From positions 124,001 through 188,000 of the forward strand of contig CANMWQ010000004.1 in NCBI GenBank assembly GCA_947501685.1: a DNA stretch of 64,000 bases, read 5' to 3'. How positions within the stretch are numbered: the stretch's first letter is position 1; the number at the start of each line of letters is the position of its first letter. The position numbers and the translations under genes are program-made. Source of the DNA: an uncultured Litoreibacter sp. (GTDB lineage Bacteria; Pseudomonadota; Alphaproteobacteria; Rhodobacterales; Rhodobacteraceae). The notes beneath the pieces were generated by a model. That model was not told where the DNA came from. It ran no database searches and saw only the letters and a list, made by a program, of their open reading frames with translations. Shown here piece after piece: positions 1-64,000 of this stretch.

Positions 1-458
1 TAAACGCGCAGGTTCAAATCTGAGCGCGGCACGATCTGCCCGTCTACCCACACCCGGCCAACCCGCGCGATCTCCCCCTCGCAAACCGCCACGGCCAACG
101 AGATAGAATAGCTATAGTTGCGCACCGTCGGCCCGCTTGGCGCCCCCTTGCCGCCGCCTGTTTCTTGCTGCGTCACTCGCTCGCGGTAATTCGACGTCCA
201 GATCACGTTGCCCGGCACCCGCACGCGACCAAAGACGCGCGGCACAGAGCCGCCCTCGCTGGCCCCCATAATGCGCATCCGATCCAGCTTGCCGGTCTCC
301 ACCGTTTCGCTGCCCCCACCCATAAGGCTTTGGTCAATGGCCCGCCCAATCGTGGCCCCGATGGCCCGCCCGATTACAACTGAGCTCAACCCCAGCGCGC
401 CGCCCCCTACCGCGCCGCCAAGGGCCGCTCCGGCTGCAGAAAGTAATATGGTCGCCAT
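1..458 (-). CDS. GTA host-specificity/tail tip protein gp15 (partial, N-terminus only)
   Basis: This gene is cut by the left edge; only the first 152 codons are visible. It starts with ATG at 458, preceded by a GAGGTG ribosome binding site. The N-terminus (MATILLSAAGAALGGAVG) is rich in Ala/Gly and continues with small-residue helices, then a beta-rich part around SVPRVFGRVRVPGNVIW. This is how the large last GTA protein of the RcGTA g15 family begins; in that family it forms the hub/tail-tip 'megatron' that contacts the recipient cell. Its position directly after the NlpC/P60 gene (46 bp gap) is the expected one. The C-terminal part cannot be judged here, so intactness is unknown. Confidence 0.88.
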   Translation of the reverse strand, partial: MATILLSAAGAALGGAVGGGALGLSSVVIGRAIGATIGRAIDQSLMGGGSETVETGKLDRMRIMGASEGGSVPRVFGRVRVPGNVIWTSNYRERVTQQETGGGKGAPSGPTVRNYSYSISLAVAVCEGEIARVGRVWVDGQIVPRSDLNLRV

Positions 459-504
459 CAGGCACCTCGTTCAGTTGAATTGGGGAAAGCGAAAAAGCGA
501 GCTT

Positions 505-942
505 CTAGCCGGGAAACGCAAACCGGGCCGCGATCCGGCGCGCCCACGGCGTGGACAGCGGAGACACCCGCACCCCATGCCCGTTATAGGCATGGATAAA
601 TTCCGAGGCGTCCCCGATCCGGGTCTGGATGCCCAAATGCTTGGCGACCCCACCCTGCCGCATCCGAAATAGCACAACATCGGCTACAGCCGCGTCCCGG
701 ATGGGCTTCGAGATCAAATGCCGCTCTGCGGCCCGCATCAAGACCTCGTCGCCTTGCGGCTCGGACCAGTCGGGGGTGTAGGCCGGCACAAGCTCAGGCT
801 CCTCGCCGTAAAGCCCACGCCACACGCCACGCAGCAATCCAAGGCAATCGGCCCCCGCCCCCAGGCACGAGGCCTGATGCCTGTAAGGCGTTCCTACCCA
901 GGCCATCACCTCACGGATCACCCGCTGCTCCACGCCGCTCAT
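505..942 (-). CDS. GTA NlpC/P60 family peptidase (gp14)
   Basis: 145-aa peptidoglycan peptidase of the NlpC/P60 fold, homologous to RcGTA g14, which helps the particle's tail cross the recipient's cell wall. The catalytic Cys is C33 in the motif GAGADCLGLLRGVW, and the probable catalytic His lies in GGVAKHLGIQT. The open frame extends upstream to 1062, but the ATG at 942 overlaps the stop of the preceding tail gene (ATGA), which fixes the start and suggests translational coupling. Its frame-mates upstream and downstream are the g13 and g15 homologues, so its role as a GTA tail component is well supported. Confidence 0.92.
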   Translation of the reverse strand: MSGVEQRVIREVMAWVGTPYRHQASCLGAGADCLGLLRGVWRGLYGEEPELVPAYTPDWSEPQGDEVLMRAAERHLISKPIRDAAVADVVLFRMRQGGVAKHLGIQTRIGDASEFIHAYNGHGVRVSPLSTPWARRIAARFAFPG

Positions 943-1817
943 CTGTACCGGCTCCCACCATCGTTGCGGCTGCCAGCGGTGGGGTATCCGACCAACCAAT
1001 CCTCTCCCGGAATATGCGGAAAGCCCCGAAAATTGGGCAGGTTGTTGAACTTCAAACGGCATGTCTCAGGCCGCTTGTCACATCCCGCCTGCAACACCAT
1101 CGTGTCGCCTTGCGCAATCGGCGCGCGCAACTCTTCCCACAGCTCAATCACCCGGGCGCTGCCCTCCAAGCGGTCATTCTTGACGACAGCCATCAGCCCC
1201 TCGGCCTCACCACTGGTGACCCGCAACAGCCCGCGCTCGAACCAGCGGTCGTCAAATCCGGCAATCCCTTCAAAGGTGAACACCCGCCCCGCCTCGACCT
1301 GCTCAACAGCAAGCACCGTGCTGTAGCCCGGCGCGCTCAGATCGTGGCGGCATTTCGCGTCGCCAAGCACTGCCTGACAGCCCCCTTGAAACACCGTACC
1401 GACAGGCCGATTCAGAATTTCACTCAAGCCCCGCAGCTCTGCATGAAACGCGCCATCGGCGCGCTTGATCTCCCCAATAGAGCCCGCAAACACCATCTCG
1501 CGCTGGCTCACATCCTGCCAATTGACCAGCCAAGCCTGCACCTGTGCGGCGTCAAAACGGCCCGCAACAATATCAGCCTCCGTCACCGAAATATCCGACA
1601 GAGCGCCAACGGCCTCCGTATTGTCCACCGCCAGCCCGGTCACCTGCTCTAGCACCCGTGCAGTCATGCCGCTATCGGCGCGAAACCTGATCCCGTCAAA
1701 GCTCAGCTCCCGGTCATGGTCGGTAAAGCCAAACACCCGCCCATCGCGCCGCGTCAGCGCCCAGCAGCGCGCCACATGGGTCAGCTTTTCGCGCAAATGC
1801 TCCTGAAGCGCGCTCAT
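939..1817 (-). CDS. GTA tail/hub protein gp13 (DUF2163 family)
   Basis: 292-aa protein of the DUF2163 / phage BR0599-like family, homologous to RcGTA g13, a component of the distal tail/hub. Recognisable segments are the N-terminal TRRDGRVFGFTDHDREL and the Cys-containing C-terminal half with GGCQAVLGDAKCRHDLS and QAGCDKRPETCRLKF, regions where this family carries conserved cysteines. It begins with ATG overlapping the stop of g12 (ATGA at 1814-1817) and its own stop overlaps the g14 start in the same way, so it is embedded in a translationally coupled tail block. Full length, no frameshift seen. Confidence 0.93.
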   Translation of the reverse strand: MSALQEHLREKLTHVARCWALTRRDGRVFGFTDHDRELSFDGIRFRADSGMTARVLEQVTGLAVDNTEAVGALSDISVTEADIVAGRFDAAQVQAWLVNWQDVSQREMVFAGSIGEIKRADGAFHAELRGLSEILNRPVGTVFQGGCQAVLGDAKCRHDLSAPGYSTVLAVEQVEAGRVFTFEGIAGFDDRWFERGLLRVTSGEAEGLMAVVKNDRLEGSARVIELWEELRAPIAQGDTMVLQAGCDKRPETCRLKFNNLPNFRGFPHIPGEDWLVGYPTAGSRNDGGSRYR

Positions 1818-2446
1818 ATGCGCACCTCCACCACTGGCACGCTCGGCACCTCGCCCGCGTGAAACGAGGCCACGCTGGTCTGAATAGCATCCGTGTCAAA
1901 CCGCACCGGCACGTCAAATTCGAACCCGGCCGTGATCTCCACATCCATATCCGGCGGATGCGCAAACGTAACCAGGCCCGAGCCCAGATCAACGCTCCAA
2001 TCCACGCCTTCCTGCACCTCGACACCGTCCAGCCCCAGCCTGACAGTCCCCGCGACCAGCTTGGTCAAAGGCCGCTCATAGCAGGCCTCCCCGGACCGGT
2101 AGCATTTGATCAGCTGCACCTGTGCGGTCTCGCCGTCGCCGCGTGCAATGATCTGGTCGCCATAGGTGATCTGCGCCGCCGCCGCGCAAGAGCGGTAATC
2201 CGACCAGTCTTTCCATCGAAATCCGTATAGCTGCCCCTGCCGCGCCTCGAAAAACGCAATCATGGTTTCCACGTCATCCAAAGATCGCAGCCCCACGCCC
2301 GCGTCATACCGCCTGCGCGAATGCGCCCAAGGCGTGTTGCGCTCTTCAAACCCGTTGGCCAGCGTCACCACTTCCGTGCGCCGCTCAGGCCCCCCGAGCG
2401 AGCCAAAGGACAAGGCCGCCGGAAACCGCACATCATGAAAATTCAT
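1814..2446 (-). CDS. GTA distal tail protein gp12 (DUF2460 family)
   Basis: 210-aa protein of the DUF2460 (TIGR02217) family, homologous to RcGTA g12, the distal tail protein that joins the tail tube to the baseplate. The N-terminus MNFHDVRFPAALSFGSLGGP and the motif FRWKDWSDYRSC are characteristic. It follows the tape-measure gene with a 12-bp gap and ends overlapping the g13 start. No unusual features; length is normal for the family. Confidence 0.93.
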   Translation of the reverse strand: MNFHDVRFPAALSFGSLGGPERRTEVVTLANGFEERNTPWAHSRRRYDAGVGLRSLDDVETMIAFFEARQGQLYGFRWKDWSDYRSCAAAAQITYGDQIIARGDGETAQVQLIKCYRSGEACYERPLTKLVAGTVRLGLDGVEVQEGVDWSVDLGSGLVTFAHPPDMDVEITAGFEFDVPVRFDTDAIQTSVASFHAGEVPSVPVVEVRI

Positions 2447-2458
2447 CTGATCTCTCCC

Positions 2459-3124
2459 TCACCGGTTACGCTGGCCGCGCGCCATCGCCCGGTTCATTTG
2501 CGCCGCGATTTGGCTTTGCGATTTCTGGAAACTGGCAACATCAGGCGTCGAGATATTCATCACCACCTGCACAGGCCGCCCGCCGCCCGCAGAGGCCACG
2601 CCCAGCCGCCCGTCAGCACCGCGGGTCAGCGGCATGATCGCCTCCGGCCCCGCCTCGCCCATCAACCCAGTGCCACCACGCATCGGAAAGATTGTGGGGC
2701 TTGAGACCACGCCCCCTCGCGCAAAGGGCGTCACGCGACCCTGACTGAACGTGCCGCCCTTCTCAAAGGGCAAGATGCCCGACACCAGCGCATTCATCCC
2801 GCCCGCAATCGCCGATCCCAGCCCGTCCTGCACCGGTTTCAGCGCCGTGTTGTAAGCCGCATTCACCATGCTTTGCGCCACGCCCTTCAGCGCGTCAGAC
2901 AGCTTCATGCCGTCAAAGGCCAGCCCGTCAAACGCCTTGCGCAAACCGCCGCCAATCGACAGCGACAAGGACTTCACCTCCTTTGAGGTATAGAGCATCG
3001 ACTGCCGCATCCCGCTCAGCTCGCCCTCAAATGTCGACACAACGCTTTCCGCGCCACCCAGCGCGTTTTCCAACCCCTCAATCTTGGCATCCAGCGCGTC
3101 CAGCCCGTCAAACACATCCGTCAT
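2459..3124 (-). CDS. GTA tail tape measure protein gp11
   Basis: 221-aa short tape-measure protein, homologous to RcGTA g11. In tailed particles this protein sits inside the tail tube and sets its length; the small size agrees with the short GTA tail. The N-terminal third (residues ~1-65) is predicted coiled coil (KIEGLENALGGAESVVSTF), followed by a Gly-rich middle and the segment GGTGLMGEAGPEAIMPL, which is typical of lambda-type tape-measure C-terminal regions. It overlaps the end of the chaperone-type gene upstream by 17 bp. Confidence 0.9.
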   Translation of the reverse strand: MTDVFDGLDALDAKIEGLENALGGAESVVSTFEGELSGMRQSMLYTSKEVKSLSLSIGGGLRKAFDGLAFDGMKLSDALKGVAQSMVNAAYNTALKPVQDGLGSAIAGGMNALVSGILPFEKGGTFSQGRVTPFARGGVVSSPTIFPMRGGTGLMGEAGPEAIMPLTRGADGRLGVASAGGGRPVQVVMNISTPDVASFQKSQSQIAAQMNRAMARGQRNR

Positions 3125-3314
3125 CTCGTCCTCCTGCCGCGCTGTAAAGCGCGTCCATTTCCATCAATCTGGCCCGGGTCAACGGCGCCTCCACCGCATC
3201 CACGCCCAGCACGAGGCTCAGCTCATAGGGTGTCAGCGCCCACAGCTCATGCGGCCGCAAGCCCGCGCCCTGCACACCCGCCTTCAGCAAGGCGCCCCAG
3301 TCAAACCCGCTCAA
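3108..3314 (-). CDS. GTA small tail assembly protein gp10.1
   Basis: 68-aa protein matching the small ORF between g10 and g11 of RcGTA (rcc01693-type, phage tail assembly chaperone-like). The visible core LRPHELWALTPYELSLVLG is the typical signature of this family. It starts with an ATGA overlap with g10 and ends inside the start of the tape-measure gene; that placement, as in lambda-type phages where chaperone pairs precede the tape measure, supports a chaperone role for g10/g10.1. The function is inferred from context. Confidence 0.85.
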   Translation of the reverse strand: MSGFDWGALLKAGVQGAGLRPHELWALTPYELSLVLGVDAVEAPLTRARLMEMDALYSAAGGRDDGCV

Positions 3315-3628
3315 GAGGCAGGCGGCGCAAAGGCCCGCGCCAAAAGCTGGGCCGCTGCTTTGGTGGCCGCCATCAACCCGCCCTCAATCTCCACGGAAAG
3401 CAAATCAGCCGCCCCACCGGTCCAGCCGCCACCCCGCAAGCCCGCCACGATCAAGGCCAGCACGTCGCGCGTGGAAAATGACCCCGCCTCAAACCGCTCG
3501 ATCAGCTGCAACACGGTCTCGCCCTGCAACCCCTCTTCCAGCTCCGCCAAAGCCCCCAGCGTCAGCTTCAAGGTGAAGTGCGCGCCATCCAGCACCAGAG
3601 CAACCTCCCCGGCATGCGGGTTCACCAT
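3311..3628 (-). CDS. GTA tail assembly chaperone-like protein gp10
   Basis: 105-aa 'gene transfer agent family protein' homologous to RcGTA g10. The sequence contains a beta-hairpin start (VALVLDGAHFTLKLTLGALAELE) and an ALI-rich helix, similar to GTA tail chaperone families that wrap the tape measure before tube polymerisation. Its ATG shares one base with the stop of the major tail protein gene (TGATG), and its stop overlaps the gp10.1 start. Function is inferred from synteny; family membership is confident. Confidence 0.87.
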   Translation of the reverse strand: MVNPHAGEVALVLDGAHFTLKLTLGALAELEEGLQGETVLQLIERFEAGSFSTRDVLALIVAGLRGGGWTGGAADLLSVEIEGGLMAATKAAAQLLARAFAPPAS

Positions 3629-4047
3629 CAGGAGAGGACCGGCACAAAGCTCAGAGCGCCTGCGGAAGACAGCGACATCTCATAGGTCGCCTCCCCCTCA
3701 AGGCTGCCCGCATATTCAATCGAGGTGATCTGAAACGCCCCCTCCACAATGCCGAAATCCGGGATGATCACCTGAAATTCCGGCATCTGCCCGTCAAAGA
3801 AAATCTGCCGCGCGCGCTCGTCGGTATTCTCATCGCGAAACACGCCCGAGCCCGAAATGGAGGCCGATTTGACCCCTGCGCCGGCCAGCAGTTCACGCCA
3901 CCCGCCCGCACTTTCCAGCGAGGTCACATCCACCTGTTCCGCATTGAAGCTGATCCGCGTGGCCCGCAGCCCCGCAATCGTTTCAAACTGCCCGTCCCCG
4001 GTCAGATCCACCTTCAACAACAGGTCCTTACCGCGTTGAACTGCCAT
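3628..4047 (-). CDS. GTA major tail protein gp9
   Basis: 139-aa major tail (tube) protein of the TIGR02126/phage TP901-1-like family, homologous to RcGTA g9; hexamers of it stack to form the tail tube. The N-terminal MAVQRGKDLLLKVDLTGDG and the central SFNAEQVDVTSLESAGGWRELL are characteristic tube-protein segments. It is separated from g8 by about 100 bp, the longest gap in this part of the cluster, and is immediately coupled to g10. Confidence 0.92.
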   Translation of the reverse strand: MAVQRGKDLLLKVDLTGDGQFETIAGLRATRISFNAEQVDVTSLESAGGWRELLAGAGVKSASISGSGVFRDENTDERARQIFFDGQMPEFQVIIPDFGIVEGAFQITSIEYAGSLEGEATYEMSLSSAGALSFVPVLS

Positions 4048-4150
4048 GCCGCATCTCCATTAAATTTGGTAAAATTCCATTAAGGTTAACGCGCCCGGCC
4101 CGAAGCCAACCCCGTCTTTCCATGTTCAAAAATATCCTCGCCGAAGGCAG

Positions 4151-4561
4151 TCAATCGTCCTGAACCCGCGCGCGAAATGTCAGGTCAATGCGCCGCACCC
4201 GGCCGTTCTCCACCCGCGCGGCCTTCGCCTTGTAAAAGCGCAACGAGACCAACCGCCCCCGCGTCAAGACCAACTCCGCGTCCACCAGCAGGTCGGAGAC
4301 CGCGGCCGCAATCAGCTTGGTCGCGTGAAACCCCTCCCCGTCTGAGACGACCGACACATCAAACTCGTGCAATGCCCCGCCGCCCGATCCATCCGAGCGG
4401 TCCCGCGCGCGTTCCGCCCCCAAAGACACGTATTGCGCAGGCAGCGCCCCGGTGGGATCCGCATCAAAAATCGCATCCCCCACCAAAGCGTCCAGCGCCG
4501 GGTCGCCCGCCAGCGCGCTGAAGACCGCGACCTGCAAGGCCGCCGAAACTGCGTAGCTCAT
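4151..4561 (-). CDS. GTA tail terminator/head-tail joining protein gp8 (DUF3168 family)
   Basis: 136-aa protein of the DUF3168 family, homologous to RcGTA g8, the tail terminator that caps the tail tube at the neck. The N-terminus MSYAVSAALQVAVFSALAGDP and the LVGDAIFDADPTGALPAQYVSLG region fit the family. The frame is open further upstream, but the ATG at 4561 gives an ATGA overlap with the g7 stop and removes a non-homologous seven-residue extension. Confidence 0.9.
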   Translation of the reverse strand: MSYAVSAALQVAVFSALAGDPALDALVGDAIFDADPTGALPAQYVSLGAERARDRSDGSGGGALHEFDVSVVSDGEGFHATKLIAAAVSDLLVDAELVLTRGRLVSLRFYKAKAARVENGRVRRIDLTFRARVQDD

Positions 4562-4896
4562 CCGGTCACCTCCTCGGTACAATGGCAGGTCAAATAGGCG
4601 CGGTCCGGGTCATGATCGGCCACCGCCAGTATGCGAAATAGGCGTGCCCCTTCGCGAAACCGCTGATCAGGGCGCGGTCGCGACGGCGCTCCAAATGGGG
4701 CCGCCCGCACGGTGATCCGATACGGCACCGCCGACAGCGTCAGGTTGCCGCCAATCCGCTCGCGCCCCGTGCCCGGTTTCAACGCGGCCCACACCACGCC
4801 AATCGGCGTCCAGGCCTCCGTGAAGCCCCCTGCGCCATCGGCAACGCGGGAGGCCTCTTCAAGCACGAGACGTCGGTTCAATACAGCGCCGCTCAC
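4558..4896 (-). CDS. GTA head closure/stopper protein gp7
   Basis: 112-aa head-tail adaptor of the SPP1 gp16-like/HK97 gp10 family, homologous to RcGTA g7. Recognisable features are NRRLVLEEASRVADGAGGF and the C-terminal segment FRILAVADHDPDRAYLTCHCTEE, as expected for this small beta-barrel joining protein. It overlaps both neighbours by ATGA junctions. In the family it forms the ring that closes the filled head before tail attachment. Confidence 0.9.
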   Translation of the reverse strand: MSGAVLNRRLVLEEASRVADGAGGFTEAWTPIGVVWAALKPGTGRERIGGNLTLSAVPYRITVRAAPFGAPSRPRPDQRFREGARLFRILAVADHDPDRAYLTCHCTEEVTG

Positions 4897-5489
4897 GCGC
4901 GGGCCCCCAGCGTGCGAATGTTGCGATGCGGCTCCAAAAGCATCATCACCCCAAAGGGCATCAACCCGCTGGAACCGGACGTGTCGCGCCGGTTTTCATA
5001 ATAATGTGCGGCCAGCAGAAACACCGCCTGCCGCAAATCCGGCGGCACGTCACCCCAGGACGAGCCAAACCCGGCCTCAAAGGTGATCTCCGCAGAGCCA
5101 CCGGAGGCAATGGCAGGCAACCCGGCCCCAATAGCGGCCAAAACAGGCCGATGCGCGTCGCGCTCCAATGCGTAGAGTTCAGGGTCCACAACCGCCCCCG
5201 CCCCGGCCCGGTCCAGCACCGTCACGCCGGTCACAGCACTTATCGGTGCCACAGGCAAAGCCTGCCGCGACCGGTCGGCCCAGGCGGTCAGCTCCCAGCG
5301 GTATTCCCGCGAAAGCAGCACCTTGCCCAGCCGCGTCTCGATCGCGGCCAGAGCCGCGCGGATGTAGCCCTCCAGCACCTCGTCCTGGATCGCGTCATCC
5401 GCAAATCCCGTGCCCAGTCGCAGATGCGCTCTGAACGCCTCCATCGGCAGGTCAGATAAATCCAGCGATGTCAGTTCCACCAGCACCAT
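4893..5489 (-). CDS. GTA head-tail connector (adaptor) protein gp6
   Basis: 198-aa protein homologous to RcGTA g6, an HK97 gp6-like adaptor that sits below the portal. It is mostly helical with the segment IQDEVLEGYIRAALAAIETRLGK near the start and DLRQAVFLLAAHYYENRRDT near the C-terminus, a pattern seen in this connector family. ATG at 5489 is preceded by GAGAGGT and is preferred over the upstream in-frame ATG at 5504, which lacks a ribosome binding site. Confidence 0.9.
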   Translation of the reverse strand: MVLVELTSLDLSDLPMEAFRAHLRLGTGFADDAIQDEVLEGYIRAALAAIETRLGKVLLSREYRWELTAWADRSRQALPVAPISAVTGVTVLDRAGAGAVVDPELYALERDAHRPVLAAIGAGLPAIASGGSAEITFEAGFGSSWGDVPPDLRQAVFLLAAHYYENRRDTSGSSGLMPFGVMMLLEPHRNIRTLGARA

Positions 5490-5593
5490 GTTCGCACCTC
5501 TCACGGGTCAAGAAAGTTGGAGAAAAAATCAGTCATGCGGCCCCGCCCACCGCCACCAAGGGGCGAGGCCTATCTCGGTCAGCTATGAACGCC

Positions 5594-6796
5594 TTAGCTT
5601 TCCGAGAATTTCAGCAGCTTGATCGCTGCAAAATCGCTGACATCGCCGCCCACGCGCTTGGTCGCATAGAACAGCACATGCGGCTTGGCGGAGAACGGGT
5701 CACGCAGGATGCGCAAGTCGGGCCGCTCCGCAACGGTGTAGCCCGCGTTGAAATCGCCAAAGGCAATCGCAAAGGCGTCCGCCGCGATGTCGGGCATGTC
5801 TTCCGCGATGAGCACCGGGTAGCCCATCAGGCGCGCAGGCTCTCCGGCGGCCAATCCGTCGGACCACAAGAAGCGGCCATCCGCGTCCTTCATTTTGCGA
5901 ACGGCCCCGGCGGTCTTGGAGTTCATCGTGAACGAACCATTCGCGCGGTACTTAGCCCCCAGCGAATAGACCAGCGTGACAACCGCGTCCGCGGCCTCGC
6001 CAGTGGCGAAATCACCCGCCGCACCCGTAGCCGTGTAGCCCAGGCTGCCCCAGGCCCATGTGTCATTTGCCACTGTGGGATGTGTCAGGAAGCCGCGCGG
6101 CTTGTCCACGCCGTCACCGCCGATAAACGATGCCGCCTCAGAGGAGGCGAACTTGTCCGCGATCCGCTTGGCCAGCCAGCCCTCCACGTCAAACGCGCTG
6201 TCATCGAGCAGGCGTTGCGAGGCTTTCGGCAGCGCCGACAGCTCATGCAGCGGGATCGAGATACGCTCGATCTGCGGCGTGTCGGTCTCGACCGCATTGC
6301 CGGTCTCCGAGGCCCAGCCCGCACCCACTTCGGTGTGGTCCACCAGCACTTCAAACGCGGTGCTTTCCACGTTCACAACATTGGCCACGGCTCGCAGCGA
6401 GGCGGTGGAGTTCAGCACCGAGCGGATCGTGTCGGAGGTCTGCGGGTCCACCAGATAGCCGCCATCGGCAGCCACGGCGCTGGAGAGCGCCTTGCCTTCC
6501 AGCTCCAGCCCCCGCAGCGCGTCGTCATCGCCGGACCGCAGATAGGCGTTGAACGCCTTTTGATGCGGTGCGCCTGCCTCCACAGCCGAGGAGAGCGCCG
6601 GACGGGCGCGGGAAATAGTTTTGCGGTCGAGATGGGTCATGCGGTCTTCCTGTTGCTTCAGTCGGGATTTGATATCGGCCTGAAAGCTGCTGAAATCGGT
6701 CAGAAAACCGCTCATCTCAGCCGCCAGGTCCATGGGTTGGGACGGAACGGCAGGCAAAGGCCCGTCGTTCCGGGACTTGGTCTCGGGGTTGCTCAT
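5594..6796 (-). CDS. GTA major capsid protein gp5 (HK97 fold)
   Basis: 400-aa HK97-type major capsid protein, homologous to RcGTA g5. An N-terminal ~110-residue scaffold-like delta domain with coiled-coil character (FQADIKSRLKQQEDRMTHLD) is followed by the capsid core, including the family-typical stretches AAFNAYLRSGD-like (here KAFNAYLRSGDDDALRGLE), DGGYLVDPQTS and ASQRLLDDSAFDVEGWLA. The upstream protease gene is the maturation enzyme expected to remove the N-terminal part. Full length; ordered directly between protease and connector as in other GTAs. Confidence 0.95.
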   Translation of the reverse strand: MSNPETKSRNDGPLPAVPSQPMDLAAEMSGFLTDFSSFQADIKSRLKQQEDRMTHLDRKTISRARPALSSAVEAGAPHQKAFNAYLRSGDDDALRGLELEGKALSSAVAADGGYLVDPQTSDTIRSVLNSTASLRAVANVVNVESTAFEVLVDHTEVGAGWASETGNAVETDTPQIERISIPLHELSALPKASQRLLDDSAFDVEGWLAKRIADKFASSEAASFIGGDGVDKPRGFLTHPTVANDTWAWGSLGYTATGAAGDFATGEAADAVVTLVYSLGAKYRANGSFTMNSKTAGAVRKMKDADGRFLWSDGLAAGEPARLMGYPVLIAEDMPDIAADAFAIAFGDFNAGYTVAERPDLRILRDPFSAKPHVLFYATKRVGGDVSDFAAIKLLKFSES

Positions 6797-6842
6797 TGGG
6801 TCACCTCAATGCGTGTTGAAAATGGTCGAAAGGAAGCCTGCG

Positions 6843-7409
6843 TTACTCCGCAAGCGAGCAGCGAAGGGTCCGCAGGACCCCCGCCAAATTCTGTGCCAGT
6901 TCCGGGTCCGGCAGCTCCGATTTGCTGGCCTCCGGCGCGCTGCCAATACGGGCCTCGGGTAGCATCGGGAAAGTCACCAAAGACACCTCCCACAGCTCCA
7001 GCTCCGCCAGTTGGCGATGCCCCTTGGCGTCGCGGTCGGCCTTGATCGTGCGGTAGCCAATCGACAGCCCGTCAATCGCCCCCGCCTCGATCAGCGTCGC
7101 GGCCTCCCGGCCCCGCTGCGTGTCGGTCAAAAGGCGGCCCTTGACGAACAGCCCCTTGCCGTCCTCGCGCACCTCGTCCCAGACGCCAATCGGTTGGCCC
7201 GGATCGTGCTGCCATAACAGCTTCACCCGCGTGCCCGCCGCCTTCAGCCGCGACAATGAGGCCGCGTAAGCCCCCTTCATCACGACATCGCCGCCCTGAT
7301 CCGCCTGCCCAAACAGCGAGGCATAGCCCGAGATCGAGGCATCCGCGCCCAGTTCTAATTGATCAGTAATCACGCAATATTTGCGCTCAAGTTCCGGTGT
7401 GCCGATCAT
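6843..7409 (-). CDS. GTA prohead protease gp4
   Basis: 188-aa HK97-family (peptidase family S78) prohead maturation protease, homologous to RcGTA g4. The beginning ISGYASLFGQADQGGDVV, the putative catalytic His in VKLLWQHDPGQPIG and the catalytic Ser in DGLSIGYRT are all present, so it should be active in trimming the capsid protein. Start ATG overlaps the stop of gp3.5 (ATGA at 7406-7409). Confidence 0.93.
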   Translation of the reverse strand: MIGTPELERKYCVITDQLELGADASISGYASLFGQADQGGDVVMKGAYAASLSRLKAAGTRVKLLWQHDPGQPIGVWDEVREDGKGLFVKGRLLTDTQRGREAATLIEAGAIDGLSIGYRTIKADRDAKGHRQLAELELWEVSLVTFPMLPEARIGSAPEASKSELPDPELAQNLAGVLRTLRCSLAE

Positions 7410-7657
7410 CCGCCAGCCCCTCCCAATAATCCTGTGACAGTTTCGCTCAGCACCGCCGCGGTGACGCCGAAAATGGTGAACCAGACGCGCCGCTCCAGCC
7501 GCTCCAGCATCACTTCGATCTGGCCCAGCCGGTATTCCAGCCCGCGCCAGCGCTCGTCATTCACCCGCTCATTGGCCTGCACCATGTCGGCGCTGGCATA
7601 TTCAAACGGCTCATACAGATAGCGCGACCCGCCGGTGCGGTCCTTGCCATCGCTCAC
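7406..7657 (-). CDS. GTA head formation protein gp3.5
   Basis: 83-aa protein matching the small ORF between portal and protease in RcGTA (rcc01685-type 'head formation protein'). It has an amphipathic helix with coiled-coil tendency (LEYRLGQIEVMLERLERRV) and a C-terminal hydrophobic segment (WFTIFGVTAAVLSETVTGLL) that could be a membrane helix. It is joined to both neighbours by four-base ATGA overlaps. Its exact role in head assembly is not known to me. Confidence 0.85.
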   Translation of the reverse strand: MSDGKDRTGGSRYLYEPFEYASADMVQANERVNDERWRGLEYRLGQIEVMLERLERRVWFTIFGVTAAVLSETVTGLLGGAGG

Positions 7658-8817
7658 GGGGCGGCCTCACGCGGCAAGCCCAGCAGAACCCGCTTCTCGC
7701 CGTCGCTCAGGAAAGCTGCCCCCGCAACCCGCGCCCATTGCGCGTCTCGCTCGGAACTCAGCGCTGCAATCTGGTCAAGATCCGGCGCGATCTGTACCGC
7801 CTCCCCGGCCATTTCGCTCAGCCAATGCGACACAGCACCCAGCACTTTATTGGCCAGCGGCAAAACCGTCAGGCGGTAAAACGCCCGGTTGGCCTCCGCG
7901 TAATTGGCGTAGGTCGCATCGCCCGGAATACCCACCAGCATCGGCGGCACACCGAACGCCTGTGCGATCTCTCGCGCGGCCGCGTCCTTGGTCTTTTGAA
8001 ACTCCATATCCGAGGGCGAATAGCCCATCGGCTTCCAGTCCAGCCCGCCTTCCAACAACATCGGCCGGCCCGCGTTGCGCGCGCCTTGATGATGCGCCTC
8101 CATCTCCGATTGCAGACGCTCATATTGCTCGTTGGTCATAGCACCCTGGCCGTCAGCGCCCTTATAGACAATCGCCCCCGAGGGCCGGGCCGCGTTGTCG
8201 AGCAGCGACTTGGTCCAGCGCGACGCCGCATTATGCACATCAATCGCCGTGGCCGCCGCCTGCAAGGGCGACAGCCCGTAATGGTCATCTTGCGGATGGA
8301 AGCTGCGGATATGGCAAATCGGCTGCGCCTCAACCATCGAGAACCGGTGCTTCTTGCCCCCCACCGCATAATCATAGGCCACCGGCCAGCCATCCGAGCC
8401 CGGCACCAGCGACATCCGGTCCGAGCGCAGCACATGCAGCTCGTCCGGCAGCCCGTCGCCCACGGCCTCAAGATAGCCGTTGCCACTCAACAGCAGCTGG
8501 CCATAGAGCGCCTCAAACAGCTCCGAGCGCCCCTGCGCCCCGTTGGGCCGCGAAATCAGCGACAGCACCGGATGCGTGTCAAACCGCTGCCCGTCATCTT
8601 GCAGGATCAACGGCAGGGCGGCGGCGGCCTCCGCCACCATCTTGACCGCCCGAAACCCGACGGGGTTCGAAGAAAACCCGGTCTTGGTCAAAGACACAGT
8701 GTCGCGCGGGCTCCACGCGACCCGGCCCGAGCCGTGCCACGCAATGACCGGCCCCGTCGCGGAGGCCTTCGCCTCCGGCACTTCCGCAGCCCCCCGTTTC
8801 AAAAAGTCAAACACCAT
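7654..8817 (-). CDS. GTA portal protein gp3
   Basis: 387-aa HK97-family portal protein homologous to RcGTA g3; twelve copies form the DNA entry ring at one capsid vertex and contact the terminase. Recognisable motifs are NPVGFRAVKMVAEAAAALPL, LLLSGNGYLEAVGDG and FGVPPMLVGIPGDATYANYAEA near the C-terminal clip/wing. I start it at the ATG at 8817 (GGGAG eight bases upstream); the frame remains open to 8973, but that extension is low-complexity shadow sequence inside the g2 end. Confidence 0.93.
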   Translation of the reverse strand: MVFDFLKRGAAEVPEAKASATGPVIAWHGSGRVAWSPRDTVSLTKTGFSSNPVGFRAVKMVAEAAAALPLILQDDGQRFDTHPVLSLISRPNGAQGRSELFEALYGQLLLSGNGYLEAVGDGLPDELHVLRSDRMSLVPGSDGWPVAYDYAVGGKKHRFSMVEAQPICHIRSFHPQDDHYGLSPLQAAATAIDVHNAASRWTKSLLDNAARPSGAIVYKGADGQGAMTNEQYERLQSEMEAHHQGARNAGRPMLLEGGLDWKPMGYSPSDMEFQKTKDAAAREIAQAFGVPPMLVGIPGDATYANYAEANRAFYRLTVLPLANKVLGAVSHWLSEMAGEAVQIAPDLDQIAALSSERDAQWARVAGAAFLSDGEKRVLLGLPREAAP

Positions 8818-8917
8818 CGCGCCGCTCCCATTCGTTCCAATGCCGTTCGGCCAAAGAAAAAGCCCTCGCGCGCAGATCGCAGCGGGGGCTCGGCCGTAAA
8901 TAAAAATGTCGTTCGTC

Positions 8918-10336
8918 TTAGCGTGGCAAGAGCGTCCGAATGCTCGGATCCGCCGCCACCGCCGCCTTGCCAAGCAACAGCTCGGTCACCGCCCAGACCA
9001 GCGCGTCCAGCCGGTCCGGGCTTCCCGAGCCCCTGAACCCGGTGGGCGTCATCTGGCACATCTCGTCTTCCAATTCGCTCAGGTCGCCGTAATGCAGCAC
9101 CCGTTTTTGTTCGTATAAAGCCGCCACAGGCTCCGCCCGCGTGGCCTTGCCCTTCTGCGCGTGCAGCGCTTTATAAGGCACCGTCGCATCCACCTGCCGC
9201 ATCAGCTGCTCCACCAGCTCGCCGCCTTGGTTCACCTCCGCCACGATCCGGTCCGCGCCGTATTTTTCGGCCATCTCGACGGCGACCTGCGCCCATTCCA
9301 AAGTGCTGCGCCCCCGCGTCGTGGCGTCCTGCAAAACGTAGGCGCGCCAGTCCCGACGGTTCTCGCCAAACGTGGCCCCCACCACCATGATCCCGCAGGC
9401 ATCCGACGATTTGTGGCTGGTCACCGCCGGGTCGACCGCCACGATCACCCGGTCAAACTCGGGCAGCTCCGAGACCCGCAGCTCTTCCAGCATTGAAGCA
9501 TGCCACAGCGCGCCCTCTACATCCTCCAGCATCTCGCCATCCAGCTCCTGGCGTCCCAGCCGCGTGCCGCCATAGCGCGTGCGCACTTCTTCCAGAAAGT
9601 TATCCGCCAGATAGGCCGCATTGGCCTCCGTGGGCGCTGAGGTCTTGACCGTCGAGCTTGCCTCCAGAATACGTTTCAACACCGGCACATTGCGCGGCGT
9701 CGTCGTCACCACCTGCTGCGGATGTTGCCCCAGCCGCAGGCCAAATTGCAGCATGTCCCAGGCCTCTTGGCCCTTGTGCCACTTGCCCAACTCATCCACC
9801 CAAGCCGCGTCAAACTGAGGCCCTCTCAACCCCTCCGGGCTCGACGCAGAGTAGCATTCCGCAATCGCCCCATTGGGCCAGACCAGACGGCGGCGCGTGG
9901 CCTGCCATTCAGGCCGTCGGTCGGGCGGCGAGCAGGCCAGAATGCCGCTATCGCCAAACACCATCACGTCCCGCACCTGATCAAAGGTTTCCCCCACCAG
10001 CGCCACGCGCTTTGCCGCGCCCTCGTCCAGCGGCAGATCCCCCTCAACCATGGAGCGCACCCATTCCGCACCCGCCCGCGTCTTGCCCGCACCGCGCCCA
10101 CCAAGGATCACCCAGGACCGCCAATTGCCGTCGGGCGGCATCTGATGATCCAGCGCCCAGAACTCGAACATATAGGGCAAGGATTGCAAAGCGTTCTCGC
10201 TCAGGCTGGACAGGAAGTCATGCGTCTCCTGCGGCGTCGCGTAGGCGAGCGAGGCGGCGCCCGATCTCAATTCGGGCACACCCGAGGTCGACGGCGTGTT
10301 TGCCAGCTTGGCCAAGGCGTTCGGCGAGCTTTTCAT
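8918..10336 (-). CDS. terL: GTA terminase large subunit gp2
   Basis: 472-aa packaging ATPase/nuclease homologous to RcGTA g2, which fills heads with about 4 kb of host DNA without strong sequence specificity. The Walker A motif GGRGAGKT (K85) and a Walker B-like FDAAWVDELGKW are visible, and the C-terminal RNase H-like nuclease carries acidic motifs (IVAVDPAV; DRLDALVWA). The ATG at 10336 has AGGAGA nine bases upstream, so the 119-bp overlap with the small terminase gene is probably genuine. Confidence 0.95.
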   Translation of the reverse strand: MKSSPNALAKLANTPSTSGVPELRSGAASLAYATPQETHDFLSSLSENALQSLPYMFEFWALDHQMPPDGNWRSWVILGGRGAGKTRAGAEWVRSMVEGDLPLDEGAAKRVALVGETFDQVRDVMVFGDSGILACSPPDRRPEWQATRRRLVWPNGAIAECYSASSPEGLRGPQFDAAWVDELGKWHKGQEAWDMLQFGLRLGQHPQQVVTTTPRNVPVLKRILEASSTVKTSAPTEANAAYLADNFLEEVRTRYGGTRLGRQELDGEMLEDVEGALWHASMLEELRVSELPEFDRVIVAVDPAVTSHKSSDACGIMVVGATFGENRRDWRAYVLQDATTRGRSTLEWAQVAVEMAEKYGADRIVAEVNQGGELVEQLMRQVDATVPYKALHAQKGKATRAEPVAALYEQKRVLHYGDLSELEDEMCQMTPTGFRGSGSPDRLDALVWAVTELLLGKAAVAADPSIRTLLPR

Positions 10337-10655
10337 GGATCTTGGTCTCCTGTAGCATCGAGTTGTTCAGCAGCGGGTCAAAGCGCTTGATAATGTCGTT
10401 GACGCCCTTGTCCTCGACCTTGCCGCGCTCGATATCGCGAATATGCTCTTCGATCGCCTCCTTGAGCCGCCGGAATTGTCCCCGGAAGGTCTCGAGATTG
10501 TCGTCAATCATCTGTGCATAATAATCGCCCGTGCCCTCTTCTGACGCGGGGCTGTCGCGGTCCGGCGCTGTTTGATCGCCGGGGTTTTCGTCCTCAACCT
10601 CTCCTGTCCCCTGCATGCCGTCTTGCGAGGCTGTGTTGTCCATATCGTGGTGCAT
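10218..10655 (-). CDS. GTA terminase small subunit gp1
   Basis: 145-aa protein at the position of RcGTA g1, the small terminase that couples DNA to the large subunit. Residues ~1-45 are acidic and disordered (NTASQDGMQGTGEVEDENPG), residues ~50-110 are helical with coiled-coil character (ETFRGQFRRLKEAIEEHIRDIE). A strong AGGAGG site lies just before the ATG at 10655 and decides the start against the longer frame to 10706. The 3' end overlaps terL by 119 bp. Confidence 0.88.
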   Translation of the reverse strand: MHHDMDNTASQDGMQGTGEVEDENPGDQTAPDRDSPASEEGTGDYYAQMIDDNLETFRGQFRRLKEAIEEHIRDIERGKVEDKGVNDIIKRFDPLLNNSMLQETKIHEKLAERLGQAGKHAVDLGCARIEIGRRLARLRDAAGDA

Positions 10656-10704
10656 CAACGCCTCCTGGTTGCGCTCATCTGAGCGGGAGCAACCTGTCGG
10701 AAAC

Positions 10705-10740
10705 AAAAAAGCGGCGCCGCGCCCTGGGGCCCGTGCCGCT
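10705..10740 (-). terminator. Intrinsic terminator in the GTA leader
   Basis: Read on the minus strand, the stem AGCGGC / GCCGCT, with further GC pairing inside the loop, is followed by six T residues. It lies 50 bp before the g1 start and downstream of the candidate promoter region, so it either ends read-through from mltG or acts as an attenuator that must be overcome for GTA expression. Confidence 0.7.
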
Positions 10741-10890
10741 CAATCATTCCAGTGGCTAACCTGAAATAAGAAAGGCCAGCCCACCATGTCCGGTGCTGCT
10801 GACCCAATTTGTCCATCTTGTCAAAACGTATGCCCGAGACCGTTCGCAGAGTCAATGCATTTCTCGCCAAAACTGAAATTAAATCATTTA

Positions 10891-10905
10891 TTAACAATAG
10901 CTTAA
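10891..10905. promoter_or_regulatory. CtrA-type box upstream of the GTA cluster
   Basis: TTAACAATAGCTTAA is a perfect match to the CtrA consensus TTAA-N7-TTAA, followed by a C as in TTAAC. It lies 236 bp upstream of the g1 start, in the 350-bp non-coding interval between mltG and g1. CtrA is known to be needed for GTA production in several Rhodobacterales; direct binding here is inference. Confidence 0.55.
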
Positions 10906-10959
10906 CGTTAACGCACCGACGGGTGTCGGGCTCGAAAACACCAGAAAACCCTAGCCCAA

Positions 10960-10995
10960 ACCCCTGAAATCTTGGTTAACAACACCCCTGAAATC
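10960..10995. repeat. 12-bp direct repeat between mltG and the GTA cluster
   Basis: The sequence ACCCCTGAAATC occurs at 10960-10971 and again at 10984-10995, 24 bp apart start to start. It lies just after the mltG stop and upstream of the CtrA-type box relative to GTA transcription. Such phasing (about two helical turns) is typical of paired regulator sites, but no regulator can be assigned. Confidence 0.5.
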
Positions 10996-11005
10996 GCACC
11001 GAACG

Positions 11006-12166
11006 CTAGTTATTCGCGTTGCGTTCGGCCTCGATTTTCCGCCACTCCGCGACGTTCGCATTATGCTCCGCAATGGTCACAGCAAAGGCATGACCCCCCG
11101 TCCCGTCCGCCACGAAGAAAATATAGGGCGTCTCGTCGGGATTCAGCGCGGCCTCAATCGCCAGCTTGCCGGGGTTGGCAATCGGTCCGGGCGGCAAGGC
11201 GGGGATCACATAGGTATTATACGCGTTACGCGCCCGCAACTCCGACTGCCGGATGCCGCGCCCCAAACCGTTGCCCACGCCATTGGTCACCCCGTAAATC
11301 ACCGTCGGGTCGGTTTGCAGCTTCATCCCTTGGTTCAGCCGGTTGATGAACACGCTGGCCACCTGCCGACGCTCTTCGGCCACGCCGGTCTCTTTCTCCA
11401 CGATCGAGGCCAGCACCAACGCTTCCTCTTTCGTCTCCAACGGCAGCCCGTCCGCGCGGTTGGCCCAGGCTTCCTCCAGAATACGGGTCTGAGCCTGCGC
11501 CATCCGGTCGAGTATCTCGTCCCGCACAGCCCCACGCTTCACCTCAAAAGTATCCGGCGCCAAGGAGCCCTCCGCAGGCAGCTCACCCACGTCACCCTCA
11601 AGGAAATCCGCGCCCTTCAGCCCTTCGACAATCTGCCAGCTGGTCAGCCCCTCGGCCACGGCCAGCCGGTAGACAATCGGCAGCTCGGCGGCCACAGCCT
11701 CCGTATAGGCCTCAGGCAGCGGATCGCCCGCCTTGAACTCCGCCAGCACCACCTCTTCGCCCGTGCCGGGCGTGCGCTCGCGGAACCGCATCTCGCCGCC
11801 CGTGTTGCGGATCACATAGGTCGCCACATAGCGGAAGGTCGAGGGCCCGCCAGAGGTCACAATGTCAATCACCTCAGCCATCGAGGCCCCGGCCGGGATC
11901 TCGTAATTGCCGAATTTCAGCTCCGACGCCTTGTCGCTATAGCCTGCGCCTATCCGAAAAATCGACGCGTTGCTGATCACGCCTTGGGCCGCCAGCTTTT
12001 CCGACACGGAGCGCAAAGACGCCCCGCGCGGCACCTCAAAGAACGTGGCGCTTTCCAGCGGTCCTTCGGATTTATATTGCGACTGGCCCCAGCCAATCAG
12101 CGCACCGGCCACGAACAGGCCGACGATGCACACCGTCAGAAAATTGGAGGCGATCGACTTCCACAT
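11006..12166 (-). CDS. mltG: Endolytic peptidoglycan transglycosylase MltG
   Basis: 386-aa inner-membrane YceG/MltG protein that cleaves nascent glycan strands and is thought to set their length. An N-terminal signal anchor (residues ~7-27) precedes a LysM-like segment (VPRGASLRSVSEKLAAQG) and the catalytic domain with LASIVEKETG (E257/E259 region) and the family block LQTDPTVIYG. It follows fabF on the same strand with an 8-bp gap, a conserved fabF-mltG pairing. The downstream neighbour in transcription direction is the GTA cluster. Confidence 0.95.
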   Translation of the reverse strand: MWKSIASNFLTVCIVGLFVAGALIGWGQSQYKSEGPLESATFFEVPRGASLRSVSEKLAAQGVISNASIFRIGAGYSDKASELKFGNYEIPAGASMAEVIDIVTSGGPSTFRYVATYVIRNTGGEMRFRERTPGTGEEVVLAEFKAGDPLPEAYTEAVAAELPIVYRLAVAEGLTSWQIVEGLKGADFLEGDVGELPAEGSLAPDTFEVKRGAVRDEILDRMAQAQTRILEEAWANRADGLPLETKEEALVLASIVEKETGVAEERRQVASVFINRLNQGMKLQTDPTVIYGVTNGVGNGLGRGIRQSELRARNAYNTYVIPALPPGPIANPGKLAIEAALNPDETPYIFFVADGTGGHAFAVTIAEHNANVAEWRKIEAERNANN

Positions 12167-12174
12167 ATCTTAGC

Positions 12175-13428
12175 TCACACCTTGCCCATGATCAGGCAGG
12201 CATTCGTCCCGCCAAATCCGAAGGAATTCGACAGCACCACATTCACCTCCCGCTTCACGGCGGCGTTGGCGCAGAGGTTCATCTTGGTCTCCGCCGCCGG
12301 GTTGTCCAGATTGATCGTCGGTGGGCAAATCTGATCCCGGATCGCCAGAATGCAGAAGATCGCCTCAATCGCGCCCGCAGCCCCCAGCAAATGCCCGGTC
12401 ATCGACTTGGTCGACGACATCGCCGTCCCTGCCGCTGCATCGCCCAGCAAACGCTCCACCGCGCCCAGCTCAATCGTGTCCGCCATGGTCGAGGTGCCAT
12501 GCGCATTCACGTAATCAATAGCACTCACATCAATGCCGGCCCGCTTCACCGCCGCCCGCATCGCGCGCTCAGCGCCTTCATGGTCTTCCGGCGGCGCGGT
12601 AATGTGATGCGCGTCGCCAGACAGCCCATACCCCAGCACCTCGGCGTAAATCTTGGCCCCACGTGCCTTGGCGTGCTCATATTCTTCCAACACAACGACG
12701 CCCGCGCCCTCGCCCATCACAAACCCGTCCCGGTCCGCATCCCACGGACGCGAGGCTTTCTGAGGGTCATCAGGATGCCCCGTCGACAGCGCCTTACAGG
12801 CGTTAAACCCGGCAATGCCAATCTCGCAAATCGGGCTCTCCGCTCCGCCTGCAACCATCACATCTGCATCGTCCAATGCAATCAAACGTGCCGCATCGCC
12901 AATGGCATGCGCCCCAGTTGAACAGGCCGTCACCACCGCGTGGTTCGGCCCCTTGAAGCCGTAGCGAATGGACACCTGCCCCGAAACAAGATTGACCAAA
13001 GCGCCCGGAATAAAGAACGGAGACACCCGGCGCGGCCCGCGTTCCTTGATCAGAACCGCCGTCTCGGCAATGGATTGCAGCCCGCCAATCCCCGAGCCGA
13101 TCATAACGCCGGTGCGCTCCAGCGCTTCGCGGTCCTCAGGCTGCCAGCCCGCATCTTCCACAGCCATCTGCGCCGCGGCCATGCCGTAGAGGATAAAATC
13201 ATCAACCTTGCGCGCATCTTTCGCGGACATGAAGGCGTCGGGGTTGAACTCCCCCGCCCCCTCGCCGCGCGGTACTTCGCAGGCATAGCCGGTGCCCAGA
13301 TGCGAGGCGTCAAATTTCTCGATGGTCCGCGCGCCGGATTTGCCGGCCAAAGCGTTCTTCCAGCTTTCCTCCACGCCGCTGCCCAGCGGTGTGACCATGC
13401 CCAATCCTGTAACAACCACTCGACGCAT
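12175..13428 (-). CDS. fabF: 3-oxoacyl-[ACP] synthase II FabF
   Basis: 417-aa KAS II, condensing malonyl-ACP with growing acyl-ACP in fatty-acid elongation. The catalytic Cys is C169 in VTACSTGAH; the two catalytic histidines are in VNAHGTST and MTGHLLGAAG, and the Gly-rich C-terminal NSFGFGGTNA is present. Normal length. It is separated from acpP by two oppositely oriented genes, unlike the common contiguous acpP-fabF order, and probably forms its own transcript with mltG. Confidence 0.97.
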   Translation of the reverse strand: MRRVVVTGLGMVTPLGSGVEESWKNALAGKSGARTIEKFDASHLGTGYACEVPRGEGAGEFNPDAFMSAKDARKVDDFILYGMAAAQMAVEDAGWQPEDREALERTGVMIGSGIGGLQSIAETAVLIKERGPRRVSPFFIPGALVNLVSGQVSIRYGFKGPNHAVVTACSTGAHAIGDAARLIALDDADVMVAGGAESPICEIGIAGFNACKALSTGHPDDPQKASRPWDADRDGFVMGEGAGVVVLEEYEHAKARGAKIYAEVLGYGLSGDAHHITAPPEDHEGAERAMRAAVKRAGIDVSAIDYVNAHGTSTMADTIELGAVERLLGDAAAGTAMSSTKSMTGHLLGAAGAIEAIFCILAIRDQICPPTINLDNPAAETKMNLCANAAVKREVNVVLSNSFGFGGTNACLIMGKV

Positions 13429-13615
13429 ATATGCCCCCTAATTTCCCAGTCCCGAAGGTTCTTTGCCAACTTCTATCCAGCTTCTACACGCGCGCCGCGC
13501 CAAGGGAAAGTGGCGCGGCGCATTTCTGCCAACACGGCACCTGCCTTGATCCCCCTTGCGCCTTTCCGCCAAAGCGATACTGCTAGCAGTGAATACGACT
13601 TCATGAGGCCATGCC

Positions 13616-14647
13616 GTGACTGACTTTCAACCCGCCAAATCTGTCGCCCGCGCCTATATGGCCGCCTTCGACGCAGCCCCCGCTGACCAGCGCGAGGCCG
13701 TCCTCAAAGCCCACACCACCCCCGATTACCACTGGCGCGGCCTGCACCCGTTCCACGAGCAATCCGGCGCGCAAGCGGTCATGGCCAGCTTCTGGACGCC
13801 CTTCCTTGCAGCTTTCACCGCCCCCCAACGCCGCGAGACCATCTTCTTCGCAGGGCTCAATGATTGCGACAACCAGGCCACCACATGGACGTGCTCCATG
13901 GGCCATTTCAAAGCGCTGTTCGACGCGCCCTGGCTGGGCATCCGGCCCAACCGCAAAACGGTGATGCTGCGCTACGCCGAGTTCCACCGCATCGAAGGCG
14001 ACAAAATCGCCGAAACAGCCCTCTTCTTCGACATTCTCAGCCTGATCAAACAGGCGGGCTTCTGGCCCCTGCCGCCCATGACTGCTGCCGATTTCATCCA
14101 TCCCGGCCCGCTCACCAATGACGGCCAGCAGCTCACCCCCCAAAACCCTGCCGAAGGGGCCAAAACCCTCGCCACGATCAACGACATGGCCGCCAACATC
14201 TCCAAGGCCAACGCGACGTTGCAAGGCAAACCGGGCGGGCTCGGCCTCTCCCCCCGCGAAGAAATGCAGCTGACATGGCACGATGACATGGCGTGGTACG
14301 GCCCCGCAGGCATCGGCGCGGTCTTCACCATCGACCGCTATATCGAGCAGCACCAACAGCCCTTCCGTCGCCAATTGGCCGACCGGGTCTTCAACGGCCA
14401 CGTCGCCCGCATGGCCGAAGGCAATTACGGCGGTTTCTTCGGCTGGCCCAACCTCACCGTGACGCCCACAGGCGGCTATATGGGCCTGCCCGGCACCGGC
14501 AAACCCGCCGATATGCGTGTGGTCGATGTCTACCGCCGCGACGGCGATAAGCTGGCCGAAAACTGGGTCTTCATCGACATGCTGCATTTTCTCAACCAGC
14601 AGGGCCTCGACGTGCTGGAACGGCTCAAAGACGTGCCGCAAACCTAA
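13616..14647 (+). CDS. SnoaL-like / NTF2-fold protein with two domains
   Basis: 343-aa cytoplasmic protein made of two NTF2-like (SnoaL polyketide-cyclase-type) halves: residues ~1-150 (with HWRGLHPFHEQSG and IEGDKIAETALFFDIL) and ~190-340 (with WYGPAGIGAVFTIDRY and RRDGDKLAENWVFIDML). Each half ends in the family's typical E-x-W/F-D strand. Start is GTG at 13616 with GAGG seven bases upstream. No signal peptide. The substrate is unknown; family members are cyclases, dehydratases or small-ligand binders. It lies divergent from fabF, with no clear partner except the following PilZ gene. Confidence 0.8.
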   Translation: MTDFQPAKSVARAYMAAFDAAPADQREAVLKAHTTPDYHWRGLHPFHEQSGAQAVMASFWTPFLAAFTAPQRRETIFFAGLNDCDNQATTWTCSMGHFKALFDAPWLGIRPNRKTVMLRYAEFHRIEGDKIAETALFFDILSLIKQAGFWPLPPMTAADFIHPGPLTNDGQQLTPQNPAEGAKTLATINDMAANISKANATLQGKPGGLGLSPREEMQLTWHDDMAWYGPAGIGAVFTIDRYIEQHQQPFRRQLADRVFNGHVARMAEGNYGGFFGWPNLTVTPTGGYMGLPGTGKPADMRVVDVYRRDGDKLAENWVFIDMLHFLNQQGLDVLERLKDVPQT

Positions 14648-14747
14648 AACAGGCCTGAAACGGACCTGAAACAGCGCATAAAAACCGGTTCTTAACCAAC
14701 CAAGGCTAGCCTGCGCGCCGTTACCGAGTGTTTTTCGAGGTCCCCCT

Positions 14748-15650
14748 GTGCGCATCATCCTCTTCATAGTCGCCGCATCCCTTTGGTTTGCGGGCTTTGC
14801 GCATGCCAAAGCCGTGCTGCCCGATTGCTCCGCCTTTCCGGTGCTGGCGGAGGTGATCGACCAGCTCGACATTCTCGAACGCGCCCCCGATGACATCACC
14901 ACCATCCTTGTCGCCACCCGGATCGAGGATCTGCGTCTCCAAATCCCCTCCACGCAGCTCAGCACCCGCCTGCATGAGCTCGGCCTTGAGCGCCATCTCA
15001 CCCAAGTCAACGCCTTCCGCGTCCGCCTCGGCGCGCTGACCCAAATCGCCCGCAAACAGGGCCGCGACGCGCTGCGCCCCTACCTCCTTGGCTCCGGGTT
15101 TCAGCGCTCCAAACAACACACCCGCGAATTGCTGTCGCGCATCTGCGAAGACACCCCCTCCACCAGCCCCTCCGTGCAGGCGCAGCGCGATGTATCGCTG
15201 TGGTCCGGCACCGGCATCAGCCGCCGCACATCGCTCCGCGTGGCCGCAGGCTTTGGCGCGCTGGTGATGCTCATCGCATGTGTGGCCGGGGCCTATTGCT
15301 ACGTGCAATGGCACAGACGCTGGGCCAGACGCGTCGCCAAACGCGTCGCGTGCAATATTCCGGCGGTGGTCACACTGCACGGCACCGCGCACAGCGCGCC
15401 GCTGGTCGATATCAGCCTCGGCGGGGCCAATCTGTCGCACCGGCTGGACCTGCCCACGGGCACGGTTCTGAAGCTGCAATTTGCAAACAGCGCGCTGAAT
15501 GGCACGGTGATGTGGTCAAACAAGAAATTCGCGGGCCTCAAATTCGACCGCGTCCTCACCGAAGAGGAGCTGCGCGCAGCCCTCTCAATTCACACACCCG
15601 CCCGCCGTATCCGTAACAAAAAACGCGGCGCCCGCTGGGGCACCGCGTAA
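14748..15650 (+). CDS. Membrane protein with cytoplasmic PilZ-like domain
   Basis: 300-aa protein with a signal peptide (~1-20), a helical periplasmic region (~25-150), one membrane helix (~162-185, LRVAAGFGALVMLIACVAGA) and a cytoplasmic PilZ-type beta-barrel (~195-280). Basic residues RRWARRVAKRV before the barrel and DISLGGANL match the RxxxR and (D/N)xSxxG c-di-GMP motifs. It could therefore transmit a c-di-GMP signal across the membrane; binding is inferred. GTG start at 14748 after CGAGG. The 3' end of the gene contains the acpP terminator hairpin. Confidence 0.75.
   Translation: MRIILFIVAASLWFAGFAHAKAVLPDCSAFPVLAEVIDQLDILERAPDDITTILVATRIEDLRLQIPSTQLSTRLHELGLERHLTQVNAFRVRLGALTQIARKQGRDALRPYLLGSGFQRSKQHTRELLSRICEDTPSTSPSVQAQRDVSLWSGTGISRRTSLRVAAGFGALVMLIACVAGAYCYVQWHRRWARRVAKRVACNIPAVVTLHGTAHSAPLVDISLGGANLSHRLDLPTGTVLKLQFANSALNGTVMWSNKKFAGLKFDRVLTEEELRAALSIHTPARRIRNKKRGARWGTA
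15617..15648 (-). terminator. Intrinsic terminator of acpP
   Basis: On the minus strand ACGCGG-T-GCCC / GGGC-G-CCGCGT forms a strong hairpin followed by TTTTTT. It lies about 60 bp after the acpP stop and is embedded in the last codons of the convergent PilZ-domain gene. Confidence 0.85.
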
Positions 15651-15707
15651 AATCAAGCTGCGCATCCTGCCCCGGCCAAAGCCGTCGGGCGGTGCAACAA
15701 AACCGCC

Positions 15708-15941
15708 TTAGGAGGCTTCTTTGATGAATTTGGCAGCGTCGCCAAATGTCTGGATGTTTTCGGCAGCGTCATCAGGGATTTCGATCCCGAACTCTTCTTC
15801 GAACGCCATTACCAGCTCGACAGTATCAAGACTGTCAGCACCCAAATCGTCGATAAAGGACGCGTTTTCGACAACTTTGTCTTCTTCAACGCCCAGGTGC
15901 TCGACAACGATCTTTTTAACGCGATCTGCGATGTCGCTCAT
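15708..15941 (-). CDS. acpP: Acyl carrier protein AcpP
   Basis: 77-aa acidic ACP carrying acyl intermediates of fatty-acid synthesis on a 4'-phosphopantetheine arm attached to S37 in the motif [11 protein letters not shown]. The frame is open upstream to 16061, but the ATG at 15941 matches the universal ACP start ([11 protein letters not shown]) and has GAGG upstream. Located downstream of fabD-fabG with a 184-bp leader, probably with its own promoter for high expression. Confidence 0.98.
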
Positions 15942-16125
15942 GATGAGTATCCTCGTATTGGGACGGGTATCCCCCGCCAGTGTTGATGGCCATTTGGCCT
16001 TAAGCGCCGCTGCAAAACGGCCACCAATTCCAAGGTATAAACCCGGGTTTTGGCAAATCACGTGCGCCTATAGCACACCAAATGGGGAACGCAAACGGTT
16101 CATGCAACCCCAAAAATACGCCGCG

Positions 16126-16863
16126 TCACAGCATCGCCATGCCGCCATTTACGTGCAAAGTGGTGCCCGTCACGTAGCTCGCAGCGGGGCTCGCCAGATA
16201 GAGCACACCGCTGGCAATCTCCTCAGGGTCGCCCATCCGCCCCGCAGGGATCTGGGTCAAAATGCCCGCTTTCTGCTCCTCCGTCAGCTTGTCCGTCATC
16301 GCCGTCGCAATAAAACCCGGAGCCACGCAATTCACCGTGATCCCACGCGACGCGACCTCGTAAGCCAGCGATTTGGACATGCCGACCATCCCCGCTTTGG
16401 AGGCCGCATAATTGCCCTGCCCCGGATTGCCCGTGGCCCCCACAACGCTGGAGATGTTCACAATCCGCCCCCAGCGGGCCTTCATCATGCCGCGCAGCAC
16501 GCCTTTGCACAGTTTGAACGTGGAGGTCAGGTTGACGTCAATCACCGAGCGAAATTCGTCGTCCGACATGCGCATGAACAGATTGTCCCGCGTGATGCCT
16601 GCGTTGTTCACCAAAATATCCACCGAGCCCATGGCCCCTGCGGCGTCTTTGGGCAGCGCCTCCACTGCATCGAAATCCGATAGGTTGCACGGCAGCACAT
16701 GCGCGCGCTCCCCCAGCTCGGACGCCAGCGCCTCCAGCGGTTCCACCCGCGTGCCCGACAAAGCCACCGTCGCCCCTGCGCTGTGCAGCGCGGTCGCAAT
16801 CGCCCCGCCAATGCCGCCCGAAGCGCCGGTCACAAGCGCGTTTTTCCCAGTCAAATCAGCCAT
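16126..16863 (-). CDS. fabG: 3-oxoacyl-[ACP] reductase FabG
   Basis: 245-aa short-chain dehydrogenase that reduces 3-oxoacyl-ACP with NADPH. The Rossmann motif TGASGGIGGAIA, the NNAG motif and the catalytic Ser-Tyr-Lys (NISSVVG; YAASKAG) are all present, and the C-terminus ends VNGGMAML as in FabG. The ATG at 16863 lies 4 bp after the fabD stop and has GAGGG upstream; the ORF extension to 16878 is not needed. Confidence 0.97.
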   Translation of the reverse strand: MADLTGKNALVTGASGGIGGAIATALHSAGATVALSGTRVEPLEALASELGERAHVLPCNLSDFDAVEALPKDAAGAMGSVDILVNNAGITRDNLFMRMSDDEFRSVIDVNLTSTFKLCKGVLRGMMKARWGRIVNISSVVGATGNPGQGNYAASKAGMVGMSKSLAYEVASRGITVNCVAPGFIATAMTDKLTEEQKAGILTQIPAGRMGDPEEIASGVLYLASPAASYVTGTTLHVNGGMAML

Positions 16864-16867
16864 ATCT

Positions 16868-17806
16868 CTATCCCTCAATCGCGGCAGCCGCCGCTTTTAT
16901 ATCATCCGGGCTCAACACCGCGCGGCACTCAATATCGCGGTTGATCCGCCGGATCATCCCCGACAGCGCCTTGCCTGCGCCGATCTCCCAAATCTCTGTC
17001 ACACCCTGCGCGCCCATCCACTCCACCGAGCTCATCCAGCGCACCTGCCCTGTCACCTGCTCGACCAGCAATGCCTTGATCCGGTCCGGCTCGGACACGG
17101 CCTCCGCCACGACATTGGCCACGACCGGCACCCCAGGCGCGGCCATTTCAACATCTCCCAAAGCCTGCGCCATCACATCCGCGGCTGGCGCCATCATCGC
17201 GCAGTGAAACGGCGCAGACACAGGCAGCAACAACGCCCGCTTCGCGCCCGCCTCCTTGGCCATGGCCACCGCGCGTTCAACCGCAGCCTTGCTGCCGGAA
17301 ATCACGTTCTGTGTGGGGTCATTCTGGTTGGCCACCTGGCACACGTCGCCCTGAGCTGCCTTCTCCGCCAGCGCCGTCACGCCGTCAAAATCCAGCCCCA
17401 AAACCGCAGCCATCGCCCCTTGGCCCACGGGCACCGCCGCCTGCATCGCCTCCCCGCGTTTGCGCAGCAACCGCGCGGCATCTGCCACGGTAAAGGTCCC
17501 CGCCGCGGCCAGCGCCGAATATTCGCCAAGCGAATGCCCGGCCGCAAAAGAGGCCGCCTCCATCCCGACGCCCTCAGCCTTCAACGCGGCCATCACCGCC
17601 AGTGAGGTCGCCATCAAGGCGGGCTGCGCGTTTTGCGTCAGCGTCAGCGCGTCAAGGTCCTCGCCCCAGATCACATCCGTCAGCTTCTCGCCCAGCGCGT
17701 CATCCACCTCATCGAAAATCGCCTGCGCCGCCGGGTAGGCCTGCGCCAAGTCGCGCCCCATACCAAGCGCCTGCGCGCCCTGCCCCGGAAAAACAAATGC
17801 TCTCAT
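16868..17806 (-). CDS. fabD: Malonyl-CoA:ACP transacylase FabD
   Basis: 312-aa transferase that loads malonate onto AcpP. The nucleophilic Ser is S92 in GHSLGEYSALA, with the catalytic His in LPVSAPFHCAMM and the N-terminal FPGQGAQ motif. First gene of the fabD-fabG-acpP series; a 155-bp divergent promoter region separates it from the cytochrome b561-YceI gene. Confidence 0.97.
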   Translation of the reverse strand: MRAFVFPGQGAQALGMGRDLAQAYPAAQAIFDEVDDALGEKLTDVIWGEDLDALTLTQNAQPALMATSLAVMAALKAEGVGMEAASFAAGHSLGEYSALAAAGTFTVADAARLLRKRGEAMQAAVPVGQGAMAAVLGLDFDGVTALAEKAAQGDVCQVANQNDPTQNVISGSKAAVERAVAMAKEAGAKRALLLPVSAPFHCAMMAPAADVMAQALGDVEMAAPGVPVVANVVAEAVSEPDRIKALLVEQVTGQVRWMSSVEWMGAQGVTEIWEIGAGKALSGMIRRINRDIECRAVLSPDDIKAAAAAIEG

Positions 17807-17961
17807 GCCCTGCCCTCATTTATTGTGTTTGGACAATTATGTAGCCAAACCCGACTGGCCCCACAAGCAACCCTGCACAAACTCTGTGGGCCGATGTGGA
17901 ATTTGCGTGCCGTACGCGCTGGTATAGGCCACACTCAGACCAGGCAAGAACCGAGGCCCCC

Positions 17962-19146
17962 ATGCGCAGCAACTCCACCACCACGTACGGCAGCGTCACC
18001 AAAAGCTTTCACTGGCTGATCGCAGCACTGGTCATCACCATGATCCCGCTTGGCATCATCGCCAATGGCATGGCCGATGCCGACCCGCTGAAACCGACGC
18101 TCTTCTCGCTGCACAAGACCGTGGGGTTGTTCATCTTCTTCGTGGCCCTCGCCCGCATCCTCTGGGCCGTCACCCAGCCCAAACCCGCGCATCTGCACCC
18201 CGACCGCAAGGCCGAAACCTTTCTGGCCACGCTCGTCCACTGGCTGCTCTACGCCTCGCTGGTCCTCGTGCCGCTCTCGGGCTGGGTCCATCACGCCGCC
18301 ACCACCGGCTTTGCGCCCGTCTGGTGGCCCTTTGGTCAAGGCCTGCCCGGCATCCCCGTCTCCGACACCGTCGCCCATACCGCCGCCAGCCTGCACATCA
18401 TCTTCGAGCGGGTCCTCGCGGCCTCCATCCTGCTCCATGTCGCAGGCGCGCTGAAACACCACTTCATCGATAAAGACGACACGCTGGCCCGCATGACCTT
18501 CGGCCACACCGAACCGCACCCGGCCCCCATCCCCACTCCAAGCGCCAAAGCAGCTCCCGCCGTGGCCGTCGGCGTCTACGCGGCCGCGCTGGCCATCGGC
18601 GCAGGGCTGGGCCTGTTCAAGCAAGACAAGATCGAAGCCGAGGCGCTGGCCCAAGCCATCAGCCAATGGCGGGTCGAGGACGGCACGCTGGCCATTTCCG
18701 TTCTGCAACTTGGCTCTACGGTCGAGGGCAGCTTCGCCGACTGGACCGCCGCCATCACCTTTGACGAAACGTCTGATGCGGATGGTAAACACGGCGATGT
18801 GCGCGTCACGGTCTCCATCCCGTCGCTGACGCTGGGCTCTGTCACATCCCAGGCCATGGGCGCGGATTTCTTCAATGCCGAGGCCTACCCCACCGCCACC
18901 TATATCGCTGATATTTTCTCAGAAGAGGACGCCTATATCGCCAAAGGCATGCTCACAATCCGCGATCAATCCGCCCCGGTAGAGCTGCCCTTCACGCTAG
19001 CCATCGACGGCAACACCGCAAGCATGCAAGGCAGCACAGAGCTCAACCGGATGGAGTACAATATCGGCACAGGCACCCAGCCCTCAGAAGGCTCGCTGGC
19101 CTTTCCCGTGGGGCTGGGCGTCACGCTGACGGCGACCAGAAACTAG
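17962..19146 (+). CDS. Cytochrome b561 - YceI fusion protein
   Basis: 394-aa inner-membrane protein. Residues ~1-175 form a four-helix di-haem cytochrome b561 domain with candidate haem ligands in KSFHWLIAAL, FSLHKTVGLF, LVHWLLYASL and LHIIFERV/LLHVAGALKHH. After a Pro/Ala linker and a further membrane helix (~195-215), residues ~225-394 form a periplasmic YceI lipocalin-like domain (LQLGSTVEGSF, MGADFFNAEAYPTATY), a fold known to bind polyisoprenoids. The fusion suggests quinone-linked electron transfer. ATG at 17962 has GAGG upstream and replaces the longer frame. Its 3' end overlaps the convergent otnI by 4 bp. Confidence 0.88.
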   Translation: MRSNSTTTYGSVTKSFHWLIAALVITMIPLGIIANGMADADPLKPTLFSLHKTVGLFIFFVALARILWAVTQPKPAHLHPDRKAETFLATLVHWLLYASLVLVPLSGWVHHAATTGFAPVWWPFGQGLPGIPVSDTVAHTAASLHIIFERVLAASILLHVAGALKHHFIDKDDTLARMTFGHTEPHPAPIPTPSAKAAPAVAVGVYAAALAIGAGLGLFKQDKIEAEALAQAISQWRVEDGTLAISVLQLGSTVEGSFADWTAAITFDETSDADGKHGDVRVTVSIPSLTLGSVTSQAMGADFFNAEAYPTATYIADIFSEEDAYIAKGMLTIRDQSAPVELPFTLAIDGNTASMQGSTELNRMEYNIGTGTQPSEGSLAFPVGLGVTLTATRN

Positions 19147-19898
19147 CCCAGACGGCGCATCCAGCCCAGCCCGTCGCCGGTTTTGCCGGACAACGGCTTA
19201 TACTCCGCCCCCAAAGGCGCCGCGTAGCCCAGCTCCTTGAGATAGGCGAAGATATGGGTGTAGTTGACCTCCCCCAAATCCGGCTCCGCCCGCTCCGGCA
19301 CGGAGGCGAACTGGATATGCCCGATAATCTCCAGATGATGGGTCAGCCGCCGGGTCAGGTCGCCTTCCAGAATTTGCAAATGGTAGCAGTCAAACATCAG
19401 CTTCACATTGGGCCGGTCGACCTCCGCAATGATATCCGCCGCCTGCGTGGTGCCGCTCAGAAAATACCCCGGCGCGTCATGGTGGTTCAGCGGCTCGATC
19501 AGGATCACCCGGTCGGGTGCCGCGTCCGCGGCGTAGCGCAGGTTTTCCACAAAGCAGCTATGCGCCTCGGGCCCGCTGGCAAAACCTGCCATCACATGGA
19601 TCGCCCCGGCCTCCACCTCCGCTGCGTAGGCCACGGCTTGGTCAATCGAGGCCCGCGCCTCCGCCACCCGGCCCGGCAAAGCGCACAAACCATTCTCTCC
19701 CTCGCCGCCCCGCACCGTGTTGATCCCCAAGAGCGGCAAGCCGGTCTCCTGCAACGCGGCGCGGATATCGCCAGCATCGGTGTCGTAGGGCCAGTGCATC
19801 TCCACGGCGGCAAACCCCGCCGCCTTGGCCGCACGGATGGCATCGGGCAGGGACAGCTCCGTCCATAGAAACCCTAAATTCGCCGAAAACTCAGTCAT
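19143..19898 (-). CDS. otnI: 2-oxo-tetronate isomerase / hydroxypyruvate isomerase-like OtnI
   Basis: 251-aa TIM-barrel sugar-phosphate isomerase of the Hyi/OtnI family. Metal-binding acidic residues appear in LIEPLNHHDAPGYFL, MFDCYHLQ and GAEYKPL, all conserved in the family. In the otn pathway it interconverts 2-oxo- and 3-oxo-tetronates before phosphorylation. It is the last gene of otnK-otnC-otnI, 5 bp after otnC, and the neighbours decide between OtnI and plain hydroxypyruvate isomerase. Confidence 0.88.
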   Translation of the reverse strand: MTEFSANLGFLWTELSLPDAIRAAKAAGFAAVEMHWPYDTDAGDIRAALQETGLPLLGINTVRGGEGENGLCALPGRVAEARASIDQAVAYAAEVEAGAIHVMAGFASGPEAHSCFVENLRYAADAAPDRVILIEPLNHHDAPGYFLSGTTQAADIIAEVDRPNVKLMFDCYHLQILEGDLTRRLTHHLEIIGHIQFASVPERAEPDLGEVNYTHIFAYLKELGYAAPLGAEYKPLSGKTGDGLGWMRRLG

Positions 19899-19903
19899 AA
19901 GCG

Positions 19904-20551
19904 CTAATCATCCCATTCCACCCCAAATTTGCGCACCAACCCTTGGATTTGCGCGTCGTTCAACAGGGTCGGCCCCATGCCGCGCGTCATCAGCGTCAGC
20001 TTGGCCGTCTCCTCCAGCTCTTCCATCGCGTAGCACGCGGCCTCGATATCCTTGCCCGCCACAACCGGGCCGTGATGCGCCAGAACCACCGCAGAGCGCT
20101 TGCCCGCCAGCCCCTTGATCGCATCCCCCATCGCCGGGTCCCCCGGCATGAAATAGGGCAAGAGCGCCACCTTGCCGAGCTTCATCACGCCATACGCCGT
20201 GATGGGCGGCAGCATGTCGTTCGGGTCCGTGTCAGGAAGCACAGACAGCGCCACCGAATGGCACGAATGCAGATGCACCACCGCCCCGGTTGTGGCCCGT
20301 GTCTCGTAAAACGCCGCATGCAGCGGCACTTCCTTGGTGGGCGCGTCTCCCGCCACATGCGCGCCGCCCTCAAGCACCGCCAAACGCCCCGGATCAAGCC
20401 GCCCAAAGCAACTGCCCGTGGGTGTCACCAGCAAGCGGCCATCCTCCAGCCGCGCCGAAATATTGCCCGTCGAGCCCCCCGTCAGCCCACGGTCATACAT
20501 CGACTTGGCCAACAGGCAGATATCCTCGCGCAGCCGCGCCTCCGCACTCAT
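19904..20551 (-). CDS. otnC: 3-oxo-tetronate 4-phosphate decarboxylase OtnC (class II aldolase family)
   Basis: 215-aa class II aldolase/adducin-fold enzyme. Visible motifs are GLTGGSTGNISARL (phosphate-binding loop), the active-site acid in PTKEVPLHAAFY, the zinc histidines in VVHLHSCHSVALS and the third His in VLAHHGPVVAGK. Family OtnC enzymes decarboxylate 3-oxo-tetronate 4-phosphate to dihydroxyacetone phosphate. Coupled to otnK by an ATGA overlap (20548-20551). Confidence 0.9.
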   Translation of the reverse strand: MSAEARLREDICLLAKSMYDRGLTGGSTGNISARLEDGRLLVTPTGSCFGRLDPGRLAVLEGGAHVAGDAPTKEVPLHAAFYETRATTGAVVHLHSCHSVALSVLPDTDPNDMLPPITAYGVMKLGKVALLPYFMPGDPAMGDAIKGLAGKRSAVVLAHHGPVVAGKDIEAACYAMEELEETAKLTLMTRGMGPTLLNDAQIQGLVRKFGVEWDD

Positions 20552-21792
20552 GTCAACATCCCCAACGCGTCGTCAAAGAAAGTTTCCGCGCCAAAATTGC
20601 CCGATTTCAGCGTCAGCGCGATGTCATGGCCCGCTGACCGCGTGAAGCTCCAAGGCACACCCGGAGCCACCTCCGGCCCCACCCGCAACGTCTCCACGCG
20701 CAGCGCTTTGGTCACAGCACCCGAGGTCTCGCCGCCTGCGACCACAAAGCGCCGCGTGCCCAGCTCGCGCGCCAGCACCGCCAGCTCCGCCAAAGCATCC
20801 TCCACAATCTGGCCGGCCTTGCCGACGCCCAGCTTTGCCTGCACCGCCTTAACGGCGGCAGGCTCCGCCGTTGCGTACATGATCTTTGCCGCCATCGGGT
20901 CCTGTTTGGCCAGCCAGTCCCGCGCAGGCCCCACGCCGTGTTCCGCCAGCTCCAGCGGGTCCAGCCGGAAGCCCGCCGCCTGATGCAAATACGCCGCCAC
21001 CTGCGCCCGCGTCATGGCCGAACAGCTGCCCGACAGCACAATCGCGCCGCCCTCAGGCGCGCTGAACGCGCCACCCGCAACCGTACCGCCCGCGCCCAGC
21101 AGGCGCGGCAAAGGCATCGCCACAGCGCTGCCACCCGTCATCAGTTTCATCTCCAGACAGGCCTCCGCAATCACATCCAGATCGCGGTCCGACACCGCGT
21201 CCACGACCACATGCGCGACGCCGTCCGCAGCCAAAGCCGCCAGCCGCGCCTTCAACGCGGCAGCCCCTTTCTCCACCACCAGCCGGTTCGCCAATCCAAC
21301 CGCGCCACGCACCTGAGGCTCCAGCAGTCGCATCAGATTGCTGTCACGCATCGGTGTCAGCGGGTGGTCTTTCATCGGGCTTTCCGCCAAAGGCTGCTCT
21401 CCGACAAACAGGTTACCCATAAAAATAGACCGCCCGTTTTCGGGGAAAGCCGGGCAATAGATCGTCTGCGAGACCCCCAAATCGGCCATTAGCGCCTCAG
21501 AGACCGGGCCGATATTGCCCTCCGCCGTGCTGTCAAAGGTCGAGCAATATTTCCAGAAAAACCGCTCCGCCCCGGCTCGGGCGAGCCACGCCAGCGCCGC
21601 GCGGGTCTGCGCCACCGCATCCGCCACAGGCTCCGTCCGGCATTTCAGCGCAATCACCTCGAAATCCGCCACCTCCGAAGGTGCTGCCTCCGGCACGCCG
21701 ATCCGCAGGTTCACTTTCGCGCCCGAGCGTGCCAGCAACCCGGCCAAATCCGTGGCCCCGGTGAAATCATCCGCAATACAACCCATCAACAT
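20548..21792 (-). CDS. otnK: 3-oxo-tetronate kinase OtnK (DUF1537 family)
   Basis: About 414-aa kinase of the former DUF1537 family, which phosphorylates 3-oxo-tetronates using ATP. The N-terminal MLMGCIADDFTGATDLAGLL (substrate-binding ADDFTG motif) and the C-terminal nucleotide-binding FVVAGGETSGAV are diagnostic. The start is uncertain: ATG at 21792 aligns with the family, but no good ribosome binding site is visible; 21786 is an alternative and the frame is open to 21873. First gene of the otnK-otnC-otnI operon. No four-carbon acid dehydrogenase (OtnD/LtnD/DenD) is in the window, so the operon is incomplete here. Confidence 0.9.
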   Translation of the reverse strand: MLMGCIADDFTGATDLAGLLARSGAKVNLRIGVPEAAPSEVADFEVIALKCRTEPVADAVAQTRAALAWLARAGAERFFWKYCSTFDSTAEGNIGPVSEALMADLGVSQTIYCPAFPENGRSIFMGNLFVGEQPLAESPMKDHPLTPMRDSNLMRLLEPQVRGAVGLANRLVVEKGAAALKARLAALAADGVAHVVVDAVSDRDLDVIAEACLEMKLMTGGSAVAMPLPRLLGAGGTVAGGAFSAPEGGAIVLSGSCSAMTRAQVAAYLHQAAGFRLDPLELAEHGVGPARDWLAKQDPMAAKIMYATAEPAAVKAVQAKLGVGKAGQIVEDALAELAVLARELGTRRFVVAGGETSGAVTKALRVETLRVGPEVAPGVPWSFTRSAGHDIALTLKSGNFGAETFFDDALGMLT

Positions 21793-21871
21793 CTTGTCGC
21801 GCCCATGTCCAAACCCCTCCGTGAAAGCGCAAAAGACACGTGATCCAGCCCCCCCGTCAAGCGGGTTGGAC

Positions 21872-21905
21872 AAAGAAAAGCCCGCCGCGGCATTGCCGGG
21901 CGGGC
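21872..21905 (-). terminator. Intrinsic terminator after yceI
   Basis: On the minus strand GCCCGCC / GGCGGGC forms a stem with an internal GGC-GCC extension, followed by TTTTCTTT. It lies just after the YceI-family stop and before otnK, separating the two transcripts. Confidence 0.8.
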
Positions 21906-21930
21906 CAATTCGGTCAGACCGCCGACAGGG

Positions 21931-22512
21931 TCATTCGGCCTTTTGCGCCTCAACAGAGATCATCACCTGCACCTCGTCGCTCACCGCCGGGGCAAAAGCG
22001 CCCAGCCCGAAATCCGAGCGCAGCACAGTGGCGGTGGCGTCAAAGCCCAGCCAAGGCTTGCCTGCCATCGGGTGAGTGTCGGCCTTGTTCAGCTTGGCGT
22101 CCAGCACCACCGATTTGGTAATGTCATTCATCGACAGATCGCCGGTGATCAGCGCCGTGTTCTCGCCCGTGACTTCAATGGCCGTCGAGGTGAAGGTGAT
22201 CAAGTCGCCGTCTTGGGCGTCAAAGAAATCCGCCGACATAAAATGCCCCTCGCGCTGCTCCCAGCCGGTGAACATGGATTGGACCGGCATCGACACAGTA
22301 ACGGAGGACGCCTCCGGCGACGCCTCATCATAGGAAATCTCGCCCTCAAAGCCCGAGAACATGCCGTAGGTGGTCGAGAACCCGAGGTGGTTATAGGTGA
22401 ACACAACCTGGCTGTGGCTGGCATCCAGCGTGTAGGTGTCAGCGGCCATGGCGGCGGAACCGAATGCGGTGGAGGACAGCGCCAAAGCGGCAACAAATGC
22501 GAGGGGTTTCAT
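21931..22512 (-). CDS. Periplasmic YceI family protein
   Basis: 193-aa secreted protein with a clear signal peptide (MKPLAFVAALALSSTAFGSAAMA) and a YceI lipocalin-like barrel (YTLDASHSQVVFTYNHLGFSTTYG; GHFMSADFFDA; KPWLGFDATATVLRSDFGLG). Members bind long isoprenoid or amphipathic ligands. ATG at 22512, after AAAGGAC, is the true start; the frame runs open to 22692. It is the second YceI domain within 3 kb (the first is fused to cytochrome b561). Confidence 0.92.
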   Translation of the reverse strand: MKPLAFVAALALSSTAFGSAAMAADTYTLDASHSQVVFTYNHLGFSTTYGMFSGFEGEISYDEASPEASSVTVSMPVQSMFTGWEQREGHFMSADFFDAQDGDLITFTSTAIEVTGENTALITGDLSMNDITKSVVLDAKLNKADTHPMAGKPWLGFDATATVLRSDFGLGAFAPAVSDEVQVMISVEAQKAE

Positions 22513-22723
22513 AGGATAGGTCCTTTCAGGATGTATCGACGTCCCCGCCCTTGTGTCGGGCGGGCTAAAGGATGGCAATCCACCGTAGTTCAACAAAAAG
22601 TGTGCGCATATGCAGCCAATTGCCTGCCCCCGCCAAGACAGAGCCCCGCCCCTGCCAATAAAGGCTTGCCAGCGCGCGCATGGGCTGTACAAGGGCGCAT
22701 CCTCCGCATCACTTTGAATTGCG

Positions 22724-22766
22724 GTGCCCCTCGTGACCGGGGCGCGGAGGTCTCATCGCCCGGTCT
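22724..22766 (+). promoter_or_regulatory. Possible ribosomal-protein leader before rpsF
   Basis: Two mutually exclusive hairpins can form: GCCCC / GGGGC (22726-22743) and GACCGGG / CCCGGTC (22735-22765). Both share an ACCG segment. Autoregulatory S6:S18-binding leaders with a conserved CCG element are known upstream of rpsF in many bacteria. Assignment is tentative because I cannot fold or align it here. Confidence 0.3.
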
Positions 22767-22800
22767 TTGAAGCACGCACGTAAAACCTAGGAGTACGCAC

Positions 22801-23151
22801 ATGCCTTTGTATGAGCACGTGTTTATCTCGCGCCAGGACCTCTCGAACGCGCAAGCCGAGGGTCTGATCGAACATTTCGGCGCTGTCCTCGCGGACAATG
22901 ACGGCAAAATGGTCGAGCACGAGTATTGGGGCCTCAAAACGATGGCCTATAAGATCAACAAAAACCGCAAGGGCCACTACGCCTATATGCGGTCCGACGC
23001 ACCGGCCACTGCCGTTCAGGAAATGGAACGCCTGATGCGCCTGCATGACGACGTCATGCGTGTTCTGACCATCAAGGTCGACGAGCACGAAGAAGGCCCC
23101 TCGGTGCAGATGCAAAAGCGCGACGAGCGCGAACGCCGTCCCCGCACATAA
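22801..23151 (+). CDS. rpsF: 30S ribosomal protein S6
   Basis: 116-aa primary rRNA-binding protein of the small-subunit platform, which binds 16S rRNA together with S18. It starts MPLYEHVFISRQDLSNAQAE and has the usual KLAYKI-type block (here KTMAYKINKNRKGHYAYM). ATG at 22801 follows CTAGGAG. First gene of the conserved rpsF-rpsR-rplI operon; the acidic/basic C-terminal tail is normal for alphaproteobacteria. Confidence 0.98.
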   Translation: MPLYEHVFISRQDLSNAQAEGLIEHFGAVLADNDGKMVEHEYWGLKTMAYKINKNRKGHYAYMRSDAPATAVQEMERLMRLHDDVMRVLTIKVDEHEEGPSVQMQKRDERERRPRT

Positions 23152-23183
23152 TTCAATTCGACTTTAAGAACAGGAGCTAAATC

Positions 23184-23411
23184 ATGGCATCAAAACCATT
23201 TTTCCGCCGTCGCAAGTCGGATCCCTTTGAGGGCGATAACGCCCCGAAGATCGACTATAAAGACACCCGCACCCTGCAACGCTACATCTCTGAGCGCGGC
23301 AAGATCGTGCCCTCGCGGATCACCGCTGTAGGCGCGAAAAACCAACGCGCGCTGGCCCGCGCCATCAAACGCGCGCGTTTCTTGGCCCTGCTGCCATACG
23401 CCGTTAAGTAA
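23184..23411 (+). CDS. rpsR: 30S ribosomal protein S18
   Basis: 75-aa ribosomal protein, the partner of S6 on the 30S platform. The core motif [19 protein letters not shown] and the C-terminal [15 protein letters not shown] are universal S18 signatures. Preceded by an AGGAG site; 11 bp separate it from rplI. Confidence 0.98.
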
Positions 23412-23422
23412 GGAGCAAGCAC

Positions 23423-24052
23423 ATGCAAGTCATCCTTATGGAACGCGTCGCAAAGCTCGGCCAAATGGGCGATGTCGTCGACGTCAAACCGGGTTTCGCC
23501 CGCAACTTCCTGCTGCCGCAAGGCAAAGCAATGAACGCCACGGACGCCAACCGCGCCCAGTTCGACGCGCAGAAAGCCCAGCTCGAAGCCCGCAATCTGG
23601 AAACCAAGAAAGAAGCCGAAGCACTGGCCGACAAACTTGGTGGCCAGCAGTTCATCGTGATTCGTCAGGCTTCTGACGCCGGTGCGCTCTACGGCTCCGT
23701 CACCACCCGTGACGCGGCTGAGGCGGCAACCGCCGAAGGGTTTTCGGTGGATCGCGGTCAGGTCGCGCTGGAGCGTCCCATCAAATATCTGGGCCTGCAT
23801 GACGTCCTCGTCACGCTGCACCCCGAAGTTGATGTGACCTTCACCCTCAACGTCGCCCGCTCCACCGAGGAAGCCGAGCTGCAAGCCTCCGGCAAATCCA
23901 TCCAGGAGCTCGCCGCCGAGGAAGAGGCCGAAGCCGAATTCGAAATCGCCGAGCTCTTCGACGACATCGGCTCCGCCGCCTCCGAGGACGAAGACCTCGC
24001 CGAAGCCGTGGCCGAAGAGGCCCCTGCGGAGGACACCTCCGACGAGGACTGA
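23423..24052 (+). CDS. rplI: 50S ribosomal protein L9 with acidic extension
   Basis: 209-aa L9, longer than the ~149-aa E. coli form because of a strongly acidic C-terminal tail (residues ~155-209, rich in Glu/Asp/Ala). The N-terminal domain ([34 protein letters not shown]) and the central helix are standard. Extensions of this type are common in alphaproteobacteria. Last gene of the operon, followed by a terminator at 24081. Confidence 0.97.
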
Positions 24053-24080
24053 TCCCGTCAGGCACTGCAAAAATTCGAGA

Positions 24081-24106
24081 AGGCCGTCCTAAGGGGCGGC
24101 CTTTTT
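24081..24106 (+). terminator. Intrinsic terminator of the rpsF-rpsR-rplI operon
   Basis: AGGCCGTCC / GGGGCGGCCT forms a stem followed by TTTTT, about 30 bp after the rplI stop. It marks the left boundary of the following accessory region. Confidence 0.85.
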
Positions 24107-24558
24107 GCTGCAAGCCCCCCTGCTCGGTTCACTGCCCGAAGGGCCTGGGGATGCGTAACCAGAGGTCAGCTAGGAGCCCAGAGTGAGTGCTCTCAGTCGA
24201 TCTACCCTGCCCGGTTAACAGGCCGCAGGCCCCGGGCATCGCCAGACCGCCCGACAGGGCTGGCGATATGGTGAAGCTGGGTGGGACGAACATTTGGAAG
24301 ATGACCTTGCTGCCATAAAGCTCTGCCGAAAAAGCGTAGCGACGCCATCCCGCGGTCTGGCACTGCCCTCTGTTTTTGGGCGGTCTAAGGTCCGCTGCGA
24401 GCCCAAACCGCATGAGTGCTGCGGAGTGTCAAATGCCCGCTATTGTGAAATCCGATACCTCGATACTCGCGCATCCTCTTACATCGAAGAGATAGTCGGG
24501 ACGGCTTCAGAAAGGAAAGTCTTGATCGAATCATGTGACTCCCATTATTAACTAACAG
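24107..24558. other. Unassigned 450-bp region at the left edge of the island
   Basis: No convincing gene. It contains a 24-bp palindromic segment (CCAG-rich stem around 24241-24264, GCCAGACC to GGCTGGC). A minus-strand frame (24129-24413) reads through a protein-like stretch (SKVIFQMFVPPSFTISPA), but it has no ribosome binding site and its family is unknown to me. It may be an intergenic mobile repeat or a gene remnant left by island insertion. Confidence 0.35.
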
Positions 24559-25818
24559 ATGGTTATTAAACTACGCTCAAGCGCTACACCTGCAAGTTTA
24601 CGGAAAACGCATCGCGGTATGATCCTATCGCGGGTTCAGGCAGAGCCGGGCATCTCGCGGGCAGAACTTGCTCGGATGTGTGGGTTCTCGGAAATGGCCG
24701 CGACCCGTATCGTTAGGGAATTACTGGCCGCTGGGATCATACAAGAGTCTAGTGCAACCGACAAAACCAAAGCGAAGAAGAAGCACGTTGGCCGCCCTAA
24801 AACAGGCCTTCACATTGTGAAAGACGGCCTGTTTGCCGTTGGCATCACCGTTTCTGCTTATCACTCGGAAGTTTCTATTTGCGACGCGGACGGGAAGCTG
24901 TGCGCAAGCAGCCGCCCTGAGAATGTTCCACTTGGTGATGTCGTTGACGCCGCTCGGGTCTATGCCAAGGCGCTGCGTGACTTGATAGAAGTATCTGAGA
25001 TTGATGTTAACCGGATTGTGGGGATCGGGGTGGCGCTGTCTGGCAGGACGCTGCCGGACCGTGCGGAAATCGTGACATCTGATTATTTCGGCTGGGCCAA
25101 TGATGGTGGCCAGTTCTGCCGTGAAATCCAGAAGATCATTGATTTGCCAATCGAGATCGAGAACATCTCGAATGCGCTGGCCATCGCAGAAATGCGGTTC
25201 GGGGGCGCGCGTGATGTGGCAGATTTTACGCTAATTCACGCTGCGACGTTTGTTGGCGCAGGCGTGGTTTCCGACAACCGTTTGGTGCGTGGCGATTCCG
25301 GTATCTCGGGGCTTTTGGGCCACTTTCGCGCAGAAAAACGCGAGCTCACTTGTGTGTGTGGACGGCATGACTGCCTGAACCTGTCCGCGACGGGTTTTGG
25401 TCTGTTGTCGCGGTTGGGCAAGCTGGAGCACCGGGCTTTCCACACCTCGAAGCTGTCGTTTTACGCGGCCTCGCTGCTTGATGCATTGGATGATCCGGAT
25501 GCGGCTCAATTTGTTGCAGAGGCAGGTGAAAAACTTGCGCCTGCGCTGGACAGCACTGCCAAGCTGCTTGGGCCGAAAATGATTACCCTGAGTGGCTATC
25601 TTGGCACGAACGAGACCTACTTTGCGTCCGTTAAGGGCACGCTTGAGCGCCATTTTGACTATGATCCTCAGGGCGCGTTCCAATTGGTGAGGGGCACCAT
25701 TTCCTCTGTGGACGCGGCTGCATTGCTGGCTTTGCACGCGTTTTGCTACTCGGACCGGCTGGATTATGACCGCTTTGCAGATGCCTCCGAGCAGGCGCAT
25801 GGAGTAACCCATGGGTAA
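24559..25818 (+). CDS. ROK family transcriptional regulator of the sulfatase island
   Basis: 419-aa regulator with an N-terminal winged helix-turn-helix (residues ~20-65, ISRAELARMCGFSEMAATRIVREL) and a C-terminal ROK actin-like domain. The zinc-binding cluster is present (H255, then C265-x-C267-x4-C272). Two residues that contact sugar in ROK proteins are missing: the Asp of the ENDxNA motif is replaced (ENISNA) and the Glu of the ExGH motif is Leu (GLLGH). It is therefore neither a sugar kinase nor, probably, a sugar sensor. It is the first gene of a five-gene plus-strand operon and overlaps the permease gene by 8 bp. Codon use is less C-ending than in core neighbours. No clear ribosome binding site. 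Confidence 0.88.
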   Translation: MVIKLRSSATPASLRKTHRGMILSRVQAEPGISRAELARMCGFSEMAATRIVRELLAAGIIQESSATDKTKAKKKHVGRPKTGLHIVKDGLFAVGITVSAYHSEVSICDADGKLCASSRPENVPLGDVVDAARVYAKALRDLIEVSEIDVNRIVGIGVALSGRTLPDRAEIVTSDYFGWANDGGQFCREIQKIIDLPIEIENISNALAIAEMRFGGARDVADFTLIHAATFVGAGVVSDNRLVRGDSGISGLLGHFRAEKRELTCVCGRHDCLNLSATGFGLLSRLGKLEHRAFHTSKLSFYAASLLDALDDPDAAQFVAEAGEKLAPALDSTAKLLGPKMITLSGYLGTNETYFASVKGTLERHFDYDPQGAFQLVRGTISSVDAAALLALHAFCYSDRLDYDRFADASEQAHGVTHG

Positions 25819-27772
25819 GCCGTTGCCATTCAAACCGTTATCTGGCGTCATTGCAGCCGCTGCGGTTCTTTTGGTTGGCCTGACGCTTTACACGGCTTAT
25901 TTCGGTGTCTTTCCCGACGGCATCCAGCGCAGCGCGCATCTTTTGCTTGTGATAATCCTTGTTTTTGGGACGGCTTTTCGAGCGACATTGGATGCTGAAG
26001 ACGACGCTGCGAAAAGGTCTGGTATTTGGCTGCGGCGTGGTTGGATTGTCATTGCCCTGATCGGCGCCTTGATCGCGACCGGCCATCAGTTTTTCAACTT
26101 TGAGGCCATAAACAACCGCTACGGGGCGATCACCCAATACGAGATAGTCTTTGGCACGATGCTCGTTATTTCGCTTTTTGATGCGTGCCGCCGCACGATT
26201 GGGCTGCCGATTGTGCTGCTGGCCAGCCTGTTCATTCTTTATGGTCTTTTTGGCGCTTACTTGCCCGATCCGTTGGCCCATCGGGGCTATTCGCTCAAAC
26301 GGGTTGCGTCGCAGGTGTATCTTGGGGGCGGCGGGATATTTGGCACGCCTCTGGGGGTCAGCGCGACTTTCGTAACTGGCGTGGTTGTTCTGGGCGCTCT
26401 GCTTGAGAAAACCGGAGCGGGACAGGTGTTGATGGATTTCGCCACCGCCCTGACGGGCCGCATGCGCGGCGGGCCAGCGAAGGCGGCGGTGGTCGGGTCC
26501 AGCTTGATGGGTATGATTTCGGGGACGGCGGTGGCCAATGTGCTTACGACTGGCCCAATCTCGATACCTTTAATGCGCAAAAGCGGGTACCGCAAGGAAG
26601 CGGCGGGCGCGATTGAAGCAGTCGCCTCGACCGGTGGGCAGTTGATGCCACCTGTCATGGGGGCCGCGGCGTTTATCATGGCCGAGTTTACAGAGACCTC
26701 TTACCTCACCATCGCCAAGGCCGCGTTCATGCCTGCGGTGATCTTCTACGCCGTGTTGTTGGCGATGGTGCATTTCGAGGCAGCCAAGCGGAAAATCCCA
26801 ATCCTACGCGACGCGGATTCGGTGACGGATTGGGGCTCGATCTTGCGGAATTCGTATCTGCTGATCCCGCTGCCGGTGTTTGTCAGCATGTTGCTCAACG
26901 GCTATTCCATCATGCTGTCGTCCTTCTGGGCCATAGTGGCGTCGTCCTTGGTCAGCTATCTCAACAAATCCACGGCCCTCACGCCGCGCCGTATCGTAGA
27001 TACCTGTGTCGCTGCCGCAAACGCAGTCATTCCGGTGGCTTTGGCCTGCGCCGCGGCGGGGGTGATCATCGGGATCATCACGCTGACGGGGATCGGGCTG
27101 AAGTTCTCGACCCTTGTTGTAGCACTGTCTGGCGGCTCGCTTCCGTTGGCGCTGGTTTTAACCATGCTGACCTGCCTGATCCTTGGCATGGGTTTGCCGA
27201 CGGCGGCCGCTTACATCTTGGTGGCAACATTAGTGGCACCGGCTTTGGTGAACCTTGGCGTCAGCCTGTTGGCCGCGCACCTGTTCGTCCTGTATTCGGC
27301 GATGCTGTCCTCCATCACGCCGCCCGTCGCCCTTGCTGCCTACGCCGCCGCCTCCATCGCGAACGGCAATCCGCTTAAGATTGCGGTGCTGGCCTGCCAG
27401 TTCGGCATGGCGGCATTCGCAGTGCCGTATTTCTTTGTCTACGACCCCGCGATTTTGGGGATCGACGTGACTTGGGTACAAATGGCCATGTCGTTTGTGA
27501 CGGCCATCGTCGGTGGCATTTGCGCGAGTGCCGCAATGCTCGGCCATTTCACCGGACGACTGAACGTCATTGAGCGACTGCTTTTCGCCGCAACTGCGAT
27601 TTTGTTCATGAACTCCGATTGGCGCGTCGACCTTCCCGCCTTTGTCATTCTCGCGGGCCTCGTCGTCTGGACGACACGCCGCGCCTCTCAATCAGCAGAA
27701 CCAGAAAACGTGGCGGGCAGAACCCGCCGGACCAAACACAATAGGGAGACTACCAATGAAACTCGACTTTAA
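25811..27772 (+). CDS. TRAP transporter fused permease (4TM/12TM, TAXI type)
   Basis: 653-aa inner-membrane protein combining the small (DctQ-like) and large (DctM-like) subunits of a TRAP transporter, the arrangement found in TAXI-type systems. Many hydrophobic helices are visible; diagnostic DctM motifs are GTAVANVLTTGPISIPLM, GAIEAVASTGGQLMPPVMGA and LGMGLPTAAAYI with SSITPPVALA. It should drive secondary, sodium- or proton-coupled uptake of the ligand delivered by the TAXI receptor. It overlaps both neighbours (8 bp with ROK, 17 bp with the receptor), so the genes are coupled. Confidence 0.93.
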   Translation: MGKPLPFKPLSGVIAAAAVLLVGLTLYTAYFGVFPDGIQRSAHLLLVIILVFGTAFRATLDAEDDAAKRSGIWLRRGWIVIALIGALIATGHQFFNFEAINNRYGAITQYEIVFGTMLVISLFDACRRTIGLPIVLLASLFILYGLFGAYLPDPLAHRGYSLKRVASQVYLGGGGIFGTPLGVSATFVTGVVVLGALLEKTGAGQVLMDFATALTGRMRGGPAKAAVVGSSLMGMISGTAVANVLTTGPISIPLMRKSGYRKEAAGAIEAVASTGGQLMPPVMGAAAFIMAEFTETSYLTIAKAAFMPAVIFYAVLLAMVHFEAAKRKIPILRDADSVTDWGSILRNSYLLIPLPVFVSMLLNGYSIMLSSFWAIVASSLVSYLNKSTALTPRRIVDTCVAAANAVIPVALACAAAGVIIGIITLTGIGLKFSTLVVALSGGSLPLALVLTMLTCLILGMGLPTAAAYILVATLVAPALVNLGVSLLAAHLFVLYSAMLSSITPPVALAAYAAASIANGNPLKIAVLACQFGMAAFAVPYFFVYDPAILGIDVTWVQMAMSFVTAIVGGICASAAMLGHFTGRLNVIERLLFAATAILFMNSDWRVDLPAFVILAGLVVWTTRRASQSAEPENVAGRTRRTKHNRETTNETRL

Positions 27773-28730
27773 GACCGCAATGCTCGCGATGGCGACGCTT
27801 GCAACACCAACCCTGACCCAAGCCGCTGACTTCCTGTCAATCGGCTCGTGCCCTGTCACATGCACGGCCTACACATGGTCGGCTGGCATCGCGGACGTGA
27901 TCAACAATAACGTCGAAGGCGTACAAGCCACAGCGGAAGAAACCAAAGGCTACGTCGCCAATATCGCCCTGATGCAGGGCGGTGAATTGGAGGCCTCCAT
28001 GGCGACCTCGCTGTCTGCCTACGAAGCATGGGCTGGCACCGGCAATTATGAGGGCACAGAGCCGGGCAAGATCATGGCTTGGATGTCCATCGCACCGGTT
28101 GCGATGCACATTATCGCGCTTGAAGGCGGGCCGGTAAATGCGGTCGCGGACCTGAAAGGCAAGCGCGTCGGCATGGGCCAGCCCGGTGGCGTGTCGATGC
28201 TGGACGCAAACGTGTTGATGGCCAAAATCGCAGGCGAGGATTTCGAGCCCTTCCGCGTGCGCCTTGGCGACATGGTCGACATGCTTAGCGACGGCAATAT
28301 CGACGCGGCACTTTGGAACGGGTCCTTCCCGCTGGCCCCAGTGATCAAGCTGAACGCGCAACGCGATCTGAAGCTCATCCCCATCGAAGACGACTTCTTC
28401 GAGGCCCTGCGCGCCGACTACCCACCGTATTTCCGCCTGTCCATTCCAGCCGGCACTTACGAGGATGTCACCGCTGATACCCCCACATTCGGTTTGGCAA
28501 ATGGCTTGGTTATATCCGCCGATGTACCAGAAGAGCGCGTCTACCAGATGACCAAAGCCGTCTTCGAAAATCTCGAAGCGCTTGCTGGTGTTCACCCTGC
28601 GTTTGGCAAAATGTCGGCCGATACGATCCTGAACGGGTTCGGCTCGCCCCTGCATCCGGGTGCGCTGCGCTACTACCGCGAAATCAATGTGGCTGGCATT
28701 GAGGAATTCGTTACAAGAACAGGCGGTTAA
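27756..28730 (+). CDS. TAXI family TRAP solute-binding protein
   Basis: 324-aa periplasmic receptor with signal peptide (MKLDFKTAMLAMATLATPTLTQA) and the TAXI signature near the N-terminus (FLSIGSCPVTCTAYTWSAGIADVIN) and GKRVGMGQPGGVSMLDANVLM in the middle. ATG at 27756 with AGGGAG upstream; it begins inside the permease gene. Ligands of most TAXI receptors are unknown. Here the following sulfatase suggests a sulfate ester, possibly choline-O-sulfate. A hairpin follows the stop. Confidence 0.9.
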   Translation: MKLDFKTAMLAMATLATPTLTQAADFLSIGSCPVTCTAYTWSAGIADVINNNVEGVQATAEETKGYVANIALMQGGELEASMATSLSAYEAWAGTGNYEGTEPGKIMAWMSIAPVAMHIIALEGGPVNAVADLKGKRVGMGQPGGVSMLDANVLMAKIAGEDFEPFRVRLGDMVDMLSDGNIDAALWNGSFPLAPVIKLNAQRDLKLIPIEDDFFEALRADYPPYFRLSIPAGTYEDVTADTPTFGLANGLVISADVPEERVYQMTKAVFENLEALAGVHPAFGKMSADTILNGFGSPLHPGALRYYREINVAGIEEFVTRTGG

Positions 28731-28744
28731 AACCGTCTCTCCCG

Positions 28745-28779
28745 CCCACCCGGGCCGTCACGTTGGCGGCTTGGGTGGG
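28745..28779 (+). other. Hairpin after the TAXI receptor gene
   Basis: CCCACCC (28745-28751) pairs with GGGTGGG (28773-28779), with an inner GCC/GGC step. There is no U-tract, so it is more likely a 3' mRNA stabiliser or processing site for the receptor transcript than a terminator. Confidence 0.55.
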
Positions 28780-28802
28780 ATTTCCACATCAAGGATCCTG
28801 CC

Positions 28803-30365
28803 ATGTCCCGCCCAAACATTCTTGTCATTCAAGCCGACCAAATGACCGCCCTTTGCCTGTCCGCCTACGGCAAGCCTTATGCGATCACGCCAAACATCGA
28901 CAAGATTGCGCAAAATGGCACGACATTCACCAACAGCTATTGCAACAATCCGGTTTGCGGTCCGTCGCGTGCCTCGATGATGACGGGGCGGTTGCCGTCA
29001 GATGTGGGCGTCTTCGACAATGGCGCCGAGTTTTTGCCGTCCGAGCCGACCTTCGCCCACTACTTGCGCGCGCTCGGCTATAAAACAACTTTGTCGGGCA
29101 AAATGCACTTCGTCGGCCCCGACCAGCTTCACGGTTTTGAGGAGCGCGTGACGACGGATATTTACCCGTCCGATTTTGCATGGACCGCCGATTGGGAACA
29201 GACGGACGAGCCTTATGCCCCTTCAGTGATGAGCCTTCTCAGCGTGGTCGAAGCGGGCCATTGCGAACGGAACCTCCAGATAGACTACGACGAGGAAGTC
29301 TTCGCCGCCGCGAAACAAGAAATGTACAACCATGCCCGGTCCACCGATGACCGACCCTTCATGCTGCATGTGTCCTTCACCCAGCCGCACAATCCCTTCG
29401 TGGCGGGCAAGAAATATTGGGACATGTATGAGGGCGTCGATATCCCGGAGCCAGAAGTTGCCCACATCCCCTACGAGGATCGCGACCCTTGGGCGCAGCG
29501 TTATTACCTTACCATCCGGCAGGACGAATTCGACATTACGCCAGAACAGTTGTACAACGCACGGCGCGGCTATTTCGCCATGTGCACCCATTTCGATGAA
29601 ATGATTGGCGGTCTGGTGGAAACACTTGAGAGTATAGGTGAGTTGGAAAACACCTACATCTTCATCACGTCCGACCACGGCGAAATGCTGGGCGAGCGCG
29701 GCATGTGGTTCAAGTTCAACCCCTTCGAGGCCTCGGTGCGCGTGCCCCTCCTTGCGCAGGGTCCAAAGTTGAAAGCTGGCCACCGCGAAGACGCCTTGGC
29801 CTCGCTTGTGGACTTGTTGCCAACCTTCACCGACATCGCCAGCGACGGCACGTTTGACAGCTATGTAGCGCCTTATGACGGCCGCAGCTTGCTCGATCTG
29901 CCCAAGCGCGGCAGCGCTGATGATAAGGTTTTCATCGAGTTCAACGGCGAGGGGCTTTATGCGCCTGCGATGATCATGATCAAGGGCAACCTGAAACTGG
30001 TTCACAGCCGCACCGATCCGAAAATGCTCTTTGATCTGGCGGCTGACCCCCTTGAGCTGACCAATTTGGCAGGTGATCCCACTTACCGCGATGACCTTAA
30101 CGCGATGTTTGCCGAAATGCAGGAGCGTTGGGACGAGGACGATCTGGACCAGCGCATAAGAGCATCCCAACGCAAACGCTTGTTCGTCCACGATGCTATG
30201 AAACATGGACGCTTTCCATCTTGGGATTTTGGACCAAATTACGATCCGTCCAAGGTCTATGTCCGGGGTGGCAACGATCCCAGCACCACCGCCACCAAGC
30301 AGCGCGGGCGCTATCCCTATGTGCCGGTCACGCCGCCGCAGCATCCAAGGCAAAGCAAGAAGTAG
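28803..30365 (+). CDS. Choline-sulfatase-like (BetC-type) sulfatase
   Basis: 520-aa type I sulfatase without a signal peptide, so cytoplasmic. The formylglycine precursor is C52 in VCGPSRASMMTGR (CxPSR). Stretches closely resembling rhizobial choline-sulfatase BetC include SGKMHFVGPDQLHGFEER followed by TTDIYPSDF, SDHGEMLGERGMWFK, LFDLAADPLELTNLA and a C-terminal RASQRKRLFVHDAMKHG tail. Expected reaction: choline-O-sulfate to choline plus sulfate; other sulfate esters remain possible. Located between the TRAP transporter and its presumed activating enzyme, a formylglycine-generating protein. No betA/betB genes are nearby. Confidence 0.85.
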   Translation: MSRPNILVIQADQMTALCLSAYGKPYAITPNIDKIAQNGTTFTNSYCNNPVCGPSRASMMTGRLPSDVGVFDNGAEFLPSEPTFAHYLRALGYKTTLSGKMHFVGPDQLHGFEERVTTDIYPSDFAWTADWEQTDEPYAPSVMSLLSVVEAGHCERNLQIDYDEEVFAAAKQEMYNHARSTDDRPFMLHVSFTQPHNPFVAGKKYWDMYEGVDIPEPEVAHIPYEDRDPWAQRYYLTIRQDEFDITPEQLYNARRGYFAMCTHFDEMIGGLVETLESIGELENTYIFITSDHGEMLGERGMWFKFNPFEASVRVPLLAQGPKLKAGHREDALASLVDLLPTFTDIASDGTFDSYVAPYDGRSLLDLPKRGSADDKVFIEFNGEGLYAPAMIMIKGNLKLVHSRTDPKMLFDLAADPLELTNLAGDPTYRDDLNAMFAEMQERWDEDDLDQRIRASQRKRLFVHDAMKHGRFPSWDFGPNYDPSKVYVRGGNDPSTTATKQRGRYPYVPVTPPQHPRQSKK

Positions 30366-30387
30366 GCTGGATTGCTAGGGGCCAGAG

Positions 30388-30438
30388 ATGTTTAATACGC
30401 GCAGTATATCCATGAAACGGACCCTGTCGGCGCGATGA
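30388..30438 (+). CDS. Possible 16-codon leader ORF coupled to the FGE gene
   Basis: ATG at 30388 with AGGGG about seven bases upstream opens a short frame (MFNTRSISMKRTLSAR) whose TGA overlaps the ATG of the next gene (ATGA at 30435-30438). The FGE start has no ribosome binding site of its own, so translational coupling through this leader is plausible. Confidence 0.4.
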   Translation: MFNTRSISMKRTLSAR

Positions 30439-31370
30439 AACCCTGCTGCACGCCAAGTCGAGAAACGGCTGGAACGACGCCCGAGCGCGAGGCATTGCCT
30501 CTTGGGCAGCATGTCGTGCGTGACCATGCTGAGGTGGTAAACATTCCAAGTGGGCGCGCGTTGCTAGGTACAGATCTCCCGTTCTTTCCCGTCGATGGCG
30601 AAGGGCCATTGCGCAAAAAGAAAATGCCCGCGTTTCGCATGGACGCGACCACTGTCACCAACACCCAGTTTCGCGATTTTGTGGCTGACACGGGCTATGT
30701 GACGGATGCCGAGCGTTTTGGCGACTCCTTGGTCTTTTCAGATCTTTTGCCAAAAGGAACGCCGCCCAGTCACGCCGTCGCAGATGCGCCTTGGTGGCGG
30801 ATGATCAAGGGTGCCAATTGGCGTGATTTATTTGGACCGGGCACCGCAGATCACCTGATGGACGATCACCCCGTGGTCCACGTCTCGTGGAACGATGCGG
30901 TGGCCTTCGCTGCGTGGACCGGTGGTCGCTTGCCCACGGAGGCCGAATGGGAGCACGCGGCGCGCGGTGGCTTGGGCGATGTGCCGTTCCCATGGGGCGA
31001 TCAAGAGCCTGACGACGCAGACTTCCAACCCTGCAACATCTGGCAAGGCCGGTTTCCGCATCAAGATCTGGCGCTTGATGGATACACCGGAACCGCACCC
31101 GCCCGCAGCTTCGCGCCCAATGCCTACGGTCTTTACAATATGGTCGGTAATGTCTGGGAACTTACGTCAGAATTGTTTAGAGTCCGGTCTCTCAAGAAAG
31201 AAGTGGTCGCAGCCCATGCTGGGAAAAAAGGGTTCAAACTTAGTAAGGGAGGATCGTTCCTGTGCCATCGCAGCTATTGCTACCGATACCGCATCGCGGC
31301 CCGAAACAGCGGTTCACAGGACACCTCAACATCACATACGGGTTTTCGCTTGGTGTATGACGCGGTCTAA
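30435..31370 (+). CDS. Formylglycine-generating enzyme (sulfatase maturase)
   Basis: 311-aa FGE/SUMF1-family oxidase that converts the sulfatase active-site Cys to formylglycine using oxygen and copper. Both catalytic cysteines are conserved: C277 and C282 in KGGSFLCHRSYCYRYR, closely similar to the human SUMF1 site. Other family segments are VHVSWNDAVAFAAWTGGRLPTEAEWEHAARGG and NVWELTSELF (split here around 150-250). No signal peptide, matching the cytoplasmic sulfatase just upstream. ATG at 30435 lacks a ribosome binding site; see the leader ORF. Last gene of the island operon. Confidence 0.9.
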   Translation: MKPCCTPSRETAGTTPEREALPLGQHVVRDHAEVVNIPSGRALLGTDLPFFPVDGEGPLRKKKMPAFRMDATTVTNTQFRDFVADTGYVTDAERFGDSLVFSDLLPKGTPPSHAVADAPWWRMIKGANWRDLFGPGTADHLMDDHPVVHVSWNDAVAFAAWTGGRLPTEAEWEHAARGGLGDVPFPWGDQEPDDADFQPCNIWQGRFPHQDLALDGYTGTAPARSFAPNAYGLYNMVGNVWELTSELFRVRSLKKEVVAAHAGKKGFKLSKGGSFLCHRSYCYRYRIAARNSGSQDTSTSHTGFRLVYDAV

Positions 31371-31739
31371 TTCAATCAGCAGTGACATTGCGGCTTTCAG
31401 CAAGCCGGCATTTCTAAGCCCCTGATGAATGGCCGCTTAGTCCGCAAACCAGCCATACCATCACCCCAGCCGGGCGGGTGCAAGACCGTGGGATGGCGCT
31501 GCAACGGCCTTTCGACAGCACTATATCCCAGCCAAGCACATCTTCCGAATATGTGAAGCGCATCTGCTTCAAAAGCGCCAGCCCGTCAGACCAAAGGTTT
31601 GCCTTTGGCAAAACGGAACGGCCCCTCTCGGCGATTGCGAAGGGCAATCGCCTGTCGGTCAAGGCTTGCGCCGGGTCAACGCATCGAAGAGACTGCTCCG
31701 CCCCGCAATGTCAGCCCTCCAAAACCAACCAACCCAACG
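31371..31739. other. Unassigned region at the right edge of the island
   Basis: About 370 bp without a convincing gene. A minus-strand frame (31414-31662, TTG-start) has a protein-like middle (KQMRFTYSEDVLGWDIVL) but no ribosome binding site, and I do not recognise it. It may be a decayed gene fragment or an intergenic repeat. It separates the island from tig. Confidence 0.35.
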
Positions 31740-31766
31740 AAAAAGGCCGCCCCAAAGGCGGCCTTT
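31740..31766 (-). terminator. Intrinsic terminator of tig
   Basis: AAAGGCCGCC / GGCGGCCTTT is a perfect 10-bp stem with a short loop and a T-run on the minus strand, about 20 bp after the tig stop. The stem is symmetrical and may also stop transcription from the island side. Confidence 0.88.
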
Positions 31767-31788
31767 CAAAATACCTGCACCCTAAAAC

Positions 31789-33126
31789 CTAGGCCGCGTC
31801 TTCTTCCAGCGCTTCGACGGCTTTCTCAAGGTCGGCCTTCTTGACCTTCTTGTCCTTCACCTCGGCCAGCTCGAACACAAAGTCGACGACCTTGTCTTCA
31901 AAGATCGGCGCGCGCATTTGCTGCTGCATCTGCGGGTTTTGCTGAACGAACTCGAAGAACTGGCGTTCCTGGCCACGGTATTGGCGCGCTTGGTTCATGA
32001 TCGCTTGCGTCATCTCGGCGTCGGTCACCTCGATCTTGTTCTTCTGGCCCAGCTCGGCCAGCAGCAGGCCCAGACGCACGCGGCGCTCCGCCAGCGATTT
32101 GTGCTCGTCCGTCGCCTCGATCTCGGGGTGGTCATGGCCCTGCACGTCAGGGTTTTCCTCATGCCACAGCTGATGCGCGATCTGGCCGGCCTCAGCCTCC
32201 ACCAGCGAAGGTGGCAGCTCGAATTTGACCAGTTTGTCCAGCTCGTCCAACAGCTTGCGCTTCATCACGGCGCGCGAGGCCCCGCTGAATTCCGCTTCCA
32301 GCCGCTCTTCAACCTGAGCGGTCAGCGCCTTGAGGTCTTCCGCCCCAAATTGCTTGGCCAGCTCGTCATTGATCTCCGCAGGCTTTGGCTCTTTGACGGC
32401 TTTCACGGTGCACTCAAACACCGCCGATTTGCCGGCAAGGTTCTCGGCTTGATACTCAGCCGGGAAGTCCACTTTGACCTCAACCTCGTCGCCAGCCTTG
32501 GTGCCAACCAGCTGCTCTTCAAAGCCCGGAATAAACGAGCCCGAGCCCAGCACCAGCGGATAGTCATCGGCCTGACCACCGTCAAACGGCTCGCCATCCA
32601 CTTTGCCGAGGAAATCAATCACAACCTGATCACCGTCTTTCGCTTTCGAGCCCTTCTTGCGGTCCTCGAAATTCTGCGCGTTCTCGGCCAGATTGCTCAG
32701 CGCCTCATCCACGTCCTTCTTGTCCGCTTTGACGACCATGCGCTCCAGCTTGATCTTCTTCATATCCACGTCCGGGATGGTCGGCAGCGTCTCGTAAGAC
32801 ACGTTCACCTTCACATCGTCGCCAGGCTTCCAGTCGTCGCTGTCCATCTTCATCTCAGGCTGCATCGCAGGGCGGTCGCCGCTCTCTTCGAAATGCTTGG
32901 ACATCGCGCCGTCGATGGTCTCTTGCAGGGCCTCGCCCATGACCTTGTCGCCAAACTGCTTTTTCAGCAGCGCCATCGGGACTTTGCCTTTGCGAAAGCC
33001 CTTCATCTCGACGTCAGGCTGCGCTTCAAGCAGCTTTTCGTTGACCTTTTCATCCAACTCCGAGGAGGCGATGTCGATCGTGTAGCCGCGCTTGAGGCCT
33101 TCGTTCAGGGTCTCGGTGACCTTCAT
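31789..33126 (-). CDS. tig: Trigger factor (ribosome-associated chaperone and prolyl isomerase)
   Basis: 445-aa three-domain chaperone. The N-terminal ribosome-binding signature is present as [21 protein letters not shown] (residues ~39-60, containing GFRxGKVP). The FKBP-type domain follows at ~160-245 ([33 protein letters not shown]), and the C-terminal arm is charged. ATG at 33126. Transcribed just downstream of a tRNA-Leu gene; normal length. Confidence 0.97.
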
Positions 33127-33149
33127 GTCTGTCCGTCCTTATCTCATCA

Positions 33150-33234
33150 TGGTGCGGGTGAAGGGACTTGAACCCCCACGCCTTGCGGCGCCAGAACCTA
33201 AATCTGGTGCGTCTACCAATTCCGCCACACCCGC
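33150..33234 (-). tRNA. tRNA-Leu (anticodon UAG)
   Basis: 85-nt class II tRNA with encoded CCA. On the minus strand the acceptor stem GCGGGTG pairs with CACCCGC, followed by discriminator A and CCA. The anticodon arm CCAGA-TTTAGGT-TCTGG shows anticodon TAG, reading CUA/CUN leucine codons. A long variable arm (GCGCCGCAAGGCGT) and the GGTTCAAGTCC T-arm fit tRNA-Leu. It lies 23 bp upstream of tig on the same strand. Confidence 0.97.
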
Positions 33235-33479
33235 AAAAACCTAAGGCAGCCGCCGGGGTCACCAGCGGCTGCGTTCGCAGCGTCTCTAACAAAGGTCCTG
33301 CCCGGATGCGAGGCCAAATTGCACGGGCTGAGAGGGTTTTTGCCGCGCCGGGCGGCAGGCGGTGGCAACGTGGTCCTGAAATGATCGCGACATCGCCTGC
33401 AATCGGGCACAGACCCGCCTGAATTGCGCCTCAATTGGCGGCAAACACTGACCTCGTAATTATTGATCGGAGAATGAGC

Positions 33480-33992
33480 ATGTCTGCCAACACGCTAACA
33501 CAATCCGGTGGGGGGAACGAAACACTGCACACCACAGCCATTGTTGGGCTGCTTGGGGGCTGCACCATCCTCACCATTCAGGGCAACAAACCCATCGAAG
33601 ACCTTGTGCCCGGTGATCGCATCATCACGCGCTCCGGCCTGCGGGTGCTCAGCGACATCACCGCCCAAACTGAATATTTCACGGCCATCCGCGTGGCCTC
33701 CGGCACCCTTGGCTTCAACCGCCCGGCCACCAATATAAAGATCGCGCCGCAGCAGGACGTCATGGTCCGCGACTGGCGCGCCGAGCTTCTGTTTGATGCA
33801 GACATGGCTGTCGTACCGCTCGAACGGCTCTGTGACGGCGGCTATATCGCCAAAGACACCGACGCCGCCCCGCATCGGGTCTACCGCCTGCAGTTCGACC
33901 AGCAGGAAGTGTTCTACGCAGACGGCGTCGAAATCGTGTCGCACTATGAAGACGTCGCCACGCCAGAGCTCGATCTCGCCGACGCGGCCTGA
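33480..33992 (+). CDS. Small Hint-domain protein
   Basis: 170-aa stand-alone protein with a Hint (hedgehog/intein-type) domain: the block GGCTILTIQGNKPIEDLVPGD followed by RIITRSGLRVL is the typical start (Cys, then a GxxxIEDLxPGD turn), and the C-terminal strand YRLQFDQQEVFYADGVEIVSH fits the family. A GGAGA site six bases before the ATG at 33480 selects this start over in-frame ATGs at 33474 and 33435. No intein C-terminal His-Asn or extein partner is visible, so splicing is unlikely; autoproteolysis is possible. Function unknown. Confidence 0.72.
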   Translation: MSANTLTQSGGGNETLHTTAIVGLLGGCTILTIQGNKPIEDLVPGDRIITRSGLRVLSDITAQTEYFTAIRVASGTLGFNRPATNIKIAPQQDVMVRDWRAELLFDADMAVVPLERLCDGGYIAKDTDAAPHRVYRLQFDQQEVFYADGVEIVSHYEDVATPELDLADAA

Positions 33993-34015
33993 CCCGCCAG
34001 ACCATCCCGAAAAAC

Positions 34016-34045
34016 ACCCGCAGGGCCCTGTCCGGCGGGTTTTTT
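34016..34045 (+). terminator. Intrinsic terminator after the Hint-domain gene
   Basis: ACCCGC / GCGGGT stem followed by a T-run, about 25 bp after the stop codon of the Hint protein gene. Confidence 0.8.
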
Positions 34046-34197
34046 CATGTCCTGCGCCCAGCCACGATTCACTTTTGACCGCATTTCAGACGTTTCGCCT
34101 AATTTTTAGGCATTAACCGATTTCCCGATGCCAAGCCCCCCCTCCGGGCTTGCATGTCGATTGTCGCCGTAGGGCAGAAATGGTCTCACGCCTATGA

Positions 34198-34560
<363 letters not shown>

Positions 34561-34608
34561 TACACCCATCCAAAAATACCTATCAATCACAGAGAGGAAT
34601 AAGGTCAC

Positions 34609-36015
34609 ATGAGCGCTAAAGAGATGCTGAAGACCATGAAGGACGAGGAAGTCGAATATGTCGACATCCGTTTCACAGACCCGCGCGGCAAGCTGCAGCA
34701 CGTCACCGTTATGGCCGACCAGGTGGATGAAGATTTCCTCGAAGAGGGCTTCATGTTTGACGGTTCCTCCATCGCAGGTTGGAAATCCATCGACGAATCC
34801 GACATGAAATTGATGCCGGACCCCTCCTCCGCCTATGTCGATCCCTTCTATGCCGAAAAAACCCTCTGCGTGCACTGCACCGTGGTCGAGCCCGACACCG
34901 GCGAAAGCTATGACCGCGACCCACGCGGCACCGCCGAGCGCGCCGAAGCCTACCTGAAATCCACAGGCATTGGCGATGTGTCCTATTTCGGGCCGGAAGC
35001 CGAGTTCTTCCTGTTTGACGACGTGCGCTTCTCCGTCGAGATGAACAAAGTCTCCTTCGAGGTCGACGCCAACGACGCCGCCTGGAACACGGACGCTGAA
35101 TACGAGATGGGCAATATGGGCCACCGTCCCGGCATCAAGGGCGGCTATTTCCCCGTCAACCCAACCGATGCCGCGCAAGACCTGCGCTCCGAGATGCTCT
35201 CCACCATGAAGCGCATCGGCATGAAGGTCGACAAGCACCACCACGAAGTGGCCTCTTGCCAGCACGAGCTGGGCCTGATCTTCGGCTCCCTGACGCATCA
35301 AGCCGACGAGCTGCAAAAATACAAATACGTGATCCACAACGTCGCACACGCCTATGGCAAATCGGCGACCTTCATGCCCAAGCCCATCGCGGGCGACAAC
35401 GGCACAGGCATGCACGTCAACATGTCGATCTTCAAAGACGGCAAGCCGATCTTTGCAGGCGACAAATATGCTGACCTGTCGCAGGAGGCCCTCTACTTCA
35501 TCGGCGGCGTCCTGAAACACGCCAAAGCGCTGAACGCGATCACCAACCCGTCCACCAACAGCTACAAACGCCTGATCCCGGGCTTTGAGGCTCCGGTGCT
35601 GCGCGCCTACTCTGCCCGCAACCGTTCGGGCTGTGTGCGTATCCCATGGGCCGAGAACCCCAAGGCGAAACGCGTCGAGGCCCGCTTCCCCGATCCCGCC
35701 GCCAACCCTTACCTGTGCTTCGCGGCCCTGCTGATGGCTGGCCTCGACGGGATCAAGAACAAGATCGATCCGGGCCCCGCCTCCGACAAGGACCTCTACG
35801 ATCTGCCCCCCGAAGAGCTGGCCGAAATCCCAACGGTCTGCGGCTCCTTGCGCGAAGCGCTCGAAGCACTGGAAGCCGATCACGAGTTCCTCACCGCCGG
35901 AGACGTCTTCACCAAGTCGCAACTTGAAGGCTACATGGAACTGAAATGGGAAGAGGTCTACGCCTACGAGCACACCCCTCACCCAATGGAATACAAAATG
36001 TATTACAGCTGCTAA
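34609..36015 (+). CDS. glnA: Glutamine synthetase type I
   Basis: 468-aa dodecameric GSI making glutamine from glutamate, ammonia and ATP. Conserved features include [24 protein letters not shown]-like ([14 protein letters not shown]), [25 protein letters not shown] and the adenylylation tyrosine Y397 in [11 protein letters not shown]. Regulation by GlnB/GlnE-type adenylylation is expected. Followed by a terminator at 36037. Confidence 0.98.
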
Positions 36016-36036
36016 AGCGGCCCATCAGATTTCAGA

Positions 36037-36063
36037 AAAGGCGTCCCCCGGGGCGCCTTTTTT
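36037..36063 (+). terminator. Intrinsic terminator of glnBA
   Basis: AAAGGCG / CGCCTTT stem with a CCCC/GGGG inner extension, followed by a T-run, about 20 bp after the glnA stop. Confidence 0.87.
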
Positions 36064-36299
36064 GCATGGGTCTTGAGGTTTTTGAGGACAGACATCTGCT
36101 TTGATACTGCCGGGCGTGTTTCTCCCCCCAGATTGCTCGCCAAACCACCGACTTTTACCGGGTCATAGTCGTATTGGAAGGTCCCAGACCTTCGAACGCG
36201 AAACACGCAAATCCAATCAAGAGCTTCTCACAGCGGGCGATACCCAACCCCAAAACGGCCTCCTTCGCCGCAGACAAATCACTTTGCGGCCACACCATC

Positions 36300-37331
36300 C
36301 TAACCCGCCTTCGGCACAGGGTCTTCGCCCTCCACACCCGAGTTCGCCAAGGCCCCAGTTTCCGGCGCAGACAGCCCCATATCCGAGGCCTTCTCCAAGG
36401 CCGGCACTGCCGGCTCTTTTGTCGCGATATCGCCATCCTCGAACGCGATCTGTGTGGGGGTTTGCGGCACCGCCGCCCCCGCGCCTGCCTGCCCGCCTTG
36501 CATTTGCGTGATGCGCAGCGCGCGCGCGCCGTGCAGGCGGCCCAGCCGGGCCTGGGCGAACGGCGCATTGGTGCAATCGCGCAGCTCTACCTCTGAGATC
36601 GCGCTCATCGGCAGCGGCAGCAAGCTGCCTTGCGTCAGCCTCGCCAGCGCCAAGGCCGAGACGTCAATCCCGCCGATCTGCGCGGTCAGGTCCACTTTGC
36701 AGCGGTCCAGCACCGCCTTCATGGCCGCGCTGGCCGGTTTGCGCGGCGTGGCAACAACACGGGCGGCCTCGGCAGGCACCCAGACAGAGCACGCCCCCGT
36801 CTTGATCCCCGGCCCCAGATCAATCTGCGCACGCAGCACGTCAAATCGCCCCTCGCCCAAGGCCAGCCGCAGCGCCGCGCGGTCTTGTTGCGGGCCCAGC
36901 GTGGTCAGCCCCGACAGGCCCGCAGGCCCCGCCCTGAATGCCGCCAGTGCTGCGCGCACGAACACTTCGCTGAGCCCCGCATCAATCGCCGTGATGGGCC
37001 GGTCCAGCCGTTCCATCCCCATCACCTTGCCCAGCATCTGCAGCTCGATCACCGCATCAATCAACGCGCCATCCATGGTAAACAGCCCGCGCGCCTCGCC
37101 CGGCATCCCCAGCAGAAACGGCAGGCACACGGGCTCCATGCCCTGCAATGCGGCCTCCGCGGTCAGTTGCACGCCGGTCACCTCGCGCAGCACCACATCC
37201 ACGTCAAAGGAGGTCTTGAACAGGTCGCGCATCAGCCGGTCGGCCTCCGCCCCCCACCACGAGACAGACACGCCCTGCGCAGCCACGCGCGGGCGAAGTT
37301 TTTTGCGAAGAAGATCGCCTGTGCTGCTCAC
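36300..37331 (-). CDS. FliM/FliN-type (SpoA domain) protein outside a flagellar cluster
   Basis: 343-aa protein whose N-terminal ~190 residues resemble the FliM middle domain and whose residues ~200-275 form a SpoA (surface presentation of antigens) domain, seen in VDLTAQIGGIDVSALALARLTQGSLLPLP and VELRDCTNAPFAQARLGRL. The C-terminal ~60 residues are acidic and disordered. GTG start at 37331, no clear ribosome binding site. It lies 59 bp after a sensor kinase gene on the same strand, with no flagellar neighbour in the window. It could be the FliM of a dispersed flagellar set or a recruited adaptor of the signalling operon. Confidence 0.75.
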   Translation of the reverse strand: MSSTGDLLRKKLRPRVAAQGVSVSWWGAEADRLMRDLFKTSFDVDVVLREVTGVQLTAEAALQGMEPVCLPFLLGMPGEARGLFTMDGALIDAVIELQMLGKVMGMERLDRPITAIDAGLSEVFVRAALAAFRAGPAGLSGLTTLGPQQDRAALRLALGEGRFDVLRAQIDLGPGIKTGACSVWVPAEAARVVATPRKPASAAMKAVLDRCKVDLTAQIGGIDVSALALARLTQGSLLPLPMSAISEVELRDCTNAPFAQARLGRLHGARALRITQMQGGQAGAGAAVPQTPTQIAFEDGDIATKEPAVPALEKASDMGLSAPETGALANSGVEGEDPVPKAG

Positions 37332-37390
37332 TTATGCGTCCGGGCCAGTCAAAGGAGCCGCCACCATGGCGCGATATAGTTTAAAAACCG

Positions 37391-40051
37391 TTAGGCGGGC
37401 GGCATATCTTGCCCCACGGCACCCAAAGGCAGGCTCACCCGAAATGCGGCCCCGCCTTGCCCCGGCACATAGGTGATCGTGCCCCCCAAACGCGCCATAA
37501 CCTCGCGGCAAATGGCCAGCCCAAGCCCGGCACTTCCGGCTGAACTATGGTCGCTAAGCCGCGAGAATTTCTCGAAAATCAGGCTTTGCTGGTCGCGCGG
37601 GATGCCTGCGCCATTATCCACGAAATCAATATCCACATGATCGCCGCCGCGCCGCACGGAAATCACCAGTTCGGGCGCAGCCGCATCACAATATTTCCGG
37701 GCATTTGAAATAAGGTTGATGAAAACCTGGCTCAAACGGTCCGCATCCGTGTGAACCATCACCCCCTCACCGCCCGGCGCGCGCACCACTTTCAACCCGC
37801 CCAAACCGGCCGAGGCTATGGCCCGCCCTAAAGCCTCGTCCAGCGCCGTCACCTGCGCGTTCAGCACCACCTGCCCGCTTTCCAGAAAGCTAAGGTCCAG
37901 CAAATCGTCCAGCAGCCGCGTCAGACGGATGCTTTCATCCTGAATAATGGTCGAATACCGCACCCGGTCCGCAGCTTTCAGGCCCCCTTCCATCAGAAAC
38001 TCGGAGAACGAGCGAATAGACGTCATCGGCGTGCGCAGCTCATGGCTGACCTGGCTCAGAAAATCGTCCTTTTGCACCGACAGGGCGGTCAGCTTTTCAT
38101 TGGCGTCGCGCAATTGCCGGGCGGTCTGTTCCAGCTCTTTGGATTTGGCCTCCAACTGGCTGGAATATTCCAGCATCTGCGCCGACTCGTCGGCCACCGC
38201 CAGCAAATCCTGCACCGACACAGACGCGTTCCCGTCAATCTGGCGCACCATCGCATGGGCCGTGGCCGCCCCAACGGAGCCTGCTAATTCGCGCTCCAGC
38301 ACCGCCACAAATTCAGGTGAGACATCCGGCAGGTAGCCGGTTTTGCCCTGCCCTGACGCCGCCCCCTGAAACAAGGCCTGCGCCTCGCGCGCGCCCAACA
38401 AGCGCTGCGCCATGACCAGCAGATCTTCGGCCTCGGCCACCCCGCCCACATAGCCCGCGCCGCCGCCGCCCCGGTCATAGACATGCACGAAGGCCGCACC
38501 TTGCAAACGCTCGATAGGGCTGGGGAATGTCACCAGCGACACCGCGACAAAGGCCACGCTGTTCAGCGCAATCGACCAGAAAATCGAATGCACCAGCGGG
38601 TCCATCTCGCCCATCCCGAACAGCGCCTGAGGCCGCAGCCAGCTCAAGCCCATCGGCCCGGCCTCCATCAGCGACGCGGGCAACAGGCCAATCGCGGGCA
38701 CAAACAACGTGTAGCCCCAGATCGCGAAGCCCACGACCAGCCCCGCCAGCGCGCCGCGCCGCGTGGCCCCGCGCCAGTAGATGCCGCCCAAAAGCGCAGG
38801 CATGATCTGCGCAACCCCCGCAAAGCTGACCAACCCGATCGAGGCCAGCGCCGCCGTGCCGCCCGTCACCCGGAAATACGCGTAGCCCAGCGCCAGCACC
38901 GCCCCGATGGAGACCCTGCGCGACAAGATCATCACGCCGCGCACATCGCCCGACACTGTGGCGCGCGGCCCCTGAAGGCTCAGCCAGAGCGGCAGAACAA
39001 TATGGTTCGACACCATGGTCGACAGCGCAATCGCGGCCACAATCACCATCGACGTGGCCGAGGAGAACCCGCCCAGAAAGGCCAGCATCGCCAGCATTTC
39101 GCGGTCCAGCGCCAAAGGCAGCGACAGCACAAACAGGTCCGGGTTCGCACCCTCCGGCAGCACCGCCAGCCCCACGGCGGCAATCGGCAACACGAAGAGG
39201 CTGATCAGGAGCAGGTAAAGCGGGAAGGCCCAGCTGGCGACAGTCAGGTGCCGCTCGTCCTCGTTTTCCACGACCATCACCTGAAACATGCGCGGCAGGC
39301 AGATCACTGCCGCCGCACTCAGGAAGGTCATGCCCACCCAGCGCCCCGCATCGGGTTGCCACTGCGCCACGGGGCTGGCCTCGATGATGCGCAACGTGTC
39401 CGCCAACCCGCCCGACACGCCCCAGACCACAAAAATGCCAACCGCCAGCAGCGCCACCAGCTTGACCACCGCCTCCACCGCGATGGCCGTGACCACGCCG
39501 TGATGGCGCTCATTGGCGTCGAGGTTTCGGGTGCCAAACAGAATGGTAAACAACGCCAGCCCGGCCGCGACCCACAGCGCGGTGGCGTTGACATCAGTCC
39601 CCTCCGGCGCGAAGGCCGCAAAGCTCAGCGCCACCGATTGCAATTGCAGCGCAATATAGGGCGTGGTGCCCATCACCGCCAGCAAGGTGACCAGAACCGC
39701 CAGCCCGGTGGATTTGCCAAACCGCGAGGAGATCAGATCGGCAATCGAGGTGATCCGCTCCGCCCGGCCAATCCGGACCAGCTTGCGCAACAGCACCCAG
39801 AAGGCCAGAAACACCAGCGTCGGGCCCAGATAAATCGTCAGATATTCCAGCCCCGACCGCGCCGCATTGCCCACCGCCCCGTAAAAGGTCCAGGCCGTGC
39901 AATAGACGCTCAGCGACAGCGTGTAGGTCAAGGGCGAGCGCAGCCATTTATTGCCGCCCCGCCGTGCGCTGCGATCCGCGTAAAAGGCGATCACAAACAG
40001 CGCCACCACATAGGCCAGCGCCACGGTGACAAGGATGTTGAACGTCACCAT
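37391..40051 (-). CDS. Sodium/solute symporter - histidine kinase fusion (CrbS/CbrA-like)
   Basis: 886-aa sensor: residues ~1-500 are a PutP/SSS (SLC5-like) transporter domain with about 13 membrane helices (e.g. VYCTAWTFYGAVGNAARSGLEY), then a STAC-like linker (~540-610), a coiled coil, and directly a HisKA/HATPase core with the phosphorylated H670 in VSHELRTPM, N box NLISNARKYCD and G boxes DNGAGIP and SAGLGLAICREV. No PAS domain is visible. Such kinases (CrbS, CbrA) control acetate or amino-acid use. It shares one base with the upstream small membrane gene, which is coupled to the response regulator. Confidence 0.92.
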   Translation of the reverse strand: MVTFNILVTVALAYVVALFVIAFYADRSARRGGNKWLRSPLTYTLSLSVYCTAWTFYGAVGNAARSGLEYLTIYLGPTLVFLAFWVLLRKLVRIGRAERITSIADLISSRFGKSTGLAVLVTLLAVMGTTPYIALQLQSVALSFAAFAPEGTDVNATALWVAAGLALFTILFGTRNLDANERHHGVVTAIAVEAVVKLVALLAVGIFVVWGVSGGLADTLRIIEASPVAQWQPDAGRWVGMTFLSAAAVICLPRMFQVMVVENEDERHLTVASWAFPLYLLLISLFVLPIAAVGLAVLPEGANPDLFVLSLPLALDREMLAMLAFLGGFSSATSMVIVAAIALSTMVSNHIVLPLWLSLQGPRATVSGDVRGVMILSRRVSIGAVLALGYAYFRVTGGTAALASIGLVSFAGVAQIMPALLGGIYWRGATRRGALAGLVVGFAIWGYTLFVPAIGLLPASLMEAGPMGLSWLRPQALFGMGEMDPLVHSIFWSIALNSVAFVAVSLVTFPSPIERLQGAAFVHVYDRGGGGAGYVGGVAEAEDLLVMAQRLLGAREAQALFQGAASGQGKTGYLPDVSPEFVAVLERELAGSVGAATAHAMVRQIDGNASVSVQDLLAVADESAQMLEYSSQLEAKSKELEQTARQLRDANEKLTALSVQKDDFLSQVSHELRTPMTSIRSFSEFLMEGGLKAADRVRYSTIIQDESIRLTRLLDDLLDLSFLESGQVVLNAQVTALDEALGRAIASAGLGGLKVVRAPGGEGVMVHTDADRLSQVFINLISNARKYCDAAAPELVISVRRGGDHVDIDFVDNGAGIPRDQQSLIFEKFSRLSDHSSAGSAGLGLAICREVMARLGGTITYVPGQGGAAFRVSLPLGAVGQDMPPA

Positions 40052-40374
40052 CAGCCGGCAGGCTCGCGAGGTTCATTGCGCTCGGCAGGGTCAGAGGCGT
40101 CAGCGGGCGCATCAGGATCATCCGGCAAGGCGCGCACCAGCACGGCGCAGAGTGCGATCAGCACGATCCACATGAAGAAGAAGTAAACCAGCCGCAGCGC
40201 GGTGGAGCCGCTGCCATCGCCCAAAATCAACGCCGGCAGCAGGAACAGGCAGGCCCCCAGCACGGGCAGCAGTTTAATCGCGTCGATCAGGCGGCGGCGG
40301 CGATAAACGCGGCGTTCCAGAAAGGTGGTGCGGCCCGGCTTATGCTCCGCTTTCGGGCCGACCGGCTGGCTCAT
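40051..40374 (-). CDS. Small two-helix membrane protein of the kinase operon
   Basis: 107-aa protein with a basic N-terminus (TFLERRVYRRRRLIDAIKLLP), two membrane helices (~38-55 and ~62-85) and an acidic, Pro/Asp-rich C-terminus. It sits between the response regulator (ATGA overlap at 40371-40374) and the kinase (TGATG overlap at 40051), so it is probably produced in fixed ratio with them. No family recognised; the placement suggests an accessory subunit of the sensor. Confidence 0.7.
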   Translation of the reverse strand: MSQPVGPKAEHKPGRTTFLERRVYRRRRLIDAIKLLPVLGACLFLLPALILGDGSGSTALRLVYFFFMWIVLIALCAVLVRALPDDPDAPADASDPAERNEPREPAG

Positions 40375-40760
40375 AGCCCCGCCGCAGGCGCCCGCCCCTC
40401 CGCCAGATCGCGCACGGTTTGCAGCATCTCGGCGTTGGAGAACGGCTTGGTCATAAAGCAGCTCACCCCGTAACTATGGGCCAGCTCGCGGTCCTTGGTC
40501 TGGCCCCGCGCGGTCAGCATCAGCACCGGCAGGTCGGCCCGCGCGGCCCCTTGGCGCAGCTCTTTCAAGATATCGAACCCGCTGCGCCCCGGCAGCATCA
40601 CGTCCAGCACCACCACATCCGGAGACGCCGCGACCACGGCCTCCACCGCACCCTCACCCTCAGTGTGCAGGCGCACAGTCCAGCCGTCGCGCTCCAGCAA
40701 AAAGCTGATCGCCTCAATGATGTTCGGCTCATCCTCAATCAACAAGACGGATCGTCCCAA
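40371..40760 (-). CDS. Receiver-only response regulator
   Basis: 129-aa CheY-like protein consisting of one receiver domain: phosphoacceptor D53 in VVVLDVMLPG, acidic pair at residues 10-11 (LLIEDEP), T83 and K105 (CFMTKPF). There is no DNA-binding output domain. The start is TTG at 40760, chosen because a GGGAGGAG ribosome binding site precedes it; the longer frame to 40886 lies inside the upstream gene. Likely the partner of the downstream symporter-kinase; output must pass through another protein. Confidence 0.9.
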   Translation of the reverse strand: MGRSVLLIEDEPNIIEAISFLLERDGWTVRLHTEGEGAVEAVVAASPDVVVLDVMLPGRSGFDILKELRQGAARADLPVLMLTARGQTKDRELAHSYGVSCFMTKPFSNAEMLQTVRDLAEGRAPAAGL

Positions 40761-40801
40761 ATGCCACTCCTCCCAAAGCTGGCAGCCCCTCAGAGGGGCA
40801 G

Positions 40802-42109
40802 TTAGCCCGACATATCGCGCGCTGTCAAAACCTCGCCGCGCAAAGACGATGGCTCGCGGCGTGCAGCACACCCGTCGCGCGGGCAAATCCGGCAGGTCGC
40901 CCCTATGGGCAACGCGCCCGCGCCGTCGCCCTCCTCCACGGCCACCAGCGCCATCGTGGCCTGCACCACCATCGGCGCATCAAAGCTGGCCGGGCCCACG
41001 GCCCCCGCCACCGCATAGGCGTCAAACACTCCGCCGTCGCTGGTCTGCACACGCTGGCGAATTGGCACCTCCGGCTGGCGCAGCGCGGCAAAAACCGGCC
41101 AAAGCGCGCAGGCTGCGCCAAAGCGCGGCAGCGCGAATCCGGTGCAGGGCTTGCCCAGCAAAATCGCCCCCGCCGCGTCGCAAATCACAAGCCCGAACTC
41201 CGGCAGGCCCACCTGCCTTGGCAACGCCGCCAACCGCCGCAACACGCGCCCCAAAGGCACGCCCGCGCGCGCCGCCAATTCCGCCGGATCAAACCCACAG
41301 CCCTGCCCCGCCTCAATCAGACGCGCCATCGGCAAAGCCTCGGCGTCCTGCGCGTAGCGCTCCAGAAACACGCGCGCCACATCCTGCGCCGCCGCGTCCT
41401 CCAGCTCTTCCAGCACGCCGTCAATCGCAGCCGCGCCGCCCGCCTCGATCTCAGCCATATGAAACCCGCGCGCTGCAAACAGCCCCGTCACCGCCTCCAG
41501 CGGGTCCGAGCCACCTGCCCCGTCGCTCATCAGCCGGTCAAAATGCTGCGCCATCGCGCCCGAGCTCTCCGCCAGCCTGCGGCTTTCCGTGTCGATATTG
41601 CTGTGAAACCGCGCCCGCCAATCGGCGTCAATCTCAGGGTTGTCCACCAGAATAGACGAGGTCGAGCGGATCGCGGCCACCGCCGCCAGCACGTCATGCA
41701 TCCGGTCCGACAGCACCGGGTCATGGGTCAGCCGGTCGTTTTGCCGCTGCATAAGTTGCTCCAACGCCTCGATCCGGCGGGCTTGCCCTGCCAGCTGCGC
41801 GGCCCATCCGGGGAAGCGCCCGACCAGCTCATCCACCCGCGCCACTTCCGCCCCACCCGCGCCCATGGCGCGCAAATCATCGAGCAAAACGGCATCCGCC
41901 CCCTCGCTCAAAACCTGCGCCGAAACCTCTAGGGCAGCCGCCAGATCGTTCAAGACCTTCCCGCCAATACGCCGCCGGTTATGCTCGATCAGGTTCAGGT
42001 AGCTGGCCGAGATGCCCGCCTCCCGCGCCACGTCGGTCTGTTTGAGGCCCAGCGCCAAACGGCGCTCCCGGATCCGCGATCCGGTCAAAGCACTTGATTT
42101 TGCAGCCAT
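40802..42109 (-). CDS. ScfR/DUF2083-type XRE regulator (PccR/RamB-like)
   Basis: 435-aa regulator with an N-terminal XRE helix-turn-helix (~10-65, QTDVAREAGISASYLNLIEHNRRRI), a helical middle and a C-terminal region with cysteines (CRICPRDGCAARRE) typical of the short-chain fatty acyl-CoA regulator family (RamB, PccR). Those proteins sense short-chain acyl-CoAs and control acetate or propionate metabolism. ATG at 42109 with GAGAGG upstream. It is divergent from the liv-acs operon and is followed by the receiver/kinase genes on the same strand (41-bp gap). Confidence 0.85.
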   Translation of the reverse strand: MAAKSSALTGSRIRERRLALGLKQTDVAREAGISASYLNLIEHNRRRIGGKVLNDLAAALEVSAQVLSEGADAVLLDDLRAMGAGGAEVARVDELVGRFPGWAAQLAGQARRIEALEQLMQRQNDRLTHDPVLSDRMHDVLAAVAAIRSTSSILVDNPEIDADWRARFHSNIDTESRRLAESSGAMAQHFDRLMSDGAGGSDPLEAVTGLFAARGFHMAEIEAGGAAAIDGVLEELEDAAAQDVARVFLERYAQDAEALPMARLIEAGQGCGFDPAELAARAGVPLGRVLRRLAALPRQVGLPEFGLVICDAAGAILLGKPCTGFALPRFGAACALWPVFAALRQPEVPIRQRVQTSDGGVFDAYAVAGAVGPASFDAPMVVQATMALVAVEEGDGAGALPIGATCRICPRDGCAARREPSSLRGEVLTARDMSG

Positions 42110-42163
42110 TTGGCGCAGACCTCTCCCCAGCGGCGCCGCAACATGCAGCACCAAATTAACAAC

Positions 42164-42205
42164 AACTTTACAATTTCTGCGCGCGCAAAGTCCATAACTT
42201 TACAA
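42164..42205. promoter_or_regulatory. Candidate operator between the ScfR-type regulator and livK
   Basis: The 10-mer AACTTTACAA occurs at 42164-42173 and 42196-42205, 32 bp apart (about three turns), flanking a TGCGCGCGCA palindrome. It lies in the 226-bp divergent promoter region. Family operators contain TTTGCAAA-type repeats, so this resembles but does not match the known consensus. Confidence 0.4.
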
Positions 42206-42335
42206 AAAAACCATGACGTTGCGGCTGCTGGTTGCTCTGTTCGGCGCAAGCCCCCGATACTGGGTACATCTCGGCACACCCGAGGCGGGCGCGGTTCGGG
42301 AGGATGCGCGCCCCACATCTTTAAGGGAGGATTTA

Positions 42336-43685
42336 ATGTCCAAATCTAACTTCACGCGCCGTGGGCTCATCAAGACGTCTGCGGTTGCAGGTGGTGCAGC
42401 GCTGGCCGCACCTCGTTTCTTCAGCCCATCCTGGGCCGACGGCCACGCAGGCTACCTCAACGCCCCGCAAGGGAGCACTGTTACGCTGGGCTTCAACGTA
42501 CCACAATCCGGCCCCTATGCCGACGAGGGCGCCGACGAGCTGCGCGCCTATGAGCTGGCAGTTGAGCACCTGAACGGTGGCGGCGATGGCGGCATGATGA
42601 ACACGTTCTCGTCCAAAGCCCTGCAAGGCAACGGCATCCTCGGCAAAAAAGTCGAGTACGTCACAGGCGACACGCAGACCAAGCCAGATGCCGCACGCGC
42701 ATCCGCAAAGTCGATGATCGAAAAAGACGGCGCAATCATGATCACAGGTGGCTCGTCCTCCGGTGTGGCTGTGGCTGTGCAAGCGCTTTGCCAAGAGGCT
42801 GGTATCATCTTCATGGCGGGTCTGACCCACTCCAACGACACCACTGGTAAGGACAAGAAGGCCAACGGTTTCCGTCACTTCTTCAACTCCTACATGTCCG
42901 GCGCGGCGCTGGCCCCAATCTTGGGCGCCAACTACGGCACGAACCGTAAAGCCTACCACCTGACAGCCGACTACAACTGGGGCTACACAACAGAAGAAGC
43001 TGTTCGGACCTCCACTGAAGCCATGGGTTGGGAAACTGTTGCAGCTGTGAAAACACCGCTGGCACAGACCGACTTCAAAGACTACGTGGCCCCCGTGCTG
43101 CAATCTGGTGCTGATGTTCTGGTTCTGAACCACTACGGCGGCAACATGGTGAACTCGCTGACATCGGCGGTTCAGTTCGGCCTGCGCGAAGCGCAAGCCA
43201 ATGGTCAGGACTTCCAGATCGTTGTGCCTCTCTACTCTCGCCTGATGGCGAAAGGTGCGGGCGAAAACGTGAAGGGCATCTTCGGCTCCACAAACTGGCA
43301 CTGGTCGCTGACAGACGAAGGCTCCAAAGCATTCGTCAAATCCTTCGGCGAAAAATACGGCTTCCCACCGTCGCAGGCCGCGCACACCACCTACGTGCAA
43401 ACCCTGCTTTATGCAGATGCGGCAGAGCGTGCTGGCACGTTCAACCCATGCGGCATTGCAGAAGCTCTGGAAGGCTTCGAGTTCGACGGCATGGGCAACG
43501 GCCCAACGCTGTACCGCGCCGAAGATCACCAGTGCTTCAAAGACGTGCTCGTTGTGAAGGGTAAAGAGAACCCAACCTCCGAGTTCGACTTGCTCGAAAT
43601 CGTGGAAGTCACACCTGCGGCGCAGGTCACCTATGATGCCTCCATCTTTGGCGGCGAGCTGGGCACCTGTAACCCAGGCGCGTAA
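42336..43685 (+). CDS. Liv-type ABC transporter substrate-binding protein
   Basis: 449-aa periplasmic receptor of the branched-chain amino acid (HAAT) family. The N-terminus SNFTRRGLIKTSAVAGGAALAA is a twin-arginine-type signal. Fold motifs include VTLGFNVPQSGPYADEGADELRAYELAVE-like start and MITGGSSSGVAVAV in the ligand cleft. ATG at 42336 follows AAGGGAGG. The true ligand is uncertain; family members take leucine-type amino acids, amides or urea. The gene uses optimised codons suggesting high expression, and is followed by a hairpin at 43700. Confidence 0.9.
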   Translation: MSKSNFTRRGLIKTSAVAGGAALAAPRFFSPSWADGHAGYLNAPQGSTVTLGFNVPQSGPYADEGADELRAYELAVEHLNGGGDGGMMNTFSSKALQGNGILGKKVEYVTGDTQTKPDAARASAKSMIEKDGAIMITGGSSSGVAVAVQALCQEAGIIFMAGLTHSNDTTGKDKKANGFRHFFNSYMSGAALAPILGANYGTNRKAYHLTADYNWGYTTEEAVRTSTEAMGWETVAAVKTPLAQTDFKDYVAPVLQSGADVLVLNHYGGNMVNSLTSAVQFGLREAQANGQDFQIVVPLYSRLMAKGAGENVKGIFGSTNWHWSLTDEGSKAFVKSFGEKYGFPPSQAAHTTYVQTLLYADAAERAGTFNPCGIAEALEGFEFDGMGNGPTLYRAEDHQCFKDVLVVKGKENPTSEFDLLEIVEVTPAAQVTYDASIFGGELGTCNPGA

Positions 43686-43699
43686 GCGATCATACTCGC

Positions 43700-43732
43700 T
43701 GCGGCCCCTCCCTCTTTTGCGGAGGGGCCGCA
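43700..43732 (+). other. Strong hairpin between binding-protein and permease genes
   Basis: A perfect 12-bp stem TGCGGCCCCTCC / GGAGGGGCCGCA with a 9-nt loop follows the binding-protein stop by 15 bp. No T-run follows, so it probably stabilises the receptor mRNA 3' end while allowing some read-through to livH. Confidence 0.7.
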
Positions 43733-43813
43733 CATCACGAATTTTCAACAGAACGGCGCGTTTCCCAAACCCTCGCGGAGGGGCTGGCGTGTCACATCTT
43801 TGGGGTCGGCAAG

Positions 43814-44845
43814 ATGGAAGCAATTGTTCTTCAACTTCTCAGTGGACTGGATGGGGGCTCCGCATATGCGTTGATCGCCCTCGGCCTGACGCTGATCTTC
43901 GGCACGCTGGGCGTGGTCAACTTCGCGCATGGCGCGCTGTTCATGATCGGGGCCTTCTGCACCGTCACCCTGCAACGCATCCTGACGCTCAGCCACACCG
44001 TCATCGACGACACCAAGACCGACTTTCTGGGCAACCCAGCCAAGGTGCAGGTCCCCTATATTCAGGACTGGTTCGGGGAGGCCGCCTCAGCCACGATCAT
44101 CGACTGGTCCGTGCCGCTCGCCATCCTCTTTGCGATCCCGGTGATGCTGGTCATCGGCATCGTCATGGAGCGCGGGCTGATCAAGCATTTCTACAAACGC
44201 CCCCATGCCGACCAAATTCTGGTGACCTTCGGACTGGCCATCGTGCTGCAGGAGATCATCAAATATTTCTTCGGCGCCAACCCGATCCCGGCCCCGGCAC
44301 CTGACGCGTTCAAAGGCAGCTTCGACTTTGGCCAGCTCTTGGGCTTTGAGGCCAACCGCATCATCTACCCCTACTGGCGTCTGGTCTATTTTGGCTTTGC
44401 AGCACTCATCATCACCGGCGTCTTCGCCTTCCTGCAATTCACCACTTTCGGCATGGTGGTCCGCGCCGGCATGGCCGACCGCGAAACCGTGGGGCTGTTG
44501 GGCATCGACATCGACAAGCGCTTCACCATGATGTTCGGTCTGGCCGCCGTCGTGGCGGGGCTCGCGGGCGTCATGTACACGCCCATCAACTCGCCCAATT
44601 ACCACATGGGCATGGACTTCCTCGTGATCTCCTTCGTGGTGGTGGTTGTGGGCGGCATGGGGTCGCTGCCCGGAGCGGTGCTCGCAGGCTTCGTCCTCGG
44701 CATCCTGCAAAGCTTCGCCTCCATGCGCGAGGTCATCGAGTTCCTGCCCGGCATCAACCAGGTCGTCATCTATCTGGCGGCAATCGTAATTCTACTAACC
44801 CGTCCTCGCGGCCTTCTGGGCAAGCGCGGCGTGATGGAGGACTGA
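43814..44845 (+). CDS. livH: Liv-type ABC transporter permease LivH
   Basis: 343-aa inner-membrane permease with about eight to nine helices. The N-terminal LLSGLDGGSAYALIALGLTLIFGTLGVVNFAHGA and the C-terminal VVVVGGMGSLPGAVLAGFVLG are LivH signatures. It heteromerises with LivM. Three bases separate it from livM; the intact cassette order H-M-G-F is the usual one. Confidence 0.94.
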   Translation: MEAIVLQLLSGLDGGSAYALIALGLTLIFGTLGVVNFAHGALFMIGAFCTVTLQRILTLSHTVIDDTKTDFLGNPAKVQVPYIQDWFGEAASATIIDWSVPLAILFAIPVMLVIGIVMERGLIKHFYKRPHADQILVTFGLAIVLQEIIKYFFGANPIPAPAPDAFKGSFDFGQLLGFEANRIIYPYWRLVYFGFAALIITGVFAFLQFTTFGMVVRAGMADRETVGLLGIDIDKRFTMMFGLAAVVAGLAGVMYTPINSPNYHMGMDFLVISFVVVVVGGMGSLPGAVLAGFVLGILQSFASMREVIEFLPGINQVVIYLAAIVILLTRPRGLLGKRGVMED

Positions 44846-44848
44846 TCC

Positions 44849-46048
44849 ATGTTTGGCCTTACCGCAAAGAACACACGGCTTCTTTTCCTCGTCATCTTTC
44901 TGGTCGCCTTCGCGCCCTTCTTGATGAACCCGTTTCCCTCAGACAGCGCCATGGCGCAGTTCAACGCGGGCTACCCGGACCTGATGCAACGCTTCGTCAT
45001 CTTCGGCATCTTCGCCATCGGGTTCAACATCCTGTTCGGCCTCACCGGCTATCTCAGCTTCGGCCACGCGGCCTTTCTGGGGGTGGGCTCCTACGCAGGC
45101 GTCTGGATGTTCAAGCTTCTGGGCATGAACGTCATCCCGGCCATCGCGGCCTCCGTACTGGTGGCGGGGCTGTTGTCGGTGGTGATCGGCTATATCTGCC
45201 TGCGCCGGTCGGGCATCTACTTCTCCATCCTGACGCTGGCCTTCGCGCAGATGATGTTCGCGCTTGCGGCCTCCGTGCTGACGCCCATCACGGGCGGCGA
45301 GACGGGCCTGACCCTGTCGCTCAGCGATCCGCGCATCCTTGGCGCGGCTGCCGTGGACGGCAACATCCCGGTCCCCAGCTTCTTCGGGCTGGAAATGCGC
45401 AGCACCTATGAGCTGGTCCTGGGCAGCTGGTCCTTCAGCTTCAACACGGGCTACTATTTCTGCGCCATCATCATGGTGCTGGCCTTCTACGCCTCGATCC
45501 GCATCTTCCAGTCGCCCTTCGGGCTGATGCTGCGGGCGATCAAAACCAACCAGACCCGGCTGAACTACACCGGGCTGAACTCGCGCCCCTACACGCTGGC
45601 CGCTTTCGTGATCTCCGGCATGTATGCCGGTCTCGCTGGTGGGCTGATGGTCGCCATGGACCCGCTGGCAGGTGCAGAGCGCATGTTCTGGACGGCGTCA
45701 GGCGAGGTGGTCATCATGACCATTCTGGGCGGCGCTGGCACAATGATCGGCCCCGTGCTCGGTGCAGGCGCGATCAAATACATGGAAAACATCGTCTCCA
45801 AGATCAACAAAACGATCCTCGAGCAATGGTTCTCCTTCATGCCTGACGGGATCAGCGACGTCTTCGTCACGCTTGTTTATCCCTTCATCGGCAAGGGCTG
45901 GCACCTGACGCTGGGTGTGGTCTTCATGCTGGTCATCATCTTCCTGCCCGGCGGGCTGGTCGAGGGCGGGCAGAAAATCAAGGGGCTGTTCAGCCGCAAG
46001 AAACCTGAGACCACGCCGACCGACGGCGCCAAGACACCTGCTGAATAA
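44849..46048 (+). CDS. livM: Liv-type ABC transporter permease LivM
   Basis: 399-aa permease with the LivM motifs [20 protein letters not shown] and [22 protein letters not shown]. Hydrophobic helices run from residue ~8 to ~370; the C-terminal ~25 residues are charged. Together with LivH it forms the membrane channel of the transporter. Confidence 0.94.
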
Positions 46049-46060
46049 GGAGCATCAGAC

Positions 46061-46819
46061 ATGGGTATCCTAGAGATCAAAAATGTCGGCAAACGCTTCG
46101 GCGGGTTGCAGGCGCTGGGCGATGTGAACCTCAGCGTGGAGGAAAACACCGTCCATGCCATCATCGGGCCAAACGGCGCGGGCAAATCAACCTTGCTCAA
46201 CTGCCTTGTCGGCAAGCTGATCCCCGACACAGGGTCGGTGACATTCCAGGGCCAAAGCCTGCTGGGCCGCAAGCCGCATGAGATCAACCAGATGGGCGTC
46301 TCCCGCGTATTCCAGACGCCGGAAATCTTCGCCGACCTGACCGTGATGGAAAACATCATGATCCCCTGCTTTGCGCATCGCGACGGGGCGTTCAAAATGA
46401 ACGCCTTCGCCACCCTGCGCGGCCAGAACGACATCAAGGAACAGGCCGAGGCCATCCTCGACGACGTCAACATGCTCGAAAAGCGCGACATGCACGCGGC
46501 CTCCCTTTCACGCGGCGACAAGCGGCGGCTCGAGATGGCCATGTGTCTGGTGCAGGAGCCGAAACTCCTGCTCCTCGACGAGCCCACAGCGGGCATGGCG
46601 CGGGCCGATACCAACAACACGATCGACCTGCTCAAAGAGATCAAGGAAAAGCGCGACATCACCATGGCCATCATCGAGCATGACATGCATGTCGTCTTCT
46701 CCATGGCCGAGCGCATCACCGTGCTGGCCCAAGGCACGCCGCTGGTCGAAGACACGCCCGAAAATATCAAAGGCCACCCGAAGGTTCGCGAAGCGTATCT
46801 CGGCGAAGCGCAGGTCTGA
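46061..46819 (+). CDS. livG: Liv-type ABC transporter ATP-binding protein LivG
   Basis: 252-aa ATPase with Walker [13 protein letters not shown], a signature segment LSRGDKRRLEMAM (in place of canonical LSGGQ), Walker B LLLLDEPTAGMA and the switch His in IIEHDMHVVFS. The degenerate signature LSRGD is noteworthy but such variants occur in LivG proteins. Coupled closely with livF (13-bp gap). Confidence 0.93.
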   Translation: MGILEIKNVGKRFGGLQALGDVNLSVEENTVHAIIGPNGAGKSTLLNCLVGKLIPDTGSVTFQGQSLLGRKPHEINQMGVSRVFQTPEIFADLTVMENIMIPCFAHRDGAFKMNAFATLRGQNDIKEQAEAILDDVNMLEKRDMHAASLSRGDKRRLEMAMCLVQEPKLLLLDEPTAGMARADTNNTIDLLKEIKEKRDITMAIIEHDMHVVFSMAERITVLAQGTPLVEDTPENIKGHPKVREAYLGEAQV

Positions 46820-46832
46820 GGAGGATCACCCA

Positions 46833-47588
46833 ATGACCGTCAAACCCGACTTCAACAAAAACGCCAATAACGCGGCGACCCACCCTGCTTTCTTGAGCAT
46901 TTGGGACATCGAGGCCTATTACGGCGAAAGCTTCATCGTACAAGGCATCAGCTTCAACGTGCATGAGGGCGAAATCCTCGCCCTTCTGGGCCGCAACGGG
47001 GCGGGCAAAACCTCCACCCTGCGTGCCATCGCGCGGATGGATGACCCTCAGGTCAATCACGGCGAAATCTGGCTCGACCACCAACCGCTGCACACCATGA
47101 AATCATGGCAGGCCTCGCAAGCAGGAATCGCGCTGGTGCCCGAGGACCGCCGCATCATCCAGGGCCTCACGGTTGAGGAAAACCTAAGGCTCGCGCAAAT
47201 CGCGCCCCCTATCGGCTGGTCGATCGAACGCGTCTACGAGCTCTTCCCACGTCTGGGAGAACGCGCCAAACAGGACGGCTCGACCCTTTCGGGCGGGGAG
47301 CAGCAAATGCTCGCCATCGCCCGCGCGCTATGCCGTGACATCAAAGTGCTGCTGCTGGACGAGCCCTATGAAGGCCTCGCCCCCGTCATCGTGCAGGAGA
47401 TCGCCAAAACGCTTGGTATCATCCGCGATCAGGGCATCACCACCATCATCGTGGAGCAAAACGCCGTCGCCGCCCTGAAACTGGCCGACCGCGCCGTCAT
47501 CCTCGACACCGGCTCCGTCGTCTATGACGGCTCCGCGCAGGAAGTGCTGGACGACGAAAAGCTCCGCGCCGAATATCTCGCCATCTAA
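46833..47588 (+). CDS. livF: Liv-type ABC transporter ATP-binding protein LivF
   Basis: 251-aa ATPase with Walker A GRNGAGKTSTLRAI, canonical signature LSGGEQQMLAIARAL, Walker B VLLLDEPYEGLAP and switch His-replacing Gln (IIVEQNAVAALKL), a LivF characteristic. ATG at 46833 after GAGGAGG; the ORF is open upstream inside livG. Last gene of the transporter, 76 bp before acs. Confidence 0.93.
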   Translation: MTVKPDFNKNANNAATHPAFLSIWDIEAYYGESFIVQGISFNVHEGEILALLGRNGAGKTSTLRAIARMDDPQVNHGEIWLDHQPLHTMKSWQASQAGIALVPEDRRIIQGLTVEENLRLAQIAPPIGWSIERVYELFPRLGERAKQDGSTLSGGEQQMLAIARALCRDIKVLLLDEPYEGLAPVIVQEIAKTLGIIRDQGITTIIVEQNAVAALKLADRAVILDTGSVVYDGSAQEVLDDEKLRAEYLAI

Positions 47589-47664
47589 TTTGGCCATCTA
47601 ACTCGTCATCCCCATGAAAATGGGGACCCCGACATCACAAAAAACCACATCTGGGGGACACCCA

Positions 47665-49614
47665 ATGACCGACAAAACCTACGCACCTTCCAAGGAATTT
47701 GCGGCGACCGCGCATGCCGACAAGGCAACCTATGACAAGATGTATGCCGAGAGCATCGCTGATCCGGCCAAGTTCTGGGGGGAGCACGGCAAGCGCGTCG
47801 ACTGGATCAAGCCCTACACGAAGGTCAAAGACACCACCTACGAGCACGGCAAGGTCGACATCAAATGGTACGAGGACGGCACGCTGAACGTCGCCGCCAA
47901 CTGCATCGACCGCCATCTGGCAGAACGCGGCACCCAGACCGCCATCATCTGGGAGCCCGACAGCCCCGAGGATGAGGCCCAGCACATCACCTACCAGCAG
48001 CTCCACGCCCATGTCTGCAAAATGGCCAATGTGCTCAAAAAGATGGGCGTCGGCAAAGGCGACCGGGTGGTGATCTACATGCCAATGATCCCGCAAGCCG
48101 CCTACGCCATGCTGGCCTGCGCCCGCATCGGGGCCATCCATTCCATCGTCTTCGCGGGCTTCTCTGCCGACGCGCTGGCCGCACGGGTCAACGGCTCCGA
48201 GGCCAAGGTCGTCATCACCGCCGACGAGGCCCCCCGCGGTGGTAAGAACACCCCGCTCAAGGTCAATTGCGACAAAGCCTTTGAGGCCGTCACTCATGAC
48301 GCGCAAATGCTGGTCGTCAAACGCACCGGCGGCGATGTCGCCATGACGCCCGGCCGCGACCACTACCTGCACGAGATGGAAGACGGCGTCTCCAACGACT
48401 GCCCGCCAGAAGAAATGGCCGCCGAAGACCCGCTCTTCATCCTCTACACGTCCGGCTCCACCGGCATGCCCAAAGGCGTGGTCCACACAACCGGCGGCTA
48501 CATCGTCTACGCCTCCATGACGCATCAATACACGTTCGACTACCATGACGGCGACATCTTCTGGTGCACCGCTGACGTCGGCTGGGTCACCGGCCACAGC
48601 TACATCGTCTACGGGCCGCTTGCCAACGGGGCCACCACCGTGATGTTCGAGGGCGTGCCGACATATCCCGACGCGGGCCGCTTCTGGGCCGTCTGCGAAA
48701 AGCACAAGGTGAACCAATTCTACACCGCCCCCACCGCCATCCGCGCGCTGATGGGTCAGGGCGACAGCTTTGTGGAACCCTACGACCTCTCCTCCCTCAA
48801 GCTCTTGGGCACCGTGGGCGAGCCGATCAACCCCGAGGCGTGGAACTGGTACAATGACGTGGTCGGCAAGGGCAATTGCCCCATCGTCGACACATGGTGG
48901 CAGACCGAAACCGGCGGCCACCTGCTGACCCCGCTGCCCGGTGCCACCACCACCAAACCCGGCTCCGCCACCACGCCGTTTTTCGGCATCAAGCCGGTCA
49001 TTCTGGAGCCCACAACGGGCGAGGAAATCACCAGCACCGAGGCCGAAGGCGTCCTTTGCATCGCCGACAGCTGGCCCGCGCAGATGCGGACTGTCTACGG
49101 CGACCATGACCGCTTCATGAAAACCTATTTCGACGATTACAAAGGCTATTACTTCACCGGCGACGGCTGCAAACGCGACGCGGATGGCTATTACTGGATC
49201 ACGGGCCGGGTCGACGACGTGATCAACGTCTCAGGCCACCGCATGGGCACGGCCGAGGTCGAATCCTCACTGGTCGCGCACCCCAAGGTCTCCGAATCCG
49301 CCGTGGTCGGCTACCCGCATGACATCAAGGGACAGGGCATCTACGCCTATGTCACCCTGATGGGCGGCGAAGAACCCTCAGAGGAGCTGCGCAAAGAGCT
49401 GGAGGTCTGGGTCCGCAAGGATATCGGCCCCATTGCCAAGCCGGACCTCATCCAATGGGCCCCCGGCCTGCCGAAAACCCGTTCCGGCAAGATCATGCGC
49501 CGCATCCTGCGCAAGATCGCGGAGGATGATTTCGGCGCGCTCGGCGACACCTCCACCTTGGCCGATCCCAGCGTGGTCGATGACCTGATCGACAACCGCA
49601 TGAATCGTGGCTGA
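47665..49614 (+). CDS. acs: Acetyl-CoA synthetase
   Basis: 649-aa AMP-forming ligase activating acetate to acetyl-CoA. The AMP-binding P-loop [21 protein letters not shown], motif WWQTETGGH and the C-terminal catalytic Lys K609 in [14 protein letters not shown] are present; K609 is the site inactivated by acetylation in enteric Acs. ATG at 47665 with GGGGG upstream. Same strand as liv genes and opposite the ScfR/CrbS-like operon, which fits acetate-responsive control. Confidence 0.97.
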
Positions 49615-49649
49615 TTAAGGCTTCGATTTTAGGCAAATCTTAAGAATTC

Positions 49650-49686
49650 CTCCCGGCCCCGTTTACACATCCTTAAGGGCCGGGAG
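49650..49686 (+). terminator. Hairpin after acs
   Basis: A perfect 10-bp stem CTCCCGGCCC / GGGCCGGGAG with a 17-nt loop, 35 bp after the acs stop, without a clear T-run. Probably a transcript end or stabiliser. Confidence 0.5.
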
Positions 49687-49728
49687 ACAGCATTTTGCGC
49701 GTGGGGGCCTCAACACACGAGGACAAAC

Positions 49729-50037
49729 ATGCTGACCAGCCAGATGATCGGCGCTTCCCATAACGCAAGCGCCCACACCCCGCGCCCCGCCACGGCGGAG
49801 CCGCCGACCCAAGCCACGCCCGTGGCGCAAGCGCAAGACCAATCAGCCACAAAACAGATCGCCCCGCGCGCGGTGCCCCCCACTGAAAGCACGGAGCAAA
49901 CCCAGACCGCCTTCGCGGACCGCCCGCCGCTGCAAACCCCAAAACGCGCGGAAATGCAGGTTGCGGTGATCGATTCCATGCCCGACGTGGTCCCCGAAAG
50001 CATCTACAAAGCCAAACTCGCGGAGCCGGACGCGTAA
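49729..50037 (+). CDS. Small disordered Pro/Ala/Gln-rich protein
   Basis: 102-aa hypothetical protein with no recognisable domain, rich in Pro, Thr, Ala and Gln (residues ~15-70 disordered) and a short conserved-looking end (MPDVVPESIYKAKLAEPDA). ATG at 49729 is preceded by CGAGGA with good spacing, so it is probably translated. It lies alone between acs and the accB leader. Confidence 0.5.
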   Translation: MLTSQMIGASHNASAHTPRPATAEPPTQATPVAQAQDQSATKQIAPRAVPPTESTEQTQTAFADRPPLQTPKRAEMQVAVIDSMPDVVPESIYKAKLAEPDA

Positions 50038-50178
50038 CCCGCAAAACGGCCCGGTCCCAAGTCCGGGGAACACGGCATGATATTGCTCACTTTTCACCCC
50101 CTCCCGCTTGCCCTATAAGCGTTGGCAATGACAGATCCCGGGTCACCGGGACGCGGTAAGGGTGAGGAGTATTCCCGG

Positions 50179-50682
50179 ATGGCCAAGACGCCACATGACA
50201 GCGACGTCGCCTTCATCAAGGCACTTGCAGAGCTTTTGAACGAAAACGAGCTGACAGAGCTGCGCGTCAAACGCGAATACAGCACCGATGACAGCCTTGA
50301 CGTGCGCGTCTCCAAAGGCGGCAATGCCGTGCAAGCCGTGGTCGCAGCCGCTCCGGCTCCGGCCCCCGCAGCGGCCCCTGCCGCCGCACCCGCAGCCCCG
50401 GCAGCCGCCGCTGCACCGGCGGCAAGCGGCGACGATCCGGCCCAACATCCCGGCGCCGTCACATCGCCCATGGTCGGCACCTGCTACCTGCAAGCAGAGC
50501 CCGGCACGCCCGCCTTTGTCAGCCCCGGCGACAAGGTCAAGGAAGGTCAGACCATCCTGATCATCGAGGCGATGAAAACGATGAACCAAATCCCCGCGCC
50601 AAAGTCCGGCACGGTCAAGCGCATCCTTGTCGAAGACGGCTCTCCGGTCGAATTCGGCGCGCCTCTGATGATCATCGAATAA
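50179..50682 (+). CDS. accB: Biotin carboxyl carrier protein of acetyl-CoA carboxylase
   Basis: 167-aa BCCP. An N-terminal helical domain, an Ala/Pro-rich flexible linker (~55-85) and the biotinyl domain with K133 in [10 protein letters not shown], the biotinylation site. ATG at 50179 after GAGGAG; the ORF runs open to 50122. Only 4 bp before accC, the classical accBC operon. Confidence 0.97.
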
Positions 50683-50686
50683 GCCC

Positions 50687-52030
<1,344 letters not shown>

Positions 52031-52053
52031 CAAGTGGTTAGAAATTGGGGCGC

Positions 52054-52104
52054 AAAATTTTGTCCCAAAATGGGTTATGGCCTCAAAAATTTTGTCCCAA
52101 AATG
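52054..52104 (+). repeat. 19-bp direct repeat at the aat start
   Basis: AAAATTTTGTCCCAAAATG occurs at 52054-52072 and 52086-52104, 32 bp apart. The second copy ends with the ATG of aat; the first contains an ATG at 52070 that opens a 15-codon frame overlapping the aat start. It may be a regulatory duplication or a leader peptide device. Confidence 0.6.
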
Positions 52105-52725
52105 TCCCAAAACCTAACACCTGAGCTGATCCTGACCGCCTACGCCCGCGGCATCTTCCCCATGTCCGAGGCCCGCGACGATGACGACATCTTCTGGGTC
52201 GACCCCGACCACCGCGGCATCATCCCTTTGGACGATTTCCACATCTCAAGATCCTTGCGCAAAACCATCCTGCGCGAACCCTACGACATCCGCATCAACA
52301 GTGATTTCGCAGCCGTGGTGGAGGGCTGCGCCGCCCGCGAAGAAACCTGGATCAACGACGAAATATTCAGCATTTACATGGGCTTACACCAAGAAGGTCA
52401 CGCCCATTCCGTGGAAGTCTGGGACCGCAAAACCCTCGTCGGTGGCGTCTACGGCGTCACGCTCCAGGCCGCATTCTTTGGCGAAAGCATGTTCTCCCGC
52501 CGCCGCGACGCGTCCAAAATCGCCCTGGCCTATCTGGTCTCCCGCCTCAAAGCCGGAGGCTTTCAGCTCTTCGACACCCAATTCATCACACCCCACCTAA
52601 GCTCTTTAGGCGCAATAGAAATTCCGAGATCTAGTTACCACCAAGCCCTTCAGGCCGCATTACGGGTCGAGGCGAACTTTCACCAGCAACCACAGCCGGT
52701 GTCCGGTCATCAAGTTTGCACCTGA
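52102..52725 (+). CDS. aat: Leucyl/phenylalanyl-tRNA-protein transferase
   Basis: 207-aa aminoacyl transferase of the N-degron pathway, attaching Leu or Phe to proteins beginning with Lys or Arg so that ClpS/ClpAP degrades them. Conserved LTAYARGIFPMSEARDDD, FFGESMFSRRRDASKIAL and FDTQFITPHLSSLGA. No good ribosome binding site before ATG at 52102. The last ~95 bp overlap the 3' end of the opposite DUF2155 gene. Confidence 0.96.
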   Translation: MSQNLTPELILTAYARGIFPMSEARDDDDIFWVDPDHRGIIPLDDFHISRSLRKTILREPYDIRINSDFAAVVEGCAAREETWINDEIFSIYMGLHQEGHAHSVEVWDRKTLVGGVYGVTLQAAFFGESMFSRRRDASKIALAYLVSRLKAGGFQLFDTQFITPHLSSLGAIEIPRSSYHQALQAALRVEANFHQQPQPVSGHQVCT

Positions 52726-53155
52726 CTGCCCAAACATCATAACGCGGATGGTCCAGCGCACTGAGCGCCGGGCTCGATGCAACCATCCATCCCTGGAAGA
52801 CAGTTTGGTCTAACCCATTGTCTACAATGGTTAATTGCACATAGGCGTCGCCATTGGGGTTGTTTCTTGGGTAGCGGCAATCATGCATGATGATCTCCAA
52901 CCGGCCAAATTCCAAAGGCACCAACCGGGTCATCTCGATGTCCTCGCTCTCCCCCGACAGCTTATCAAGCCCCCGCAAAATAGCCGCCTCCGCTGGCGTC
53001 ACCTCCGCCCGCACCTTCGTCGTGACATTCTTATCCGTCCCAGCCCGCCTGCCATCATTGCCAAGCAGAATGGTTCTGTTATCGCCCTGAATGGTCACCT
53101 GAGCCTGCACCGGTAAGATACTGATACATAAGCACAAAATGGAGATAAACAGCAT
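52631..53155 (-). CDS. Secreted DUF2155 family protein
   Basis: 174-aa protein with signal peptide (LFISILCLCISILPVQA) and the DUF2155 core EIIMHDCRYPRNNPNGDAYVQL with two conserved cysteines. The family is typical of alphaproteobacteria and usually lies between aat and mlaD-like/NDUFA12 genes; it may assist the envelope lipid transport or complex I neighbour, but its function is unknown. ATG at 53155 shares one base with the mlaD stop (TGATG); GTG at 53158 is an alternative. Its 3' end overlaps aat by 95 bp on the other strand. Confidence 0.88.
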   Translation of the reverse strand: MLFISILCLCISILPVQAQVTIQGDNRTILLGNDGRRAGTDKNVTTKVRAEVTPAEAAILRGLDKLSGESEDIEMTRLVPLEFGRLEIIMHDCRYPRNNPNGDAYVQLTIVDNGLDQTVFQGWMVASSPALSALDHPRYDVWAVRCKLDDRTPAVVAGESSPRPVMRPEGLGGN

Positions 53156-53604
53156 CACTCGTCGCCGCCCGACACAAATTTCAGCAGCAAGCTGACAAGG
53201 CTGACGGAGCTTTGCGTGTCCTCAATCTCTCCACCGGGGTCGAGGTTGAACGGCGATCCACCGGGAATGATCTCGACGAAACTGCCACCCAACAGCCCTT
53301 CGGAGGCAATCGAAATCGCACTGTCATCGGGGATCTCAATATCATTGCGCACAGTAAAAAACGTATCCGCCCGAAACGTCTGCGCATTCAGGTCCAGCCC
53401 GGTCACGGTGCCAACCTTCACCCCCGCCAGCCGCACATCCGTCCCGACGGACACGCCTTCCGCTGAGCGGAAGCTCGCGGATAACTCATAGCTATCCGTG
53501 GGTGCGGCAGCGAAACCGGTCTGCCCAGCCGCATAGAAGACAAAGCCCGCAGCGACGGCAATCACTGCCGTCCCGACCAGAATTTCTGTTGTGTTTTCAG
53601 CCAT
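53155..53604 (-). CDS. mlaD: MlaD/MCE-domain lipid transport protein
   Basis: 149-aa membrane-anchored MCE protein, the periplasmic hexamer of the Mla phospholipid transporter. N-terminal helix (TTEILVGTAVIAVAAGFVFYAA) then the MCE beta-barrel (FRSAEGVSVGTDVRLAGVKVGTV; SEGLLGGSFVEIIPGG). ATG at 53604. The ATPase and permease genes (mlaF, mlaE) are not in the window. Confidence 0.9.
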   Translation of the reverse strand: MAENTTEILVGTAVIAVAAGFVFYAAGQTGFAAAPTDSYELSASFRSAEGVSVGTDVRLAGVKVGTVTGLDLNAQTFRADTFFTVRNDIEIPDDSAISIASEGLLGGSFVEIIPGGSPFNLDPGGEIEDTQSSVSLVSLLLKFVSGGDE

Positions 53605-53624
53605 TTGATCCGCCCCTTGGCGTT

Positions 53625-54011
53625 TTACCCTTCGGGTGACCACGCCTCATAATCACGCCGGTCCGCCGGGTCCGCCCGCCGGATCGAGCCCGCCGGAGCA
53701 TAGGCCATCGCCGTGCCCGTCAGGTTTTCCTGATGCGGTTTTTCCCAGTCTTTGCGCGCCAAAGGTGCGTCTGTGGGCGCATCCTTGTAGGTGTGATGCA
53801 GCCAGCCATGCCATTCCGGGCCGACCCGCGACGCCTCCGCCTCACCGTTGTAAATCACCCAGCGGCGGTCGCCCTTTGCGGAGGTGTAAAAGATGTTCCC
53901 TTGCGCATCTTCACCAACCTTCTTGCCTTTGCGCCACGTCCAGAACTGGGTGTTGAGCGTTTGCCCATTCCACCAGGTCGCCGCGCGTAAAATCGAGTTG
54001 AGAATGCCCAT
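53625..54011 (-). CDS. NADH:ubiquinone oxidoreductase 17.2 kDa-type subunit (NDUFA12)
   Basis: 128-aa accessory subunit of complex I conserved in alphaproteobacteria and mitochondria. Signature [39 protein letters not shown] (split here) and [15 protein letters not shown] are diagnostic. ATG at 54011 has GGAGG upstream. First of the NDUFA12-mlaD-DUF2155 series. Confidence 0.95.
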
Positions 54012-54095
54012 CGGGGTGCCTCCAAATACGTTACGCCAGATATGGCCCATGGGCGCGCGAAGGTCCAGTGGCAAGGCCCACCAAACCGCGATCCG

Positions 54096-54479
54096 CTACG
54101 CGCCCTTATAGGCCGTCACCTCTATTTCGATCCTGTATTTTGGGTCGATCAAGCCGCATTCCGTCATCGTGGCCGCCGGTGGGTTCTCGCCGAACGCGGC
54201 TTGCAACGCGGACCAGCAGGCCTCGAACTCATGGCGGTCCGGCAAAATATAGGCCACACGGACGACATGTTCGAACCCGCATCCGGCCTCCGCCAAGGCG
54301 GCTTGAATGATGGACAGCGCGCTATCGCATTGGGCCTTCGCACCCGCCGGGGGCTCCCCATTCGCCTCCGGCGCTGCAACGGTGCCGGACACATGAACCC
54401 AATCGCCTGCCACAACAGCACGGCAATAACCGACCTTCGGCTCAAACGCGCCGCCTGAATGAATGCGTCGGATTGTCAT
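54096..54479 (-). CDS. RidA/YjgF family protein
   Basis: 127-aa RidA-fold protein (reactive enamine/imine deaminase family). The RidA fold is visible in GYCRAVVAGDWVHVSGTVA and FEHVVRVAYILPD; the C-terminal YRIEIEVTAY is close to the usual IEIEAVA-type end, but the canonical catalytic Arg-containing motif (VARLP) is altered, so activity may differ from RidA itself. Lies between NDUFA12 and clpX; no operon partner obvious. Confidence 0.85.
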   Translation of the reverse strand: MTIRRIHSGGAFEPKVGYCRAVVAGDWVHVSGTVAAPEANGEPPAGAKAQCDSALSIIQAALAEAGCGFEHVVRVAYILPDRHEFEACWSALQAAFGENPPAATMTECGLIDPKYRIEIEVTAYKGA

Positions 54480-54494
54480 GTTTGGCTCCCTTCA

Positions 54495-54529
54495 CACAAA
54501 AGCCGGCCACGTCATCCGGGGCCGGCTTT
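54495..54529 (-). terminator. Intrinsic terminator of clpX
   Basis: AAAGCCGGCC / GGCCGGCTTT is a perfect 10-bp stem followed by a T-rich stretch on the minus strand, 23 bp after the clpX stop. It overlaps the region upstream of the RidA gene. Confidence 0.85.
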
Positions 54530-54552
54530 CAATACCTCAAAGACGAGCGGCC

Positions 54553-55818
<1,266 letters not shown>

Positions 55819-55993
55819 CACACACCTATCTGCGGTATCGCCAGAAAATTAACGCTTATCGGGGCCGAAGCCCGAGATTTGTTGGAAGAGTAGGCCAGCC
55901 ATAGGAGAGGCACAATCCGAAAATCCAAGCCATGGGCGCAGCAGAGTTATTCGCGCAACGCCCATAGAAGTTTTACCCGTCAACCTGTTGTCA

Positions 55994-56620
55994 TTATGAC
56001 TTTTCGTCGTCGCTTGCGCGGCTGGTCACGATCTCGTCAAGGTGGCCCCATTCCAGCGCCTCTTCGGGGGACATGAAATTGTCACGCTCCAACGCCTTCT
56101 CAACCGCCTTGACGCTTTGTCCGGTATGTTTGGAGTAAATCTCGTTCAGCTGCTTTTTCAGCTTCAGCGTTTCCTCGGCGTGGATTTGAATATCCGTCGC
56201 CTGACCCTGATAGCCACCCGACGGCTGGTGCACCATGATCCGCGCATTTGGCAGCGCAAACCGCATGCCGGGCTCCCCCGAACAGGCCAGAAGCGACCCC
56301 ATGGAGGCCGCCTGCCCCACGATCAGCGTCGACACTTTGGGACGGATATATTGCATCGTGTCATAGATCGACAAACCCGCCGTCACCACGCCACCGGGAG
56401 AATTGATATACATGGAGATGTCCTTGGAGGGGTTTTCCGCCTCAAGATGCAGCAATTGGGCCACGATCAGCTGGCTCATCCCGTCATGCACGGGGCCATT
56501 GAGGAAAATGATCCGCTCTTTCAAAAGACGCGAGAAAATATCGTAGGCGCGTTCGCCACGGCTGGTTTGCTCGACCACCATCGGCACGAGGTTCATATAG
56601 GTTTCAATCGGATCGGTCAT
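55994..56620 (-). CDS. clpP: ATP-dependent protease subunit ClpP
   Basis: 208-aa serine protease with triad S106 ([10 protein letters not shown]), H131 (MVHQPSGG) and D180 (ALERDNFM). Start ATG at 56620 gives the family N-terminus [19 protein letters not shown]; the longer ORF to 56665 is less likely. Together with ClpX it forms the general cytoplasmic quality-control and CtrA-degrading protease of alphaproteobacteria. Confidence 0.98.
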
Positions 56621-56695
56621 AGCCTGCCTGCCTGTTCTGTGTGCATTTGTGGATGCGTTAGCCACGCGAAATACGCAGCAAAGATGAAGATGACG

Positions 56696-56887
56696 TTAGT
56701 TGCGGAAGATTCCGGCTGCAAGAGGCGGATCCAGCCGTGCTGAGTGCCTCAAAATGGGGTCATCCTTCACGATATCAACCAAGCGCGGGTTTGCATGCGC
56801 TGGGTTCCGAGAAATCACATTGAAAAACTGTCGCATGAGCCTCTTCCCGCTTGCTCCTCCAAATACATGAGGTAGTCTTCTCAACAT
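56696..56887 (-). CDS. Possible small protein in the clpP-peroxidase gap
   Basis: 63-codon frame with a basic N-terminus (MLRRLPHVFGGASGKRLMRQ) and a protein-like remainder (NPRLVDIVKDDPILRHSA). No ribosome binding site before the ATG at 56887; an internal ATG at 56836 has GAGG only three bases away. Not recognised. Included at low confidence because the 268-bp gap otherwise has no gene. Confidence 0.25.
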   Translation of the reverse strand: MLRRLPHVFGGASGKRLMRQFFNVISRNPAHANPRLVDIVKDDPILRHSARLDPPLAAGIFRN

Positions 56888-56888
56888 A

Positions 56889-58220
56889 ATGAAAAAGCGC
56901 AGTATTTCACTTCTTTTGTCGGGCTTGGCGCTTTGCCAAGTGACGACGCCCGTTTGGTCGACAGACCGCCCCGCGCCGCTTAAAGACGCCGACTTCATGG
57001 CCGTTGATTTGCAAGAGGCAAAGCTCGGGCAATTGCTGTTTTACGACCCGATTTTGTCAGGCAACAAAAACATCTCCTGCGCCACCTGCCATCACCCCGA
57101 TTTCGCTACCGGCGACGGCGTGTCGTTGTCCATCGGCGAAGGCGGCATCGGTCTGGGCCCGGAGCGCCGACCCGACCCAAGCAATATGCCGGAGCAACGC
57201 ATCCCGCGTCACGCGCAGGCCTTGTTCAACCTCGGCGCCTTGGAATTTACCCGTATGTTTCATGACGGCCGGGTCGAGGTTGACCCCAGCAAGCCCGGCG
57301 GTCTGCGCACCCCGATGGACGCAGATATGACGGCCGGTTTTGTCAATATGCTGTCGGCCCAGACCATGTTCCCGGTTCTTAGCGCGGATGAAATGGCCGG
57401 GCATTACAGCGAGAATGACGTGTCCAAAATGGTGCGTTCGGGCCGGATCACTGGCTCCGGAGGGGCGTGGGATCTGATCTCCAAACGGGTTGAGGCGATC
57501 CCCGCCTACCGCGATCGGTTCATCGAAGTCTATCCCGACATTGCCGCGGGCCGTGAGATCGCGTTTACCGATATTTCCAACGCTATCGCTGCCTTTATCG
57601 CGCATGAGTGGCGCTCTGATACCGCGCCGTTTGACGCGTTCCTGCGTGGCGGCGCGCTGCCTGCGGAAGCGCAACCCGGCTTTGAGCTGTTCTACGGCGA
57701 AGCCAAATGCAGCGACTGCCATTCCGGCCCCCTGCTGACCGATCACGATTTTCACGCCATGGGCCTCCCGCAATTTGGCCCCGGCAAAGCCGCGCGGTTC
57801 GAGAGCCACCGCCGCGACATTGGTCGCATGCGGGTCACCGGCCTGCCCGAGGACGCCTACGCTTTCCGCACGCCCAGCCTGAGAAACGTCACGAAAACAG
57901 CCCCCTACGGGCATAACGGGGCCTATCCCGGCCTCGCCCAGTTCCTGCAAGAACACACGGATCCCAAAGGTTCCGTCGCACGATTTGATCGCGCATCGCC
58001 GGTTTTCCCGAAATTTAAGGCCGAGGATTGGTGGGCGCTCGACCGCCCCGAAGAGGCAGAGGCCATCGCCGCCAGCGCGGTCAGCTATAACCCAGCGCTA
58101 ACAGAGCTGCAGATTTCGCAGATCATATTGTTTCTTGAAACGCTCGAAGACCCCACGGCCCTGAACGGCCGGCTCGGTATCCCCGAGAGTGTTCCAAGTG
58201 GTTTGAAGATCGACCGCTAA
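56889..58220 (+). CDS. Dihaem cytochrome c peroxidase/MauG family protein
   Basis: 443-aa secreted protein with signal peptide (~1-25) and two c-type haem motifs: C64-A-T-C67-H68 and C274-S-D-C277-H278. The family includes bacterial cytochrome c peroxidases and MauG-type enzymes that oxidise or modify partner proteins. The C-terminal RTPSLRNVTKTAPYGHNGAYPGL segment is also conserved. Convergent with a CRTAC1 beta-propeller gene, 4 bp away; such pairs may form an electron-transfer or protein-modification unit. Substrate unknown. Confidence 0.9.
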   Translation: MKKRSISLLLSGLALCQVTTPVWSTDRPAPLKDADFMAVDLQEAKLGQLLFYDPILSGNKNISCATCHHPDFATGDGVSLSIGEGGIGLGPERRPDPSNMPEQRIPRHAQALFNLGALEFTRMFHDGRVEVDPSKPGGLRTPMDADMTAGFVNMLSAQTMFPVLSADEMAGHYSENDVSKMVRSGRITGSGGAWDLISKRVEAIPAYRDRFIEVYPDIAAGREIAFTDISNAIAAFIAHEWRSDTAPFDAFLRGGALPAEAQPGFELFYGEAKCSDCHSGPLLTDHDFHAMGLPQFGPGKAARFESHRRDIGRMRVTGLPEDAYAFRTPSLRNVTKTAPYGHNGAYPGLAQFLQEHTDPKGSVARFDRASPVFPKFKAEDWWALDRPEEAEAIAASAVSYNPALTELQISQIILFLETLEDPTALNGRLGIPESVPSGLKIDR

Positions 58221-58224
58221 GCCG

Positions 58225-59718
58225 CTAGTACTTCATGACAATCAGCCGCTCATTGACGGTCGCAGGCTGCCAATCCGACAAGCTGCCATCCGGCCAAAGC
58301 ACCCGCAGCTCAGCGCTGTCAGCCGCGCCCAATCCGAAATGCAACGCGGTGGCCTGCCCGCTGGCATGGCCGCCCCCCACCGTCACCTCTTGCTCCTGCG
58401 ACACGCCACCTGCGCGCACCTCAACCCATGCACCGACAGCGTTGCGATTGGCCTGCGGCAAATGCAATGAGACCGCCAGCCAATTCCCCGCATCCTGCGA
58501 GACGTTCTGATACAGCTCCGCCTCCGCCCGGCGGTTCACAACCACAATGTCCAGCAGCCCGTCATTGTTCAGATCGACAAGCCCCGCCCCGCGTGATCTT
58601 GCAAAATTGGCGATCCCGGCCACGTCGCCAACCTCGGAAAACACGCCATCCGCGCCTTGCAGCAGCAGGTTGTTGGGATCCTTCGTGGCCAGCCCCGGCA
58701 TCTGGTCCACATTGCCCTTGGCAATGAACAGATCCGGGCGCGCGTCATTGTTCACGTCGCCAAACTGCGCATGCCATCCGGTGGAGGGTCGACCGTCATC
58801 GCCCGTATAAGGCCGATGCGCGTAGGAGCCGATGCCGAAAGGCGCGGCTTCATAGCCGTTTTCAGTGGCAATCTGCATTAACTGATCGCCCATAGAGGTC
58901 AGCACCACCTCAGGCCGCCCGTCCCCCGTCAGGTCACGCGATGCAATGCCCATGCCCCAGATGCTGATCGGCTTCCAGCCGTCGCCCTCCATCAGGGTCA
59001 GCTCCGGCATGGCCCACATCTGTTCCGAGCCGCCGCTGACATAGTAATGTCGGTCATTCGACATGCGCAGGTCCTGCGTCCCGTCCCGGTTCCAATCCGA
59101 AAACAGGATGGAGAGCGCACAAAACCCCGGCTCAAGCGGGGTCATCCCGTAGCCCGCGCCGTCATGGCGGTACAGCTCATTTGCGTCGCAGGCCTCGAAC
59201 GGCCCGTCAGGGTCGGTGCGGTCCACATAATTGCCAAAGGCCAGCGTCGGCCATGTCCGCCCGGCCTCCCAAGTGGCCGAAAACGCGGTGGTCCAGCGGT
59301 CGCCGCCGTCAAAGCCCCATTCGTCAGAGGCATCGCTGAACGTGCAATCCTGCCCGCCTTTCAAAAGCATATTCGCGCCCACGCGCAACACGGCGAGGTC
59401 AAGCAGCCCGTCATTGTCGATATCCAACGGGTAAGCGCCGGTCACCTGCGTGATGGGCGCCACCTCCCCTTTCGAGAAACGCAGCTCACCCCCTGCCGCG
59501 CTGGTCTCGTTAATGAACAGCTGCGCCGGGTTTTTGCCGCCGGCCATATACACATCGTCAAACCCGTCGCCATTGCAATCAAATACTGCCACGCCGCCGC
59601 CCACAAAATGCTCCCAGCCGCCGGAATAAATATGCGGTGCGGGCAAGGCGCGGGGCTCATATGCGGGGCCCGCAAAAGCCAGACCCGGCAACAGGAAGGC
59701 GAGAACGAGCGCTCTCAT
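58225..59718 (-). CDS. CRTAC1 family FG-GAP/VCBS-repeat protein with ASPIC/UnbV domain
   Basis: 497-aa secreted protein: signal peptide (~1-16), seven-bladed beta-propeller repeats with calcium-type loops (DCNGDGFDDVY, DIDNDGLLDLA, DWNRDGTQDL, DVNNDARPDLF, DLNNDGLLDIV) and a C-terminal ASPIC/UnbV domain (AVGAWVEVRAGG; LRVLWPDGSLSDWQPA). Its ATG overlaps the stop of the upstream ROK gene (ATGA at 59715-59718), so it is coupled to the xylose-type regulator, an unusual pairing. Faces the dihaem peroxidase gene tail to tail. Confidence 0.87.
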   Translation of the reverse strand: MRALVLAFLLPGLAFAGPAYEPRALPAPHIYSGGWEHFVGGGVAVFDCNGDGFDDVYMAGGKNPAQLFINETSAAGGELRFSKGEVAPITQVTGAYPLDIDNDGLLDLAVLRVGANMLLKGGQDCTFSDASDEWGFDGGDRWTTAFSATWEAGRTWPTLAFGNYVDRTDPDGPFEACDANELYRHDGAGYGMTPLEPGFCALSILFSDWNRDGTQDLRMSNDRHYYVSGGSEQMWAMPELTLMEGDGWKPISIWGMGIASRDLTGDGRPEVVLTSMGDQLMQIATENGYEAAPFGIGSYAHRPYTGDDGRPSTGWHAQFGDVNNDARPDLFIAKGNVDQMPGLATKDPNNLLLQGADGVFSEVGDVAGIANFARSRGAGLVDLNNDGLLDIVVVNRRAEAELYQNVSQDAGNWLAVSLHLPQANRNAVGAWVEVRAGGVSQEQEVTVGGGHASGQATALHFGLGAADSAELRVLWPDGSLSDWQPATVNERLIVMKY

Positions 59719-61010
59719 GCCTCTGCCCGCGTCGCGCCAAACAGCTCGTCCGTCACCGAGGACAGCGCAAGCGCCGCAGCTCCCCGCGCCCAGACAAAGC
59801 CACCCCAGACGTTGATATCCACCTCCGGCGGGGCGCGCCCTTTATCAAGGGTCAGGTTTTCCATCTCGGCCATCACCTCTTCGGCATAGAGATAGTCGTA
59901 CCGCATCCGCTCGCCGGACAGGATGATCAGGCTGGGATCAAACAGGTGCACCACATTGCTCAGCGCCAAGGCAAGGAAGCGTCCCGCACGGTTGAATATG
60001 GTGCGGGCATGTTGGTTACCGGCCTTGGCCTGCTCGTAGAGCGTTTCCAGCATAATATCGACCGGGCCAAACGGCTCGCTCTTCATATCCAGCGCGACCC
60101 GTGCTTCACGCACCAAAGCGTAATCGGCCAGATAGGCCTCCAGACACCCGCGGCTGCCACAGCGACATAAAGCCCCGTCCAGCTGCACCTTGGTATGGCC
60201 CAACTCCAGCCCCAACCCGCCCGAGCCGCGATAAAGTCGGTTGTCCAGAACCAGCCCCATTCCGACACCGTATTCAATCGTCACCACGGCAAAAGACTGA
60301 CGGCCACGCCCGGCACCGAACCAAAGCTCCGCAAGGGTGACCACATTGGCGTCATTGTCCAAATGCACCGGCACACCCATCGCCTTCGACAGCAGATCAC
60401 GCAACGCGACATTGCGAGGTCTGAGCAGCGGCGACCAGGGCACTACCCCTTGATCATGATCAACAATACCCGCAATTCCGACACCCACGGCAGAAATCTG
60501 GCTGATCTCCAGCTCGGCTTTCTCCAGCAAAGACTGCAAAATTGCATTGGCCTCCGAGACCAACGCGTCAGGCTCATGCCGCTGCGCGCCAGATGCCGAA
60601 TTGAAATCGCAAATAACAGTCCCCGCGAAATCGACAATCACGCCCGAATGTGTGAAATCGCCCAGCTTGATGCCCGCGACATAGCCCGCCCCCGGCGCAA
60701 TCCGCAAAGCTACAGGGGGCCGTCCGCGCGTATGCGCGTCATGCGGCGATTCCGCCTCGACAATCAGCCCGGCGGAAATGATCTCGGAGGTCAGCTGCGT
60801 CACCGAGCCCGGCGAAATTCCAAGATCCTTGGCCACATCAATCCGCGAGGTCTGCCCCGCGCTGCGCACGCGCTCAAAAACCTGCTGGCGCAAGGGTTTG
60901 GACGCGCCACCTTCTGCCGCAGCCAAAGGACCGCAACCTGGCGGCATACCCCCGTCATCGGATAGCCCCACGCCCGACATCTCCAGTTGATTTGACTTTT
61001 CTTTCAGCAT
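59715..61010 (-). CDS. ROK family repressor of the xylose operon (XylR-like)
   Basis: 431-aa repressor: N-terminal disordered segment, winged helix-turn-helix (~45-90, ISPGSVTQLTSEIISAGLIV) and a ROK domain that keeps the sugar-contact motifs DNDANV and GLELGHTKV and the zinc cluster CRCGSRGCLE. Unlike the ROK protein at 24559 it can plausibly bind a sugar. Divergent from xylF across a 293-bp region with a palindromic operator candidate; xylose as inducer is inferred from the neighbours. Confidence 0.9.
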   Translation of the reverse strand: MLKEKSNQLEMSGVGLSDDGGMPPGCGPLAAAEGGASKPLRQQVFERVRSAGQTSRIDVAKDLGISPGSVTQLTSEIISAGLIVEAESPHDAHTRGRPPVALRIAPGAGYVAGIKLGDFTHSGVIVDFAGTVICDFNSASGAQRHEPDALVSEANAILQSLLEKAELEISQISAVGVGIAGIVDHDQGVVPWSPLLRPRNVALRDLLSKAMGVPVHLDNDANVVTLAELWFGAGRGRQSFAVVTIEYGVGMGLVLDNRLYRGSGGLGLELGHTKVQLDGALCRCGSRGCLEAYLADYALVREARVALDMKSEPFGPVDIMLETLYEQAKAGNQHARTIFNRAGRFLALALSNVVHLFDPSLIILSGERMRYDYLYAEEVMAEMENLTLDKGRAPPEVDINVWGGFVWARGAAALALSSVTDELFGATRAEA

Positions 61011-61186
61011 GAAAATTTATGCCTCAACATCGCCTTTCGCGTTCAAATCCGGGGCAAGCGCGCATACTTCTGCCGCGTGGTGGACCGAAATATGCGCAAA
61101 ACTCTCTCCCTTACGGGCAGTTTGCGGCCTCCTCGCACACAAAAACCCAAACTTACCCCCTATCCTTGTGCCATTTCACACTCTTC

Positions 61187-61215
61187 GTCAAATTAAATTT
61201 GACAGCTAAATTAAA
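61187..61215. promoter_or_regulatory. Candidate ROK operator and promoter element before xylF
   Basis: TCAAATTAAATTTGA (61187-61201) is a 7-bp perfect inverted repeat around one base. The core AAATTAAAT recurs at 61207-61215, 18 bp from the first copy. A consensus -35 box TTGACA (61198-61203) overlaps the palindrome; no clear -10 box can be matched. Confidence 0.55.
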
Positions 61216-61303
61216 TATGCGATTGTGACGTGGTCTCGAATCAAAAAGAGATCGCTGATGGCACGGAGGAGTCGTGTCACGGCATTAACATTGGGAGGAT
61301 CTC

Positions 61304-62335
61304 ATGCGTAAAGCATTGACAGTCGCCGCGATTGCACTCGCCGGCTTCACAACCACAGCAGCATTGGCAGATGGCCACGCAAAAACGGTCGGCGTCAGCT
61401 GGTCGAACTTTCAGGAAGAGCGTTGGAAAACTGACGAAGCAGCGATCAAAGCCGCTTTGGACGCCGCTGGAGCGAACTATATTTCCGCTGACGCGCAGTC
61501 GTCTGCATCCAAGCAGCTGACAGATATCGAAGCACTGATCGCCCAAGGCGCAGACGCTCTGATCATCCTGGCGCAAGACAAAGACGCAATCGGCCCGGCA
61601 CTCGATATCGCCGAAGCTGAAGGCATCCCAATGATCGGCTATGACCGCCTGATCGAGGACCAGCGTACATTCTACCTCACATTCGACAACAAAGGCGTGG
61701 GCCGCATCATCGCGGAAACCGTTTTTGGCAAAGTCCCATCGGGCAACTATGCGCTGATCAAAGGCGACAAGGGTGATCCGAATGCAGGCTTCCTGCTGGA
61801 AGGTATGATGGAAGTCATCAAGCCGGCGATCGACTCTGGTGACATCACCATCGTTGGTGAAGCCTTTACCGACGGCTGGAAGCCCGATGGCGCCCAGAAA
61901 AACATGGAGCAGATCCTGACCGCCAACAACAACAATGTTGACGCGGTTCTGTCCCAGAATGACGGCATGGCAGGCGGCGCAATTGCTGCTCTGGAAGCCC
62001 AAGGCCTGAATATCCCAATCGGCGGCCAGGATGGTGACCACGCAGCGCTGAACCGCGTTGCACGTGGCACGCAAACCGTGTCCGTCTGGAAAAACAGCGT
62101 AGACCTCGGCACAGCCGCCGGTCAGATCGCCGTTGCTCTGGCCAATGGCGCAGCCATGGACGCCATTGAAGGCGCAGGCAAGTTCTCTGGTGGCGCCAAT
62201 GGCGTCGAGATGAACGCGATCCTGCTGGATCCAACACCGATCACCAAGGACAACCTGAACTTGGCGATTGATGCGGGTCACATCGCGAAAGACAAAGCCT
62301 GCGAAGGCGCAATGGACGGCGTAGCCGGCTGCTAA
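61304..62335 (+). CDS. xylF: D-xylose ABC transporter substrate-binding protein
   Basis: 343-aa periplasmic sugar-binding protein with signal peptide (MRKALTVAAIALAGFTTTAALA) and XylF motifs: VGVSWSNFQEERWKTDE, GADALIILAQDKDAIGPAL, IGYDRLIED, GDKGDPNAGFL and VLSQNDGMAGGAI. It delivers xylose to XylH/XylG. Preceded by a GGGAGG site; followed by a hairpin at 62352. Confidence 0.95.
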   Translation: MRKALTVAAIALAGFTTTAALADGHAKTVGVSWSNFQEERWKTDEAAIKAALDAAGANYISADAQSSASKQLTDIEALIAQGADALIILAQDKDAIGPALDIAEAEGIPMIGYDRLIEDQRTFYLTFDNKGVGRIIAETVFGKVPSGNYALIKGDKGDPNAGFLLEGMMEVIKPAIDSGDITIVGEAFTDGWKPDGAQKNMEQILTANNNNVDAVLSQNDGMAGGAIAALEAQGLNIPIGGQDGDHAALNRVARGTQTVSVWKNSVDLGTAAGQIAVALANGAAMDAIEGAGKFSGGANGVEMNAILLDPTPITKDNLNLAIDAGHIAKDKACEGAMDGVAGC

Positions 62336-62351
62336 ACCTTCGTTGACGACC

Positions 62352-62381
62352 GGCACCGGCGAGCTTCCTCTCGCCGGTGCC
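62352..62381 (+). other. Hairpin between xylF and xylH
   Basis: Perfect 12-bp stem GGCACCGGCGAG / CTCGCCGGTGCC with a 6-nt loop, 16 bp after the xylF stop. No T-run, so it is a likely 3' stabiliser of xylF mRNA with partial read-through into xylH. Confidence 0.7.
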
Positions 62382-62477
62382 ACTTCTAACCCAACCCACA
62401 TATGTTTGCCGCGACTACGCCCCGCCCTTTTCCAAGGAGCCGGCTTTTTTGCGTGCACTTTGTCCAAGGCCAAACCA

Positions 62478-63809
62478 ATGACCGACACACCCGATACCAG
62501 CCCCAGCGGCTCTGCTGGAACCGACAAGCGGGAGGGCGCCATAAGCCGCTTTCTGCGCGAAACGGAGGTCGACACCCGGCTTCTAGGAATGCTCGCAGCC
62601 CTTGTCTTGATCTGGGGTGGCTTCCACATTTACGGCCAGCTGGTCAACGGGTTTGGCGCGTTCCTGACACCGCGCAACCTGTGGAACCTGTCGGTGCAGA
62701 CCTCCTCCATCGGGATCATGGCCACCGGCATGGTGCTGGTCATCGTCACCCGGCATATTGACCTCTCCGTCGGCTCCATGCTCGGCTTCATTGCCATCGT
62801 CATGGGGGCGTTGCAGGTCAACATCCTTCCGCAATATCTGGGCCTCGGCCATCCGATGATCTGGGTCCTCGCGATCCTGGCAGGTCTGCTTGTCGGCACG
62901 CTGATCGGCGGCTTCCAAGGCTACATGATCGCCTATGGCACCATCCCCGCCTTCATCGTGACCCTTGGCGGCTTGCTTGTCTGGCGCGGCGTCGGCTTCC
63001 TTGTCGCCCGCGGGGAGACCATCTCCCCCGTGGACGCGACCTTCAAACTGCTGGGCGGCGGCCCCTACGGCGCTGTCGGCAACACCGGCAGCTGGATCGT
63101 CGGCATCCTTGGCTGCATCGCCGTGCTCGCTTTGATCATCCTGGGCCGCCGCAAACGCAAAAGCTTTGATCTGCACCTGCGCCCCGTCTGGGCGGAGGGC
63201 TTTCTGGCCGCTGTCGGCTGCGGTGCCGTGATCGGCGCGACCTTGCTGGTCAACGCCTACCCATGGCCCAAAGGCATCGTCAAAAAATACGCCGAGGCCG
63301 AAGGCATCGAAGTACCACCAGAGGGCCTCTTCATTTCGCATGGCTTTGCCATTCCCGTCCTGATCCTTGTGGGCGTCGCCATTGTGATGACCATCATCAT
63401 GTCGCGCACCAAATTTGGCCGCTACGTCTACGCCATCGGCGGCAACCCGGAAGCCGCAGAGCTGGCAGGCATCAACACCCGCTGGATGACCGTCAAAATC
63501 TTTGCGCTGATGGGCTTTCTCACCGGCCTCTCCGCCGTCGTGGCCTCCGCCCGGCTGGGCTCTGCCACGGCCGCACTTGGCACGTTGGACGAGCTTTACG
63601 TCATCGCCGCTGCCGTGATTGGCGGCACTTCGCTGGCAGGTGGTATCGGCACAATCTACGGCGCAATCCTAGGGGCCATCGTCATGCAATCCTTGCAGAC
63701 CGGCATGGTACTCATCGGCTTTGACGCCGCCATTCAACAAGTTGTCGTCGGCTCCGTTCTGGTGCTCGCCGTCTTCCTCGACATCCTGTATCGGAGGAAC
63801 TCGAAATGA
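62478..63809 (+). CDS. xylH: Xylose ABC transporter permease
   Basis: 443-aa inner-membrane permease of the ribose/xylose (CUT2) family, with about 11-12 helices and the motifs [35 protein letters not shown] and [23 protein letters not shown] at 62478 preferred; the frame is open to 62343. Overlaps xylG by 4 bp (ATGA at 63806-63809). Confidence 0.94.
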
Positions 63810-64000
63810 GTGATACCCCTCTCGTCCAACTCAAAGACATCTCGATCTCCTTTGGCGGCATCCGCGCTGTGGATCATGTCAGCCTTGACCTCTATCCCGG
63901 CGAAGTCGTGGGCCTTCTGGGCCATAACGGCGCAGGCAAGTCGACGCTGATCAAGATCCTCTCAGGCGCTTACCAAAAGGATGGCGGGGAAATCTTGATC
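63806..64000 (+). CDS. xylG: Xylose ABC transporter ATP-binding protein (partial)
   Basis: Only the first 65 codons are inside the window. ATG at 63806 with GGAGGAA upstream; the sequence shows [21 protein letters not shown] and Walker [11 protein letters not shown], as in CUT2 sugar-transporter ATPases. Cut by the right edge. Confidence 0.92.

Follow-up and report, generated by a model that had tools for sequence, protein, structure and literature searches.

The sulfatase considered here has its closest described counterpart in the choline-sulfatase BetC of S. meliloti (PDB 6fny, 6g60 and 7pth; SulfAtlas S1_12; TIGR03417). As set out in the accessible portion of PMC9063841, Trp129 and His145 of a hairpin with the pattern GW-X13-WYHN clamp choline, and Asn146 and Asp500 of the neighbouring subunit gate the site. 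The accessible portion of PMC5870055 reports that the change E386L costs 5.1 kcal/mol on choline sulfate and brings a slight gain on nitrophenyl sulfate; nevertheless, PMC9063841 disputes that residue 386 holds the ammonium. In the Roseobacter group, the bet cluster presented in excerpts of PMC12442346 and PMC4744692 includes BetT, BetC, BetB, BetA and BetI, and the excerpt of PMC10132767 names BetT, BetC and an ethanolamine TRAP receptor, and no TAXI system. Few ligands are known for TAXI receptors, and those given in the available part of PMC12344293 are carboxylates, e.g., glutamate, 2-oxoglutarate and phthalate. In the glutamate receptor VcGluP, residues Y45, S75, Q93, E125, Y200 and M201 have been mutated, and Y45 and Q93 mattered most (PMC11574862, in part). 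A literature search that left most subscription journals aside returned no paper joining "TAXI family" and "sulfatase".

The locus described in this work lies in a window of 64,000 nucleotides (G000:C4:124001-188000) from an uncultured Litoreibacter sp., whose genome comprises 3.3 Mb in 16 contigs. Five genes occupy positions 24559-31370 of the plus strand, with rplI on one side of the cassette and tig on the other. The first one (P0001, 24559-25818) encodes a ROK-family transcriptional regulator (PF13412 and PF00480, the latter with 110 bits), and it overlaps by 8 bases with the gene for a fused TRAP permease DctQM (P0002, 25811-27772; TIGR02123, 616 bits against a cut-off of 321). This gene overlaps in turn by 17 bases with that of a TAXI solute receptor (P0003, 27756-28730; TIGR02122, 246 bits, cut-off 84), which is followed by a choline-sulfatase-like sulfatase (P0004, 28803-30365) and by a formylglycine-generating enzyme, FGE (P0005, 30435-31370; PF03781, 243 bits, cut-off 23). 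The genes and their position are thus confirmed: the sequence-only reading had described five plus-strand genes of which the first three overlap, as coordinates and family scores bear out, and it had taken them for a single unit, which holds as well, the unit consisting of a regulator, an importer, a genuine FGE and a sulfatase that seems to lack a signal peptide. The fusion of the permease is usual as such, since a whole NCBIfam subfamily of this kind exists. Beyond the right side of the cassette, a tRNA-Leu gene (33150-33234, minus strand) adjoins tig.

The sulfatase is homologous to S. meliloti BetC over its full length (428 bits), by which the fold is shared, and it exceeds the cut-off of the NCBI choline-sulfatase equivalog model TIGR03417 (590 versus 433 bits). 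Its N-terminus, MSRPNILVIQADQ, read by eye, has no apparent signal peptide, and therefore the enzyme should be cytoplasmic. The CxPxR motif of BetC is represented by CGPSR (28956-28970, plus strand; Cys52), a sequence found in 14 of 14 full-length orthologues of the cassette enzyme, to which this count is limited; the strict motif pattern missed 21 of the 79 sequences aligned. The ten catalytic or metal-binding positions of BetC, i.e., D14, C54, N75, K102, H104, H201, D296, H297, K309 and E386, are all kept, as they are in 71 of the 79 aligned relatives, E386 included. On the other hand, the hairpin at positions 142-146, which reads WWYHN in 18 of 19 control BetCs from the Rhodobacteraceae and KWYHN in the other one, is replaced in the cassette enzyme by PSVMS (residues 140-144; 29220-29234, plus strand). 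The same five letters are present in the 14 full-length orthologues and in one split copy (L048), i.e., in all 15 loci of the cassette. Set against GW-X13-WYHN, the sequence is AW...PSVMS, where W129 is kept, H145 has become M and N146 has become S; W129, Y123 and E386, residues in contact with choline or of importance for it, are conserved. The C-terminal tail region of BetC is also present, whereas its positions 494, 495, 499 and 500 read RGPS in the cassette orthologues, RNLD in S. meliloti and RNLN in the 18 WWYHN controls, so that N495 and L499 correspond to G and P. At the gatekeeper position Asp500 the cassette enzyme has Ser and all 18 of these controls have Asn; for this reason Asp500 is no test within the BetC-like family, the gate argues against choline only through Asn146, and the informative change is the loss of His145 together with Asn146. 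Given that the parts that grip choline are changed, the enzyme probably acts on a compound other than choline-O-sulfate.

In a midpoint-rooted FastTree phylogeny the cassette sulfatases form a clade of their own (local support 1.0). Their sister is the enzyme of locus L049 (hairpin PSGMS, 52% identity; node support 0.995), and both fall outside the clade of WWYHN and KWYHN sequences (support 1.0). The tree includes neither the split sulfatase of L048, whose ends are missing and which was counted for synteny and hairpins, nor L009, a truncated copy of the sulfatase gene of the window. The closest named record, with 98% identity, is from Litoreibacter meonggei. Three comparisons, of which two are at high dS, give dN/dS values of 0.03-0.045 for the gene, which is thus under purifying selection. 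In the 79 aligned relatives the five hairpin letters take 17 different forms; many of these relatives were picked by similarity to the cassette sulfatase, so that proportions mean little. A further sulfatase that lacks WYHN, the second one of locus L055, passes TIGR03417 with 529 bits, and from the aligned sequences this model seems to bring together several kinds of leaving-group pocket. As regards the formylglycine motif, the L049 enzyme carries CASSR and its host has no FGE match. Two more sulfatase-family proteins of the Litoreibacter genome (L013, positions 1910-3619 on G000:C6, and L004 on C4) have CGASR instead of CxPxR; the one of them that was scanned is PehA-like, below the cut-off.

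The same genome has a second BetC-like gene (C1:467726-469216), whose product is 43% identical to the cassette sulfatase and reaches 896 bits on TIGR03417. This canonical BetC is encoded 1.5 kb from betB and betA, both above their cut-offs, and the cell therefore has the standard choline-O-sulfate pathway elsewhere. Profile searches detected none of betA, betB and betI in the cassette. Like the Roseobacter-group bet cluster (PMC12442346, PMC4744692, as far as the excerpts go), the cassette combines transport with a cytoplasmic sulfatase of the same family; unlike it, the cassette has a ROK protein in place of the TetR-type BetI, a TAXI-TRAP system in place of BetT and an FGE of its own, it lacks BetA and BetB, and a separate bet cluster exists in the genome. 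The sequence-only reading had put forward choline-O-sulfate as substrate. This proposal is not supported, in view of the separate clade, the lost His145 and Asn146 and the canonical BetC elsewhere in the genome; choline-O-sulfate was rejected as the best reading on pocket residues, canonical paralogue and gene context.

The TAXI receptor resembles VcGluP (8s4j) and TtGluBP (1us4) in that it scores above the family cut-off (131-149 bits to these proteins) and is paired with an adjoining TRAP permease. It differs from them in its fused permease, in its sulfatase neighbour and in the ligand contacts: residues Y45, S75, Q93, E125, Y200 and M201 of VcGluP correspond to A, Y, T, V, W and N, i.e., none of the six is kept. 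The same six replacements are found in 15 of 15 loci, among receptors that are 77-98% identical. The receptor is therefore not of the VcGluP glutamate type and has a conserved pocket of its own, and glutamate was rejected as its ligand. A predicted structure, with a mean pLDDT of 38 from 12 close sequences, was useless. A second, unrelated run of TAXI, permease and sulfatase genes is present in this genome (L011, G000:C9, 7097-11661, minus strand); its receptor is 23% identical to that of the cassette, and its sulfatase has the motif CMPNR and remains below all NCBI cut-offs.

The FGE of the cassette aligns with residues 30-309 of the human enzyme (301 bits) with the motif CHRSYCYRYR intact. 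Like human SUMF1 and bacterial FGEs, it shows a full-length match and both active-site cysteines, in addition to the PF03781 domain; its sequence has no notable peculiarity, and the difference is that it sits in a mobile unit. It is the only PF03781 match in the genome. The model of the anaerobic sulfatase maturase found no match there, by which this enzyme was ruled out as an alternative activator. A strong FGE (E at most 1e-55) is encoded in 7 of 7 genomes with the cassette versus 89 of 394 overall (hypergeometric p 2.5e-5). Likewise, it was found in 1 of 18 genomes with a canonical BetC versus 17 of 25 in which the hairpin is of another type (Fisher p 3.6e-5), a comparison of hand-picked, not random, genomes that may hold further copies and in which relatedness and genome size are uncontrolled. 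A BetC-like gene (E 1e-80) occurs in 297 of the 394 genomes, so that at least 208 of them have such a gene and no strong FGE, and of 30 genomes checked with the anaerobic maturase model, only 1 had a match over the cut-off. Since FGE is mostly absent and the maturase so rare, the canonical BetC of Rhodobacteraceae-family genomes with no strong FGE may use an unrecognised activator. A cassette that brings its own FGE presumably need not depend on a new host for activation.

The regulator has a winged helix and a ROK domain (PF13412 and PF00480), and its nearest models are NagC and Mlc. In the alignment, the Glu of the ExGH motif, which we take to be a sugar contact, is replaced by Leu. The DNA upstream of the ROK gene is mostly unalignable across 13 loci, save for a block with an imperfect dyad of 25 bp at its end, which lies across the ROK start codon (24545-24569, plus strand; TTATTAACTAACAGATGGTTATTAA in the window). 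The dyad is conserved in these 13 loci, with a weaker match in L055, and it is the single site with three or fewer mismatches in the genome, where the reversed control pattern has none; the operator matrix was built from 12 of the sites scored with it. The conservation of the dyad and its uniqueness in the genome suggest that the ROK protein autoregulates the cassette operon alone through this predicted operator. A generic promoter scan gave 4 sites versus 2.8 in shuffled sequences.

The distribution of the cassette was addressed with a scan of a genome collection, which returned 76 loci, including 11 with 80-98% identity, and with a family search, in which an orthologue with at least 75% identity was found in 7 of 394 genomes, that of the window included. 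Both searches combined yielded 15 non-redundant loci (L043, L044 and L045 duplicate L058, L061 and L062 and were left out of the counts). The order permease, TAXI receptor, sulfatase is present in all 15, and it is preceded by ROK in 14; in L055 only residues 145-419 of the regulator are present, and in L048 no ROK was found. Such recurrence indicates that the arrangement is more than chance. The FGE gene directly follows the sulfatase in 9 of the 15 loci, at 42% identity in L064 and 67-100% in the other eight. As for the remaining loci, the L060 sequence stops 0.6 kb past the sulfatase, an FGE lies about 10-13 kb off in the same cluster in both L046 and L048, the host of L047 has its FGEs on other contigs, and no FGE was found in the 4.4 and 10 kb behind the sulfatase in L056 and L057. 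In L048 (8885-11955) a reading frame of 474 amino acids has been inserted into the cassette sulfatase gene and divides it, and this cassette looks decayed.

In four loci (L046, L047, L048 and L055) the cassette is accompanied by genes for a GMC oxidoreductase, an aldehyde dehydrogenase and a second BetC-like sulfatase, although the aldehyde dehydrogenase match of L047 is partial and the second sulfatase of L048 has an internal stop. In all three second sulfatases that were aligned, Ile takes the place of E386, and the GMC protein of L055 scores 474 against a betA cut-off of 732. An enolase-superfamily gene is located near all four loci, with weak matches to sugar-acid dehydratases, far under every curated cut-off. 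Beside it, a GntR-type gene was detected by Pfam in the G055 locus, and similar reading frames exist in G184 and G201. These genes would fit a conversion of an alcohol to an aldehyde and then to an acid after desulfation. In the genome of the window, the best GMC protein is 44% identical and the best enolase-superfamily protein 31%, and no second sulfatase of this type was found at E 1e-150; this pathway thus has no close copy here, and a distant GMC protein could serve instead. In another locus, L063, known from one MAG contig, the FGE is followed by a class-III transaminase that passes a subfamily cut-off and by a gamma-glutamyl-ligase-like protein below all cut-offs, and L049 is divergent from a betaine/choline-type ABC transporter. 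Relatives of the second sulfatases (47-48% identity) occur in L141, L142 and L143 (G073, G059 and G201:C52) beside a TctC-type tripartite tricarboxylate transporter and a calcineurin-like phosphoesterase, with a distant ROK in L141 and L143; they show the same design as the cassette with another importer.

Several features of the locus concern its mobility. The segment 24399-31439 is 93.5% identical over 7044 bp to positions 5594-12636 of the L. meonggei locus L054, which is at another site, as no rpsF, rplI or tig was found in the 21.6 kb of it examined. In a congener (G171) and in two other genera (G251 and G055), rplI and tig are 1.5-2.8 kb apart and island-free, and G251 and G055 carry the cassette at another place; no tig was detected in the stretches examined of G125 and G332. 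The insertion between rplI and tig noted from the sequence alone is thus corroborated, as is the deviating codon use, with GC3 values of 0.60-0.70 in the island versus 0.75-0.79 in rpsF, rplI, tig and glnA, although as a sign of acquisition this is modest evidence. Both ends of the cassette touch copies, in opposite orientation, of a repeat dispersed in the genome. The left copy (24205-24407) is one of 14 genome matches, and the right one (31464-31562) is 75% identical to it over 73 bp and 87% identical over 99 bp to the copy at L181; copies are also found at L178-L184. The repeat spans 150-200 bp, its inner ends are inverted (CGCCAGACCGC...GCGGTCTGGCG), and over 210 nt it is predicted to fold very stably (-84.5 kcal/mol). 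Furthermore, two Granulosicoccus MAGs have a block of 6948 bp in common with the cassette at 95% identity, and where their flanks match, identity is 83-84% and the order differs, with the exception of a 292-bp piece at 76%. This comparison suggests that the cassette has moved between classes, although both Granulosicoccus carriers are MAGs.

From these sequence comparisons, the cassette is probably (we would put it at roughly 0.6) a mobile, self-regulated module for the uptake and desulfation of one small sulfate ester, which is probably not choline-O-sulfate. In the periplasm the ester would be captured by the TAXI receptor and passed to the fused permease for import; in the cytoplasm, the sulfatase, made active by conversion of Cys52 into formylglycine by the FGE of the cassette, would split it into sulfate and an alcohol, and the ROK protein, seated on the dyad across its start codon, would keep the operon repressed as long as no ligand releases it. 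It is also conceivable that receptor and sulfatase have no substrate in common, the former importing a carboxylate, as the TAXI ligands given in part of PMC12344293 would have it, and the latter scavenging sulfur on its own; nevertheless, both genes adjoin in 15 of 15 loci and a second, unrelated run of the same kind exists in this genome, which make this the most improbable account of those considered here. It is unlikely as well that the cassette is another choline-O-sulfate system, in which a TAXI importer would serve an alternative choline sulfatase: the TIGR03417 and BetC scores, the conserved W129 and E386 and the betaine-type ABC transporter beside the sister enzyme speak for it, the last of these being partly at odds with a distance from choline, whereas the loss of His145 and Asn146 in every locus, the presence of a canonical BetC together with betB and betA at another place in the genome and a cassette devoid of betA, betB and betI speak against it.

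Within the preferred reading, that of a module for a sulfate ester other than choline-O-sulfate, the neighbouring genes point to two kinds of substrate. The ROK and enolase families suggest a sugar, and in a version that falls within the same odds the ester would be a sulfated sugar or polyol, the ROK protein would sense a sugar and the alcohol would be oxidised by the GMC protein and the aldehyde dehydrogenase before an enolase-superfamily enzyme acts on it. The proximity of NagC and Mlc and the enolase-superfamily gene near 4 of 4 extended loci agree with such a route; against it, the Glu presumed to contact sugar is Leu, the extra genes exist in only 4 of 15 loci and the enolase-family matches are far below any curated cut-off, so that we hold it for a doubtful version, if the least unlikely of the specific alternatives. 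The transaminase and ligase genes of L063 and the ABC transporter of L049 suggest an amine instead. A dedicated route for an amino-alkyl sulfate, e.g., ethanolamine-O-sulfate or a methylated homologue, is proposed very tentatively, as slightly less probable than the sugar or polyol and slightly more so than a second choline system, because the trimethylammonium clamp of BetC is gone and the charge residue E386 is kept, because the closest sister enzyme, that of L049, is encoded next to a betaine-type importer, and because the L063 genes lie behind the FGE. No paper on ethanolamine-O-sulfate and a bacterial sulfatase was found in the literature search. If the amino-alkyl reading is true, the cassette would include a TAXI transporter for an organosulfate, and its sulfatase would be one of several unrecognised specificities filed as choline-sulfatase.

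Each component of the cassette is known, and what is new is their combination and the changed pockets. The cassette names an importer, an enzyme, an activator and a regulator for one organosulfate, which makes a ligand screen of the TAXI receptor direct. If the hairpin sets specificity, the residue pattern would give a simple test, and part of the choline-O-sulfate degradation annotated in marine genomes would be something else.
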